The translations under genes were made by a program, and so were the position numbers. From contig LGRX02033462.1 in the NCBI GenBank assembly GCA_001247695.2, forward strand, positions 1 to 64,000: 64,000 nucleotides of DNA. Reading direction: 5' to 3'. Source of the stretch: Cymbomonas tetramitiformis (Eukaryota; Chlorophyta; Pyramimonadophyceae; Pyramimonadales; Pyramimonadaceae). Position 1 is the stretch's first letter. Each line of letters starts with the position of its first letter. Shown here piece by piece: positions 1 through 64,000 of this stretch. The notes below the pieces were generated by a model. The model saw nothing but the letters and a program-made list of their open reading frames with translations. It did no database searches and was not told the origin of the DNA.

Positions 1-130
1 GCGCTCTGAGGGGGCGGTCTCAGTCTCAGTCTCAGTCTCAGTCTCTGCAGCTCCTGGAGCGCGCTCTGAGGGGGCGGTCTCAGTCTCAGTCTCAGTCTCA
101 GTCTCAGTCTCTGCAGTCTCCTGGAGCGCG
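1..130. repeat. TCTCAG microsatellite in a 60-bp tandem duplication
   Basis: A unit starting GCGCTCTGAGGGGGCGG and running into (TCTCAG)n occurs at 1 and again at 61. A third partial start is seen near 126. The second copy carries one extra TCTCAG step. Confidence 0.9.
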
Positions 131-870
131 CTTTGAGAGGGCGGAGCTCTCGGGGAGGTTCGGGCGGTCAGGCGAGGTAGTGGCGGCGGCGGCGGTGGCA
201 AAAGCAGAGAGAGAGGAGGAAGCAACAGAGAGTAGAAGAGATGAGGGAGGCGCGCACAACCGGGAAGCACTGGCTTCGGGGAGTGAGGGTGACGCCAGCC
301 ACAGCGGAGGCTCCCCCGCAGAGGCGAGCAGCAGCCGAGACGCGGCAGACCAAGAATCCAGCCGGGAAACCAGCGGCGAGCGCGGATGTGAGTCGCGCTC
401 AGCCGTGAGTAGCGCCACTGCAGGATGCAGCGTGCAGACGCCGAAGTACACCGTGGTGAGCGGCCGCCTTCCCCAGCCCCTGCTTGACCTCGATGGCAGT
501 TGGAGCTGATCGCCATGCTCGTGGCAACTCCTCGGCGTGCCGGTAGCAGTAGCTTACGCGTGGCGCTGTTGTGAGGCACCGCTCGTGGTTGCCCAGGCGG
601 AGGTGGACATCGGGGAAGACGGCGAACGTGCGCAGCTGGTCGAAGTTCTTTTGCCAGGCATCGACTGCATGGGCCTGGTGGATCTGGATGTAGGCAAGAG
701 GTGAGATGCCTGCTGGGCAGGCCCAGTAACGACGCAGCTTGAAATGACCCATGCATCTGATTGGCCGCCGCATTCGCATCAATGTGCCATCACTTCATTT
801 GGACCGAGTTTCCAGTCCAGCGGTGTGCAGACCACCTCTTGCATCTGGAACCCGCACGACCCTCGCAGCG
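131..870. other. Unassigned stretch with two small open frames
   Basis: A plus-strand frame (180-509) gives an Ala/Glu/Ser-rich 109-residue protein of low complexity. A minus-strand frame (782-399) gives 127 residues with a compositionally normal segment (for example AVDAWQKNFDQLRTFAVFP). I recognise neither. The minus frame could be a remnant of a transposon or host exon. Confidence 0.3.
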
Positions 871-1465
871 TATGAACGTGGGCTGGCACGGCCCTCATAG
901 TGTATGAATGTCGGCTGGCACGACCCCCAATAGTGTATGAATGACGGCGGGCATGAATCTCAATGTATAAATGTCGGCTGGCACGACCCTCACAATGTAT
1001 AAATACGGGTGGGCACGACTGCCATAGTGTATGAATGTGGGCGGGCATGAATCTCAGTGTATACATGTCGGCTGGCACGACCCTTACAATGTATAAATAC
1101 GGGTGGGCACGACTGCCATAGTGTATGAATGTGGGCGGGCATGAATCTCAGTGTATGAATGTCGGCTGGCACGACCCTCACAGTGTATGAATGTCGGCTG
1201 GCACGACCCTCACAGTGTATGAATGTCGGCTGGCACGACCCTCACAATGTATGAATGTGGCCAGGCTCGACCCTCACAGTGCATAAATATCGCCTGGCAC
1301 AAGCCTCACAATATATGAATGTGGCCAGGCTCGACCCTCACAGTGCATCAATATGGGCTGGCACAACCCTCACGGTGCATAAAGGTGGGTGGGCTCGACC
1401 CTCACATGGTATAAACGCGGGCAGACTCGATTCGTACAGTGCATCAATGCATCTGTGTGGTGCTT
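870..1465. repeat. ~32-bp minisatellite with higher-order structure
   Basis: About 18 degenerate copies of a 31-32-bp unit with core GTATGAATGTCGGCTGGCAC. Between about 990 and 1160 three neighbouring variants repeat together with a ~96-bp period, so the array has a higher-order organisation. Drift increases after 1255, where GTATGAATGTGGCC variants dominate. Frames through the array are periodic and are not genes. Confidence 0.9.
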
Positions 1466-1502
1466 TGTCTCCGATAGCCTCCCTTGGGTTCACGGGGAAA
1501 CG

Positions 1503-1580
1503 CCATCTAGGGGCGCAGTAACGTGCAACTCGCCTTCTAGGGGCGCAGTAACGTGCAACTCGCCTTCTAGGGGCGCCCGA
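1503..1580. repeat. 30-bp tandem repeat, 2.5 copies
   Basis: The unit CCTTCTAGGGGCGCAGTAAC plus GTGCAACTCG is present twice with a third partial copy. Confidence 0.9.
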
Positions 1581-3860
1581 GATGCGCCAAGTCCCACACA
1601 CGTGAATGCACGGCACACCTGTCGTTGTTAATGGATGAGTTTTGTTATTGCGCTGTGCACCGTGGCAGGAGTGTCACGCTCAAAGTGAAGGATGCATACG
1701 CCATGCACTTACAGCTGCAACACGAAGTTCGCATTCACGATGTTGTGGCTAAATTCAAGAAGAAGAAATGTTTGCTTACGATAAGCATGCCAATCATAAA
1801 ACTGTAAATGCAGAAAGCACGCCAGGGTCTTGTGCATTTGGGTCCAGGGTCTTCAATGGTGGCGCAATTCTTCTCATACTCAACCATGCATGTCACTTTG
1901 GTAAAGAAGAAGATGCTCATTTCGATTGCCGCAGTTTTCTTTTGCCTGCAACGTGGGCACAGGCGTCGCCGAATCAGTAGCCGATGTGCGCACTCTTGGC
2001 GCTGCCAATTAGTACACTGTACACTCAATATCATTCCTTTGTCACAATATGAGATAGGGACAATAGTACCGTAGTAATTTATTATTCTGAGTAGCTAAGT
2101 GCGAAGCATCAAAGCACGGACGTCATCAGCACTATGCGCAATATGCTTATCAATGACGACACGATGGCATGCTTATGACACATACGGATGCCATAGACTA
2201 CAATATGTGCAGATGACAGTAGACGGAATTGGCCAGGTGACAGTTATTGACGTTACTGGAATCACAGAGTTGTCCAATATAAGCAGGAATCGGCGACGGT
2301 AGCAAATGGAGTCACCATTTGGTTATCATTGGATGCGGAGACATTTTGGTGATAGTGATTGCGCCTGCCCCCGTTGAGTCGTATTTCCATCAGCGCGACT
2401 GCTACAGGATGAAGGGCTGTATACTAGCAGGAATAATAGGGAAAGGGGTGGTCACCTCGGAAGCGATGTGGAATTCGAGCATCTTCTCCAACATGGCCTC
2501 CCCAGTGCCGGGAGCTTGGACCGGGGATGATCAAGGCAGCCCAGAGCTCCTCAGTCTGCTGGAAGCTCGAGTCTGCTCATGACGTACGATGGCATCTCGA
2601 TCTGCATCCCGTTTGTTTGACGGTTCATTTAAGAATGTAAGTCATCCGACACGGTGGCAAGATGGCATTCATCAGTATTGTATGATTCGCTTCCTTCGCA
2701 TCACTCGCATCCCACTAAGGCACTAGTATTAGTGGTCATGCGGCGATCGTGGGCGATCCGGTTTTCGATCTCTATCGGCAAAGAAAGCTAAGCGGGGTTG
2801 ATGATTTGGAGACCTTAGACAAAACAATCAGCGCCATAAACCCGCCAACGGTCGGGATGAGCCTAAAAAAGTCGACCCGCGCCAACCATGATTTTTAGAG
2901 GTTTAGTACCCAGCTATGCGACATCGTCCCCGGATGCAGGGTCACCCAGGTGACACGGAGACAGTCCATGAGGAGGCACACTAAAATCCAGGCCCATAAA
3001 ACTACGTACGCCCCAGAAAACGCCCAATTATACATGCCCATTAGAGTATGCACCAACCATATATGAGCGTGAAGTAACAACCGCATACATAGATACGTTT
3101 CAACGGTCCCCCTTGGGAACAATGTATGCAAGGGTTCACTATGCAATTAGGCGTAGTGATGGGGGAGAAATATCACATTTCGCGCAAAGCGTTCTTATTG
3201 TACTCCGATCGGGGACGATAAGGGGATGAATGTGCAGCAGTGCTTGGCTTCCGTGCGGGATCCAGGGAGGAAGCAGTGTAGGGGTATTATGATGGGCGGG
3301 GGTATAGAGAATATGCAGTTCTCTATGTATCAGAATAATATATCAACCTATTCCCAAATGTTAATCGACTGACGCTGGATTGCAGATTTCAATTCTGTTC
3401 GTTTTTTCTTAATCTGCTGAAATCTAGTGTGTATACGTGATGTGTACGTGAAGTGATGAGCCGCCGTGGAGCATGCCACACTCTCTCCTTGACCCGACTG
3501 TTTGTACACAATGTTGCGAATTAAAACGATACCCTACATAAATGATTCATGCTTCTGAGTCACGATGTAATGCATGATGATTTATTCACGGTGTGTACCA
3601 ATCGGATGCCTCTGTTGCTTGGCACGAATCGCACAATGCGTGGTGGTAAGCCAGAGTGAATACTACAATTTATTCACGGTGTGTGTGAGTGGAATCTTGG
3701 CACGGGCCCGCCCTTTTGGTGCCTACGCCGTTATCTCACTTATCCGCTTGGATGGTGGTGCGCTTTGATTGGCACGCATATCAGGTCGTTCCCTTTATGA
3801 GTGTATGCTTTGCGTGCGTGCTTGCATGCGTGTTTAGTGTGTTTGTGTGTATGTAGATTA
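1581..3860. other. No recognisable gene
   Basis: Only short open frames are present, with no family signature on either strand. The phrase TTTATTCACGGTGTGTG occurs twice (3582 and 3670), suggesting an old local duplication. Nothing else is supported. Confidence 0.5.
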
Positions 3861-3921
3861 ACATACATACATACATACATACATACATACATACATACAC
3901 ACACACATACACACATACTGA
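3861..3921. repeat. (CATA)n/(CA)n microsatellite
   Basis: About ten CATA units followed by CA-rich sequence. Confidence 0.95.
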
Positions 3922-4329
3922 ACGGCATGAGATCGGCCAGCAAAAGCCAGCCCACCATCATCCCAGTGGATGTGAGAAGCAAATCAAGAGCAGGGCGGGG
4001 CCGTGACAAGATACCACAAACGCATACATATTCCCAACCCAAATGCAAAGCAGCATGGAAAGATGATACGATGTGACCGATCGTCGCCAAACAACTGTTG
4101 GCCTCTGGGTTACGGAGTAAGCGGACCCTGCTGGCATGCCCCCCAGTGGCTCCCGGTCGATGGATGGGACCTGTCGGTCCATGGTTATGTCATGAATGCA
4201 GTCACACCACACAGCATGGACACCCCATGTTAAAGAAAGGAAACATGCGGGCACCTAAGTGCTCCCCACAAAATTCAAGGGAAAACACAGAAGGTGTACA
4301 CCACCACCTTCTGCCTCTCCTCGCAGCAC

Positions 4330-5035
4330 GACAGACGAATCTACCGAGCTCTCCAAGAGGCAGTGCCCGCCAGAATGGCACCACGGGGATAACCGCCTCC
4401 AAAAACCCACTTCCACCCGGCGCGGTCCCCGTTCACAGCGATCCGCCAGTACTCATATCAAGGTCAAAGAACACAAGTCCCCCGGCATGTGTAATAACCA
4501 TGAGCACTGTACACGGAGAGGGAGCTAGCGTCAGACGAATCCAAGACACTCCCAAAAAGCGAGCCGTAGACGAATCCCCGACGCACTCAAAGAGGCAGTA
4601 CCCGCCAGAAGGGTACCACAGGGACAGCCACAATCCCATCATCCAAATCATTCCAGTGGTCGTCCCCGTTAACAACGATATGTCAATATCCCATAAAGTG
4701 GGTGTCGATCACCAGTCCCCCGGCAGGTGAAAAAGCCCCAAGGCACTGGACATAAATAGAGCCAGCCGCAGACGAATCCCCAACGCCCTCAAAGAGGCAG
4801 TACCCGTCAGAAGGGTACCACAGGGACAGCCACAATCCCATCATCCAAATCATTCCAGTGGCCGTCCCCGTTAACAACGAGATGTCAGCACCCCATAACG
4901 TGGCTGTCAACCACCATTCCCCCGGCAGGTGAAAAAGCCTCAAGGCACTGGACATAAATAGAGCCAGCCGCAGACGAATCCCCGACGCCCTCAAAGAGGC
5001 AGTACCCGCCAGAAGGGTACCACAGGGACAGCCAC
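4330..5035. repeat. ~200-bp tandem satellite, four copies
   Basis: The phrase CAAAGAGGCAGTACCCGCC followed by AGAAGGGTACCACAGGGACA recurs at about 4345 (diverged), 4585, 4790 and 4990, giving periods of roughly 238, 204 and 201 bp. The last copy stops at about 5035, where a gypsy RNase H fragment begins. Open frames here are by-products of the repeat. Confidence 0.85.
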
Positions 5036-5036
5036 A

Positions 5037-5310
5037 TGTGGTCGGTGATCAAGGTGAATTTGACGCCATGGAGGTAGTGTCGAAAGGACCTCACGCCGTA
5101 CACGGCCGCGAGGGCTTCACCGTAGAAGCTGCTGTAGCGCACTTCTGACCGGGAGAGTGTGCGGCTGGTGGCTGCGATGATGACGTCACGATCCTCGTCG
5201 TCCTTTTGCCCCAGTATGGCAGAGATGCCGACCCCTGACCAGTCGGTCATGAGGTATAGCGGCCGGCTCGGGTCGTAGGCGTGTATGACCACGCCAGGCT
5301 CGGTGAGCCG
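5037..5310 (-). pseudogene. Ty3/gypsy RNase H fragment
   Basis: The minus frame reads AYDPSRPLYLMTDWSGVGIS, then AILGQ, SRTLSRSE and ITDHMW. This is the usual order of a Ty3/gypsy RNase H domain, with the first catalytic Asp in the TDWSG motif. Both ends are cut: by the satellite near 5035, and at 5311 where the TGTCAGGG end of a dispersed repeat begins. No reverse transcriptase or integrase adjoins it. It is a dead fragment. Confidence 0.85.
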
Positions 5311-6855
5311 TGTCAGGGTCATGACCGATGACATATGCGTCATACATGTCATACGTATCATACCTGTCAGACATGTCATACCATGTCATGTCATGTCGAG
5401 TCATGTCATATATTATAATGACAGTCGTCAGTACGGTCGACTATGACTGTACATGTCGTCAGATGATAAGTCACGTCATCTGTCATTATTCAAGGAAAGA
5501 CTTGAATGACACCTGTCATCGAGAGTTCGTACGTCGAACTCGAAGATGGCAAAGCAAGATACATCTTGAAGTAACAAACAAGAACCATCTTTGCTTTAAG
5601 CATGTGCGGAACACGCATGCGCAGTATTATGGAGCGAACGTATTATTCGTTCTGACGATACTGGTCGTTCAACCAACGTCTCGGGTTCACAACCCAATGG
5701 CGGTACCATCTATGCGATGGGAGACGTATGGTATAGATGAGGAAGCGTTGTGCTTCAGCAGTATCTTCTCACAGAAGTCACTGCACTCATCCCGCTATTA
5801 TCTTACGCTTGTGTTGCCGTTCTACAACGCAGCGTTTACTTGTATTTTATATCATATACTGAGGGCTCGCATATCAGCCCGTATCAGATGGTATTCTGCT
5901 CGTCAAGGCGAGAACGAGAACTCTAGTGTGAGTGCAGCGTAGATATCAAAAAATTTTGTATAATTATGCAGGTTGCGGAGCGTGAGCAATAATTGGCGTC
6001 GTATCCGCACGAATATTTGATATCGCATATACCGCTGCAATAGCGAAGACAGTGTGCGAGATAATTGTCGCATTCGCAGGATCGCATTCGCAGGATACAG
6101 CTTATCGTACATATACTGCGCGACAAGGTGTGCATACGGCATACATGCGCGCAGCGATGAGATGTACTCGCATATATGATTCGCAGATGTACATAAATTC
6201 GCAAATGAGACGCGAAAGCATAAATCATCAGCGGAATCATTATCCGCGCGGAAGTCATCAGCGCGCACTATTACAATTTTCATGATCGCATCAAATCGTT
6301 TACTGTACGGCTATCATATGTGCCGATGCGCGAGAGACTGATTCGCAGTTGGCAGCATGCGCGACAATCACATGTTCTCGCAGAAGTGATTCGCACGCAT
6401 GCGCGTCAATTACTTGCACGCGCATGGATGATTCGCATTTGAAAATTGTTCAGAATGAGATACGGCATAGCAATCGTCGACGGATTTATGATCCGCGCAT
6501 AAGTCAGCGCTCGTATCATGCGCTGATAAATAGCGACGATATATGCTTTCATCAGCAGCGCGCCCGATTGCATAAATTCATTTGCAGCGTGCTACGATTA
6601 TCTTGCAATTTTACGATGATGATGTCAAAATGTTGCTACGATCATCTGTACATTACATACTCGCGTCAAAATACTCTGCAAAACAACTGTATACTCGCAG
6701 GCATATTTTGGATGGATGCATGATGGACATCTGATTATTATACTGCAGCATTTCACACCATATATTGATGACTGCAGAAATATTCAAATTGTCAGCATTT
6801 CATGCTTATCTGCAATATAGTGTGCAAGAGATGTTTATCTGAACTCGCAGTACTT

Positions 6856-6928
6856 GCAGCATACACTAACATGCAGCACACACTAACATGCAGCACACAC
6901 TAACATGCAGCACACATTAACATGCAGC
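6856..6928. repeat. 17-bp tandem repeat, four copies
   Basis: The unit GCAGCACACACTAACAT is repeated four times inside copy A. It is not obvious in copy B. Confidence 0.9.
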
Positions 6929-7171
6929 ATCTGAGTATATGCACATTCTATACTGAGTGACTGCAATATTGTAAGTTGTGCATGCATCATGTTAGCAGAT
7001 GTTATGTATAAACCAGCTTGATCACGGTAGCAGCTGGAATATATGGCATCATATCACAATGCATCAGACATGCGCAAAAGCATACCTGCTGTGCATGTTA
7101 ACTATATTCGAACCCATATAGTGTAAGGTGCCTATTCAGTGGTCTTAACACAATAATTAGCTCGTTATGTC

Positions 7172-7196
7172 CCGGTGGAGTCGAGATACTCTTCGG
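7172..7196 (+). other. Covarying hairpin 1 (copy A)
   Basis: The stem CCGG-TG-GAGT, loop CGAGAT, then ACTC-T-TCGG can form. In copy B (63526-63550) the loop is identical. Two base pairs are changed on both sides: C-G to T-A in the outer stem and T-A to C-G next to the loop. A G-T pair becomes G-C. Confidence 0.65.
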
Positions 7197-7578
7197 ACCA
7201 CATATCGTTCTATTGTGGATCACTGAAAGGATTGCTCACCGGAACTATATGTGAAATAGACCAGCAACTCATTATTGTGAATGAGATTATCTCGGAATTA
7301 CAATAACCCCTAACCTAATATATATCATGCTAGATTCATTCAGTACATGGTATGCTGATTATCATCCTGCATGATAAACTGTCTGGGAATATTGTAATAT
7401 CCAGAACTTATCTTCCTGTAAGTGTGTAAAAGTGAGCACACACACACACTGGCAAAAAGTACTAATCAATAAGTACTATACATGCACACACACTGGCATT
7501 ACTGTATGTATTGATATTCACCGACTCATAGTGAATTGACCAACTTTAATATCTATCATGTATATGATAATATGGATA

Positions 7579-7610
7579 ACACTCCACAAACACATGTGCG
7601 TGTGGAGTGT
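7579..7610 (+). other. Covarying hairpin 2 (copy A)
   Basis: A perfect 10-bp stem, ACACTCCACA with TGTGGAGTGT, encloses the loop AACACATGTGCG. Copy B (63918-63947) keeps exactly this 12-nt loop, but its stem is CACTTTCCA with TGGAAAGTG. Three adjacent pairs are replaced on both sides. Confidence 0.75.
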
Positions 7611-8236
7611 CAGTGATGGCGATAGATATGGGAACAGAATAATCCAACATGTTGTAGGGCTGGATGGAGAAATCTCCAGACCCGAAGGCATTATACAATG
7701 CTCAAATAAGCAGCTGGTCACTGCTGAGCATTGTCCATTCGTCTCACATATCATCGCTGGAGCAACAACAACAAGTACATTGCATTATGACAATTGATTC
7801 AGAATTGATCAGCTCAAATTGCATGTACACTCTCAGATCAGTAACTATATATTGAACTGACAGGAGTTGTTGAGGACAAGCACACACATATATATGTGTT
7901 GTGTCAAACTGCTTTGATTATATAATCAAACTATGTCCTGATATGTTTAAAATAAGAGATATCATTTTGATAAATCTTAGAGCACAGTCATATGCTCAAA
8001 ACATATCATAGATTGATAAATTATCACTAAAGTGGATAATCCGCTTATAGTTGGTAAATCTAAATATCAGCAGGAAGTACATTTACTTCCATGGGTTTCA
8101 ATCAGTAAAACCCATAAATATGATCAACCTCAGATGTTGATATGCAGAATAATTCACTTTTATGCCATGAAATTTGTCATGTGCAAAATTGAAGTGATAT
8201 GCAGTGCTTCTGTACTCTGCAGTCCACACACACAGA

Positions 8237-8264
8237 GAGATATGTATATATATATATATATATA
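8237..8264. repeat. (TA)n microsatellite
   Basis: A run of alternating TA. Confidence 0.95.
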
Positions 8265-8399
8265 GCCAAAAAACGGCCAAAATAGGTAAAATCCGTTTGC
8301 GATAGATTTGAAAATTGAAAATCGGACCTATTTTATTTGATAATATGATTTTATACCTATTGAGGTATGAGAAAATCATAATGACAATAGTCATATCTC

Positions 8400-8760
8400 G
8401 TGTAACACCCTAGATAGCAGGTGTGGAATATGTAGGGGTATACATATTGGCTGTAACGAAATGCGTCAAAATGTTGTACGCATGATTTAAAAATGAAAAT
8501 TTCGGATTGATTTTTTTGCTAATATGAATATTTAGCTATCAATAAACAATCCCTGATTTATGCAGCATGTGTAACACCCTGTAACACCCTAAATATTGAA
8601 TGTGTGTGTCAGGGGTGTAACATACCTACTGAAAACCACGTAACATTCAGTGTGGTATTAAATGCAGTTTTACTTAAAAATGTTTGCAACATATTTATAC
8701 TGCTTTATTTTTACCTATTTAGGGTTACTGATATCATGTAACACCCTAATCACATTATTG
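8400..8760. repeat. Degenerate ~168-bp tandem repeat marked by GTAACACCCT
   Basis: GTGTAACACCCT or TGTAACACCCT occurs at about 8401, 8570 (with an extra copy at 8580) and 8736, a spacing of about 167 bp. Sequence between these phrases is AT-rich and only loosely similar. Confidence 0.5.
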
Positions 8761-8874
8761 GGAATATGGGCCACTGTAACCTAACATGCCCTAAAATGCC
8801 ACTAAATATTCGATAAACTTCGTGTTTGGCATAAGTATATCATGCTGTAATCAACACAGACATGATAATATATC

Positions 8875-8935
8875 GGGCAACAACCCAAGAACTGTTGGGC
8901 AACAACCCAAGAACTGTTGGGCAACAACCCTAAAA
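8875..8935. repeat. 22-bp tandem repeat, 2.5 copies
   Basis: GGGCAACAACCCAAGAACTG followed by TT, repeated. Confidence 0.95.
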
Positions 8936-9730
8936 CTGTATGAGCTGCTTCCTATAAGGATTGCAAGCTATAAGCTATAAGCTATAAGCTATATAAGCAA
9001 CTGACTGCCTATGTGTTCACACTTCCTCAAGGGGGGAAGAAGGTGGATAGGATTCACACATATCCATTTCATATTCCGATCTGGTGATCTCTGATGGATT
9101 GCTTTTGATAAAATCACTGCATCCACAAATAACGTTGAAATCTGTACAACGTTAAATCCACCATCACTAATAAAGTGTAAACTCGGATGGGAAACTATAT
9201 CCCAATGACTATAAGTTGACTCTTGCTCAGCATTTACATTCTCGAGTAAGTTTGGAATGCTGAACTATATACATAACATATAACCTGATACCATGCTTAA
9301 TTGCATATCCTGGATCAGAAGATGATAGTTATATAATGTATATATATATCCCACCTGATACACTTTGGCATTATAGCCGTACATAAGAGTGGGAAGGACA
9401 AGTGCATCGCTGTAAAAAAACCGCGATTTTCGGCCGATTTGAGCCTTTTTTTTCTTCAAAATTTCAAATTGCGGTGACCATCAGGATTAATTACCGGACA
9501 TGGGAAACCCATCAATTCCACGAATCGCTGCACTCCTCACCCGCGTAATGGAGTAGAACGCCAAATCAAGCTAAAAACAACGGTTTTTCGGCGATTTCAC
9601 CCTGAAAAAATATTTTTTGGGGATAATGAAAAAAAGTTGTATTTTTTAAATTCCTGCGATTCCAAAGCGATTACATTACATCATAGAAATATTCGATTAT
9701 AGTTGTGACACATACTTAAGCCATTCTCAC
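8936..9730. other. No recognisable gene
   Basis: AT-rich sequence containing a short AAGCTAT repeat near 8965-8990. No coding signature was found. Confidence 0.5.
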
Positions 9731-9734
9731 TCGT

Positions 9735-9991
9735 GCGACGGCTCATCAGCTCTATCGTTACACTTCCATGCCATTTGGAGCAGCTGGAGCAACCGCCGCA
9801 TTCATCAGGATCATGGACTACGAGCTGCGTCACCTACAACATCGCACGGTGGCGTACGTTGACGACGTGTGCATATACTCAGACACCGCTGAGCAGCACA
9901 TCAATGATGTGGAGGCCGTGCTTCGCACCTTGGGGGATGCAGGAATCCGGTTGCACTCAGGCAAGTCAACCTTCGGGGCGGCCACCGTGGA
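9735..9991 (+). pseudogene. Ty3/gypsy reverse transcriptase, 5' part
   Basis: The frame gives YRYTSMPFGAAGATAAFIRI and then AYVDDVCIYS, the conserved MPFG and YVDD (catalytic Asp pair) blocks of a Ty3/gypsy reverse transcriptase. Upstream RT motifs are missing, so the copy is 5' truncated near 9730. The frame is cut at 9991 by the inserted element 9992-12146 and resumes at 12157 with the expected next motif. Confidence 0.9.
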
Positions 9992-12146
9992 GGTAGCACT
10001 TCAAATTTGTCGCACCGGGTATTTTATTTGTCGTGTCGCAAGACAGATTGGAATTATACCGTGCGACAGAAATGAGCCGGGGGCTCATATCTGTCGCAGG
10101 TGCGACAATCATGAGTACCACGCTCATTTCTGTCGTGAAAATTCACAGAAAATTTCCGAAAATGAAATTAAGCTAGGGGGAACACAAACGAATAGTACCG
10201 CGAATATGACTTGAAAAACAAAATTACTGAACGAGTAGTACCGCGAATATTACATAAAACACAGGTGTATTATACGATCACTTGGGGACATTCATATAGC
10301 ACGGAGCATACATGAGTAGCAAGCAAGCAAGCATTTCAGATGGATAAAGATACTAAGAGAAAAACCGATTACTCTCTTAAAAAATATTAGCATAAATACT
10401 TATTACTACTAGGCTGCTAGTTTCTAATACAAGGATTCAACTACCCGAGGGCGATATGAAAATCTAAACTAGGAAACTAGAGCACAGCGCACGTTCCAAA
10501 ATCTTCAGAACCAAAACGTTTCCTGCAGCACACGAACAGCGAATCAGTCAGGACGTTGGGGATCGAACCCAATACCGACAGCCAACTGCTGTCCGCATTT
10601 CACCCTCGGGTGGGCGTCTACGTACAAAATAGACGTTTTGAAAACAGCAGCGGAACAGTGGGTGGAAAATCTAAAATTCTGAACATCAATAATCGGCGAA
10701 ACCTAAACAGAGCTGGAAGTCACAGGATGCCGCGAGCACTCTGCTGGCGGCATAAAAGGATGCTCGGCGTAAAAAACAAAACCTGCAAAAAACGAAACGC
10801 TGGTTAGTAAAGACGTTGGGAATCGAACCCAACCCGTCGGAGAATCCCGCCGGTCTCCAAGCACCCCTTCAGCTTAGTAGGGCCAGAGGGAAAGATGCCG
10901 CCAGGAACGTTGCTGGCGGCTTCAGAAAAGGCACAGCATGAATTATACACTATGGCCGTTGCTGGCGCCTTCAGAAAAGGCACAGCATAAACCTGCAAAA
11001 AAACAGAGCGCTGCTCAGGAAGGAAGAATTCCTGTTGAAAATTGAACTCAAACCGTCAGGCGGGATGCAAAGACGCCCGACGGCCTCCAATCATCCATGT
11101 ATCGCAGGATGGGCTGCTGGTGGGATGCGGCTCATGTGAGAACATCGCAGGAACGCCCCCCCGCCGGGTTCCACGCATGCACACGAAAACATGGTCGATA
11201 TGAAATATCGCTAAAGAAAAGTAGCGCGCAAAAATCATTAATCAAACAAAAACACAAGCCGCGCGCTGAGACAGCGAGCAGGTAGGCGCAAGATAAGAGC
11301 TTGGAGAAAAATGAAAACGTTGCCGACCAGGATCATACCATATCCACTTTTGTCCGGGGCGCGCCGCCGATAGGAGTGGTGAGATGATCTTGAATGACGA
11401 GATGCGTAAATAATTGTAAATTCCGCATATCTTCGGTGTAAAATATGGAATTGTTACCCGTGTCTCTCGTTGTCGGTTACGACCGAACGGTCGAAACAAT
11501 CCGGGGTAGGACTGCTGAGATCGGTAAACCTGTTATTAGAGCAGTTTTGCGACAAATTCATAATTGTAAATTCCGCATATCTTCGGGGTAAAATATGGAA
11601 TTGTTACCCGTATCTCTCGTTGTCGGTTACGACCGAACGGTCGAAACAATCCAAGGTAGGACTGCTGAGATGCTATCGTATCATGATTGGTCGGTATAAC
11701 GCGAGCGCTCGACACATTCATGGTAGGACTGCTGGCATGGATGGAAAACAGTATATATATCTTCGTGGTATAATTTTGAATTGTTAAACGTTTCTCTCGT
11801 TGTCGGTTACGACCGAACGGTCGAAACAATCCGGGGTAGGACTGCTGAGATGCTATCGTATCATGATTGGCCGGTAAAGCGCGAGCGCTCGACACAATCC
11901 GGGGTAGGACTGCTGACATGGGCAGAAAATTTTCGAAAAATTTCCAACGGCATAATTTTTGAGGGACAGCTCCTGCGGTGTGGCCTGTTGATGTCACTTT
12001 TTTCCAGGAAACCTGTTTCGCTCCTTTAAGGGAAACGAAATGAAAAACAGCATATTTCTGAAAAAGCTGCGAAGCGTCGTTAATATAAACGAATCTTTTG
12101 CGACACGACAAATAAAATACCCCGTGCGACACAAATGAGGGGCTAC
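9992..12146. mobile_element. Non-autonomous Mutator-like element (2,155 bp)
   Basis: It interrupts the gypsy reading frame and is flanked by the 10-bp direct repeat CCACCGTGGA (9982-9991 and 12147-12156). The ends are inverted repeats of about 50 bp: left GGTAGCACTTCAAATTTGTC, right (reverse complement) GTAGCCCCTCATTTGTGTCG. Both then continue into TATTTTATTTGTCGTGTCGC. A 9-11-bp target duplication with long terminal repeats is typical of the Mutator superfamily. No transposase frame is visible, so it would need an enzyme from elsewhere. The interior holds a three-copy repeat (11462-11910) and tRNA-T-arm-like phrases. Confidence 0.85.
11462..11910. repeat. Three interspersed copies of a ~60-bp block inside the Mutator-like element
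   Basis: TCTCTCGTTGTCGGTTACGA followed by CCGAACGGTCGAAACAATCC occurs at about 11462, 11615 and 11793, each followed by GGTAGGACTGCTGA. The CGACCG-AA-CGGTCG core is a small palindrome. Shorter fragments of the block recur between the copies. Confidence 0.9.
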
Positions 12147-12156
12147 CCACCGTGGA

Positions 12157-12643
12157 CTTCTTGGGCTACCGCATCGGTCACAACACCATCGGTGCACAGG
12201 ACATCAAGTGCAAGGTCATCCAAGAGTTGCCCAAGCCCGAGGACAAGACTGGAGTGCGCTCCATTCTCGGGCTCATGAACTACTACGAGGGCTTGGTGGG
12301 TGAGCCCATGGGACCCAACTACTCAGAGATGGCTCGACCACTGAACGACTTGCTCAGGAAGGAAGTGGTGGACGTCAAGGAGGCTTGGGGGAAGGACCAG
12401 GACCGAGCGTTCCAAACACTCAAGGACGCTCTCTGCTCGGGGAGGTGTTTGAAGCCCATCGACTATGGCAAGCCCATCTTCCTCTACACGGACTGGAGCA
12501 ACCATGGCATTGGCGCAGTACTGGGCCAGAAGGATGAACAAGGCGTGGAGCACATCTGCGTGGTGATCAGCCGCTCACTGTCAAAAACTGAGAGACAGTA
12601 TTTGTATGCGAGCTTTCAGAGTGAGATGCTGGCAGTGGTGTAG
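12157..12643 (+). pseudogene. Ty3/gypsy RT C-terminus and RNase H, 3' part
   Basis: It continues the split element with DFLGYRI, RSILGLMNYY, then DYGKPIFLYTDWSNHGIGAV and SFQSEMLAVV. These are the end of the reverse transcriptase (thumb region) and the start of RNase H, with its Asp in TDWS. A TAG at 12641-12643 ends the frame where a Trp is usual. Beyond it no RNase H sequence is recognisable, so the element is truncated. Confidence 0.9.
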
Positions 12644-14055
12644 AGTGGTGGCTTGCATCCATGTGCCATCGCACTACATGACAGACATGACGGAGAGCAG
12701 GGCGCAGTACTTTCGCAAATTGTGTCATGCTGGACGCTTGCATGTAATTGGACATCTGGAGCATGGGCCCATAGGAGGTAGAAGATGTATGTGGGTGATG
12801 GTGTTTCGAAACCCTTTGACGCGAGCAAGGATGCTACGAGGAGGAGAGGCTACTGGAGTGGGTATGTTTACTTTCAACATGGGCAAGTTCGCGCTGGATG
12901 GTGCCACAACAGAAGATACTGAACAAGCTCTTATCTAATGTTTGTGCTACCAGTGGCAGCTACATATGGGGGATGTTGAGAAAAAGAGCTTGCATAGGAA
13001 GTTAAATGTGGTTATCAAAAAATTTTGAACTTTTGTGTGGTTACAGTTGAGAGATTGACTGCGTAGTGACATAAGACAATGCGTATAGTACTGGACTGGT
13101 GCTATAGAGATACTGACAATAAGTAAGGCTATATAGTAGTAGGACTAGATAGTCGCGCTTCGTAGGGACACGTCGTGCATAAGCTCGCGACAACCAGACA
13201 CTGAGCCACTTGCCGAGACCGGCGGTGAGAGGCGTTTCGGGGTAATCAAACCACGAAGGACCCCTTTAGGTTTTGCAGTAGAAGTAGTTTGAGACATGTT
13301 GAAAAAAATGCGGTGCGGTAGTCGGTAAGTTCGACGAGACTGTCGGTGCGGGAAAGCGGTAAGGGTAAATTCGGTGAAGTAGAAGCGGTAAGCCGGTGAA
13401 GTTCGGCGAGACTGTCGGTAGTCGGTACGTTCGACAAGACGGAAATTAGAAGCCCAAAAGAAACAATGCCACCACTGAAGTAGGAAGCCCATAGCCTCAA
13501 AGAAGGTGTGATATCGCGGTCGGTACGGTGAATATATATATAAGCAATGTATATATATATATATATATACTACGGTCAGAGCACAACAGGAAAGCACAGC
13601 CTTTCAGGTGACTAAGATGCATAACATAAAATACTTAGGGTTTTTATGCTTGTGCTCGGACAGTCACAGTGACACTGGCAGATGAATTGTGACACAACTC
13701 TGAGAAGGGGGAAACACAGGAGACACGCCCCCACCTTATGGGGGGGGGTCAGATCTCTCCCTCCGTGATTAACACACACATATGAAGCGTCGTAGAGCGG
13801 GTTTTGATACAGTCATCACTAGTAATTAAATGGGAGATTTGCTGAAAAGAATTTGCGGTCGCGACGCGATAGATTTGATATGGTACCCGCATACACCGTA
13901 GATTTGATAAAAATCGTACCATACACCGTAGACTTGATAAAAATCGTCAAACTCTTGAATAATCTACTTACTTTAGGTATATCACAAAAACTACGAGTGA
14001 AGAGCACTCATAAAATAATGCACACTTCAGACTGCAGTGGCTCGACTGCTTTAGC
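12644..14055. other. No recognisable gene
   Basis: It contains a G/T-biased stretch rich in CGGTAAG and GTCGGTA phrases (13300-13440), a TA microsatellite (13534-13569) and a run of G at 13740. Open frames are short and lack family signatures. Parts may be the 3' tail of the disrupted gypsy element. Confidence 0.45.
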
Positions 14056-16399
14056 TCACTGGAATGTCTTCTTGAAATATGCTCTCAAGATCTTCTTCCG
14101 CTTGATCACCTCATACGTCTTGGAGTCCGGAAATACATCCTTTGCAACCATACGATCTAATAGCTGCACCATCAAACCCCTTGCACCCTTTCATCTCCTT
14201 GGAGAAACCAACCAACTTCTACTTCTATACTTCTAACTGTCCCCTAAAACCTAAAGAGATTCGCACGTCATGTCTTGCAAGTTGGGGGCAGCAAAAACCC
14301 ACAAATCGAGCTAACCCACCTTACTTCCCATCTGGGTGTCATTTGAGCGAACACATCCTTCGAGCAGTGTGTTGAAAGTCGCGGCCGATGGCTGCAGACC
14401 GAAGACTCGCTCCATCTCCGCCACCAAAGCCTCCGACTTGCCCCACTGCGGAGGTGTGCAGGCCATGTACCCTCTGTACAAAACAAGTCCCTGCGTGCCT
14501 CTGAAGTCGATGGCTGCTAGACTCGAAAGTGTAGGGTCGAGAGCACACCATTACCAAGTCCTATGAAGTGAACGTGATCGCGTTGTCCCCGCTTGCTCAT
14601 ATTGTAGACAAAGATTGCCCTCTGCACACACCTTGAAACCTAGTATAATATCTATGCACTCAAGACAACAGGCGAGCAGGTTGATGGGAGTACACACCTT
14701 AGTAAGGTTTCGAAGACGAGCTGCATACGGAAGGTTCACCCAATCTCCCGGCAGGCACACATACGCCAGTGAGTAAGTTTCAACTGTCGCATAGCGGTGA
14801 GTAGCACCAGCAGATACAGACCTATAAATTGTACACCTATGGTGTAGTTCGAGATTCACAAGGGCCCGATGAAGAGAGGCACCTACTCGAGTTACGATGC
14901 GGATCGCAGTGCCGAACACACAGCTGCCGCTTAAAAGAATTGCGTTAGCAAGTAGGGTGGAGTCGCTCGTGAAAATGCGAAGTTAGTGTGACTTTGCCAA
15001 ATTCCTTTAGGTCTCTATGTGTACTTATCTTCCGAGCTAGATTCGACTGTTGAAGCAAGGTTGGCCGCTTCACTTTGGCCATCGTGACCCTGCGATCATA
15101 GGTTTCTCCAGTACTTCCTCAAGCCAGGTGAGGACGTGGAAGTTGCCAATCTTTGGCATAGAACTACTGGTCATATCGAAACGATCTCTTACCAGTGGCC
15201 TTCGTGATCCTGCTGGTTAGTCCCCAGCGTGTGCCTGCCTACAACTCAAGGGAATTGGATGCGTAGTTTCGGAGCGGCTTAGCATGCGTGGCTGAGCTGA
15301 GCCTAAAAAAGAGGTGGCGTCTTACGTGGTCAGGGACTACAACTCTTTGCAAGAATATCTCGTCGTACACCTTCGCAGCCATTTGGATTTGGCCACAGCT
15401 AACACACGCCGCCTGATGGCACACAGAATATCTCAGTGCAGGAACTGAGGGTGGTCGGAACAGCAGGGGAGTGGATGCTGTGACCTCTGGTACTATGGGC
15501 GCGTATCCAACGTAGCACCGGTGAAAAAAGGGGGGCAACGACTCGTTGAATACGTCACGAGCGTTGAAATTCAAACGCCAAGACGTGTACGTTGCAGTGT
15601 GAATTTTCATCTCTATCGTCAAACATACGGGAAAACGCGCATTGGATCTAAGTGCGCTTGAGCTGCGGCGCAAAGCTGTTTTCTTGGAGTGTCTGGCATC
15701 AAGATAATAGCATACAACATCATACAGCCACAAGACAACATCATACACCGAGTTGATGTTTTGTCCCGAATACTGCTGTCATTTCGTATGGTATTCGTTG
15801 TGGAGGCTGCTTGGCTCAAACCGAAACGAAAATACTGTGGCTTCAACGCACCAAGGTGGCAGTGGCAGCCTGGATATCGGGTTGCACGCCCTTAAGGCCC
15901 ATGTCCACGAGAGCTTGAACAGCCTGTGCAACAATCCAACACAGTCTTGAAATGTGATCCTGCTGAGATCTTCCAATGCCACAGTGATTACGTATGGTGA
16001 TTGCCCTATATGTTACGGCGACACTCCGGGCACAATATCGCGAGAACTTAGCGTCAAAATACAATGCGAGATTTCCACCTCATTGGGATTATTAGTCCGT
16101 CCAAACTTGATGATGCGTTTGGTGACGTCTTTCCTGATCTCATCGTCGGTTTTGGACACCTGACCATTTTGGATGCAAAGCCTGCGCGAGACGGCGGGCC
16201 TCTCGGATGGCAGTGTTCGCAGAGTCCTCAAAGATTTCTGGCAAACTTGATGTGCGTGAGTGCGCAGAATCTTAGTGTGATGTGACTTAGACACACAAGT
16301 TTTCGTGGGATGACTTGATGAGCCAAGGACTATCTGGCTGCAACTAGGCGTGTGCCTTAATTCGGGACGGGGACGATTGGCTGCGAGTCTCTGTGCCAT
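14056..16399 (-). CDS. Pentatricopeptide-repeat (PPR) protein, multi-exon
   Basis: A host-type gene missed by simple ORF calling because it is split by introns. The last exon is 14163-14056 (stop TGA at 14056-14058). It joins an exon ending at 14320 through a 156-nt intron with GTGGGT and GTGCAG borders. Across that junction the frame gives a PPR motif of exactly 35 residues, from AATFNTLLEGCV through LLDRMVAKDVFP, followed by DSKTYEVI. Two further PPR-like helices are readable upstream: VQALVDMGLKGVQPDIQAAT (about 15855-15935, followed by a GTGCGT donor) and KVYDEIFLQRVVVPD (about 15340-15400). A frame from ATG 16399 could be the N-terminus, probably with an organelle transit peptide. PPR proteins bind RNA in chloroplasts or mitochondria. 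The 3' exon pair is well supported; the upstream exon borders are not resolved. Confidence 0.75.
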
Positions 16400-17044
16400 G
16401 CTTCTGAAGAATCCGATTTGTTACGATATGGAAAGCAAAGAATTTACAGGGTTTGACTGGTCTCGCAGCAGTGCTACCGAGGTGTTTCTTACACTGGTGT
16501 GTACTCGCCCTATTGAGTCGAATGCAAGACGAAGAGGAGATATGTGCAGCGGAAGGCCTGAATGAGTGATTCCTCGTCCTCGCTCTGATTTTTTTTTGTT
16601 TCCAGGTTGGAAGAGGCAGAGGGCTCTCTCGTTTGCTCTCCGTCGTGATTCCGAGTTTCAGTTTGCAGTTTCACGACAGCGACACTTTTATACAAGACTT
16701 ATCCTGATCTGTGAATAGAGAGGTTCCGCAAGGCTGTGGAGAGTTAAGCGCGGAGAGTCATCGATGATGACAGTCATCGCGCGTAGCTCTCCGCGCTTAA
16801 CTCTCTGCTCGTTTCACGATTTGGCAAAATCGCTTCCGCAGTCATGAACGATGAGGCCCGTCCTTAAATCTGGTTTTGAGATTACGCGAGTCGCGTCGCG
16901 TCGCGTCGCGTCGCATCGCGTCTGACCAGATTTAAGGATGAATAAATCGGCGTACTGCGACTGTGTGCACGACGGCCCATGCGTACGTGGCGTCCAACGT
17001 GGTTACGTTTTATTATATCTGGAATGGGTATAAAAATAAATACA

Positions 17045-17335
17045 CGATTTTCCGAAACGAAAAGGGGGTTGGGTCAGAAAAAAAGTGGGAGAAAGGGGGA
17101 AATAAGCGGGGGGAAGGGGGAAAGGGGGAAATGTGGGGAGGATAAGGGGGGATAAGGGGTTGGAGAAGGGGGAAGGGGGATGCAGGACGGATGAAATCGG
17201 GTTGATAAAGGGGGGAAGGGTAGGGGAGGGGGTATATGGGGTGGGCGGGGGGATAAAAAATTGGGGTTTATGGGGGGGCGGGGCGGTGGGGGGAAAAAAA
17301 AGGCAAGGGGGGACGGCGAAAGGGGGGAGATCGTA
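17045..17335. other. Strand-asymmetric poly-purine, G-run tract
   Basis: The plus strand is nearly all G and A, with dozens of runs of four or more G. Quadruplex or triplex formation is possible. The opposite-strand proline-rich frame is an artefact of composition. Confidence 0.9.
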
Positions 17336-17401
17336 TTTTATACGACGAATTCTATCCAAAGATCTGTGAAGGCGTCGCACCTGCCGACGGAGCGTACACA
17401 T

Positions 17402-17642
17402 CAAGGCTCTATATCGATATTTCCGATAACCGATACTATCGATATATCGTATTTATCGCCGATTATCGGATTGCAATGTCTAACTATCGATTGTGCAGGT
17501 TTTGGTGTTCCATATTTAATTTATAACAAATTACATATAAATGTCCAAGTAATCGATTATTTATCGATTGTGTCAATATCGATACTGTTTTTCGGATATC
17601 GGATTGTATCGATACCGAAAAACCAAACCGATATAGAGCCCG
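17402..17642. mobile_element. hAT-type MITE, innermost level (241 bp)
   Basis: It is flanked by the perfect 8-bp repeat GTACACAT (17394-17401 and 17643-17650). The ends are CAAGGCTCTATATCG and, reverse complemented, CGGGCTCTATATCGG, matching the CARGG-type termini of hAT elements. The interior is dense in ATCGAT and has no frame. It sits inside 16855-17972. Confidence 0.9.
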
Positions 17643-18034
17643 GTACACATGCGTCGCATATCCAAGGAGCGTCCATTTATTTTATCTCTGATTTGATCTG
17701 ACAAACAGCTTTCAAAATTTGCCTACGTGGAACCAAAAAACGCGACGCAAGAGCGTCGCGTCGCGTAGATGTTGGACAAAACATCTCTGCGTGACACAGT
17801 AGCGTGTTTCTGTTACGCAAAAGATGTTTGTCCAAACATCTCCGCGACGCGACGCTCTTGCGTAACCTGTGCGTAGCGTTTTACAGTTTTCCAACCAATC
17901 AAATCGCTGCGATCAAAAGTTACGCGACGCGACGAAATTTTATTTTACCCAAACCAGATTTAAGGACGGGACTGAACGACAAACGACAAACGACGAACGA
18001 CGAATTTGTGATTCTCGATTTCGGTGCTCGTTGA

Positions 18035-18241
18035 GGGTGATTCTATGGTTAGCGCTGTAAAAATTCAAAAAAATTGAGAAAACTGTTACCTCACGGAAAT
18101 TGTTCCGTCGCTTTGTACAAAATCTGTCGTTTTGTACAGTTTTCGAATGTACTTAATATGGAATTTACCACAGGTCCCATGCCATCTTCACTCAAAACGA
18201 CGCACCGTGACGTGACGTGACGCCAAACCATAGAATCACAC
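18035..18241. mobile_element. MITE with ATTCTATGG termini (207 bp)
   Basis: The left end GGGTGATTCTATGGTTAGCG and right end (reverse complement) GTGTGATTCTATGGTTTGGCG are flanked by TGA at 18032-18034 and 18242-18244. Related termini occur around 18817-18890 and at 24615-24632, so this is a small family. Confidence 0.8.
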
Positions 18242-18915
18242 TGAACGTCAATTTTTAATTGACGCTTCCTTGTTTTCTGGAGAAACAGTTCGTCGGCCAC
18301 GCGGGAACGCAGGATCAAATGGAATTCAAGAATATTCCAGATCGATTACATCCAGCCAGTTTCCGATTAGGACGTCTACCTTAGCTCTTCGTCGTTCATC
18401 GGGCGGAGAGTTAAGAGAAGCTTAACAGTGGGGGCAGAGAGTTAAGAAATCGCGGAGAGTTAAGAGTTAAGAAGTATGAACGAGTTATGACGCATGACCA
18501 TCGCGTTCGACGGAATCTATGACACGATATGCCCTTAACTCTCCGCGCTTAACTCTCTGTCCACTTTGCGGAACCTCTCTAATTATAGGGGGTACGTGAA
18601 CGTACAAGTGGGGGAAAATCAATCTCAAATCAGCATACAAAATGTGATGCGGGCAAAGAATTGGTTCTATTATTTTGAATGTTGACAAAATTTTAAAAAG
18701 TTTAGAATGAGTGTCATGCATTATGCAAAGCGAGTGTCATGCATTATTGGTAATTACAAATGAACAGACCCAAACACCTCAATCGTAGATTGACCGGTAT
18801 TAACATATCGCCTCAGTCCGATTCTATGGATTGGTGTCACGTCACGTCACGGTGCGTCGGCCGCGGCCGACTCACGACTGTCACCAGTTTATAGAATGAA
18901 CTTTACTCTCACAAG

Positions 18916-18992
18916 TCAGAGCCTCCGGACGCGGCGATTTTCTCCCGGTTTATCGATTTTTTTTATTTTCTGTGGTAGTCCGGAGGCTCTGA
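18916..18992. repeat. 77-bp foldback
   Basis: TCAGAGCCTCCGGAC and its exact reverse complement GTCCGGAGGCTCTGA enclose a 47-bp loop. It is probably a miniature inverted-repeat element. No target duplication was identified. Confidence 0.85.
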
Positions 18993-19510
18993 TACTATTC
19001 GTAAGAGGCCAAAATGAAGGTGTTCCAAAGGCCTTGAAAATTTCAGCGTTCTGAGAATGGGTTATTCGAAGCAGAAGTTCTGCTTGGAACGGGGCCAAAA
19101 AGTGAACTGGCTCGCCAGGAACGCAGACCAAAGAGTTTCCAGACCAGACTTCTGCAGTCTGCAGATTGACGAATATCAAAAGTGGCATAACTTTTGAACG
19201 CATTTGCCATTTTGGTTGATCCAAAGATCGGTCTTGATTAGATTACCACCCTCGTTTCGAATATGCACATGAAAATGTGGTGTGTGGTACTCATTGTCTA
19301 AGTTTTCTCACACGACCGCGCCTTCTGCTTTTTAAGCTAAAATATTATTTCGCATGATTCACTTCGCAAACCTGCCATGTTTCTACTATCGAACATGTTG
19401 TTACAAACCACTTGGCTCCCACCTTCAGTAATATGCCAACCTCGTGAATGCGTTTGCTTAGCATCCTTCATCATATCAGATTATAAATCAAATACTTTTT
19501 CTTTTGCATC
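18993..19510. other. No recognisable gene
   Basis: Only short open frames; nothing supported. Confidence 0.5.
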
Positions 19511-19879
19511 TGTTTGCATCTAGGCGCTGCTGGCGCCACCCCTACCCCCACGCACCAAAATGCCCGCCACGGGCGGCTCGGTTGTCCAAATCTACTTTTG
19601 AAAAATGCTCCTAACCACTTCATGCAGCCCCCCACACATTCATATGCACAGCTCCACCTGTCTTCGACCCTGTATGAGATCCTGCTGTGTTCAAACCCTG
19701 TTCAGTTGGTCCCCGACAATTTGCATCTAGGCGCTGCTGGCGCCACCCCTACCCCCACGCACCAAAATGCCCGCCACGGGCGGCTCGGTTGCCCAAATCT
19801 ACTTTTGAAAAATGCTCCTAACTCCCCATGCAGCCCCCCACACATTCATATGCACAGCTCCACCTGTCTTCGACCCTGT

Positions 19880-20549
19880 TGGCTACTGCCCGACAGTCCT
19901 TGTGAAAGGACTGGAATCTCGTTCAGTCCTATCACAAGGACCGGACGCGCGGGAATTTTTTTAACCATCCTCTTGATGGTCCTAGTGCCTATCCTCCGGA
20001 TTGTAGTCTCATTGGGACCTAAACTGAGTACCCCTTTGCCCGTTTGCCCAAACAATTTCGCAATTTCATGCTACGTTATCAACATTAAGCATGGGTAGCG
20101 TTAAAAATCACTAAATTCCAACCACACCACAGTGATAGTTTCGGATTTTGTATACCCAGGCAACTTCAACCGATATTTTGAGGGCGAAGATGACCTCCGA
20201 TCATTTTTTTGACAAGACACTGCAGAAAGAGCAGCTCGCGAACTTGACAACACAGGTCTCCGAATTTTCACGGGACCTTCGTGGAGGTAGCTAGCGTGAG
20301 AAACATTTCGGTCCTTGTGGTAGGACTGGCCTTTTTATTTAATTTGAATTAATTTTACCCCCACTTCTTCAGCGCTCACAAGTGCATACCCATATCGAGT
20401 ATATCACCCGGCACATGTTTTTAATAAATATTTGAGCACCCAAGGATGATCTTTAAGCACTCAAACATCAACTACATCGAAAAATCGTGGCGGCTAGCCC
20501 CCTTTTACTTCGGTCCTTGTGGTAGGACTGGAGCGTCGGGCAGTAGCCA
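19880..20549. mobile_element. 670-bp TIR element, member 1
   Basis: The ends are perfectly inverted, TGGCTACTGCCCGAC and its complement with one change, flanked by CTGT (19876-19879 and 20550-20553). Removing it restores the satellite unit. Each end carries a subterminal stem built from GTCCTTGTG phrases. A core block, TTTGACAAGACACTGCAGAA and onward (about 20207-20270), is shared with member 2. No coding capacity. A truncated relative lies at 28340-28502. Confidence 0.85.
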
Positions 20550-20969
20550 CTGTATCAGATCAGTTCCCCGACAATTTGCATCTAGGCGCTGCTGGCGCCA
20601 CCCCTACCCCCACGCACCAAAATGCCCGCCACGGGCGGCTCGGTTGTCCAAATCTACTTTTGAAAAATGCTCCTAACTCCCCATGCAGCCTTCCACACAT
20701 TCATATGCACAGCTCCACCTGTCTTCGACCCTGTATCAGATCAGTTCCCCGACAATTTGCATCTAGGCGCTGCTGGCGCCACCCCTACCCCCACGCACCA
20801 AAATGCCCACCACGGGCGGCTCGGTTGTCCAAATCTACTTTTGAAAAATGCTCCTAACTCCCCATGCAGCCCCCCACACATTCATATGCACAGCTCCACC
20901 TGTCTTCGACCCTGTATCAGATCAGTTCCCCGACAATTTGCATCTAGGCGCTGTTGGCGCCACCCCTAC

Positions 20970-21639
20970 TGCCTATTCTACGAAAGGTGGGTTTACACAC
21001 CGTAAGGACCCCTTACGGTGGGTTACCCAACCCTAAGTAAAACGATTATTTCAGCCCCTAAACTGACCCCCTGGTCATGTTCATGGTGGCAGGATGACTT
21101 TAGACACTCCCAAGAGGCATCCGCGAAGAATTATATCGGATGTATCCGGGTTTGTTAACCTGAAAACCCAAACCCAAACCGGCAAACCAATTATCGCATA
21201 TAAATCGTGTCATATAGCGTAAAAAACCGGCATACCCCCCTCACTTCGCGTGGCATTTTGAGGGTCAAGATGGCCTCGAATGAAAATTTTGACAAGACAC
21301 TGCAGAAAGAGCAGCTCGAGAATTTGACAACATAGGTCTCCAAATTTCCAAAGGGCCATCGAGGAAGGCCACATATCTACCAATATACAAAATTATGTGG
21401 TAACCCACCGTAAGCATATATGATCGGAACCCGCTACACCCCCCCCACTTCGCGAGCGCATTACACACATGGGGCACATCGCATCCATCCATAGTATGTT
21501 CCTCAGCTTTAATTCAACTCATAAACTGTCTGAAAATCGATAGGTTTGACACCGTAGACCTCATAACACCACCACTAGAGGCCGCCGAAAATTCCTCTTA
21601 CGGCGGGTTAACCCACCGTAAGATTAGTAGAATAGGGAC
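20970..21639. mobile_element. 670-bp TIR element, member 2
   Basis: The left end is TGCCTATTCTACGAAAGG and the right end (reverse complement) GTCCCTATTCTACTAATC. TAC flanks it at 20967-20969 and 21640-21642, and excision restores a satellite unit. Subterminal ACCGTAAG/CTTACGGT palindromes lie at both ends. The core TTTGACAAGACACTGCAGAA block (about 21288-21350) is homologous to member 1 although the ends differ. Its length is identical to member 1. Confidence 0.85.
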
Positions 21640-21740
21640 TACCCCCACGCACCAAAATGTCCGCCACGGGCGGCTCGGTTGTCCAAATCTACTTTTGAAA
21701 AATGCTCCTAACTCCCCATGCAGCCCCCCACACAAGCATA

Positions 21741-22009
21741 GGCCATACTTCGGCTTTTGTCTATTATACAATATATTCAGTTTACTCTATATTAACTCAA
21801 ACATTATCATCTTGTTCTCCACCTAGGGTTTTCATGCCTACATAAGATTACAAACGTGTCACAAGCAAGCTATAGCACGCGCAAGTGCTATAGTTTTGTA
21901 CACGCTAGATAAGGACTAGAGGCACAAATATCACCTTATGTGACGTTTCCACAATTCAAGTTGAAGTTCTAGAGGTTACAAATCTCAATTGTCTCCATTC
22001 GCTCCTGTG
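21741..22009. other. No recognisable gene
   Basis: Unique AT-rich sequence between two satellite arrays. Confidence 0.5.
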
Positions 22010-23005
22010 GTCATAGGACACCCCCAAATCCCTTTAGGCATCTCAAAACAAACCCCCATAGGTATGCATAACTCAAAGTAATATGCATAAGGAACCCTTC
22101 GATAAAGTCCGCACCTCCATCGCGGTTTCATGGCTAAAGATTTGGGTGTGTCACACTTCACAAATCTATACCGCAATCGCGCCTGCAAGCATATTGCACC
22201 CCAAATACCTTTTAGACATCTCCAAACATCCTCCCATACGTTCGAAAAACGCAAAGTACTGAGCATAACGAACCACTGAAAAAATCCGCACCTCCATCCC
22301 TGTCCCACAGCTCAAGTTATAGTCGTGTCTAATGCGCCCATTATATACCGCAGTAGCGCCTGCACGCATATTGCACCCCAAATACCTTTCAGGCATCTCC
22401 AAACATCCCGCCATACGTTCGAAAAACGCAAAGTACTGAGCATAACGAACCACTGAAAAAAATCCGCACCTCCATCCCTGTCCCACAGCTCAAGTTATAC
22501 GAGTTCGAAATGCGACAAAACTGTATCACCGACGCGCCTGCACGCATATTGCACCCCAAATACCTTTCAGACATCTCCAAACATCCCGCCATACGTTCGA
22601 AAAACTTAAAGTATTCAGGTTAAGGAACCGCTGAAAAAAATCCGCACCTCCATCCCTGTCCCACAGCTCAAGTTATACGAGTTCGAAATGCGACAAAACT
22701 GTATCACCGACGCGCCTGCACGCATATTGCACCCCAAATACCTTTCAGGCATCTCCAAACATCCCCCCATACGTTCGAAAAACTTAAAGTATTAAGGTTA
22801 AGGAACCGCTGAAAAAAATCCGCACCTCCATCCCTGTCCCACAGCTCAAGTTATACGAGTTCGAAATGCGACAAAACTGTATCACCGACGCGCCTGCACG
22901 CATATTGCACCCCAAATACCTTTCAGACATCTCCAAACATCCCCCCATACGTTCGAAAAACTTAAAGTATTCAGGTTAAGGAACCGCTGAAAGAAATCCG
23001 CACCT
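22010..23005. repeat. 178-bp satellite array, about 5.5 units
   Basis: The marker GCACCCCAAATACCTTTC recurs at 22196, 22373, 22551, 22729 and 22907, with periods of 177-178 bp. A diverged first unit begins near 22017. The last three full units are almost identical and the left ones are progressively diverged, consistent with recent amplification at the right side. Confidence 0.95.
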
Positions 23006-23297
23006 CCATTGCTGCCCATCGCTTGATTTCTCAGCGACCCCAACTCGTCGCATCAAGCAGAGTAAGTCGAGCCAGAAAGGAACTTCATGGGGATGTTAAG
23101 GAGCACCCTCGAGGTTTCAGTATATCGTGGACCGCTTAATCAACGAACTTTCCTAATAGCTGAATATTATATGCTGCGCGCGGTAACAGTTACATTTTTT
23201 CAGTATACAGTAAGCATACAAAACAGGCGTTTCCGCGGTTCGCGTAGGTTTTCTGGAAGGAAAAGGTAGCGAAATTCAGGCCAAAACACGAAAAGAA

Positions 23298-23381
23298 CCA
23301 GAGGTTACGAGCTGCTTTCCATTGCTTTCTGTCGAGAATCGCGCGATCGGCCGCGCAGCGGCCGAAGCTCGTAACCTCTGG
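23298..23381. repeat. 84-bp foldback
   Basis: CCAGAGGTTACGAGCT and AGCTCGTAACCTCTGG are exact inverted repeats around a GC-rich palindromic centre (GCGCGATCGGCCGCGC). Likely a MITE. Confidence 0.85.
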
Positions 23382-24804
23382 CTTGCGAGAGTAAATGAAC
23401 TTTTTCCATTAAGCCCTCCCCGACATGACGTAGATTCCCAATCGTAGGAAATATTCCTCCACATCAGAAATCGGAAAGACCGTGCGATTTTTCATCTGAC
23501 CGGTGTGGTAAGCCTACTATCCCACCGTTGAGCGTTGACCCGGAAGGACCCTTTGAAACATGCGTCGGGCTGCTGTCCGCACATGAATTTTGGCAATTAC
23601 TTTGCAAATTTCGCAACATGTATCACAACATTTTAAACATGTTTTCACTGTGATATATGTGCGTCGTTTGACACTCGAAACGTAGCGAAAGAAGCCGTAC
23701 TTCGCGTTTTAGGATGCTCGCCGGGAGTGAGTACCCTTGCGGTACTAAACGATTGCGTAGCGAGATGTACAGAGATGAGTCTCCGCCAAGTTTTCACGCA
23801 AAGTTAACTTAAGTTAACGTTGCGTGATAGCGCGTTTGGCGTTATTCCATCCGTATTCGCGGATGTGAGCAAGCCGCGAAGGGGGTTCGCATTGCGGACT
23901 TCAAACGCGTTTTGGGCATCCGCGTTTCTGCGGATGCTCAAGACAGCGACTGAAACTAACTTCATTACATACTTATAAAGTGTTGGAGAGAGTTGCACGC
24001 TGTTCGAACACTCATAAGTTTGAGACTGCAAAACGTTTGTTCCAATTGTCCCATTTATAGCGGTACAATGATGAAAACGTGCGGGGATCTTTACGCACGC
24101 GCTCATCATGTCCAATAAAAAAGTTAACTACGGAAAACACAATGAAAAGTATCATTACGAAGTTATAGGTCTTATAACTTCGGAATAATATCATAATCAT
24201 AGGCTCACCGTAGCAGAAATATCAAGTTATTTCTTTGAAAGCGGTGCCTGGGACGCAACATCAGGCTGAAAAACAGAAAAGGCGAGAGTAGTTTCTCCGA
24301 CGTGGCACGTAGATTTAGTCGGCAGAGAGTCGTCTCTCTCGAAAGCCGTCAAAAAAATCAGGCCTCCATTAGATCGAAGGATGCACAGAGCAAGATCTGA
24401 CCGAAAGTCGACGAAAGATGCTCGATGTCACGCGATGTGATGTCATGTCAGGCCATTCTTTTCCGCCGCGCCGACTCCAAAAACTCGGAAAAGTTGGAGC
24501 GTGACATTGCCTGACATGCCCGTCGGCCGACGTCGACCTACGTCGCCGTAGCCAATCAGCGTGCTGTGATCAAAGAAATAGTCGGCCGACTACCGAGTCC
24601 GTGACGTGACACCAAACCATAGAATCAGCCTCACCCCCAAAAATAGTAAGCGACCGAATCCTGCGGGGCTCGGCCAGCCCACTTGTCCCCCCTTTCAAAG
24701 AATAAAACATTAAAAATTGTAAGCGGTCGATTTCCCTGCGAGGCACACCGAAGGGGCGAACCCCCCTCTTTCCTGCGGGGCTCGCCCATGGGCAAGCCCA
24801 TACA
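23382..24804. other. No recognisable gene; MITE debris
   Basis: It contains several short inverted motifs (for example AGTTAACTTAAGTTAACT at 23803) and a CCAAACCATAGAATC terminus at 24613 related to the MITE at 18035. No coding signature. Confidence 0.4.
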
Positions 24805-25100
24805 GCCGACGTTCATGACAGTGTCATCAACTTTTATTCTTGGAGCTTTGCGGACTGCGTCTCATGTCAATTGTCATGTCATTGTCATGTCACCAGCCCA
24901 TACAGTACAGCTGCGCGCCTGTATCAGTATGGGCTGGAACAGGAATTATACACAAAAATGATTCCCGTGTGTCGTGGTCGTGGTCGTCACACTTTTGTTT
25001 CAGTGTCACGTGGTCGCGGTCGCCAGGTTTTTAGGCGACGTTCATGACAGTGTCATCAACTTTCATTCTCGGAGCTTTGCGGACTGCGTCTCATGTCACA
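24805..25100. repeat. Duplicated ~65-bp block, also present inverted at 61.4 kb
   Basis: ACGTTCATGACAGTGTCATC followed by AACTTTYATTCTYGGAGCTTTGCGGACTGCG occurs at about 24810 and 25036. The reverse complement appears at about 61452-61515. Between the two copies lies TGTCATG-rich sequence. Confidence 0.85.
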
Positions 25101-25359
25101 TAAAAACTGAAAGTTATCTAACGGTGAGGGGTCACCGACGTAGGAGGGGGCACATCAACGGTATATAACTTCGGTTATCTACGTTAGTGGGAGCGGAGCA
25201 TTTAGGGCTCGCCAACGGAGTTGGCGGCTCCACTCTTTGACCTCTGGTTTGTTGCCCGTAAGTTTTGTCCTACAGGTATACGCGTTTTCGAGTTTCATCA
25301 CATTGAACATTAGAGTTTCTTCTCTTTATTTCTTACATTATCATTATATAGTTTTCAGC

Positions 25360-26208
25360 ATGGACTCCCTCTCTGACGACGCCCTGACCCAGCGTATCGC
25401 GGAGCTTCGCGCGACTGAAGCCGGCAAGAGCCTACTCGAGAAGATAGCTTCCGCTTCGCCAGACGACTTCACGCCCGAGGAGGTATCTCTTAACAACAGG
25501 CTCTCCCTGTTTCTGGCGGAGCAGGAGCGTAGGCAAGTCCGCGCTCAGTATGCTGCTCATATCCACGGCCCTGGACCAGCCGACCTTACTGTCCACGCTA
25601 AGTTGGATGAACTCCTTTCAGCCCATGGTCCCGCCCGTCGCGAGCTGCCGGGTGCGAAATGCGATTTCAAGGACAAGAATGGCAGCGACAGCAACGCAGC
25701 TAAGCGCACGTGGGAGTTCGCCAACAAGGCCGACGAGATCTTCTTCAATTCGTCTCGCGCTGTGGAGAAGGCGGCGCAGGCGGTGCCGGATTCGATTGCG
25801 GAGGATGTGAGGGAGAGTCTCGAGAAGGCCAAGGCGCAACTCGAGGAAGGTATGAAGCTCTGCGAACAACGCGCCCAGGTAGCCTTCATAGCCTTCAAGG
25901 ATGGTTGGAATGTTGCGAAAGAATTTTCAGAGGAAATGGTGACTCTCATTGAAGAGGATGAAAAGCGGTACAAAAAGGCTAAGAAAGCCGCAGAGCGGCG
26001 CGCTGCTGAATCGAAGAAGAGCCGTAACAACTGGAAGCCTAGAAGCTATGGCAAGGGATCGTATAGTCAGCAGTGGTATCCGAGACATGAAACCCCCTTT
26101 AAGGGCGGTAAGGGGAAGGGCAAAGGCCCTCCAACGTGCTACTCTTGTGGTCGTTCGGGACATATGTCCAGTCAGTGCCCATATGGAGCACAGGCTCCGC
26201 CTAACTAG
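25360..26208 (+). CDS. DIRS-like retroelement Gag with CCHC zinc knuckle
   Basis: ATG at 25360, just after a TTTTCAG. The 282-residue protein has an acidic/helical N-terminal half with long charged coiled-coil-like stretches (EDVRESLEKAKAQLEEGMKL). A basic Gly/Lys-rich tail follows, and then one CCHC zinc knuckle, CYSCGRSGHMSSQCP, near the C-terminus. This is the expected layout of a retroelement Gag (RNA-binding capsid protein). The RT frame begins 83 bp downstream. The frame is intact. Which element class it serves is inferred from the neighbouring RT. Confidence 0.8.
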   Translation: MDSLSDDALTQRIAELRATEAGKSLLEKIASASPDDFTPEEVSLNNRLSLFLAEQERRQVRAQYAAHIHGPGPADLTVHAKLDELLSAHGPARRELPGAKCDFKDKNGSDSNAAKRTWEFANKADEIFFNSSRAVEKAAQAVPDSIAEDVRESLEKAKAQLEEGMKLCEQRAQVAFIAFKDGWNVAKEFSEEMVTLIEEDEKRYKKAKKAAERRAAESKKSRNNWKPRSYGKGSYSQQWYPRHETPFKGGKGKGKGPPTCYSCGRSGHMSSQCPYGAQAPPN

Positions 26209-26290
26209 GTAGAGACAGAATGATGGACAATTATTATTAATTTTTTCAGAGATCGTTGGTCGTGCGCGCTATTGCCCTGAAATTTGTTCG

Positions 26291-27755
26291 ATGGTGTATT
26301 CGTTGTTGTTGTACTCGTTTGAGTATCTTGCTCGTTCGAGTATCCCGCTGTTTAGCGGAACGCACGTTTGCTGCGTGATGTTTGACTCTCCTCCTGGGAG
26401 AGGTGTAGAGATCGAGGCTGCAGGAGAGGATGAGCGCGGAGAGTACGAGGAGGGGTCCCCCAAAGCCCCTTCCCCTCGAGGCCGCCTTCGAAAGAGACTC
26501 TCGTTCTGGAGTACTTTTTGTAATGCTGTAGTTCTACTATGGATTACCTTTGGTGTGTCTCTTCCCTGGGTTGACGAGCCTCCTCCAACTAGAGCGTTCG
26601 CGAATTCACCTCTTGCTTTTCGTGAAGCGGAGTTCGTCACTGAGGCTGTAACCAGCCTAGTTGACACAAGCGCAGCATACGAGGTACCCACGCGCCCTAC
26701 GGTGGTTTCTCCGCTGAGTGTGGCATACCGTGACTTAGGACCGGGAATTCCGCCTAAGAAGCGCCTGATTTGGAATGGGCGCTATGTCAATTCGTACCTT
26801 TTCGTTCGGAAGTTTAAGTATGAGGGTCTTGCTATGGTTCGCGACTTGCTTGATCCGGACGGCTATATGTGGTCCTTCGATTTCACGTCGGGGTATCACC
26901 ACGTGGAATTGCACCCCGACAGCCACCAGTACGTAGCTTTTGAGTGGCAGGGGAAGTTCTACTGTTACGCTGTATTGCCTTTCGGGTTAGCGTGTGCGCC
27001 CTACGTGTTCACTCGTATCGGTAGAGAACTAGCCAAGAGATGGCGACAGCAGGGAATGACGTTAATTCACTACCTCGATGACTTCATATTTTTCGGTGTT
27101 TCGATTGCTGGTTCTCTAGCTGTGTTTCTTCTGCAGCAGGCTACGGTCTTAGCAGACCTCGACGCAGCGGGCTTCCTCCTTAACTGGGAGAAGTCAGTGT
27201 TGCAGCCTATTCAGCGGCTTGCTTTCCTTGGAATGGGAATCGACTCCGTCCGCGGCTTGTTCTATGCTCCTCAGCAGAAATGGGATTCGCTTCAGGCTCG
27301 CGTTGCAGCGGCGTTGAAGTCCCGCCGCGTGAAAGTCCGAGCCCTCGCCTCTATTGCCGGGAAAGTGATGTCCCTTCGATTGGCACTTGGCAAGGCTGCC
27401 TTTATGTTTACGCGAGAGATGTATTTTGTTGTTGAATCAGCTGCCCGTTGGGACGCCTATATCTCTTTGCCTCCTGAAGTGATTTCTGAATTGCAGTTGT
27501 GGGCAGACACTGGAGCCGAGGGGTTCACCTCTGCTATTTGGGATTTGGTGGTTCGAGCTTTTTGTAACTTGATTTGGACAGATGCCGGCGCTACTGGTTG
27601 GGGCGGCTGGTTAGCCCCGCTTGGTGCTAGAGAGAGGCTCGATGCCAGAGGCCACCTCTCCCTGGCGGAGCGAGCTGAGTCTTCTACTCTGCGTGAGCTC
27701 GTTGGTATTCTTAAGACGTTGCAATCTCTGGCTCGGTTCGTTGTTGGCACCACAG
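26291..27755 (+). pseudogene. DIRS-like reverse transcriptase/RNase H, 3' truncated
   Basis: The reverse transcriptase palm is complete: KKRLIWNGRYVNSYL, SFDFTSGYHHVELHPDSHQY (first catalytic Asp), VLPFGLACAPYVFT and HYLDDFIFF (YLDD catalytic pair). It is followed by NWEKSVL and the thumb. A DIRS-type RNase H starts at IWTDAGATGWGGWLAP. Homology stops at about 27755, just after GTTVHYNV. No methyltransferase-like or tyrosine recombinase part follows, so the copy is truncated there. The frame remains open to 27904, but residues past 27755 look unrelated. It forms a unit with the Gag at 25360. Confidence 0.85.
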
Positions 27756-28339
27756 TTCACTACAATGTACAACATCTTCGGAATCCACAATACTGCGGTA
27801 TATATCCCTCACAATGTCATGCACCCACGAAAAAAATAGATTTCATCAAAATCGGCCATCCAAAAATCTGCTCTCGCCGAATTCCAAAGCAATGTTCCGA
27901 GTAGACTACTGCACATATTGACATGCTTAAGTATTATAAAAATCGATAAACATGTTTACATGAAGTATGCGACGTGCCACATCATACATCTATCATATCC
28001 GAACACTATTTGGCATTCATAGTATCCGTAGTAACGAAAAAAAACATTTGAAAATCTTGGATCAAAAATGTTTTTTACAGGTGTAAGGTCGATTTGAGTG
28101 CGTATATACACCCAATACGAGGTCGCCAACATGTATAATCTTGCAAGTATGATTGGGTATGATGTTAGGATAAAAGTTTGTACTTGGGCGGCTTGTTTGA
28201 CCTGGAATTATATTGGATTAAAATATTTGAATGGCATGGCATGTTTTTTAACGTCCTCCAAAAGTTGCAACTCAAAAATGATAGGGTACATGCTACAAAT
28301 GCATTGGATATAGTCATTTTATGACGATATACGGTTGAT
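27756..28339. other. No recognisable gene
   Basis: AT-rich sequence after the DIRS truncation point; no signatures. Confidence 0.5.
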
Positions 28340-28502
28340 GGCGCATATGGACACTCAGTTTAGGTCCTAAGTGTACTAAAAACCGAAGGGTAGGCACTCA
28401 GACCGTCAAGAGGACGGCTAAAAAAAATCCCGCAACACCGGTCCTTGTGGGAGGACCCAACGCCGTTTCGGTCCTCCCACAAGGACTGTCGGGCAGTAGC
28501 CA
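28340..28502 (-). mobile_element. Truncated relative of the 670-bp TIR element
   Basis: On the minus strand it starts TGGCTACTGCCCGACAGTCC (28502), includes the subterminal inverted GTCCTTGTGGGAGGAC phrases, and continues through sequence matching 19940-20030 of member 1. It ends near 28340 without a second terminus. It abuts the dispersed repeat copy at 28503. Confidence 0.8.
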
Positions 28503-28988
28503 TTCGTCCGAAGATACTGCTGTAGTACAACGCTACCTCATCTATACCGAATGCCTCCCATCTCATAGATGGCACCGCTATTGGGTTGTGAACCCAAGGC
28601 ATTGGTTGAACGACTAGTATCGGCTGAACGAATAATGCGTTCGCCATATGATACTCGCATGCTTGTTCAGAACATGCTAGAAGCGAAGATGATTTCTTCT
28701 CCGAACCATTCGGTACTTCAAGATAGCATCTTGCTTCGCCATCTCGAGTCCGACATACTGGCCTCTCGATGACATGTGTCATTCAAGTCTTACCTTGAAT
28801 AAATGACAGATGATATGACTTATCATCTCGATGACATGTACAGTCATAGTCGACCGTACTGACGACTGTCTGTCATTATAATATATGACATGACTCGACA
28901 TGACATGACATGACATGGTATGACATGTCTGACAGGTATGACACGTATGACATGTATGACATATATGTCATCGGTCATAACCCTGACA
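28503..28988 (-). mobile_element. Short inverted copy of the 5.3/61.6-kb dispersed repeat
   Basis: On the minus strand it begins TGTCAGGGTTATGACCGATG at 28988 and is collinear with 5311-5775 and 61572-62065. It includes the TGTCAT repeat, the ATGGCRAAGC segment and the GGGTTCACAACCCAAT palindrome. It stops after CAGTATCTTC at 28503, next to the TIR element, so it is a truncated copy or a solo terminal segment. Confidence 0.85.
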
Positions 28989-29339
28989 GTAGCACCACTC
29001 CCACCTTGCACCGTGTGACCTTGGTTTATGACTTCCGCTTCTCCATAATCTGGGACGACGTCGTCGGCGTCGACGCCGGGCAATAACACCGCATCCTGAA
29101 TATCCTCATCGGCGCAGTCATCATCCGATTCATCGGCGGCGGTTCGCGTATCACTTCGCTCCGACCCTTCGCTTCGCCCGCTAGCAAACGCTTTCACCGC
29201 CGCCCACACATGTACGTATCAAAATCGCTCGCTCGTCGGAACGGACGGTAACCCAAGTAAGAAAGATGCCCCTTGTTCCGCACCAATTTCCTGAGCCCCG
29301 GTGATATTGTTTAAAGTGCGCGTATAGGACCGACGGGTC

Positions 29340-32050
29340 CGGCATGTTGACTCAACAGGGGCGGCACGGTATCACATACCTTCTGGTAGCAGTGTGTTCC
29401 TGCCTTGACGCTCCACTCCTGATTTCAGCATCATTGAAACCCGCGAAGGTTCGGGGAGTGGATATACAGGTGGCCTCGACCCTCGCGCCAAATCGCTCAA
29501 CCCGCGACAAAGGTTTACGAGGCGCTCCAACTCTATATTCTTCATGATGCTGGCCACCGGACTCGATCGCGTTTTGACCGCACGCTTCATTCGGCCAAAG
29601 TAGTCCTCGAAGCAAAACATCCATAGCTCACGTGCTGGACCGTACATCATGAGCTGCGGCACGACATGAGTAAGGAGATGCCGCATCATCACCAAATCGG
29701 CTGGTGACATATGATCTTCACCAAGCTTTAGGACCACTTTCACTCTCTCAATGAGACCTGGCATTTCCTGGAAAAGGCAAATATCAGATCTCAAAAAGAA
29801 ATCGTATGGGTACAATATAAATGCGGACCTACTATGGCCACGTGGGTACTAAATCAGGGAATCACCCCGCCCCCGTCGGGGCGGGGTGTTGGACCTTCAA
29901 AAGAATTGTAGGGAGAGGTTTACCTTCAGAAGAATTGTAGGGCTGACAACCTCACGAACGATGGAGCATATCTCCCCAACATAATCCGCGTGCAAAGGCC
30001 TTTCCACGAGCCCATCCCGACCAGACCAGCTCGAGAGAACAGGCAAAACTCCTGAAGTCATCGCCGTGATGCCCAATGCCGCCTTCAATCTTCGAGGAAT
30101 GAAATTCTCGTTAGCCTTCAGTTGCATAAGCTTCTGAGCCAGTGGCCCCCATGATTTTGGTGCGCTCAGATTGTCACGTAACCACACGGTCATGGCTTCC
30201 CTCGACGGCTTCGACGGTGCCCACGGAGAAGGTTTACCTGCCGTGGGCACAAAGCGACAGGGCAGGATTGCGCCCCTTGGCCCCTACTTGGGTCCCGCCC
30301 CCGTACCCGTTGGGGCTAGCCTGGGTCGACATGGTTCCCACATGTGGTACCCCCCCCCCTCCCCCAGATTGGCTACTTACCAGCAAGTCGCTGAGCTGCT
30401 GTTCGAACACGTGTAGCATTGCGAGGTTGCGGAGGCGCAACAAGCCAGGCCCGATTGACCTTAAACTCTCTTGCAAAATTCCGACAATGCGCTGACCAGT
30501 TGCCACCACAAATCGATTTGTGTAAGCGTTGGACCAAGTTGCTCAATATGTGCATCAAGTCCAAAAGGTACATGTGTATGACGTGGAAGTACACCAATCT
30601 GGAGAACGCGCAAGGAGTTTTCACACCAAACTTCTTGAAACTATCTTGTAACTGCTCTTTGGAAGCGCCGTTCTTCGCCATGCCTTTGTGCAACTGCTGT
30701 ATTTGTCGGACACGTTCATCGGTGTGGAGGTCAGTCTCGGTATCGCCACCTGGGTAAGTAAGTGTACAATCCATAATGAATTGGGGCAGATTGGGGGCGG
30801 GTTGTTGGCGGTACGGGGGCGGTTTAAGGGCGGGACAGGGGCGGGGCCAGGGCGGGACTCGGACAGTGCTTAGTAAGCACCAACGCTCCTATCACAAACT
30901 TCTCGGTAAACGCGACAGGTACAAGACGGGGGCGGTATGGGGGCCAAACACCGGACCGACATGGGACCAACATAGGACCGATCTATATGAGTATGATTGT
31001 ACATCCAAGAATGGGCGGACCTCGTCGCTTTTGGTACTTCTCCAGAAATATCGTTTTCCCCATCTTGCTTTTCGCAGCCCCAATGCCGTTGATCAGGCAC
31101 TTCAAGCATCCCATAATGGCAGTCGCAGCCATTCGTCGGGATGCGTCCACAAGGCCAACGTAATCCATGAGTACCGCGTACACCATGCATCGAACTGTAA
31201 ATGGTTCTTTCTCGATGACGTCGAAAACCGTATGGCCAGTGGACCACAATACCTCTAGCTCATCCACCAGGTGGTCGTAAAAGAGCGAAGTGTCCTTGGG
31301 CTTGCCCTCCGCAATATCATACGTGAACACGTGCTTGTGTCGTTCTTCCCCGGGCATGTTGCCAATCATGAAGCAAATGGGCATGATGCTGGATATAGCT
31401 GATCGTTGAACGGGTTGATTCCATCCGCGCAAAGAATAATCCATAGATTCCGGCGGTCCGCGAAGAATCTGGGGAACTTCTGGACCAAAGCTCGGAGAGC
31501 AGGAGAATCTGCATTCGCAAGGCCGGGTCCAATGTCATTTCCCCATGGGTCCGGCAATTCGCCCTCAAATGTACCACATACCGAACCAACTATAATATCA
31601 AACTAATCGCTGATTGAGCTAGGATGACGAGAGATGGGTCCCACAGGTTTCCCTATACAGGGCGGGATAAGGGACCGATAGGGACGGGAAAGGTACTATG
31701 GGACACTCAACAGGGCTGAGCAATTTTACATGATTCGCACCATGTATCCCGGTGACTTTGTCTGGTTGTTCGTCAGGAAGCTTGGTCGCATCGAAGCTCC
31801 GCACCATCGCGGCATATTCTGGACAGAGGAAGATGTACTCCAGCAGTGATTCCAAAGGCCAGTATCTGAAAATAGATCTTGCTCGACCGTTCGTTCTCAC
31901 CCCGTCGTGTTCTTTTCCCAACCGATACCTCGAAGTCTTACACTTTGGACATTTGTCGAGCTCGCTGTGTTCACCCTTGTACATGATGCAGCCCTTGATG
32001 CACACGTGCACCTCATTGTACGCTCCGTAGAAGGGTTTAAACCGCTTCAA
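29340..32050 (-). pseudogene. CACTA (En/Spm) transposase, TNP2 type, multi-exon
   Basis: Minus-strand blocks appear in the order of plant TNP2-like transposases. 32050-31619 has a CxxC pair (DKCPKCKTSRY) and RSIFRYWPLESLLEYIF. About 31430 has LWIILCADGINPFND, the usual first catalytic Asp context. 31444-30983 has VDELEVLWSTG and DVIEKEPFTVRCMVYAVLMD. About 30580 has LDLMHILSNLVQRLH. 30250-29897 is a middle block. 29815-29372 carries a DUF4218-like domain (LVMMRHLLTHVVPQL, YFGRMKRAVKTRSS). C/G-rich stretches (30236-30365, 30780-30860) and frame changes separate them, consistent with introns, though some breaks may be lesions. It cuts and joins CACTA elements. Terminal CACTA repeats were not found, so element ends are unknown. 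29209-28990 could hold an acidic C-terminal exon. Confidence 0.8.
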
Positions 32051-32465
32051 TGTCTAGGCGTGGAAATTCTGAAACAAAATATTGTTACCAAATAAAATAA
32101 AATACTGCGCTAGAGCTGCTTTAAAATGCCCCAAAGGGGTTATTTCACCGCTTACTTGAAGCGCGGTCAAGTCCGAAGTGTTTCGAAAATTCAGGGGGCG
32201 CTCCACTATAAAGTTAATTTATATATTTCCAAGAGAAAATCTTGTGATGGTTGTATAATTTCTGCACACTGCGTTTGCCCCCTGAACTTTTCATCGTAAG
32301 TCTCCCACCAACTGCCGGAACTACTGCGGTCATCGCCCCGCCCAAGTCTTAGGAAACTTCGGCGGTCACGGTCATCGCCCCGCCCAAGTTCTAGGAAACA
32401 AGGGCCCTCATATCAGGTAAGCGTTCAAATATGAAACAACATAACAACGGTACGCGTCTCGCAAG

Positions 32466-34736
32466 ATGAGCAGCAACAGCAGCGACTCCAGCGGCAGGAG
32501 ATTGTCAAAGCAGAAGACTCTTCAAATTGCACAGTCCAATATTCCCGAACTATGCGAGGGCGGTTTCAGCTGTGGGTGCGATCGGAACTGCAGTTTCTTG
32601 TTCAGCACATTCAAGGGCAATATCGACCAAAAGCAGCGCATGGGCCAAACTGAGTTCAAGTCTTACATGATGGCAACTATGCGCAAAGCGATGGTGAGGC
32701 GCGAGTCTGGAGAGCGTGTTATTGGCACCCTGAAGCTTTTCGAAACGGAGATCTGCGAGGAGGCGTTCAGAAGAGTGTGGGCGCTGCCCAGGAGCTCGTA
32801 CCAGCGATATAAGGCACTTATCCTTGATGGGAAGGGGGAACTACCGGCAACAAGTGCATTCCCTGTGGCGAAGGCGGTGGTGACGAAGATTTCCTACCAC
32901 GAGGAGGTGTTCCGCGACTGGGCGGATACGAATATGTTGAAAGGAGCACCGCAGAGGATGCCGGTCAGTGGTGCGCGCCAAATTCCACCCATCGATTATG
33001 GTGTGCAGTACGACTTGTATAGGTTAGACACAGAGGTCCAGTGGGCAGTATGTGCTGAAACCTTCAAAATATACGTGAAAACCCTGCTCAAGGCTCGACA
33101 CATAACGGTAAGGGCGAAGGTGGAGGTGTCCGGAATCTGCACGACATGTGACGATCTGGGAGCAGAGAAGGCTCAGCTTCTTGGACAACAGGGTCGCGAT
33201 CCTGTACGCTGGAAAGCCTATTCTGCGCGTTTCGAGCAACACGACTACATTCACAGGATGCAACGCACGTGTTATGACCTCAGGCGGAAGGAGGGTTCTG
33301 ACCCTGACGGTCGGATCGACTCCATAGCGGCGGACGGCGCGGCAAATCAGAACACGGTTGTTCCGCATGCCCCGCATCAAGTTAAGGGCATCAGCGAGAA
33401 GAAACAGCATTTCTTTAACCTACACCTGCAGCTCACGATACTTCATGGCTCGTTGCTTCTATTTTCCGTTGGGCTCCCTTGGAGCGGGGCTAAGGGTGCA
33501 AACATGCTGCTCACGACACTGTGGAACTTGTTGCACTACACCGCACAAGGTCGCGCAGGCAAGCGCTACTTCCGGAAGGAGCTTCATTTGCAGCTGGATG
33601 GTGGCTCAGAAAATTGGAACAAGAACGCGTTCGCGTTTTGTGCGGTGTTGGTGCACTACAATATTTACACCGTGATTGTCTTCGATCCACCGTCTGATGG
33701 TCGCGCACACCCATAACGACTGCGACGGTTGGTTTGGACTCATCAAGATGTTCATATTTGGGAAAGACTCGCGCAAATCTGGAGTGTGGCTGTTGACCCT
33801 GGAATCGTGGATTGGCTGGTTACGAAGCTGGCCGGTGAAGAAGTTCACCAAAATCACGGACGTACAAGGCCAACAGTTGGACTTCAAGGCTTGGCTGGAG
33901 CCGCACATAAACCCAAAGTTTGAAGGCTATTCTGGGAAAGTAAGGCGTACACACCTGATGCACTTCGAGAAGGACGCGGATGGTGTTACACGCCTGAAGT
34001 ACAAGTTTGGAGAACAATACGCAAACCACATGCCTGCCGGAGTGGATGAGGATCTCCGTAAGGGCATCGAGGTCATGAAAAGTTACCCAGCTTTCGACAG
34101 CAGCCCCACGTTACAAGAGGTGCAGCCGCTAGCCCCGAAGGAAGAGAGGGAAACCCGCACTGCTTTCAGTCGCTTGTGCGACTTCATCGAGTACCGTATT
34201 CCAACTGACACGCTGGACAAGTTGCTGGCGTACTTTCCCTTGCCCAAGACCGCCGAGGACTACGATGCCTGGGCTGGACCGACGCCGACCCCACAGGCTC
34301 CTCTGGATTTGAAGGAGCTTTACGAGAACGCCTGGCACAAGAAGCCAGTGCAGGAGGAGGTGCCAGAACGGACGATGCCCGAACAGTTCGAAGTGATATC
34401 CGACGGTCGCAACGTGTTAAGCAAGGACCTTCCGCGGAAACCTCCACAAGAGATCGTGCGCAAGTGCGTGGAGAAAGCGAGGGACGTCGAGTCCGTCGAT
34501 TTCTGGTTCGTCCCGTTTGTCTGTTGCGAGCACCTCGGTTTCATTGTTAGGTCTTGCAAGTATTATGCCTACCTGAGTCTTACCTGTGTGTCTTATTACG
34601 CGTCGGCTACCATTGCAGGTACACGGTGGCCGAGTGTAAAGCAGCGTTGCACCACCTGGGAGTTGAACTTCCTGAACGCCCACTCAAGGGGCCGTTGGCG
34701 AAGGCCTATGCTACACGTCGCTATCTCCAGACATAA
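32466..34736 (+). CDS. DUF7869-like protein with C-terminal SAP-like motif (one frameshift, one intron)
   Basis: ATG at 32466. The first frame runs to 33716. It has a Cys cluster (FSCGCDRNC), a basic middle with CTTCDDLG, then ADGAANQN and LQLDGGSENWNKNAF. A one-base shift near 33700-33712 moves to the second frame with AHTHNDCDGWFG. The DxxxxN and HTHxDxD blocks are those of the DUF7869 family, often described as RNase-H-like and widespread as repeats, so a transposase or integrase role is plausible but unproven. The second frame continues to 34550. A 68-nt intron (34551-34618, ending TTGCAG) leads to an exon with YTVAECKAALHHLGVELPER, a SAP-like DNA-binding helix pair, and TAA at 34734-34736. 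The frameshift may be a lesion, a sequencing error or programmed. A 32331-32400 duplication (CGGTCATCGCCCCGCCCAAG) precedes the gene. Confidence 0.65.
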
Positions 34737-34910
34737 TGTAACACCCAACCGTACTTCCGTACCTCGTCACTAGCTATCTCGCTGTTATGACTACTTGCTA
34801 TATCGCTCTCGCGTATTGTGCTGCGCGCGTCACGTGTTCGTCACAGGGACTACTGTCCTAGGTGTCACAACCCGGCTGTGGTACACGACAAGCCGTGGTT
34901 TGTGACAGTA

Positions 34911-35835
34911 TGCGCACGTAGGCAAAAATGATTTTAATGGTAGTCTGCGCGTAAGAAAATGGTTTTAATGGGCATCTGACCGTAGGCAAATGAAAATAAT
35001 AGTGTGATATCCGTAGAAAGGCCGTGAACAAGCGGGATAGTGCAACGAGTGATGTGTTCGGTATACAACTATGTGCAGAACACAATACAAGTTTGCATAT
35101 CAATTCTTTGGTGTTTTAGGAAGAACATGCTTCTTGCGCGCGCAGGATCCGATCAGATTTTAGGAGTCTAGGCGCGGCGCGTTAGAGGGGGTGATTGGGC
35201 ATGCGTCGAGTCAGCGGCTCGACGCATGCCTAGCAAGGAAGCACAATAAACAGCATGAGCATATCACACATATTACACATGCATACTGGAAACATCATGA
35301 GCATCTGATAGTATACTGTCACCTCTCGCGGAAACGCGGATGTCAACTGCATTCACGTTTCCGTTAGGGTTCTTCCCTCATCCGAACGCTCGCTTGAAAG
35401 AGAGCCTGCGCATCAGATGAGAAAGGTGACAGTACAGATGCCCATAATGTTTCGAGTATGCATGTGTAATATGTGTGATATGTGCATGCTGTTTATTGTG
35501 CTTCCTTGCTAGGCATGCGTCGAGCCGCTGACTCGACGCATGCCCAATCACCCCCTCTAACGCGCCGCGTCCAGACTCCTAAAATCTGATCGGATCCTGC
35601 GCGCGCAAGAAGCATGTTCTTCCTAAAACACCAAAGAATTAATATGCAAACTTGTATTGTGTTCGGCACACAGTTGTATACCGAACACATCACTCGTTGC
35701 ACTATCCCGCTTGTTCACGGTCTTTCTACGGATGTCACACTGTTAAGTTCATTTGCCTGCGGGCAGATGACCATTAAAACCATTTTCTTACGCGCAGACT
35801 ACCATTAAAATCATTTTTGCCTACGCGCGCATATT
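34911..35835. repeat. Large foldback: two ~415-bp inverted arms around a 93-bp spacer
   Basis: The left arm (about 34911-35327) and right arm (about 35421-35835) are reverse complements with scattered differences. Shared phrases include GATCCGATCAGATTTTAGGA, GCATGCGTCGAG and CACAATAAACAGCATG. Within each arm GCATGCGTCGAG and CTCGACGCATGC form a further hairpin. The flanks hold degenerate ~36-bp units with GCCTACGCGCA and ATTAAAATCATTT. A transcript would form a long double-stranded RNA. No coding capacity. Confidence 0.9.
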
Positions 35836-37520
35836 ACATTACAAAAATTGCCTATGCACATACTACATTGAAATCATTTGCCTGCGCGCATACTAGCATA
35901 TATTGCATTACCTACGCGCATTGTACATTAAACCCTTATATATGTATATATATACTTCGTATATACGTAGTGGGAGTTCATATGATAAGTATATGCGTTA
36001 TGTTATGGATATGTACCTTACTTAAGTTGGGCCTAATGGATTGGATAATGGGTCGCAAATTCGTCGAATGCCCACAGCCTTCCAGAACTCTATTCATCAT
36101 CGGGGTTCGTTGAACACCTTGACGATATGGGCAGTAGAAGTCCTCAAAGGAATCAATTTGCTGAGAGAATAACGTTTTTACAACGTGTTGATTTCGCATG
36201 ATACCTACGGTGGATCGATGAATGGTCCAACGCATCTGGTTACCATGACCGATTCGGTCATGGTGGTCAGACGATGCGGGATGCCTATCGCGTGCATTTC
36301 CCAACCAATCATATGCGTGATACGAAATTCTGCACCAATAATAGGCGTGCTGCTTTGACCTGGCGGTCAAATTTGGAGTTCGTGGTCATGAATATTATTA
36401 TCATTTAAATCTCGACAACATTCGGCGGCGCGGGCAGTCCGCCCGTGTGTCAGTCAGTGCTATGCCAGTGGTTTCTTTTACAGAACTCTGTCTCGTCAAA
36501 CTATTGGGCGGGGCAGGGGGGGGGGGGGTCTCACCCTGGTCTAATGTCAGTCTCCTCAAACTTTGAGCATACTTTTCACGTGTCCCTACATTCCAGAACC
36601 CGCTGTAAATAAGTCAACTATCACACTACTTGCAATCTTCTTCGAGTTTTTTCCTTTCAAATCTTGATATTGAACTTGGTGAGCAGTTGGGTTACTTGCT
36701 CCTTACACACCTCAGCTCGCTTTGATTCTCTTTTGTCGGTCATTGAAAACGTCGTAAAAACAGGCTGTGTCCAATTTGTCTAGACGGAAACTGCGGGGAG
36801 ATAGGTGCCTTGCACACGCACATGAAATAAGCTGCTTTCACTTGTCATGTACGACTTGCGATCTGAGATGCGAGCGCGTTGTTTCGCTCACATCCGAGAT
36901 TGCTCAGTGCGACACGCCGTGAATAACCCGCGGTCAATTCCCCTTGCATCGTGGGTGCACTTTCTTTTCATATTTATTGATTTGTCGAGATATTCTATCC
37001 GAAATTCGGGCGACATAGAATTTGTGTTACGGTCTCGCGTCTTTCCCCATTCACAGAAAATGCAACATTCATGCAAAACCTCTCTGGTATGTTTTGTGTT
37101 CATCTTCGTCGCGAAATTTTGCCAGTTCAGTGCCTCGGACTTATACAAACACAAGTAGACGAAGAGGCTTGGCATCACTGGCACACAACGCGCCTGAGAC
37201 CATCCAATTTCAAAGTTATGTTGCCGCCTCGGCTGTATACTTCGGTTTACAGTGCTATTAAAGCCGCTGTGTCTCCCGGTTCCGCCACAAACGACATATA
37301 CCCAGTGGCAGTCATCGTGACCACCATCACTGCGAAAAGTCTTCAACGCTTCTATTTCACGCGACTTCCAAGTATTACTAGGGCGACATGCGCCTCCGCA
37401 CGTTATATTCCAACAGTTCCACAAGTACTCGTGTCGATTCCGGCCGGAGATGATGCACTGCACTCTCCGACCTCTCAGAATCTCACGACTCTCACTGCTG
37501 AAACTTAGAGTGTGAAACCG
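35836..37520. other. No assigned gene
   Basis: It starts with the ~36-bp degenerate repeat and a TATATA stretch at 35938-35960. A minus frame (36370-35978) gives RSKQHAYYWCRISYHAYDWL-type sequence without a known family. A G9 run lies at 36519. A minus frame at 37541-36888 is open for 217 codons, but no motif supports it. Confidence 0.4.
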
Positions 37521-38087
37521 ATGAAACCGATGTGCAAGCACGACTCCACTGAGGGCACGTCCGCCATCTTCCCAGGTAAGCTGATCGAGCGAGTTATTTC
37601 AGGCTTTCTTTATACGAGGCTCTTTTATATTACTTGTAATGACTTTTCTTATTCGGTCTGGGTATCCTTTGTTCTATGTCTCGGATGTATACGTTGGCCT
37701 TCACAGGGGATTTATGCACTGCGAAGCCGCTTCCCACTGAGCGTGTTCGCCAACCCCGGCGTTCCTGAAGAGGTCAAGCAGAAATTGGGGAGCGGATCTT
37801 ATGCGTTTGGTGCAAAACAACTGCGAGTTTGTTGCGTTTTATTGGCCGGGGTATTTTTTATGATTGTGTTGCACAGTCGTGGGCACGACCCAGAAAAGGC
37901 ACGTCCTGACAGTGCTGAAGTTCAAAGACTGTCGAACGCCGTGGAAGTGAACGTTCGTCATGAAAAAACCAGGGGCATCCATCGGCGTGAATTATTTACC
38001 CATGGTAGAACCCATTTCGAAAATCACACAACCGCACCGCAAATTTCATTTATTGGCCTGCGGTTATGCAACTTTGTACATGCATAG
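37521..38087 (+). CDS. Candidate small single-pass membrane protein, two exons
   Basis: ATG at 37521. Exon 1 ends at 37575 (CCCAG before GTAAGC) and exon 2 starts at 37707 after TTCACAG, a 131-nt intron with consensus borders. The join keeps the frame (IFP then GIYALRSRFP). The product has ~145 residues: a soluble N-terminal part (SVFANPGVPEEVKQKL), one hydrophobic segment (VCCVLLAGVFFMIVL) and a charged C-terminal part (DPEKARPDSAEVQRLSNAVE). Stop TAG at 38085-38087. The layout fits a type II membrane protein, perhaps the N-terminus of a longer Golgi enzyme with more exons. I recognise no family. It is one of few non-transposon candidates here. Confidence 0.45.
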   Translation: MKPMCKHDSTEGTSAIFPGKLIERVISGFLYTRLFYITCNDFSYSVWVSFVLCLGCIRWPSQGIYALRSRFPLSVFANPGVPEEVKQKLGSGSYAFGAKQLRVCCVLLAGVFFMIVLHSRGHDPEKARPDSAEVQRLSNAVEVNVRHEKTRGIHRRELFTHGRTHFENHTTAPQISFIGLRLCNFVHA

Positions 38088-39555
38088 CCTCGTCTAATTC
38101 ATTATTGTACAACATATTGAAAATCAACCCTGGCTTACCACAACGCACTTACCGCGTGTACCAAACACAGAGGCATCCTATAGTAGACACGGACAGCGAC
38201 GTACTCTTACTCTTACTTACTCTTCTCCCGGCGCGAACGGGGCCATTATTGTACAACATATACAAACGCCCGTTATCCCGATACATCTCCATAGGGGCTT
38301 GCGCAGTGAACATATCGAAACCTTTCATTTGATTTATTGTGTACACCGAAAACTCGAATCCGAATCACTTTCAACAACAAAAATGCATCTTCCAAACCTT
38401 TCGGAAGCCATTTCGGAAGCTACCAATACCAATTTTGGGCTTCAAAGAGACGAGAGCTAAAAAGACGCCCGCGCGAGCCCAAGATTATACCACATATAAC
38501 AGGGTGCTACCGCTGTAAATAATATGCACGCTACACTATTCATCATTGAGAACCGGTTATTGTCTGTGGCATCTTTATTGTGCAATGGGCCGCAATCCAT
38601 CAAACCTGGCCAATCCATTCCCCCATTTTCCCTCGGTATAGCATCAGTTTCATATCAATTGACTTTGGCATGTCATTAATTTCACATGTCATATTTCAGA
38701 GTCGTAAACATCTTCCCTCCGGGTGCACAGCCATGCTCAATGCTGTCAACAAATTATGGTGCTAAGAACTCTGATGCAAATACGGAATATGCATTCGCGG
38801 GCATTAGGGACACCACATTTTACTAATTGTTTATACAGCACTTGCACGGTACGACCTTCGGAAAGACTTGGTATTTTATATGCTTTAACAATACCGTTGT
38901 CTAATAAATATGGTTGTAAATATTCACCTTCTGACCTAATTCAATGCAGTGCTAAATACAAACAATGCCAACCAAATGAGCCGATGTGTGTAGTGCCTCG
39001 TCTTGAATCTGCTGACTTCATGAGGTCATCTTGCTCCAAGGCCGCCTCCAAGGCAACCACCACCGTCGGCGCAAGGGTTCGCTCAAGATGATGGGGACCC
39101 TATTCGGGTCTTTTCACATGGTGGTTTTCATCAGGTCGTACGTGCTATATTTGTCCTGGTATGCTTTGCCATCTCCCTATTTTCTGGGAATATCATGGCT
39201 TTATTCTAATGGCCCAAGTGATCAGCAAGAAATCTGCTATATTGGTATGCAAGACCTGGGGTTGATCCCACCGCCCTTGTAGCAGTTTTTTGTTCGCGAC
39301 AGCTTGTGTAGCTCCATCACCGCTTCAGCATCTGAGAGCATTGCCACTTCCACCTACACACCAACATGGACACATCACTTTGTCATTTAAACCAATGTAT
39401 ACCAAACAAATCTGGCCAAAGAAGCACGCCCACCTCACTCGAGATTGGCAGTGTCCACAGAAATCAAGCCAACAATAAGGCCCATGTTCGAGGAAACTGA
39501 CTGACGGGCTGTTGTGCACACGTTACGTAAGATAATCCAATATCATGTTCAATAT
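38088..39555. other. No recognisable gene
   Basis: Short frames only. The phrase ATTGTACAACATAT occurs twice (38103 and 38247). A TTACTC microsatellite lies at 38205-38225. Confidence 0.45.
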
Positions 39556-39725
39556 GTTTAAATTGGAGCACAGTGAAATTTTAGTGGTTTCTGCCATGTG
39601 TAGATCAAATGACCCATGTCATGCTTTGCAGCTCTAGTGACGGTTTGTGTCATGTGTAGTAGGCTCAGAAACTAGACAAAAAGCCCGTGAAGCTACATCG
39701 GCTTCAGCTCTATTCTTTTGCCTTC
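39556..39725 (+). repeat. Split direct repeat A1
   Basis: It begins GTTTAAATTGGAGCACAGTG and ends TCTTTTGCCTTC. It is repeated as A2 and bounds the element on the left. Confidence 0.9.
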
Positions 39726-39840
39726 GGTAAAAGAACTCCACGAAAATATTTCCTTCTGGGTTATTTTCTGTGCGGCACACTGTAAGTATTAAATCCCTTA
39801 CTCCTGTAGAAGTAAGCAATCCGGAATCGGCACCAGCACA

Positions 39841-40842
39841 ATGACTGGTAGCACAGACAGCCAGCAACCAGGGGACTCTGAGCCTACACCGCGTGGTGTA
39901 GGTACCCCTGGTGAGACTGTATCGCCTCCAGTACCTTCGTTGGAGGTGCAGCTGATACTTCAACAGATGAAGCACCAGCAAGAAGCCCACGATGCGGCGA
40001 TGAAGATCCAGCAAGCAGAGAGCAAGCAGCAAGACCTGCAAGCTCAGTTGCCGACGGAGCAAATCAGTGCTCTGCGGGCCGAAGCTGAGAAGGCTCGGTC
40101 CGCCAAGGAAGACGGCACATCGGCGACGACGTCGACTGGTGATGCAGAGCTCGAGAAGCTCAGACGTCTGCCTCACTGTCCCTACGCGACAGGGAATCCC
40201 TTTCCTCCGCGTCCGGACACTCTTCTTGACGCGATGCCCAAGCTGTTTGACCTCTACGGGGACAAGACACACGCGGCGTTGTGCAAGAAGTCGAACTCTT
40301 CGATGAAGTACGAGCAGATGGTACTGGGACCAGCACTCGCTTACTTCCACGACGCGATCGTCTACGAGGAGACAACTGTCGACCTACTGCAGAACCTGCC
40401 TCAAGCGGAGTACACCCCGTTCTTGGATGAGCTCTGGAACCGCGTGCTGCGGGGACACAACACCAAGAAGGGCGTCTACGGATTGTTGTGTAACCGCTAC
40501 ACCATGATCGGGTACAGGGCGATGCTTGAGGGAGACAACGAAGCTCACGGTGGAGCTGAAGTTGTACGGGCAAAGCTTGCCTTCATGGAGCAGAAGATTT
40601 ACGCGGGCACTGAAGGTGTGGTGGCGGACACGATCCTGACGAAGTGGCTAGCAGAGTTCGACGCTTCCAAGGCCAAGAACGTGATGACAGTGACGGCGAA
40701 GCTGGCAGCTGGAGCTGCGACCCGAGCACAACGTAGTGACCACCGCGTTGGAGGTGGTCGCGGAGGAGATCGAGCTCCTCCACCCAATTCCCCGGGTAAG
40801 GGCGGTAAGACCGCTAACTCCCGTGGGAAGGGGAAGGATTAA
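39841..40842 (+). CDS. Retroelement Gag-like protein
   Basis: ATG 39841 to TAA 40840-40842, 333 residues. Residues ~1-35 are Pro/Ser/Thr-rich, ~40-95 a Gln/Glu/Lys coiled-coil-like region, ~105-260 a globular part (FDLYGDKTHAALCKKSNSSM, GVYGLLCNRYTMIGYRAML) and ~290-333 a basic Gly/Arg tail (VGGGRGGDRAPPP) without a zinc knuckle. Position before RT and composition support a structural nucleic-acid-binding role. The TAA is followed at once, in the same frame, by ATG 40843 of the pol ORF, a spacing suited to stop-restart translation. Confidence 0.75.
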   Translation: MTGSTDSQQPGDSEPTPRGVGTPGETVSPPVPSLEVQLILQQMKHQQEAHDAAMKIQQAESKQQDLQAQLPTEQISALRAEAEKARSAKEDGTSATTSTGDAELEKLRRLPHCPYATGNPFPPRPDTLLDAMPKLFDLYGDKTHAALCKKSNSSMKYEQMVLGPALAYFHDAIVYEETTVDLLQNLPQAEYTPFLDELWNRVLRGHNTKKGVYGLLCNRYTMIGYRAMLEGDNEAHGGAEVVRAKLAFMEQKIYAGTEGVVADTILTKWLAEFDASKAKNVMTVTAKLAAGAATRAQRSDHRVGGGRGGDRAPPPNSPGKGGKTANSRGKGKD

Positions 40843-42362
40843 ATGTGCCTCGGGGCACCTGACCTAACCCCTCTCGCTCCGGGGGTTCAGGTAAAACAAC
40901 GTACGATACAGGAGTATGTACGTTCTCGCAAAGGAGCATGGCGCGCTGGAGGCGCGAGCAGCGAAGCACTGCGATGGATCGCTCGAGGAGCGAAGATGCG
41001 GTAGGTGAAAGGCCCACCACCCGACTTCGACCACGGGACCTCTCTGCGAGATCTGACGCAGCAGCAACAGGAGTGGTTGGACATCGAGACGGCCAGGTCT
41101 TTGCAAACTGGAGCATGGGTACGGGCACGCCGAAGACGCCACGTTTCGCGGGTGTTTCTGGTGCCCAAGCCAGGCACGAACTCTTGGAGATTGGTGATGG
41201 ACTTCCGGTGGCTGAACGAGTTCTGTGTGAAGTCCAAGTGCAAAATGGAGACCCTGAAGAAGCTGCGAAGGCTGGCGAGTCAGGGCGACTGGTGCTTCAC
41301 CTTCGATCTCAAGGACGGGTACCGCGCAGTGGGGATCAACCCGGACTTTCAGGAGTTCATGCAGTTCGACATCCAGGGGGTGTTGTACCAGTGCGGTGCA
41401 CTCCCCTTCGGGTGGACGGACTCACCACGAATCTTTGCCAAGTTGATGAAGACGCTCGTGGAGCTGATTCGCTCTCCGCAAGCGGGGGAGGATCAGCACG
41501 AAGTCAAGAAGCTGAGGGATGGACAAGAAGTACGACGACGCTGGGCGGTGAGGCGACGAGAAGGAGGGCTTCGACGAGGCTCGGACCGAGCAGGGGCGAG
41601 GGTGTTGCCCTACATGGACGACTTCATGGTGATCACCAAGACGTGATCGAGGTGGACTTCGAGGAGGGCTTATTCCGGGTGACGGAAAGAAGACTCAAGA
41701 AGATCCACTCCAAGGCTACAGCGATCCTCTGCCGAGCCACTCGAGAACAACGCTGGGTGCAAGCTCGAGAGCTGGCGGGGTTCAATGGACTCTGCCAGTC
41801 GGTGTACCTGGCTGTGCCAACAGCGAGGCTGTACCTACGCGAGCTGTACTTCGTGCTCAGCAAGAAGCACAGTTGGGGATCCAAGGTGAAGCTGACGAGG
41901 CAAGGCTGGGGAGGCCTACAATGGTGGGCCAAACTGCCGGCGACAAGCCAGTGGAATGGGCGCAAAATCTGGCGGAGTCCGACGAGGGCAAAGCTACACA
42001 CCGACTCCTCCCTGTTTTCGTGGGGAGGAGTGCTGAACCTGAAGAAGGAAGCACGCGGTTTCTGGAACGACGAGCTTTAGAAGCTGCACATCACCCACCT
42101 CGAGCTCGAAGCGGTCTACAAGACAGTCAGATCGTTCCTCTCCGAGCTAGAGGGGAAGGTAGTACGGCTGTACTGCGACAACCAGGCGGTGGTGGCGATG
42201 CTCTCGCACTTCACGTCACGAAACCCGGAGCTGATGCGACGTATGCAGAAGCTCTGGTTGCTCCTCGACTTACACGACATCGAGTTGCACGCGAGGTACA
42301 TCCGCAGCGAGGCCAACGAGTGGGCGGATCGGCTGTCACGAGACAAGGACCTCGACGACTAG
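40843..42362 (+). pseudogene. DIRS-type reverse transcriptase/RNase H with lesions
   Basis: The frame starts ATG at 40843. An in-frame TAG lies at 41002. The RT palm reads SWRLVMDFRWLNEFC, FTFDLKDGYRAVGINPDFQE (catalytic Asp), ALPFGWTDSPRIF and LPYMDDFMVI (YMDD). At about 41640 a stretch of roughly 30 codons seems deleted, since the frame changes and VDFEEGLFRVTERRLKKI follows directly. RNase H follows: HTDSSLFSWGGVL, a TAG at 42078-42080, then HITHLELEAVYKTV, RLYCDNQAVVAML and ARYIRSEANEWADRLS, ending with a TAG at 42360-42362. All three stops are TAG where CAG (Gln) fits. Confidence 0.85.
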
Positions 42363-43011
42363 AGGATCAACAAGAAGTGGTTCAAGTACGCCGAGGAGCA
42401 GTGGGGCGAGCACTCCGTGGACCGCTTCACCTCCGAGATCTCGGCCCAGCTGCCGAGGTACTACAGTGCCTGGCACGACCCGGGCTGCGAGGGGGTGGAC
42501 TCGCTGGCGTACGACTGGCGGGGGGAGCACAACTGGGTGAATCCTCCGTGGGGGCTACTCGACGAGGTGGCTCACATGCTGCGAGAAGAGAACGCAGCAG
42601 CGGCGGTGGCACCGTACTGGCCGGGGCAATCGTGGTTCCGAGAGCTGGAGGCGCTGGCTGCGGAGGTGGTGATCGTGCCCCGACGCAGGGACCTCTTCAC
42701 TCCCAGCAGGCTTGGACGAGCTGTTCGGAGCCTCCAGCTGGGACGCAATCTTGTTTCACATTCCCGGCTCCCAGTGAGCGTTCACTTGAGAGCGGGGGGT
42801 GTGGGGGCAGGACAAGGCGACGAGGAGATCAACAAGCCAGAAGAAGAGGTGACCCGGTTGCAAAATAGAGGTATTTTGGCCGGAGGACCAGGTGTGGTAC
42901 CCCGGGATCGTGGGTGCCACAGGTGAAGATGGAAGAACGAAGATCCAGTACGACGGTGACGAGGAGGACGTCGTGCTGAAGGAGGAGAAGTATCGAGTAC
43001 TTCCAAAATGA
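42363..43011 (+). pseudogene. Methyltransferase-like (NPPW) domain followed by Tudor-like domain
   Basis: After the TAG the same frame reads EHSVDRFTSEISAQLPRYYS, YDWRGEHNWVNPPWGLLDEV and AVAPYWPGQSWFRELEAL. This is the domain found between RNase H and recombinase in DIRS-order elements, with an NPPW motif like that of amino-methyltransferases. A shift of one frame near 42850-42862 leads to CKIEVFWPEDQVWYPG, GRTKIQYDGDEEDVVL and KEEKYRVLP, then TGA at 43009-43011. That 50-residue segment has the aromatic and acidic pattern of a Tudor-like chromatin reader. Whether the two are expressed together is unclear because of the frame change. Confidence 0.65.
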
Positions 43012-43123
43012 AGAAGAAGAAGATCCGCAGCAGCAGGTGACGGCGTCTCCGTGGAAGATTGTGCTGCTGAGACACTGGACGGAGAAGCTGGGGAACAACC
43101 AGCACTCCGACACAGCAGCAGCG

Positions 43124-44140
43124 ATGCAGGCAGCGGCGCTGGAGAAATCGACAGCCGACAACTACGAGAGGCACTGGAAGAAGTTCGTGAAGTTCTGCAC
43201 CGACGAGGACTTACGGTGGTTGCCGGCAACAGCAGCCACTGTGCAGCTTTACATGGCCGCCCTACAGGAAGCAGGTACGGTGAAGGGCACCTCCCTTCAG
43301 CCGTACTTGTCGGCCATCAACAGCTTCCACGAGGACTTCGGCTTCCCGGGACCAGCGAAGGGTCGGGCTGTCACACGTGCTGTGAAGGGCATGACAGCGA
43401 TGCAGACAGCGGCAGCGGAGCAGCAAAACGTCACGGAGACGATGAGAACTTTTCTGCCAGCTTCGGCAGTAAGGTGCGTACACAGAGCTGCTCTTCAGTT
43501 GCCTCTTGCGACTGAAGAACAACGGATACTCCTCCGTGCTTGTGTGTACGTAGTTGTGGCGTTTGTGACGTTTGGCAGACCGCAGACAGGCACGGCGATG
43601 CTGCGGGAGAGCTTGCTGAGGGACAGCAACGGACTCTCGATCGTGCTCGAGAAGGAGAAGGGCAAGAACCACCTCTTGTGTAAGAGGAGGCTCTGCATCC
43701 CACGGGAGGGGGTGGCAGAGCTGCACGAGCTGCTCGATCGGTGGGAGCAGACTCGGGATGAAGATTGGCTGCAGGCTGCTACGACGAGTACAGCAAAAGC
43801 AGCGGACACGGCCAACTACTGGAGGCTGCCGTGTGACAAGAAGAAGCAGTTCAGGAACGTTGATGCGAACGATTGGATTGCTTGTGCCTTGGGGCACGTG
43901 GGTTGTGTCCCTCCAGAAGGGGGGCATTACACAGCCTACAGCACCCGGAAGGGTGCCACTACATGCTCACGTGCAGTGGGAGTAGTGATGGAGAAGGTAT
44001 GCTTCTTCGGGGGGTGGGTGCAGCTGTCTTCGGCAGTACACGCCTACATCGACCCCACAGCAGTAGCAGACGCCGACATGGTCTACTACTTCGGGTGGCT
44101 AACACCGGGATGGCAGCAGACAGCAGCACCGATGGAGTAA
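43124..44140 (+). CDS. Tyrosine recombinase (phage-integrase fold)
   Basis: First ATG at 43124; the frame is open from further upstream. The N-terminal SAM-like core-binding part has STADNYERHWKKFVKFC and LQPYLSAINSFHEDFG. Catalytic candidates: Arg in FVTFGRPQTGTAML, Lys in LEKEKGKNH, SxxR in YSTRKGATT (the usual HxxR position), the Trp of FFGGWVQLS, and the nucleophilic Tyr in HAYIDP. It ends with TAA at 44138-44140, 29 bp before B1. It would integrate the circular cDNA in place of a DDE integrase. The frame is intact, unlike pol. Confidence 0.9.
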   Translation: MQAAALEKSTADNYERHWKKFVKFCTDEDLRWLPATAATVQLYMAALQEAGTVKGTSLQPYLSAINSFHEDFGFPGPAKGRAVTRAVKGMTAMQTAAAEQQNVTETMRTFLPASAVRCVHRAALQLPLATEEQRILLRACVYVVVAFVTFGRPQTGTAMLRESLLRDSNGLSIVLEKEKGKNHLLCKRRLCIPREGVAELHELLDRWEQTRDEDWLQAATTSTAKAADTANYWRLPCDKKKQFRNVDANDWIACALGHVGCVPPEGGHYTAYSTRKGATTCSRAVGVVMEKVCFFGGWVQLSSAVHAYIDPTAVADADMVYYFGWLTPGWQQTAAPME

Positions 44141-44169
44141 GAGAGTGCCAGCACATATCTCTGAAGACA

Positions 44170-44197
44170 TGGCAATGATCCGTGTGCAAAAGGAAAT
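44170..44197 (+). repeat. Split direct repeat B1
   Basis: TGGCAATGATCCGTGTGCAA then AAGGAAAT; identical to B2 and directly joined to A2. Confidence 0.9.
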
Positions 44198-44367
44198 GTT
44201 TAAATTGGAGCACAGTGGAATTCTAGTGGTTTCTGCCACGTGTAGATCAAATGACCCGTGTCATGCTTTGCAGCTCTAGTGACGGTTCGTGTCACGTGTA
44301 GTAGGCACAGAAACTAGACAAAAAACCCGTGAAGCTACATCGGCTTCAGCTCTGTTCTTTTGCCTTC
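44198..44367 (+). repeat. Split direct repeat A2
   Basis: A second 170-bp copy of A1. Confidence 0.9.
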
Positions 44368-44547
44368 CCTACCCACCCAACCCAGAAATCACTGTTCACT
44401 TTGCAGAGGTTTATTTCAATGAAATACATCCATCAAAATAAGACTTTCACTAACTCTGGTAAGTCTGGCTGGTAGCTTAGACAGCACCGGTCAGACAAAA
44501 GCTATTTTGTGTAATGGATGGCCCTTCGGGGCAGGCAGTGTGCCTTT

Positions 44548-44575
44548 TGGCAATGATCCGTGTGCAAAAGGAAAT
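44548..44575 (+). repeat. Split direct repeat B2
   Basis: An exact copy of B1; the right end of the element. Confidence 0.9.
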
Positions 44576-44593
44576 ATGTATATATTTGCAGGC

Positions 44594-44684
44594 AGGGCTG
44601 TTGTAGGCTCGCATATTATAATATATATATATATATACCCCTTCATATATATATATATAAATAATATGTGAGCCTACAAAAGCC
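44594..44684. repeat. AT-rich foldback
   Basis: TGTAGGCTCGCATATTATAA and, on the other side, its near complement ending GTGAGCCTACA, separated by (TA)n runs. Confidence 0.8.
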
Positions 44685-44699
44685 TTACACACCACATAC

Positions 44700-45489
44700 T
44701 AAGCAGTGTGAGGGCGTGAGAAGACGTCAGCGTCATTTATTTGTACAAATCAAGCATGCAAAGCGCACCTCAGGGGCAATTGATGACCGGGACTTAAACG
44801 AGCCACCCATTGAGCCACCCTCTGACCCCTTCCTGCAAGTCCGCACAGCGCCCCGCACGTCACACGCCAACGCTCCCAAACTTACAGCAAAAGACACAGG
44901 GGCGAACCGAACACCACAGAGAATGTTATTGCAAATTAATCTGAGGGTTTCGGAAGCCTCCAAGGGACAGCCGCGCAGGGCTTGGGGCCGCACCAGTGCT
45001 CATGGAATTCGCCTGTGTTTGTAGGGACGTATTCAACGTCGTTGTGGGCGATGCGGCCGCGAATCTGATCCTCGGGCTCATTCTCGCTCGGGTACAAGTG
45101 GCCTTCCGGACCTTTTGCCCATCGCCCTCTGCGACAGCCGCCTTGCGCTCCGTCACTTAGACGCCCTGCCCTACACCCTATCAGGGCCATGCATCACAAA
45201 ACCAACGTACGGCTCGATGTTGCTTTCAAGAAGCAAACCGCGTTGCCTCGACCCGACACCTCAAACTGCACAAATGGTCCAACAAATGGACAAACGACCG
45301 CCCTCGCTGACTTCTCCGATAATGGCAGTTGACACAAAGTGAAGCACCGCACACCGGCTAATGCATGTCTTAAATATGGGGCCCGACGGGACACCACAGC
45401 AGCAGCCCTTCCTCGGAGCTCACAACCTAGTCTGCACCGAGGAACACGGAATAAGAGCTCCCCAGGTTTCTTGTTTCATCAGCGCCCAC
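44700..45489. other. No recognisable gene
   Basis: Open frames up to 118 codons, none with a family signature. Confidence 0.45.
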
Positions 45490-45900
45490 TTACTCACGTT
45501 GACGGGAACAAAGCAAGGAGCACCCCCTCTCGAGGGCTACGTCTCAGGGTGAACAGAAGAATGTACCACGGTCCCACCCTCGAGGGTGACACGTCAGAGC
45601 AGGTGGAGGAATATACCAAGGAGCCCCCCTCTCGTGGGTGACAAGTTAGGAGGAGCAAAATACTATGCCAGTGTCCCCACAATAGTGGGCATACATTAGA
45701 GATCTCCACTCGTGGGCAGCCACTCCAGGCGAGCAGAGAAATCTACCAAGGAGCCCTCCTATTGGATGACACCTGAAGGCGAGCGGAAGAGTATACATAG
45801 GAGCCCTCCTATTGGACGACACCTCAAGGCGAGCAGAGAAATCTATAAAGCCCCCCTATTCGGCGTCGAATCAGGGCGAGCATGCGAAGGTATTCCCCTA
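45490..45900. repeat. Degenerate ~62-bp tandem repeat
   Basis: About six diverged units with phrases such as AGGAGCCCTCCTATTGGA, GACACCT and GGCGAGCAGAGAAATCTA. The two units at 45750-45835 are the most alike. Confidence 0.8.
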
Positions 45901-47225
45901 CTGAAGGACACATGGAGGTGGACAAGGAGGGGGGACTAACCGCGGAGTGCGCATGGCCGGCACTCCCTTGGGAGCATGAAGGGTGAAGCCGAGTTTCTGG
46001 CGCACACCAGCTCCATACCACGCCTCAGCGCGCCTTGGACAGATGATGGGAGTGCAAGCGCGAACCAACTGCTTCTATAGTGTGGACTTCGGACGGCTCC
46101 TAAGAGTGTGATCCCTTTTTGACTTTTTGAGGGCAGCCCAGAAAGAGAAGCCCAACCACTCATCCCATAGTACGAAGCGGCATTCACATCTTGGCGAGCG
46201 CCTCTATGCGCTCCCATAGCATCTCTCGTCCTTGGAAAAACGGAGTCACCTGTCATCGTCTGTGAGTGCCCTGTGCGTGCACGATCGATGCTTGCACCCT
46301 CCCTCCGGACCCTCCGGGGATCCTCCGGGGAGCCTGGGCCGGACCGCAACTACCTAAGCGCTGTTATTCATCGTAGAGTGCCGTGCCTACGCATGCTGCG
46401 GGCAGAACCAGTAAGTACCATGCTATAGCTTCGAGTTGCGCATGCTTAAAACGTGGTGCATGGGGTTAGTTGAGTGGTACTCACCATTTGAGACATACTC
46501 TGGGTCAGAGGCGGCAGCGTTGGGATGGTGCTCTCGAATTGTTGTTCGTCCTGGTCATAAAACTTGGCCTTCGAGGGCTTGCTGACAGTGCGCAGGCCTG
46601 AGGTGCCAAGTGCGTATCATCCCTTATGCCCCTCACAGTACGCCCACGTTCTCGGCACCCCTCATATCCTTCAGGCAAAAGCCCCACATCGTTAAAGCGT
46701 CACGTGGTTGATACTCTATAAGAGCGAGCGCCGGATTGCGTTCAGCACCGTGACCTTTCAGTGAGAGCCGCAACGAATGTAGCTCGCCAGCACTTCGTAC
46801 CACGCAGACAACGCGCCGGGAACACTCAGAGGCACGCCGAAGGAAATTCGCTTGACCCATTCCAAAGGAAGGACCATAATGCAGGTTACATACAACCCAC
46901 AAACGCGAACGACATCAAACTACCGGCAGCAAAGCAGGACGAAATCAGAATCTTCTGGCCGGACAATACAGTGACTACTGGTTGCAGGGGAGGTACCCAT
47001 CGCAAAGCAGTCGCCGGGAGGCTTTCCGATCCCCTTGGCTTTGCGCTCCGTTCCTTTCCCGTCTCTCTCCCACTGATACAAAGCCGGCTCCCCCACCGGC
47101 CCCCCAGGTCAAGAAGCTTTGACACTGAGTAAAAGTGCTGAAAGAAAACCGATAAGCAACTACGCCCTGAGAAAAATCGAAGCGGATCCAAAGTTATCCA
47201 AAGTTAACTTTAGTACCGAGTATTC
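45901..47225. other. No recognisable gene
   Basis: Mixed-composition sequence; frames reach 137 codons but show no motifs. Confidence 0.45.
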
Positions 47226-47402
47226 TGAGTTGCAGGTTTGATACGTATAAATATCCACAGTGAGTTGCAGGTTTGATACGTATAAATATCCACAGTGAGT
47301 TGCAGGTTTGATACGTATAAATATCCACAGTGAGTTGCAGGTTTGATACGTGTAAATATCCACAGTGAGTTGCAGGTTTGATACGTGTAAAGATCCACAG
47401 TG
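47226..47402. repeat. 35-bp tandem repeat, five copies
   Basis: GAGTTGCAGGTTTGATACGT then ATAAATATCCACAGT, nearly perfect. Because 35 is not a multiple of three, the same peptide phrases cycle through all frames of the long minus ORF crossing it. Confidence 0.95.
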
Positions 47403-49548
47403 AGGGAGGGGCCCTTAGACTTGCACTTGCTAGGATTGTGAAATAAGTTTAACTGAAGACAATCTCGCTGATCCAGTCTACGATTTGAACTTGCAAGTGA
47501 TTCAGGCTGGAAATGAATTCGCTCGCTGAAAGGAGAACTTTTTGCAAGGCTAGGATAAAGACTTGGAACTGCATATGCAATTCGCTCGAGCAGTTCGTTC
47601 CGCTGAACCAAATACGTTGAAATATTTGAGTTCAGCAAAAGGTTTGTAGCGCACGTAAGGCAATTTCGTTCGTACCTTTTTGTGTGATATCGGTACATAG
47701 TGAGCATGGCCAAAGGAGTTGCGGCGGTCGAGCCACTCCGTCTGCCATCCAGCCTGCGGCACCCACCGTCACGGCAGCATCGCGACAATCCTTCGTCAGC
47801 GTCGATCTCCTCTTCGTTGAACAACTTTTTAACGTTGGACACTCGACTTCCGGAGCTGAGGACAAGAGGAGGGAGATGTCGGGTTCCAAACATTCTTACG
47901 CGCGCAGTATACGGTTTCACAGGACAGCACAGACTTTGAGGAACGGGTGAGAGTACTGCGGTGAAAAGTCTTATGTTCTTTTTTAGAAGAGTTGCGGAGC
48001 GAGAGAAAAAGTAGGTGAAAAGTATGGTGCTTATTTTGAGAGACGTGGAGTTAGAGAAAGCGAAGCCTCGACATGGCACTAGTCCCAACAAAGACAACTG
48101 CCACGCAGCATATAAGACGCCGCGCATCGTATCCGCTCGAGCAGGCTGGAGGCTCTTCGGGGAGAATATCAACTGGTATCGTATGCAACGCCGCCTTCCG
48201 TCTCAGGCAAGGTCCTCCACCAACAAAATACAGCATTTGAAACAGACACAAGGAAACTGGGTTGCGTCCTACCGCTGCATCTGTCTCGGAGTTGAACTGT
48301 GATGCGAGCTTCGTGTTCCACTGTTTGCTCTTCCTGCATATGGTGCCCCCTTGGAAAACAGCTGAAAACAGCATTGATAACTATGTCCAGCGTCACAGGA
48401 TTGAAATGCCTCCACTAAACTTGTATGACCGACTCTTCCTGGACTTGTGTTTACCACAGCGTTTGAAGGGTTATTTTCGGACGTTATGTGTCCAAACACG
48501 GAGAAGGCAGTCGCGGTTTGAAAGTGCTCGCTGGACGACAGGAAACACTGCCCAGTTTCCATCCGTGAAGGGCAATTGCAGCTGACAATAACGTGCAAGG
48601 ATGAATTCGCAAGGTTAGTGTGTGATTCTTGGATGCGAAGCTCCATGCACTGTCTGCAATCCACAGCAAGAATACGACCAACTTTTTAGGGCGTACGTTT
48701 TCTCACGATTCACCACCTCTCGCCAGCAGCTCACAGTTTTATCTCCCCAGCCTATGCTCGACATTTTCCTGCAAATAAAAACTGCAGTGTCTGAGAATAA
48801 GGTTAAAATAGGCATTCATACCGTGGCGAGCACATTGTGAGCAAAGGAGGTGAACGCTTCTATGTAAAGCTCTGGGCGAAATTCTCGCTCTATCACTATA
48901 GCAATGTCATTTCATTTCGGCATCATGGAGACAAGCCACCGCGAAATATCGTGAGGGATAAATTCAAAGTCGCGCGAGAGTTGAAAGGAAGCGTTCTGTA
49001 ACAAATCAGACACCAGTTCTGATCCACGTGCGTCACCCTGCGCACTAAAACACCGCGACGTTGCATTTCAATGTTCAGTGAAAGGAAACGAACAGAATAG
49101 TCACCTCGTTCAATGATAATTTGATAACTGTTGGGTTGCAATCGAGAGGGCTGCTGCAGAACGTGTTGGCAGGCTTACTCCTTCAGGCTCAAGAAACTCC
49201 CTACCTCGCTTGCTATAGAAACCAACGCAAGTTAAAATTAAACTTCTCTTGCTAGTTGCAACCGGTATCGTGTCACCTTCGTAGAGCCTACAGCTACAGC
49301 CTTGTCGTATGACTAGTTGTATGTAAATTTTAATTTAGTTACCATTTTATGTATGAGACCAGCAAGAGAAATTTAAAAAAACGTGGCCTGCGGATGCGTG
49401 CGGTGGGAGCAGGCGATGGGGACTGTAGGGGTGCCCATTGCCCAACTAAAGTTGAGCCGTCCAACGTTTTTAGATCGGGAACATCGGAAGGTCCGAAGAT
49501 ATTCCTGGGGAGCGACGAAGGAATGCATCGTATTTTGATCTCTGGAAT
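47403..49548. other. No recognisable gene
   Basis: A 72-codon plus frame (48622) starts with a Cys-containing phrase (LGCEAPCTVCNPQQEYD), but no family can be named. A minus frame through 48172-47420 is open by chance or is an old relic. Confidence 0.4.
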
Positions 49549-50232
49549 TGTGCCAGGGGCACGACGACAGATGCTCGGAGATATGTTTTTGATTGAACGT
49601 GCAAAGGTACACAATTCGGATTTTTATAATATACTGGATCAGGGCCAGATTGAGGTACAAACGATAATTCGGTTCCGAGTTCTGAAGGCTAAACACTTCT
49701 CAAGTGCTCTACTTATTCACTCGTCACTCAGGTTGCAGGGTCAACCACTCGAGAGCCGATGTCACACTTCGGCTCAACGTTCAGTTCCCGATCCGATCTC
49801 ATTTCTAATTCCGATTCGTCATTCTCGATTCAGATGTTATGCCGACAGGCTGACACGATGACTGCCCCACAGTACTGTCATACTACTGTACTGTCATACT
49901 GTCATACTGTCATAGCGTCATACTGTCATACTGTCATACCTTAATATCTGATATTCGATTTCATTGTCTTTTCAACCCCGATGCGAATCTGACCATTCTT
50001 CGAGGGTCTGACTGAGTTCCACGATGACACCCCCCACAGTACTGTCATACTACTATAGTGTCATACTGTCATACTGTCATAGTGTCATACTGTCATACCC
50101 CGGACATCTGGTATTCATTCTCATCGTGATTTCAAGCCCAATTTCACTGTCATCGTGCCAATCCCAGATTACCCCCGATGACACACATACGGACGCATAG
50201 GCATATCGGCTCACGCTGTGCCTCCGGGCACA
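49549..50232 (-). repeat. 3' LTR (684 bp)
   Basis: It contains 9-bp ACTGTCATA arrays at about 49870-49940 and 50035-50100. It matches the 5' LTR almost base for base. Confidence 0.95.
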
Positions 50233-50247
50233 ACTCTCCCCCCCTTA
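50233..50247 (-). other. Polypurine tract
   Basis: On the minus strand AAGGGGGGGAGAGT directly precedes the 3' LTR; it primes plus-strand DNA synthesis. Confidence 0.85.
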
Positions 50248-50420
50248 GGAGTGGTCTACCTCCTGGGATCACTCCGCTAAGGTACCCATCTAAGTTCCAG
50301 TTCTTAGGTTTTCTGGTTCCTTGCTGTTTCCAGTTCTTAGGTTCTCTGGTTCCTCTTCGAGCATAGTTTGCCTGCCGCTACCAGGGCACCACTTTCAAGA
50401 AGAAGGGTGCCACTTGGAAT

Positions 50421-52738
50421 CTAAAGCGGGTCTTCAGTGTCGCGGAGGCGTAAATGTCGGAAAAGTTGACGTAGCAGGAGTGCTGGCACGGGATATACAC
50501 TCGCGGATCGACCTGCTCCAGTCTGCTGCGGGTGAGGTCCAAGCTGAGCAGTCTCTGGATGAGCACCGGTTGCCCATCTGCACGCACACGGTGTTGAAGT
50601 AGTACAGCGTAGCAGGGGCGAGGGTGGTGCTGAGTTCGTCCATATGCAGGTGGGTTTCATGTATTGCGTACCGTACATGCAATAGGTACACACCAGCGGT
50701 GGGGGAAGCTGGCGCATCATAGGGCGAAGCCGTAGCGCGTTAGGGAAGCGACCTCTGGGGTTTTCCATGAACCAATGTTTTGGCTCCAGGTAGTCAATGA
50801 TCTGCAATGCTCGTCGTACGATTTTGTCAGCCTGGGGAAGGTCAGGGGGTCCACCAGTGGTGCGCGCTTGACTGTACTGCCTGCAGGGGGGACTTGCCCA
50901 AACAACATCGAAGAATCCAGGCGGGTATTGTCTGTAGTCCCATTGTAGGATGTCACACACATGAGTGGGTTGCCAGATATGCCCGGAGTCGAGGGTCACT
51001 ACTGAGGCGGAGGGGAAGCAATTCAGGAATTCCCTCTCTACTGAGCCAGTACCGCTGAAAAGTACGAGAATCCTGGGCGTGCGGGTTGTTTTTGTCTGTA
51101 TTGCCAGCAGCTCTGTCACCAGTGCCAGCGACCCATCTTCCACGCGCTCTTGGCGTTCCCACGGCAGGGGGATATCATCTTCCATCTGTTCGAGCTGGTC
51201 CAGTTCATCGCAGGGATTAGTGATGAGGTGGGCCAGTGTCATTCCGGCTTGAGCGGAGTGGCGGCCACGCTGCTCGCGTCGCCGAGTGGCTTCGTCGCGG
51301 ACTTGCGCTTCCATGTGCAGTCTCGCTTGCTCGAATTCACGAAGTTGTTGAAGTGGACTTCCGCGTTCAAGTTTGTCACGCGTCCTCCATTGGTCGTGAG
51401 CTTTGGAGTAGCCAGTCCAGCGAACCTTCCACTCTTCCACCTCCTTTCCTCGAACAGACCGCACTCGACGTGCAAGGATGCGCTCAACGTGTGCTTCCTT
51501 CTGACCGTCCACTACCACTTCTTCAGGTACTGCTAGGTGATCGCGTGCGGCAAAAGCATCTTGACCGCTGGTGTACGGTTTGAGGCGATGTTGAGCGAAG
51601 ACGTCGTGAATCCGCCAGTGAGGAGGGAGGCGTAGGCGGTAGGCTACTGGGGCTCCTCTGTCGGCCTCTGGCATGGTCATCTGTACATCGCTGAAGAAGC
51701 GTTCGGTCACAGGAACTGGTCCATGCCAGCGCTTGGTCAGTTTCCTACAGATGGAGCGATCCATCACCTTCTCCGTAAGGTGTTTCGCCTCTATCCAGAC
51801 CAGATCCCCAACAGCATACTCCCGCTGCCCGTGTCTGCGATCAAACTGTTCGCGCTGTCGCTGTTGAGCCAGCTCTAACCGCTGTCTGGCGTCCCGCAGC
51901 TGCGACGAAAATTTCACAGCCACTTCGTGTGCGGTGCCTACTCCCCCAGTTCGTCGTCCAGCGGTGGACTGTGCGGCCTCCAGGAAAAGGTCCAACTGCG
52001 ACAGCGGCGAGAACCCGAACACCAGTTCAAACGGCGTGAAGCCAGTAGATTCACTCCTGGAGTCATTGATCGCGAACTCCACGTTAGTGGTGAACAGATC
52101 CCAGTCCTCCACATTGGCGTCTACAAAGGACCTGAGCATGTCCTCAATAACCCTGTTGCTGTGTTCCGCCTGGCCGTCAGACCGAGGGTTGTACGGCGTG
52201 GTACGAGCCACTTTCACACCCATCAGTCTCATGAGTTCCTGCCAGAAAGCATCTTGAAACCGCGGGTCACGATCAGAGACAATCTTCATAGGCGCGCCAT
52301 GTAAGCGCCACACCGAGTCAAAGTAGATTCTGGCCACCACAGCTGCGGAGCTGTCGCCGAAGTTCATCGGCACAACGTGGACCATCTTCGTCAGCTTGCA
52401 GGTGAAGGCCACGAAAGCATCATTGCCCCTCTCTGATACCGGCAGGCCGGTGACGAAGTCCACCGCGACATCCTGCCATGGCCTGTTCGGGATGCTGTGA
52501 GGGTTTAGCAACCCATCCGGGTAAGTTCCCCGCGGCCTCACTGATTGGCACACTGCGCAGGATGCAACCCAAGTGCCCACATCTTCCGCGGCACCACGCC
52601 AATAGAAGCGTCGCAGCACCCTCTCCAGAGTCTTGTCTCGCCCAGTGTGACCCGAGGACAATGACTCATGAGCATGACGAATCACCACTTCTCGAAGTGG
52701 AGAGTCCTCCCCCAGCACCAACTGATATCTCCCTAGCA
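50421..52738 (-). CDS. Integrase, chromodomain and C5-cytosine DNA methyltransferase fusion
   Basis: An open frame of 772 codons without an ATG at its start (it opens after a TGA near 52750). Residues ~22-64: HHCC zinc-binding (CAVC at 61-64). ~85-240: DDE integrase core with Asp94 (AVDFVTGLP), Asp156 (SDRDPRF) and Glu192 (DGQAEHSNR), D35E spacing. ~300-390: C-terminal region (VGDLVWIEA). ~410-470: chromodomain (AHVERILARRV, EWKVRWTGYS, HDQW). ~555-765: C5 methyltransferase with motif I ILVLFSGTGSVEREF, catalytic Cys619 in WASPPCRQYSQAR, ENP motif MENPRG (659-661), KPTCIWTN, and a final SVYPVPALLLRQLFRHL helix. The frame is +1 relative to Gag, overlapping its end. The RT region is missing at the junction. 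The methyltransferase looks complete. Confidence 0.9.
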
Positions 52739-55578
52739 ACTTCCCGAATCTTCAACAAGGCGTTGTGGGTGCCTGGGATGTCGTCAGCGACAGCCTTCCT
52801 CTCCCACTCTTCTGGTTTGGAGACATCCAAGTGGATGGCTCTCAGGCGCCGCATCACCTTGGGTGCATATTTCAGCCCCCGGCGGTACGTAGAGAGCATC
52901 GACAAGTTGGTCATCTCTACGCAATTTGGGACTCTGCCGGCCAAGAAGTTGACGGAGGCCATGCGGGTCTCCAGTCGCGAGAAATACTCCGCCGCGGTCT
53001 CGTTCACCGCCTGCTTCAGGGCAATGGCCTCGCCGTGTGCGTTCTCCAGGTAGGCCTGCGTCAAAGAGCACACTGCCAGATCGCTGAAGAACACGTCCAG
53101 CTCCCCGTAGCGTTGGTGCCAAGCTTGCTCGGACCCAAAGGTCCCCGCCGCGCGCTCCAAGAACTTTCTCTGCTGGTCTTGAAGAGTGTACTCCTTGAAG
53201 CTCCAAAGAAGGCTTGACACACTTGCCTGGTACTCTGATACCGATGGCGTGCAACTGGGAGTGGTCAGTGCTTCGATCACGATGGCCTCCTGGAATACCT
53301 TCCGTACCATGTGGGAGTAGTGCTCCAACTGCGTCAGGAGGCCCTCCTTGTCGGCCGATTTTGTGTCGGACGCGGAGCGGGGGAACCTGGTGACGCTCTT
53401 GACCAGCTTTAGCACCATCTCTTTGGTCTTGTGCTCCAGGCGGACCTCGTCTGGAGATGCTCGCAGGTTAGTGCCCTGCGGCAGACGGACGATGCCTGGA
53501 ACAAAGGGGGTGGCGCTGGGAGAGAGCACGGGGTTCGCAGCGGCGGCAGAGTGAACGGGGTTCGCGGCAGCGGCAGAGTGAACGGGGTTTGCGGCGGCGG
53601 AATGGGGAAAACGGGCAGGAGGTGGTGGTCCCGGGGCATGCGCGGGCGGAGGCGCAGGCGCGGGATTTGTGGGGACTGCGGTCGGAGTGGGCGGTAATGT
53701 AGGGGCTGATGGTGGTGCGGGGAGTGGGAGAGGTGTATGGAAGGGCAGGGGTGTGGATGGTTGTGCGGCCACCACGCTCATGCTCCGGTACCAATCGGAG
53801 TTGCTGACCTCCGACCACGCGGCGAGCCCGTCCTGATCGAAGTTCTGCATCTCCGACTCCCGCGCAGTAGCAGGGATCCACTCCCATACTGGCTGCCCCA
53901 TGCTGGTAGACCGCACATTGGCCGCGGCTGGGTCCCCCATTGCCATATCCATGACCTCGCGGTCGACCATGAGGACCCAGGTCTCCACACGAGGGTTGGT
54001 AAGGGGTAGGGGTGCATGGTGTAGCCGGCCCCCCATGCGCGCATATGCAGTCAGCGGCGCTCCCAGCAGGTGCATGATCCTGAACAAGATGGCGTCGCCC
54101 TGCACCCCAGCCCGGCGGCGTTCGTCCCATGGTAGGGAGACGGTTGCCGCGCCTCGCACCCCAGCTGACTGGTGCACCCACAATGACCCACCATCGTGGG
54201 TGACGAAGAGGGCTCTGACCTCTGGGTACTGAGGGTAGGAGGGCTCTGGTGCGGGATCGTCAGGGGGATCCTGAGGTGGATCACTAGGGGGGCCTGGTGG
54301 CGAGTCGCTTGAACTGGAGTCTCTGGGCTCTGAGTCGGGATTGCCACCGCCGTGCACCACCGTCTCCATCGACTGCCGCCGGCGGGCCACCATCATGTTA
54401 TGGGGATTTGGCCGGCCCTGAGTGGGAGGTTCGGCGGGAGCGGTCTCAGCGGCGGTCTGAGGCACTGGAGGGGTTACGCTGGCGGCAGCGTCTGCCTCGT
54501 GTAGATGGTCCGCCGTCAGGCCCTGTGCGCTGCCCTGAGGGTCGCCTGGTGGGGAGACTCCTGCCGATGTCGTCGCACCAGGCAGCGCGAGTCCTCTCGA
54601 GAGCACCGCGGAGATGTCCAGGGCCTGTACTGCCGCTAGGACTTCTCTGCGAATGTGTTCACTTCGGCTGCTCGCGTCCGAGTCAGAGCCGGACCTGTGG
54701 GCGGCCCTCCGCCTGCGCTCAGCCCGTGCCTGCGTGCTTCGGCTGCCTCTGGTCCCCGTGCTGGTGCGGCTGATGTCCGTGCCGGAGTCGGGGTCAGAGT
54801 GATCAGGTGCGTGGCTTGGGCCTGGAAGATGCTTGCCATGTGTCGCAGGGCCCGAAGATGCCCTTCGGGAACGCCGACGCCGGCGAGTCTCTGAGGTTGT
54901 CGCCACCGCGGGAAGGTGACGCACCAAGAGCTGGGTACCGCCCAAGACGTTCTGCTGAACCCCGCTGTCAAGGGGTACCTGCAGAGGGTCCGGCAGGGCC
55001 GCGGCGCCGATGCTGATGAAGTGCTGCAGCGATGAGGGATCCGCGCCTGAGTCATGAAGCGCGGAGGTGGCTGGTGCCAGCTGATGGGGCTGCTGTGGTT
55101 GCTGCTGCTGCTGCTGCTGCTGTTGCTGCTGTAACTGCTGCTGTTGTAACTGCTGCTGCTGTAACTGCTGCTGCATCGGTTCCAGTGGCTGCTGCTGAAG
55201 CCACTGCTGTTGCTGCTGCTGGTACGCGAGCCACTGCTGCTGCTGCTGTAGCTGTTGTTGGAACGGTGTGGGATATGCGCCCACGGGGTGATGGGTTCCC
55301 AGTGTGAACGGCACTGGTGATACTCCCCCAGCGAGGGGCGCTGATTGGGGCAATACCCAATTGACGCCGTTCCATACAGCCTGTGCGGGGGTGCCATCCG
55401 GCATAGTATAAGGGCGGGGCACCGCTGTGTAGGGCATGGTGGTGCCTGGATGTGGAATGGGGTGAGCGGAAGCGTAAGCGGCGGGCGATGGGAAGGTGAG
55501 GGGCGAGAACAATGGGGGGCGTGACGGCTCTGCACTGACCCCCATGCTGGGAAAGGACTCTGATATATGTTGCGACAT
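52666..55578 (-). CDS. Gag polyprotein with polyglutamine region
   Basis: First ATG at 55578 (MSQHISESFPSMG); about 970 residues to a stop at 52666. The order is: Pro/Ala-rich start, a long Gln-rich tract from CAG/CTG repeats (55080-55260), Arg/Ser-rich stretches (RRRRSRRASSG), Pro-rich linkers, an Ala-Asn-Pro-Val-His-Ser repeat (about 53520-53600), then a C-terminal capsid-like domain (KEMVLKLVKSVTRFPRS, ETAAEYFSRLETRM, MLSTYRRGLKYAPKVMRRL). No zinc knuckle is seen, perhaps because it lay in the deleted segment. The last ~25 residues after KIREVAREI come from reading integrase DNA out of frame, which marks the deletion junction at about 52720-52750. Confidence 0.8.
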   Translation of the reverse strand: MSQHISESFPSMGVSAEPSRPPLFSPLTFPSPAAYASAHPIPHPGTTMPYTAVPRPYTMPDGTPAQAVWNGVNWVLPQSAPLAGGVSPVPFTLGTHHPVGAYPTPFQQQLQQQQQWLAYQQQQQQWLQQQPLEPMQQQLQQQQLQQQQLQQQQQQQQQQQPQQPHQLAPATSALHDSGADPSSLQHFISIGAAALPDPLQVPLDSGVQQNVLGGTQLLVRHLPAVATTSETRRRRRSRRASSGPATHGKHLPGPSHAPDHSDPDSGTDISRTSTGTRGSRSTQARAERRRRAAHRSGSDSDASSRSEHIRREVLAAVQALDISAVLSRGLALPGATTSAGVSPPGDPQGSAQGLTADHLHEADAAASVTPPVPQTAAETAPAEPPTQGRPNPHNMMVARRRQSMETVVHGGGNPDSEPRDSSSSDSPPGPPSDPPQDPPDDPAPEPSYPQYPEVRALFVTHDGGSLWVHQSAGVRGAATVSLPWDERRRAGVQGDAILFRIMHLLGAPLTAYARMGGRLHHAPLPLTNPRVETWVLMVDREVMDMAMGDPAAANVRSTSMGQPVWEWIPATARESEMQNFDQDGLAAWSEVSNSDWYRSMSVVAAQPSTPLPFHTPLPLPAPPSAPTLPPTPTAVPTNPAPAPPPAHAPGPPPPARFPHSAAANPVHSAAAANPVHSAAAANPVLSPSATPFVPGIVRLPQGTNLRASPDEVRLEHKTKEMVLKLVKSVTRFPRSASDTKSADKEGLLTQLEHYSHMVRKVFQEAIVIEALTTPSCTPSVSEYQASVSSLLWSFKEYTLQDQQRKFLERAAGTFGSEQAWHQRYGELDVFFSDLAVCSLTQAYLENAHGEAIALKQAVNETAAEYFSRLETRMASVNFLAGRVPNCVEMTNLSMLSTYRRGLKYAPKVMRRLRAIHLDVSKPEEWERKAVADDIPGTHNALLKIREVAREISVGAGGGLSTSRSGDSSCS
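55080..55265. repeat. CAG/CTG trinucleotide-rich tract
   Basis: Interrupted CTG repeats on the plus strand encode the Gag polyglutamine region on the minus strand. Confidence 0.9.
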
Positions 55579-57585
55579 ACTGGCTGCTGAGCTGATCAGA
55601 TCGCACGCTGGGTGTGGCAAAAGCCACAGGTGAGCAGAAGGTAGGAAGTGCTCGCCTTTTATTTATTCAGTGTCGCTTTCGTGAGGGGGGGAAGGAGGAG
55701 GTGAAGGTGTAGGGCTGACTTCTGGAGACGGTGGAGCGTCGGCCAAGGTTTCACCAGGAAGCACCGGTATTGCTGGGTGGTAAGGGTCCGGGTAATTGAA
55801 GACGAAAACCGTGAACCCCTGGTAGTACCACTCACGGTTTGGCACTGGCCAGGATTTTTCAAAATTTGATTAAAAATTTGGGCGAGTTTTTGGCCTGAAA
55901 AAAATTTCAAAATTTGATCAAAATTTGGGTGCGTTCTTCAAAATAAGTCAAAATTTGATTAGAAGATGTAAAAAAATAGAATAAAAATATGGGCGGGATA
56001 TCGAATATGTCTCCGCGATCGCGATGGCTGCTGTCATTCCCATACTTTACACGTCGACGTGAGACGTGACACAGACGGATACCGCATTACCACCGCAATT
56101 CAAGTTCTGATCTTCTCATCAAGTATCTTCAAGGCAGTCAAATTGTGAAAGTGAGGCCATCCGTTGAGAGTTCTCAGCATTCGGAATGCCTGTCCTATCT
56201 CTCGTAGCAGAGAGGATTTCGATGGTGAAACAGGCTTGCGCCCTGTCCACCTGCATTGCCCTTGTTGCCCTTGCACCGACAAGCAAGGTAGCCCCTCCAA
56301 ACCTCAATTGTGATGCCTAAGCAAAACCTATTGCGTGTCGTAGTCTCAGAACCGGTTTGATTAGTCTTGAAACCTGTTATCGATCATATTTCATATAGGT
56401 TTTACAGGTCTGAAGGTTGCCAATAAGTTGCCGCCAAGCTGAACAAAGTAGTATGAAATAGGTTCTTAGGCCAATTTGGGTGATTGCAAAAGAAATAGGG
56501 GCCTAGGGCAAGCGTCTCCGCGTCTCAGCGAACCGGTTTGGGCGTGTATGGGGCCCGCGAGATCGGCTAATTATTAAAAAAAAATTAGGAAAATTTTAGG
56601 GGCCTTTTCAAAAAGGGAGGAAAAATTTAGGTGACTTTAGGAAAAATTTCAAAAAAAAATTTGGGTCAATTTAAAAAAAATGTGGGCCAGAGCCAACTCA
56701 CGGTAGTGGCGCGCTGGTGGGATAGCCAGGGTGTATGCTGTCCAGGCGCTTGCTGGTGGGTAGGTAGGGTCTGGAGGGAATACCCACTTGACAGGTCCTT
56801 GCTTCCACCACGCTCTTCTGTATTCTTCTGGCGAAGGGGGTACTGCCATACACCGGCGAACTCAAAATTTCGCCAGGGCTCCGCGACACAGATTTCAAGT
56901 GCCTATGTATGCAGGCAGGGGTCAAGAAACTGCAACCAGAAAGCTCAGCAAGGTCCCAGAAGGTAACCGGACTTCGTACACTCCCAAAATATTCCAGCCA
57001 GAGGGTAAACCAGAGGTGTCCAGAAACTGTCCAGGAACTGTCCAGAAGCCACTAAAAGCGCTGTTTTGAGGGGCTTTCCCAGCTGCTGGTGGCCGTGAGG
57101 GCGGTATTGAGGGGTTCTAGGGTGTCCTATGGGGTCTGGGGAAGGAGTTTTTGGTGGTGGGGGCTACTGTGGAAGGTTTCGGGGTAGGCTGAAAACGGGC
57201 TAAAACGGCTATTTTGGGCTGTTTTTGGCTGTTTTTCGCCTTTTTAAGGCTCTAGAAAGTGAGTTATGAGGTTTTCCTGGCTACTATAAACCGGGGAAAC
57301 CCTTTAGGGTGCTCCCTGACGGTTGTTTGTAGCCTGGGGCAGACTTGGAGTTTAAGATCGGAAAACGAATGTTGACTTTTCTGAGCCTGGTTGGGCCCCC
57401 AGTGTTAAGGGGCGAAAATATGAAGTTTTGGAGATGTTTTCCAAAGGATACGGCCGTTGTATACGAAAAAAAATGTACTTACGGAGGCTAAAATTGCGCC
57501 CAGATAGCCGGAAGTGCAGCTCTCCCCCTGTATCACAACGGAAGTTTCAAAAGGCCCGTGGGCGAGTTGCGCAGAGGCGAAATCG
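55579..57585 (-). other. 5' leader of the LTR element
   Basis: About 2 kb between the primer site and the Gag ATG. It has no conserved coding motif. It includes A/T-rich AAAATTT and AAATTTGG repeats at 55850-55960 and again at 56570-56690. A long structured leader with packaging signals is usual in such elements. Confidence 0.6.
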
Positions 57586-57601
57586 CAGCACGCTGATACC
57601 A
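57586..57601 (-). other. Primer binding site (initiator tRNA-Met type)
   Basis: On the minus strand TGGTATCAGCGTGCTG starts two bases after the 5' LTR. The first ten bases match the complement of the plant initiator tRNA-Met 3' end, the commonest primer of plant LTR elements. Confidence 0.8.
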
Positions 57602-57603
57602 AA

Positions 57604-58296
57604 TGTGCCAGGGGCACGACGACAGATGCTCGGAGATATGTTTTTGATTGAACGTGCAAAGGTACACAATTCGGATTTTTATAATATACTGGATCAGGGC
57701 CAGATTGAGGTACAAACGATAATTCGGTTCCGAGTTCTGAAGGCTAAACACTTCTCAAGTGCTCTACTTATTCACTCGTCACTCAGGTTGCAGGGTCAAC
57801 CACTCGAGAGCCGATGTCACACTTCGGCTCAACGTTCAGTTCCCGATCCGATCTCATTTCTAATTCCGATTCGTCATTCTCGATTCAGATGTTATGCCGA
57901 CAGGCTGACACGATGACTGCCCCACAGTACTGTCATACTACTGTACTGTCATACTGTCATACTGTCATAGCGTCATACTGTCATACTGTCATAACCTTAA
58001 TATCTGATATTCGATTTCATTGTCTTTTCAACCCCGATGCGAATCTGACCATTCTTCGAGGGTCTGACTGAGTTCCACGATGACACCCCCCACAGTACTG
58101 TCATACTACTATAGTGTCATACTGTCATACTGTCATAGTGTCATAGTGTCATACTGTCATACCCCGGACATCTGGTATTCATTCTCATCGTGATTTCAAG
58201 CCCAATTTCACTGTCATCGTGCCAATCCCAGATTACCCCCGATGACACACATACGGACGCATAGGCATATCGGCTCACGCTGTGCCTCCGGGCACA
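57604..58296 (-). repeat. 5' LTR (693 bp)
   Basis: It differs from the 3' LTR by one extra GTCATAGT-type unit and one added A; otherwise identical by eye. Confidence 0.95.
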
Positions 58297-58726
58297 GGAA
58301 TCGTACATGGACTGTCAGATTCGGAAAATTGCCACTGTTAAAAATTAACGGACCAGTTTAAGGCGCATTATTTACCGAGTGTGAGCGAGCGACGGTCTGG
58401 ACCAGGGATGACATAGTATTGGTGGTGACATTAGAGAGGTTCCGCAAAGTGGGCGGAGAACTAACAACGAATAACAAATAAGGGAATCTTCGGTCATAAA
58501 TTCCGTCCACGTCGACATATGACAGTTCCTTACTTCTCCCCAGTTCTTATCTCTCCGCTTAGTTCTCTCCTTATCTCTCCGCCCTCCGGAGAAATAAGAA
58601 ATGTGGAGAACTAAGGGAATCTTTTCCGATTGAGTACCTCACTGCCGCAGATTTTAATTTTCGATTCATCTTACGGTAGATCGGATCGTTTCAACCTGTT
58701 CGCTCTACAACACAGCTTTCCTTTGC

Positions 58727-59686
58727 ATGCTCTCAGGCTCTCGTGAGAAACAACGCAGAATAATGGCAGAGGTGAGTGTTCAGGGTGATATACAGGATGG
58801 TCCTGAAATTGTTGAAGAGCCCGCTCTTGACTTTGACTTAACTGAGGAGGAGCATGGACTTGAGATCTTGCCCCCCAACCGAGTTCCGCAGCTGCCAAAG
58901 CCTAAGCAAACTAGGGAGCGCCTCCACCCCATTTGGGACGCGCCTAACGGACTCGGTCTTTCCCGAAAAAACATTCTCCTTATTCAGTGCAATGCCACAG
59001 ACCCATGGAAGGAGGGTACGATGCAAAAAACTTGGAAGGATATAGCGTCGGCTATTCAGGCGCATGCGGCGTTTGAGGGTGTGAAGGTCCCCTCCTGGAA
59101 AACGCTGCAGGAGGCGGTGAAAGAATGGTTGACTAATTTTGGCGCAAGTGATAACAAAAATAAGGGAAAGACCGGCACAGATGATGAGGAATACTCAGAG
59201 TATGTGAAGCTTATGACTGAATTGAAAGAGTTGAAGGGTAGCACAGAAGCGTTAGCTGCTGACGCGAAGCAGGACACTGAGGAGGAAGCGCGGAAAAAAA
59301 AGGCAAATATTGCAGCCGCATGCGCATTGATGGACGCGAGTGCCAAGGGGTTGCAAAAGCGTGTGGCTGCTAAGAAGAAGGGTAGGAAAGAATTCGCGAA
59401 GCTCAACGACAGCGAGGAACAGATGCTCAGTTCCGACGACGACGAGGATACCCGCAAAAAGAAGCCGCGTGTTTCAGGAGGTATCGCGAGTTCAATTGAA
59501 TTATTTGTGCACGAGAGAGCGGCTGCTAGACTTGCCAAACAGGAGGTCAAGGATGCGGAGCGGAAGGCCAAGGAAGCGCGACGGTCTGCCAAAGATGCCG
59601 AGCGGAAGGAGAGGTGGGAGTTAGAGAAGGCAGAGCGCCTTTTACGTTTAGAGATAGAACGCAAGAAATTAGAAAAGGACTCTTAG
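58727..59686 (+). CDS. Harbinger-associated Myb/SANT-like protein
   Basis: ATG 58727 to TAG; 319 residues. An acidic N-terminus (~1-60) is followed by a Myb/SANT-like trihelix at ~75-140 with conserved tryptophans (DPWKEGTMQKTWKDIASAIQ, PSWKTLQEAVKEW). A Lys-rich region and a long charged coiled coil (~240-319, with AERKAKEARRSAKDAERKE) follow. In this superfamily the Myb-like partner binds subterminal DNA and carries the transposase into the nucleus. The downstream MAEV Met (58763) is an alternative start. The frame is intact. Confidence 0.8.
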   Translation: MLSGSREKQRRIMAEVSVQGDIQDGPEIVEEPALDFDLTEEEHGLEILPPNRVPQLPKPKQTRERLHPIWDAPNGLGLSRKNILLIQCNATDPWKEGTMQKTWKDIASAIQAHAAFEGVKVPSWKTLQEAVKEWLTNFGASDNKNKGKTGTDDEEYSEYVKLMTELKELKGSTEALAADAKQDTEEEARKKKANIAAACALMDASAKGLQKRVAAKKKGRKEFAKLNDSEEQMLSSDDDEDTRKKKPRVSGGIASSIELFVHERAAARLAKQEVKDAERKAKEARRSAKDAERKERWELEKAERLLRLEIERKKLEKDS

Positions 59687-59819
59687 ATATTACGATTACT
59701 TTACATATTGTTATTGTCACATTTTTTTTTCAGTGCTTTACTGTCTTGTCACCTAGCTATGTATCAACTTGCAACCTACCTTTGTAACAACTTGCAACCT
59801 AGCATACATTTTTTCATGT

Positions 59820-61046
59820 TCATGCTAGTGCACAATACTCCTCCAAGGAAGGAGGATCACAATCGAAGTATCTAGAGGTTGTGCTTCCATATAAGCACGT
59901 ATGCATATTTGTAAGCAACACGCCGGCTTTATAGTAGTGTGCCACAGGTGAAAGCAAGATCTTCAAGTTCTTCTTATAGTCCAGGTAAGCGTTGTACTGC
60001 AACACCTTTCCAAACGCCCACTCCACCGCTTCTCGATTGCTACTCATGTATTTGTTGAGCAATTTTTGAATCGCAGTGAGGTTGCAACCCTTGTACCCTG
60101 CCAACAAATAAGGACTTATGGGATATGCCGGGTCCCCATACAGCAAATAAATCGGACCTTGGTGGTGGTTTGTGAAATATTCTTCTAGGTGTTCCAAGAG
60201 GCAACTCTTTTTTAGCATAAAACTATCGTGACGATGCCCAGCGATCGGTCCAAAAAGGTGGACTATTAGACCACAAGGTGCGCATACGCTTTGGAACTTA
60301 ATCCCATGCACACGCTTGTGACCGCTATATAGCACGCCTTGAAAAATACCGGGCTTGCTCAATGGCCGCAAAGTGCCATCTATGAACCCCCAGATAAGGG
60401 GAATAGGACACCCTGAGTTGTCAAGGCATACACTCCAAGGTGCCATATACGGCCCCCAAATAGAAACGTCGTCTAACAGCCTGGCATATTTCCCAACATA
60501 CCATTCGATCATGTGGTTGTATAGTTCACTTAGACGTTCGGGACGCCTCCGGAAAATCGGACATAGATCACTCAACCGCGCGGGATAGGCTTGTCGACGG
60601 CATAGAAGTAGAAGTGCCTCCTCTGCGGTGTAAGCATGCCTGCTTATTGTGACAACTTGTTCGGGAAGATCCCAGCATGCTAAAAGCCGGAATAAGTCGG
60701 GCTTTTTGAACCGAAATAAGAGCCAGCATTCTTTTTCAGAAAACTCATCGATCCGGACTGGAATGTTTGTGCAGTGAACAGGATCGTAAGGGATATCGGC
60801 CGCTTGTAAGACCGAGGAAAAGAACATAAGGTCTTCGTCCTCGTCATCACTATCTTCCGTTAGTTCCGGCTCCGAGTCGGTATCCGTAGACATGTCTGAA
60901 GCAGAATCGCTGGAAGTATCCATAGAACTGGCACTCTCATCAGAGCTGGATGAGTCGTCTTGTAGCCTGTTTTGTATCATTTCCGATAGCATTCTTTCAA
61001 CTTGAGCCCTTTCCATAGCTGTAAGTACAGGTATTTTGTAACCCAT
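59820..61046 (-). CDS. PIF/Harbinger DDE transposase
   Basis: ATG at 61046, stop TGA at 59820; 408 residues, a usual length. Residues ~35-75 are a Ser/Asp acidic tract. The ~200-380 nuclease core has Asp223 (IWGFIDGTLRP), GHRHDSFML at 271-279, Asp305 (LYGDPAYPISPYL) and Glu342 (NREAVEWAFGKV). GHKRVHGIKFQ is also typical of DDE_Tnp_4. All three catalytic residues are present and the frame is intact, so an active enzyme is plausible. It is convergent with the Myb-like gene, with 133 bp between the stops. Confidence 0.9.
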   Translation of the reverse strand: MGYKIPVLTAMERAQVERMLSEMIQNRLQDDSSSSDESASSMDTSSDSASDMSTDTDSEPELTEDSDDEDEDLMFFSSVLQAADIPYDPVHCTNIPVRIDEFSEKECWLLFRFKKPDLFRLLACWDLPEQVVTISRHAYTAEEALLLLCRRQAYPARLSDLCPIFRRRPERLSELYNHMIEWYVGKYARLLDDVSIWGPYMAPWSVCLDNSGCPIPLIWGFIDGTLRPLSKPGIFQGVLYSGHKRVHGIKFQSVCAPCGLIVHLFGPIAGHRHDSFMLKKSCLLEHLEEYFTNHHQGPIYLLYGDPAYPISPYLLAGYKGCNLTAIQKLLNKYMSSNREAVEWAFGKVLQYNAYLDYKKNLKILLSPVAHYYKAGVLLTNMHTCLYGSTTSRYFDCDPPSLEEYCALA

Positions 61047-61363
61047 AATTTTCTGTATATATTATATGAAAAAAAAATTGGCAAAAACAATGTAAACTGC
61101 TTGAGAAAACTTGATAGAACAGATTGTTTTTTTGAAAGTTCAAAGTTTCACATGACGACGTTCTCGATTCCCGATTCAAAAATTTATAATTATTTCTTAT
61201 TTGTTAGTTCTCCGCGATTTCACATCTGCGGAAACCAAAAGTGCATTTTTCGTCGCGGAGAGTTAAGCGGAGAAATAAGCGCGATGACGTCGCACGATGC
61301 TGACGTGGCGTCGCGCTTAACTCTCCGCGCTTATTTCTCCGCCCCTTGCGGAACCTCTCTATT

Positions 61364-61571
61364 ATACCCTCCCGTCTCCGACGGAGCGGAGGGCCGGGCC
61401 CATGCGGTCATGATGTCACACTTTTGTGATCAGGTAGGTGGTCGCCAGGTTTTACGACATGTGACGCAGTCCGCAAAGCTCCCAGAATGAAAGTTGGTGA
61501 CAGTGTCATGAGCGTTGGGAATTATACACAGGAGCTCGCAGAGTGCAAGTTGGTGACAGTCTGACAGAGTG
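61364..61571. repeat. Inverted relative of the 24.8-25.1 kb repeat
   Basis: It contains GACGCAGTCCGCAAAGCTC and AAAGTTGGTGACAGTGTCAT, the complement of blocks at 24807-25100, plus TCACACTTTTGTGATCAGG like 24990. It directly abuts copy B of the dispersed repeat. Confidence 0.8.
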
Positions 61572-63525
61572 TGTCAGGGTCATGACCGATGACATATGTG
61601 TCATACATGTCATACGTGTCATACCTGTCAGCCATGTCATACCATGTCATGTCATATATTATTATGACAGTCGGTCGTGTCATATATTATTATGACAGTC
61701 GACGGTATGGTCGATCATGACTGTACATGTCGAGTCGCGTCATATATTAATATGACAGTCGTCAGTACGGTCGACGATGACTGTACATGTCGCCAGATGA
61801 TAATGTCATATCATCAGGCATCCCTGTCATCGAGAGTTCGTATGTCGAACTCGAAGATGGCAAAGCAAAGATACATCTTGAATACAAACAAGAACCATCT
61901 TGGCTTTCAGCATGCGCGGAACTCGCATGCGCAGCATGAACGAACTAGTCGTTATTACCATGCTGGTCGTTCAACCTACGTCTCGGGTTCACAACCCAAT
62001 GGCGGTACCATCTAAGATGATGGGAGACGTATGGTACAAAAGTGAGGAAGCGTTGTGCTTCAGCAGATCTTCTTACAGAGACTGCACTCACAAACCCGCT
62101 CATCCGTACACTTGCATTGCTGTCCAACTTTGCAGTGTTTATTTGTATACTGATAATATATTCACGGCGCCTGTTTATCCCGCCGTATCAGATGGTATTC
62201 TAAAAGAAACTCGTCAAGGCACGATACTCGAGAACTCAAGTGGGTGCAGCGATAGACGTAGCATATTTCATATTGTTCGCAGGTTTGCAGGTGGGCGCAT
62301 AAGCGACAGCGCTCGCAGTAATATTGAATATCTGCAGCTCGAATAATATACGCTCGCATATCGACAGCGCAGAGATTGCGCGAGGAGATTTTTCGCAGCG
62401 CACACGCAGAAACAGCTGATCGCACATATACGCGATAAGGTGTGCACATGTCATACATCGGCGCAGCAATGAAACGTATTCGCATAAATGGTTCGCAAAT
62501 GTATGCATGTTCGCAGATGCGATAAATCAGCGGCGAAATCGTTTTCGCGCGGAAAATCATCAGCGCAGTATCACGATTTTCATAATTGCACTAATTTGCA
62601 GAAGGCAGCATGCGCGATGGTCGCATATTTTTACAGAAGTGAATCGCAGCATGCGCGCGCTTGTATGAATCACGTTCGAAAACTGTCCAGAATGATATAT
62701 TACATAGTGGTCATCGACAGAATTTTGATTCGTATACATGTCAGCGCTCGTATCATGCGCTGATGAATGGCGACGACAATACATGCTTTTCATCAGCAGC
62801 GCGCTCGCATTCGTATGCGACGTACATCAGCGATTTTTGCAAATAATTCATTCGCACTGTTTACAATAACCAGCGCGTACAATGATTTTTAGCCTGTCAG
62901 CACGATATGCATTTTCCATGATTTCATCAGATGCGATGAACGCTCGATTTTAGCGCGTACGATTCCTGATGTGTCTACATGCAGTGAGAAGCACATATGT
63001 GTACGCGCGTCGAAATCATATGCAGAATGATTGTATACATGCAGGAATGTTGTGGACACATAATCGTTATGCTGTGGATACATACTGCTGTGGATACATT
63101 ACCACTATGCTGCTGTGAATGTACTATCATCATACTGCAGCAAATTCCAAAATGTACTGATGACTGCACAAATATTCTTAATCATCAGCATTCATGCTCA
63201 TCAGAAATATAATAATGTGTGCACAATATGTGAATGTGGATCATTGTCTAAGTTGGGCACACCATTGTCTAAGTTGGGCACACCATTCACTTGCAGCAAT
63301 CATCAATATGCAGTACATGCATTATTATACCATGTATACATCTTATGCTGAATGATTGCAACATTGTGAATTGTACATGCTTTACTATACTGTACAGCTT
63401 GATCACGATACCAGCTGTAGTACATAGTGCATAAGCATATTGCAGTGCATGCTAGTCTATATTCGAATCCATGTAGCAAAGGGTGCCTGAAAGTAGTCTT
63501 AACACCATAATTAGTTTGTCATGTC

Positions 63526-63550
63526 CTGGTGGAGCCGAGATGCTCTCCAG
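63526..63550 (+). other. Covarying hairpin 1 (copy B)
   Basis: Stem CTGG-TG-GAGC, loop CGAGAT, GCTC-T-CCAG; see copy A 7172-7196. Confidence 0.65.
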
Positions 63551-63917
63551 ATCACATGTACATTCTATGTTGGATTACTGGATGGAATGCTCACCTGAGC
63601 TTCATGTAAAATCTATCCAGCAACTCATTTTGTAATGAGATTAGCATGAAATTACAATGATCCCTAAACTTGATATATCATGTTAGATGTAATCAGTACA
63701 TGGTATGCTGACTGTCTTGCATGATAAATTGTCTAGGATATTGTGATACCCAGAACATATCCTGCAGAGTGTGTACAAGTAAACACACACACACACTGGC
63801 ATAAGTACTAATCAGCAGTACTACACACTGCACATACACTAGCATTCATTATACATGTTGAGATTCACTGACTCAGAGTGAATAGATCAACTATATTGTA
63901 TATGGTAATATGGATAC

Positions 63918-63947
63918 CACTTTCCAAACACATGTGCGTGGAAAGTG
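63918..63947 (+). other. Covarying hairpin 2 (copy B)
   Basis: Stem CACTTTCCA with TGGAAAGTG, loop AACACATGTGCG; see copy A 7579-7610. Confidence 0.75.
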
Positions 63948-64000
63948 TCAATGATGGCGATACATAAGGGAACAGGATAAGACAACATGCTGTAGGGCTG

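Follow-up and report, generated by a model that had tools for sequence, protein, structure and literature searches.

The window, a 64,000-nucleotide stretch of genomic DNA from the green alga Cymbomonas tetramitiformis, contains a chromodomain LTR retrotransposon of the Ty3/Gypsy type on its minus strand (Table 1). The two LTRs show no substitutions over 684 aligned bases and differ only by two gaps (8 and 1 bases), which suggests that the insertion is recent; a second copy of the same family is flanked by the target-site duplication (TSD) ATTTC. The putative primer binding site and polypurine tract are located where such elements are expected in an LTR retrotransposon, and the former may resemble initiator tRNA-Met at its 3' end.

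An internal deletion has left the window copy defective and unable to reverse-transcribe. By comparison with one full copy, it lacks approximately 5.85 kb, comprising the end of gag, the protease, the reverse transcriptase (RT), and RNase H. The gag-like frame has no Pfam match up to an E value of 0.1; aligned with the gag part of CYMTET_16929 (P0170), it shows 91.9% identity over 430 columns, which places that protein in the subfamily of the window element. The gag frame of another copy (1158 aa) runs past the deletion point to the CCHC knuckle. The 39-mer across the deletion junction has one exact match in the 852-Mb assembly, namely the window itself, so the deletion appears to be private, and the existence of a propagating subfamily without RT is unsupported.

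Table 1. Features of the retrotransposon in the window (positions refer to the 64,000-nucleotide stretch; residues are those of the pol remnant; MT, methyltransferase)
Feature	Position	Strand	Evidence and remarks
LTR retrotransposon	49549-58296	-	two LTRs, TG...CA ends, 5-bp TSD
TSD GGAAT, left copy	49544..49548		sequence
3' LTR (TGTGCC...GGCACA)	49549..50232	-	self-BLAST
Putative polypurine tract AAGGGGGGGAGAGT	50233..50246	-	sequence; adjoins 3' LTR
pol remnant, open frame of 776 aa (integrase, chromodomain, C5 MT)	50421..52751	-	ORF and Pfam
C5-cytosine DNA methyltransferase domain, residues 556-776	50424..51086	-	profile, motifs, fold
MT motif VIII-like block KPTCIWTN	50634..50657	-	sequence, alignment
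MT motif VI ENP	50757..50765	-	sequence, copy comparison
MT motif IV PPC, catalytic cysteine = residue 623	50883..50891	-	sequence, copy comparison
MT motif I LFSGTGSVE	51036..51062	-	sequence, alignment
Chromodomain PF00385, residues 421-474	51330..51491	-	Pfam 4.8e-7; C-terminal to integrase
SH3_Tf2-1 segment PF24626	51573..51653	-	Pfam 6.4e-9
Integrase core PF00665	52185..52484	-	Pfam 3.2e-5, below curated cut-off
Integrase zinc-binding domain PF17921	52530..52703	-	Pfam 1.8e-17
gag-like open frame, 998 aa stop to stop	52666..55662	-	truncated by internal deletion; CCHC knuckle not reached
Internal-deletion junction	52712..52750	-	junction 39-mer; out-of-frame fusion of gag and integrase
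Putative primer binding site TGGTATCAG	57593..57601	-	sequence; 2 bases after 5' LTR
5' LTR	57604..58296	-	self-BLAST
TSD GGAAT, right copy	58297..58301		sequence

In the remnant of pol, a C5-cytosine DNA methyltransferase directly follows the integrase and the chromodomain in one open frame, an arrangement that had been proposed in the initial annotation and is now confirmed by hundreds of genomic copies and by relatives from metagenomes. The motif blocks on which the proposal was based (motif I, PPC, ENP, and KPTxIWTN) are all present in the pol frame behind the chromodomain, and a profile search against DNA methyltransferase families, suggested there as a check, placed the methyltransferase part above the cut-off of PF00145 (23.1 versus 22 bits). 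The identification of an LTR retrotransposon was likewise correct, as indicated by the LTRs, the TSD, and the chromodomain, but the internal deletion of the window copy and the additional Dam-type domain of intact copies had been overlooked.

When the whole window Pol was scanned, PF00145 scored just below the cut-off (20.8 bits). Among nine relatives, P0001, P0011, and P0012 were above the cut-off and the other six below it. Compared with classical enzymes, the C5 domain is short, and the classical motif X was not identified in it. Throughout the window sequence and nine relatives (down to 51% identity), PPC, ENP, and most columns of motif I are invariant. The first two of these motifs are invariant also in a hand-picked alignment of 56 rows that includes stand-alone enzymes; P0054, which is outside this alignment, has PEC in place of PPC.

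The AlphaFold model of the methyltransferase (pLDDT 90) matches M.HaeIII, DNMT3, and M.HhaI. M.HaeIII is the first match in Foldseek, and DNMT3A is the first match in VIA, where 205 of 275 residues are aligned and the alignment extends to residue 911-912. These results bear on the possibility that the enzyme modifies not DNA but RNA, either that of the element or its primer tRNA, in the manner of DNMT2. A profile search of the PDB was led by DNMT2-type chains, with tRNA (cytosine-38) methyltransferase (1.9e-6) and DNMT2 (3.5e-6) ahead of DNMT1 (6e-4); LTR elements are primed by a tRNA, and RNA methylation is raised for a LINE-borne enzyme in the accessible text of de Mendoza et al. (PMC5890265). 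However, the fold matches are led by DNA enzymes, with no DNMT2 chain among the best 50 rows of either Foldseek or VIA, and the stand-alone relatives in phages and viral contigs are annotated, where annotated at all, as DNA methylases. We consider an RNA substrate quite unlikely.

The window element belongs to a young, high-copy, chromodomain-bearing family of Ty3/Gypsy-type retrotransposons. In the genome assembly of C. tetramitiformis (851.7 Mb in 25,745 contigs), a 38-base word from the catalytic site (with at most two mismatches) is matched 915 times and a 40-base word from the chromodomain 1,070 times, whereas the reversed controls have no matches. In a search with the window pol, the best 58 of 17,843 candidates were scored; all of them are 99-100% identical and free of internal stops, and 20 of these 58 copies have open frames of 2,515-2,536 aa. 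An artefact or a chimera of a single contig was dismissed, because the region from integrase to methyltransferase is covered in all 58 scored places (the best of 17,843) and the fusion is present also in metagenome proteins. Among 40 sampled copies, only 17 have the corresponding 770-codon part of pol free of frameshifts, stops, or large gaps. Four full copies, chosen for their frame of 2,536 aa, have the motif order protease, RT, RNase H, Dam (NPPY), integrase, chromodomain, and C5; their CCHC motif is located in the gag frame and not in the pol frame. In the three full copies whose gag end was located, gag and pol are in the same frame and separated by a single TGA, which suggests readthrough.

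Intact Pol thus has two methyltransferase-like domains, one of the Dam type between RNase H and integrase and the C5 domain at the C terminus. The second METHYLTRANSFERASE domain, identified by Pfam in relatives as Dam (PF05869), is located upstream of the integrase and is absent from the window copy. The notion that the domain of the window might be an adenine rather than a cytosine methyltransferase was rejected, because the PF05869 matches lie upstream of the integrase. Among the nine relatives scanned, PF05869 was above the cut-off in P0001, P0006, P0011, P0017, and P0022 (the last with the best match, 3e-12, between RNase H and integrase), below the cut-off in P0018, and not found by Pfam in P0004, P0012, and P0015. 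Two proteins from metagenome contigs, P0154 (2,077 aa) and P0158 (1,846 aa), comprise protease, RT, RNase H, Dam, integrase, chromodomain, and C5 methyltransferase in one frame, and CYMTET_16929 has the same domain order; in all three, PF05869 is above the cut-off and PF00145 just below. A search with the Dam region yielded 26 further proteins, of which 7 have both the NPPY motif and the C5 motif IV; the others stop earlier or represent cut gene models. Among 17 genome copies, CNPPYN is kept in 16 and has a gap in the other. NPPY was not found in P0162, P0018, and P0004, suggesting that Dam catalysis may have been lost in parts of the family. The VIA list for a 1,032-residue model was filled by the C5 domain, and the Dam profile had a single sequence match in the PDB, a deoxyhypusine synthase (E 0.25).

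Sequence variation among the copies indicates that the C5 and Dam domains are both under purifying selection, albeit less tightly than RT and integrase. For the methyltransferase half of Pol, 40 places were taken in list order from the exact matches to the 38-mer, a sample that is biased towards young copies by the use of an exact word for its selection; seven copies with less than 95% identity or fewer than 2,200 aligned bases were dropped, and the methyltransferase domain is open in 26 of the 33 retained. Each copy was compared with one reference copy, and only codons with a single difference were counted. Among the variants shared by at least two of the 33 copies, the synonymous and nonsynonymous counts are 67/3 for the integrase (N/S ratio per site 0.014), 9/2 for the chromodomain (0.067), 11/5 for the linker (0.148), and 33/6 for the methyltransferase (0.059); the last ratio is unchanged (0.060) when the codons fixed by the pattern word are omitted. 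The other half of Pol was compared at 23 loci, of which six were dropped and 17 used. Here, the shared variants amount to 20/1 for RT (0.015), 22/0 for RNase H, 29/18 for the linker (0.201), and 21/5 for Dam (0.065). The ratios for unique variants in all 40 copies (methyltransferase 0.23, integrase 0.55) are inflated by poor alignments. Between P0154 and P0158, the identity is 66% for Dam, 65% for the C5 methyltransferase, 70% for RT, and 77% for the integrase core, but only 21-26% for the linkers. The selection that keeps the C5 domain implies that it does something for the element.

Conceivably, the C5 and Dam domains could serve as structural or DNA-binding parts of Pol without catalysis. 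This would agree with some relatives that have lost NPPY but keep the rest of the Dam domain, with the shortness of the C5 domain, and with the private variants among the 33 copies, which are less constrained in the methyltransferase (32/27, 0.275) than in the integrase (66/35, 0.167; linker, 7/8, 0.373). The conservation of the catalytic residues argues against it. Although a count of the catalytic cysteine as kept in 40 of 40 copies is circular, given that the exact word used to choose those copies spans the PPC codons, an independent sample was drawn without regard to the cysteine, consisting of the first 20 not-yet-sampled places from the list of chromodomain 40-mers and leaning to copies without the exact methyltransferase word. 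The methyltransferase is matched in 19 of these 20 places, and the codon of Cys 623 is kept in all 19 that are readable, as TGC or TGT; the loss of this cysteine in all genomic relatives, named in the initial annotation as an observation that would refute its proposal, was not encountered. In the same sample, PPC is whole in 16 of 19 places (one has LPC, and in two the first codon contains a gap), and ENP is whole in 17 of the 18 covered (one has ETP). ENP is kept also in 39 of the 40 exact-word copies (one has EKP), and both motifs are present in all 13 loci (12 copies) that were picked by protein match or frame length. Together with the invariance of PPC and ENP in the ten element sequences and the 56-row alignment, this makes a purely non-catalytic role rather improbable.

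The C5 enzyme appears to be a member of a short, often stand-alone family of viral and metagenomic C5 methyltransferases. A profile of ten element methyltransferases matched at least 1,633 proteins when the best 7,996 candidates by shared words were scored. The 120 matches listed include many stand-alone enzymes with a length of about 205-215 aa, and seven proteins in which the methyltransferase is preceded by a chromodomain; five of these seven are only distantly related to the family of the window. Two scans of IMG/VR yielded at least 533 and at least 579 relatives, among 600 pattern matches each. Although DNMT3 leads the VIA fold list, the nearest relatives by sequence are short stand-alone enzymes from metagenomes and viruses. 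The best viral fold match is a putative cytosine DNA methyltransferase of Tetraselmis virus 1 (BFVD A0A2P0VN45; 38% identity, TM-score 0.80/0.87), which shares the short C5 fold with the element enzyme but differs in being a stand-alone viral product of 218 aa. Judging by its name, Tetraselmis virus 1 is a virus of a green alga.

Phylogenetic analysis was based on 68 rows hand-picked from the listed matches, with no Dnmt3 rows; P0069 and P0087 were not part of the tree because the motif pattern had no match in them. The 15 near element methyltransferases form a clade with two algal proteins (99/95), and the five distant rows with a chromodomain-methyltransferase fusion group together (82/87). 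Of the six phage or IMG/VR rows, five make up a clade of their own (100/100) and one, L004, is isolated at the end of a very long branch, which argues against a close phage origin. The 30-row group that holds the element enzymes is weakly supported (82/80), so acquisition from a giant virus is a lead rather than a result; a viral source of the methyltransferase is plausible.

C5 methyltransferases have been reported from the Gypsy Pol of Klebsormidium and from DIRS and LINE elements of dinoflagellates (de Mendoza et al. 2018, PMC5890265). According to the accessible text of that study, the SymbioDIRS enzymes methylate CG in yeast, and the DNMT of KnitGypsy (K. nitens) gave no methylation in yeast, which its authors judge inconclusive. 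KnitGypsy-Dnmt3 resembles the Cymbomonas element in that a C5 methyltransferase with key residues and under purifying selection is located in the Gypsy Pol frame of a green alga, but it has a eukaryotic Dnmt3 domain, whereas the Cymbomonas element has a short viral-type C5 enzyme behind a chromodomain (PMC5890265). The word chromodomain is absent from the text of that paper in its accessible form, and no second methyltransferase is named there for KnitGypsy-Dnmt3, unlike the Cymbomonas Pol with its chromodomain and, in intact copies, its Dam-type domain. SymbioDIRS-Dnmt3 and SymbioLINE-Dnmt of dinoflagellates are also high-copy, retrotransposon-borne C5 methyltransferases; by contrast to the Cymbomonas family, however, the elements are described as DIRS with a tyrosine recombinase or as LINEs, and the enzymes as Dnmt3-like or orphan (PMC5890265).

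A methyltransferase domain in Pol after RNase H, as in the intact Cymbomonas copies, occurs also in DIRS1-like retrotransposons, which have a tyrosine recombinase and, in the structure described in the accessible text, neither a C5 domain nor a DDE integrase (PMC3266345). The methyltransferase domains of DIRS elements are termed Dam-like in the parts available of two articles (PMC5890265, PMC6338049), and DNMT3 in LTR Copia and DIRS elements is mentioned in the accessible part of a 2025 survey (PMC12344493). C5 methyltransferases in a Gypsy Pol are thus known from Klebsormidium; neither a chromodomain-C5 fusion in a retrotransposon nor a Pol with two methyltransferases was found in the accessible portions of the open-licence literature.

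The family had probably surfaced already in the first genome of Cymbomonas, where three of the four scaffolds with more than 10,000x coverage (modal coverage 19-21x) contain, at least between them, chromodomain-, RNase H-, and cytosine DNA methyltransferase-like regions (Burns et al. 2015, PMC5741210). These over-represented scaffolds provide an independent sign of high copy number; neither an element nor a fusion protein is described in the accessible text of that study. Gyaltshen et al. (2023, PMC10675990) reported Chlamyvir-related chromodomain elements of the Ty3/Gypsy type from Cymbomonas, but the main text of the article contains no occurrence of "methyltransferase", "methylase", or "Dam".

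With a confidence slightly better than even, we propose that the C-terminal C5 methyltransferase of Pol methylates the cDNA of the element or its target site, so that insertions arrive marked. The enzyme would travel with RT and integrase and methylate either the double-stranded cDNA of the element itself or the DNA at the site bound by integrase and chromodomain, and its location beside these two domains would fit an action at cDNA or target. A new insertion would then arrive pre-marked like silent host chromatin, and the mark could make the new copy resemble host DNA or silent chromatin. The Dam-type domain would add, or may once have added, a second mark. That the fusion would tether methylation to chosen chromatin, as suggested in the initial annotation, is a fair inference if the methyltransferase stays joined after polyprotein processing. 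It is a more speculative and on the whole doubtful extension that Pol represents a two-base DNA-marking machine, with writers of 6mA and 5mC, in which the C5 writer, derived from an algal giant virus or its kin, is attached to a site-choosing integrase-chromodomain.

A mark on new copies might also attenuate the element, if the methyltransferase promoted their methylation and silencing and thereby caused less damage to the host, so that both were favoured. Attenuation is among the explanations offered for known retrotransposons with DNMTs in the accessible text of de Mendoza et al. (PMC5890265), and the transcripts of the over-represented scaffolds are near the genome-wide median, which was read as tight regulation (PMC5741210, text available in part). 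However, the abundance of the family (915 matches to the catalytic 38-mer) and its young members (such as the window element with its substitution-free LTRs) give no picture of strong self-restraint, and this explanation seems unlikely. We consider it very unlikely that the modification shields the DNA of the element or the cell in a conflict between alga and virus, in a restriction-like or antiviral manner, even if the methyltransferase family is common in viral contigs, many endogenous viral elements are described for Cymbomonas (PMC10675990), and the idea has been published for retrotransposon methylases (PMC6338049, accessible part).

The proposed methylation of cDNA or target site is neither proven nor excluded by the CpG content. 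The observed/expected ratio is 0.95 for the window, 0.98 outside the element, and 0.97-0.98 for the LTRs; decay of 5mC has thus left no obvious mark in the LTRs or outside the element. The ratio of the inner part of the element is mildly low (0.79; gag 0.76, pol 0.86), which could be due to codon use or to older decay.

DNA methylation is usually directed at retrotransposons. In this family, selection maintains two methyltransferase domains in one Pol, one of them a C5 methyltransferase that is fused behind a chromodomain. If the C5 enzyme is active, it would represent a further capture of this kind, in which a chromatin reader, an integrase, and a writer of DNA marks are united in a single protein. 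The family comprises hundreds of copies, at least 20 of which have open frames of nearly full length, and its host is an alga that is in culture and has been sequenced with nanopore reads, so that the gain of a retrotransposon from methylating DNA becomes testable. Among the questions that can now be asked are whether young copies carry 5mC or 6mA, whether the mark spreads from the insertion, and whether it helps or restrains transposition.

In the intact copies of the main element, an LTR retrotransposon whose Pol ends in a C5 methyltransferase, gag and pol lie in one frame and are separated by a single TGA (GAA TGA CTG). This arrangement was present in three of four copies, namely those in which the anchor was found (copies C6282, C20804, and C3487; L100–L102, L106, L108, and L110), and suggests that pol is reached from gag by stop-codon readthrough. 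In the annotated Cymbomonas proteins (P0008, P0009, P0010, and P0011), the C-terminus of the methyltransferase switches to another frame after the residues CMY. The gene models likely contain spurious introns that produce this switch, and the database proteins consequently do not show the methyltransferase in full.

Among the relatives of the Pol protein, the NPPY motif of the Dam-type domain is replaced by SLSS in P0162, by SPPS in P0018, and by a gap in P0004, while the domain outside the motif is still conserved. Judged from these replacements, Dam catalysis may have been lost in parts of the element family.

Elsewhere in the window, two RT-like stretches (12149–12601 and 26579–27016; 24–34% identity to Pol relatives) probably represent other retroelements. 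The window also contains a large inverted repeat (34909–35833), which pairs with itself at 89% identity across 941 columns, and a tandem repeat (47226–47404) with units of about 35 bp (GAGTTGCAGGTTTGATACGTATAAATATCCACAGT), pairs of which are 97–99% alike.

Components of the DIRS-like element in the window
Feature	Position	Strand	Evidence
DIRS-like element	39554-44367	plus	RT, Dam-like, and tyrosine-recombinase-like parts; direct repeats
RT	41005-41643	plus	PF00078, 1.8e-12
Dam-like domain	42363-42923	plus	PF05869, 1.8e-4, below cut-off
Tyrosine-recombinase-like frame	42980-44140	plus	Phage_int_SAM_1, 8.8e-8
Direct repeats	39554-39725 / 44196-44367

The DIRS-like element is possibly a second methyltransferase-bearing retroelement of the window.
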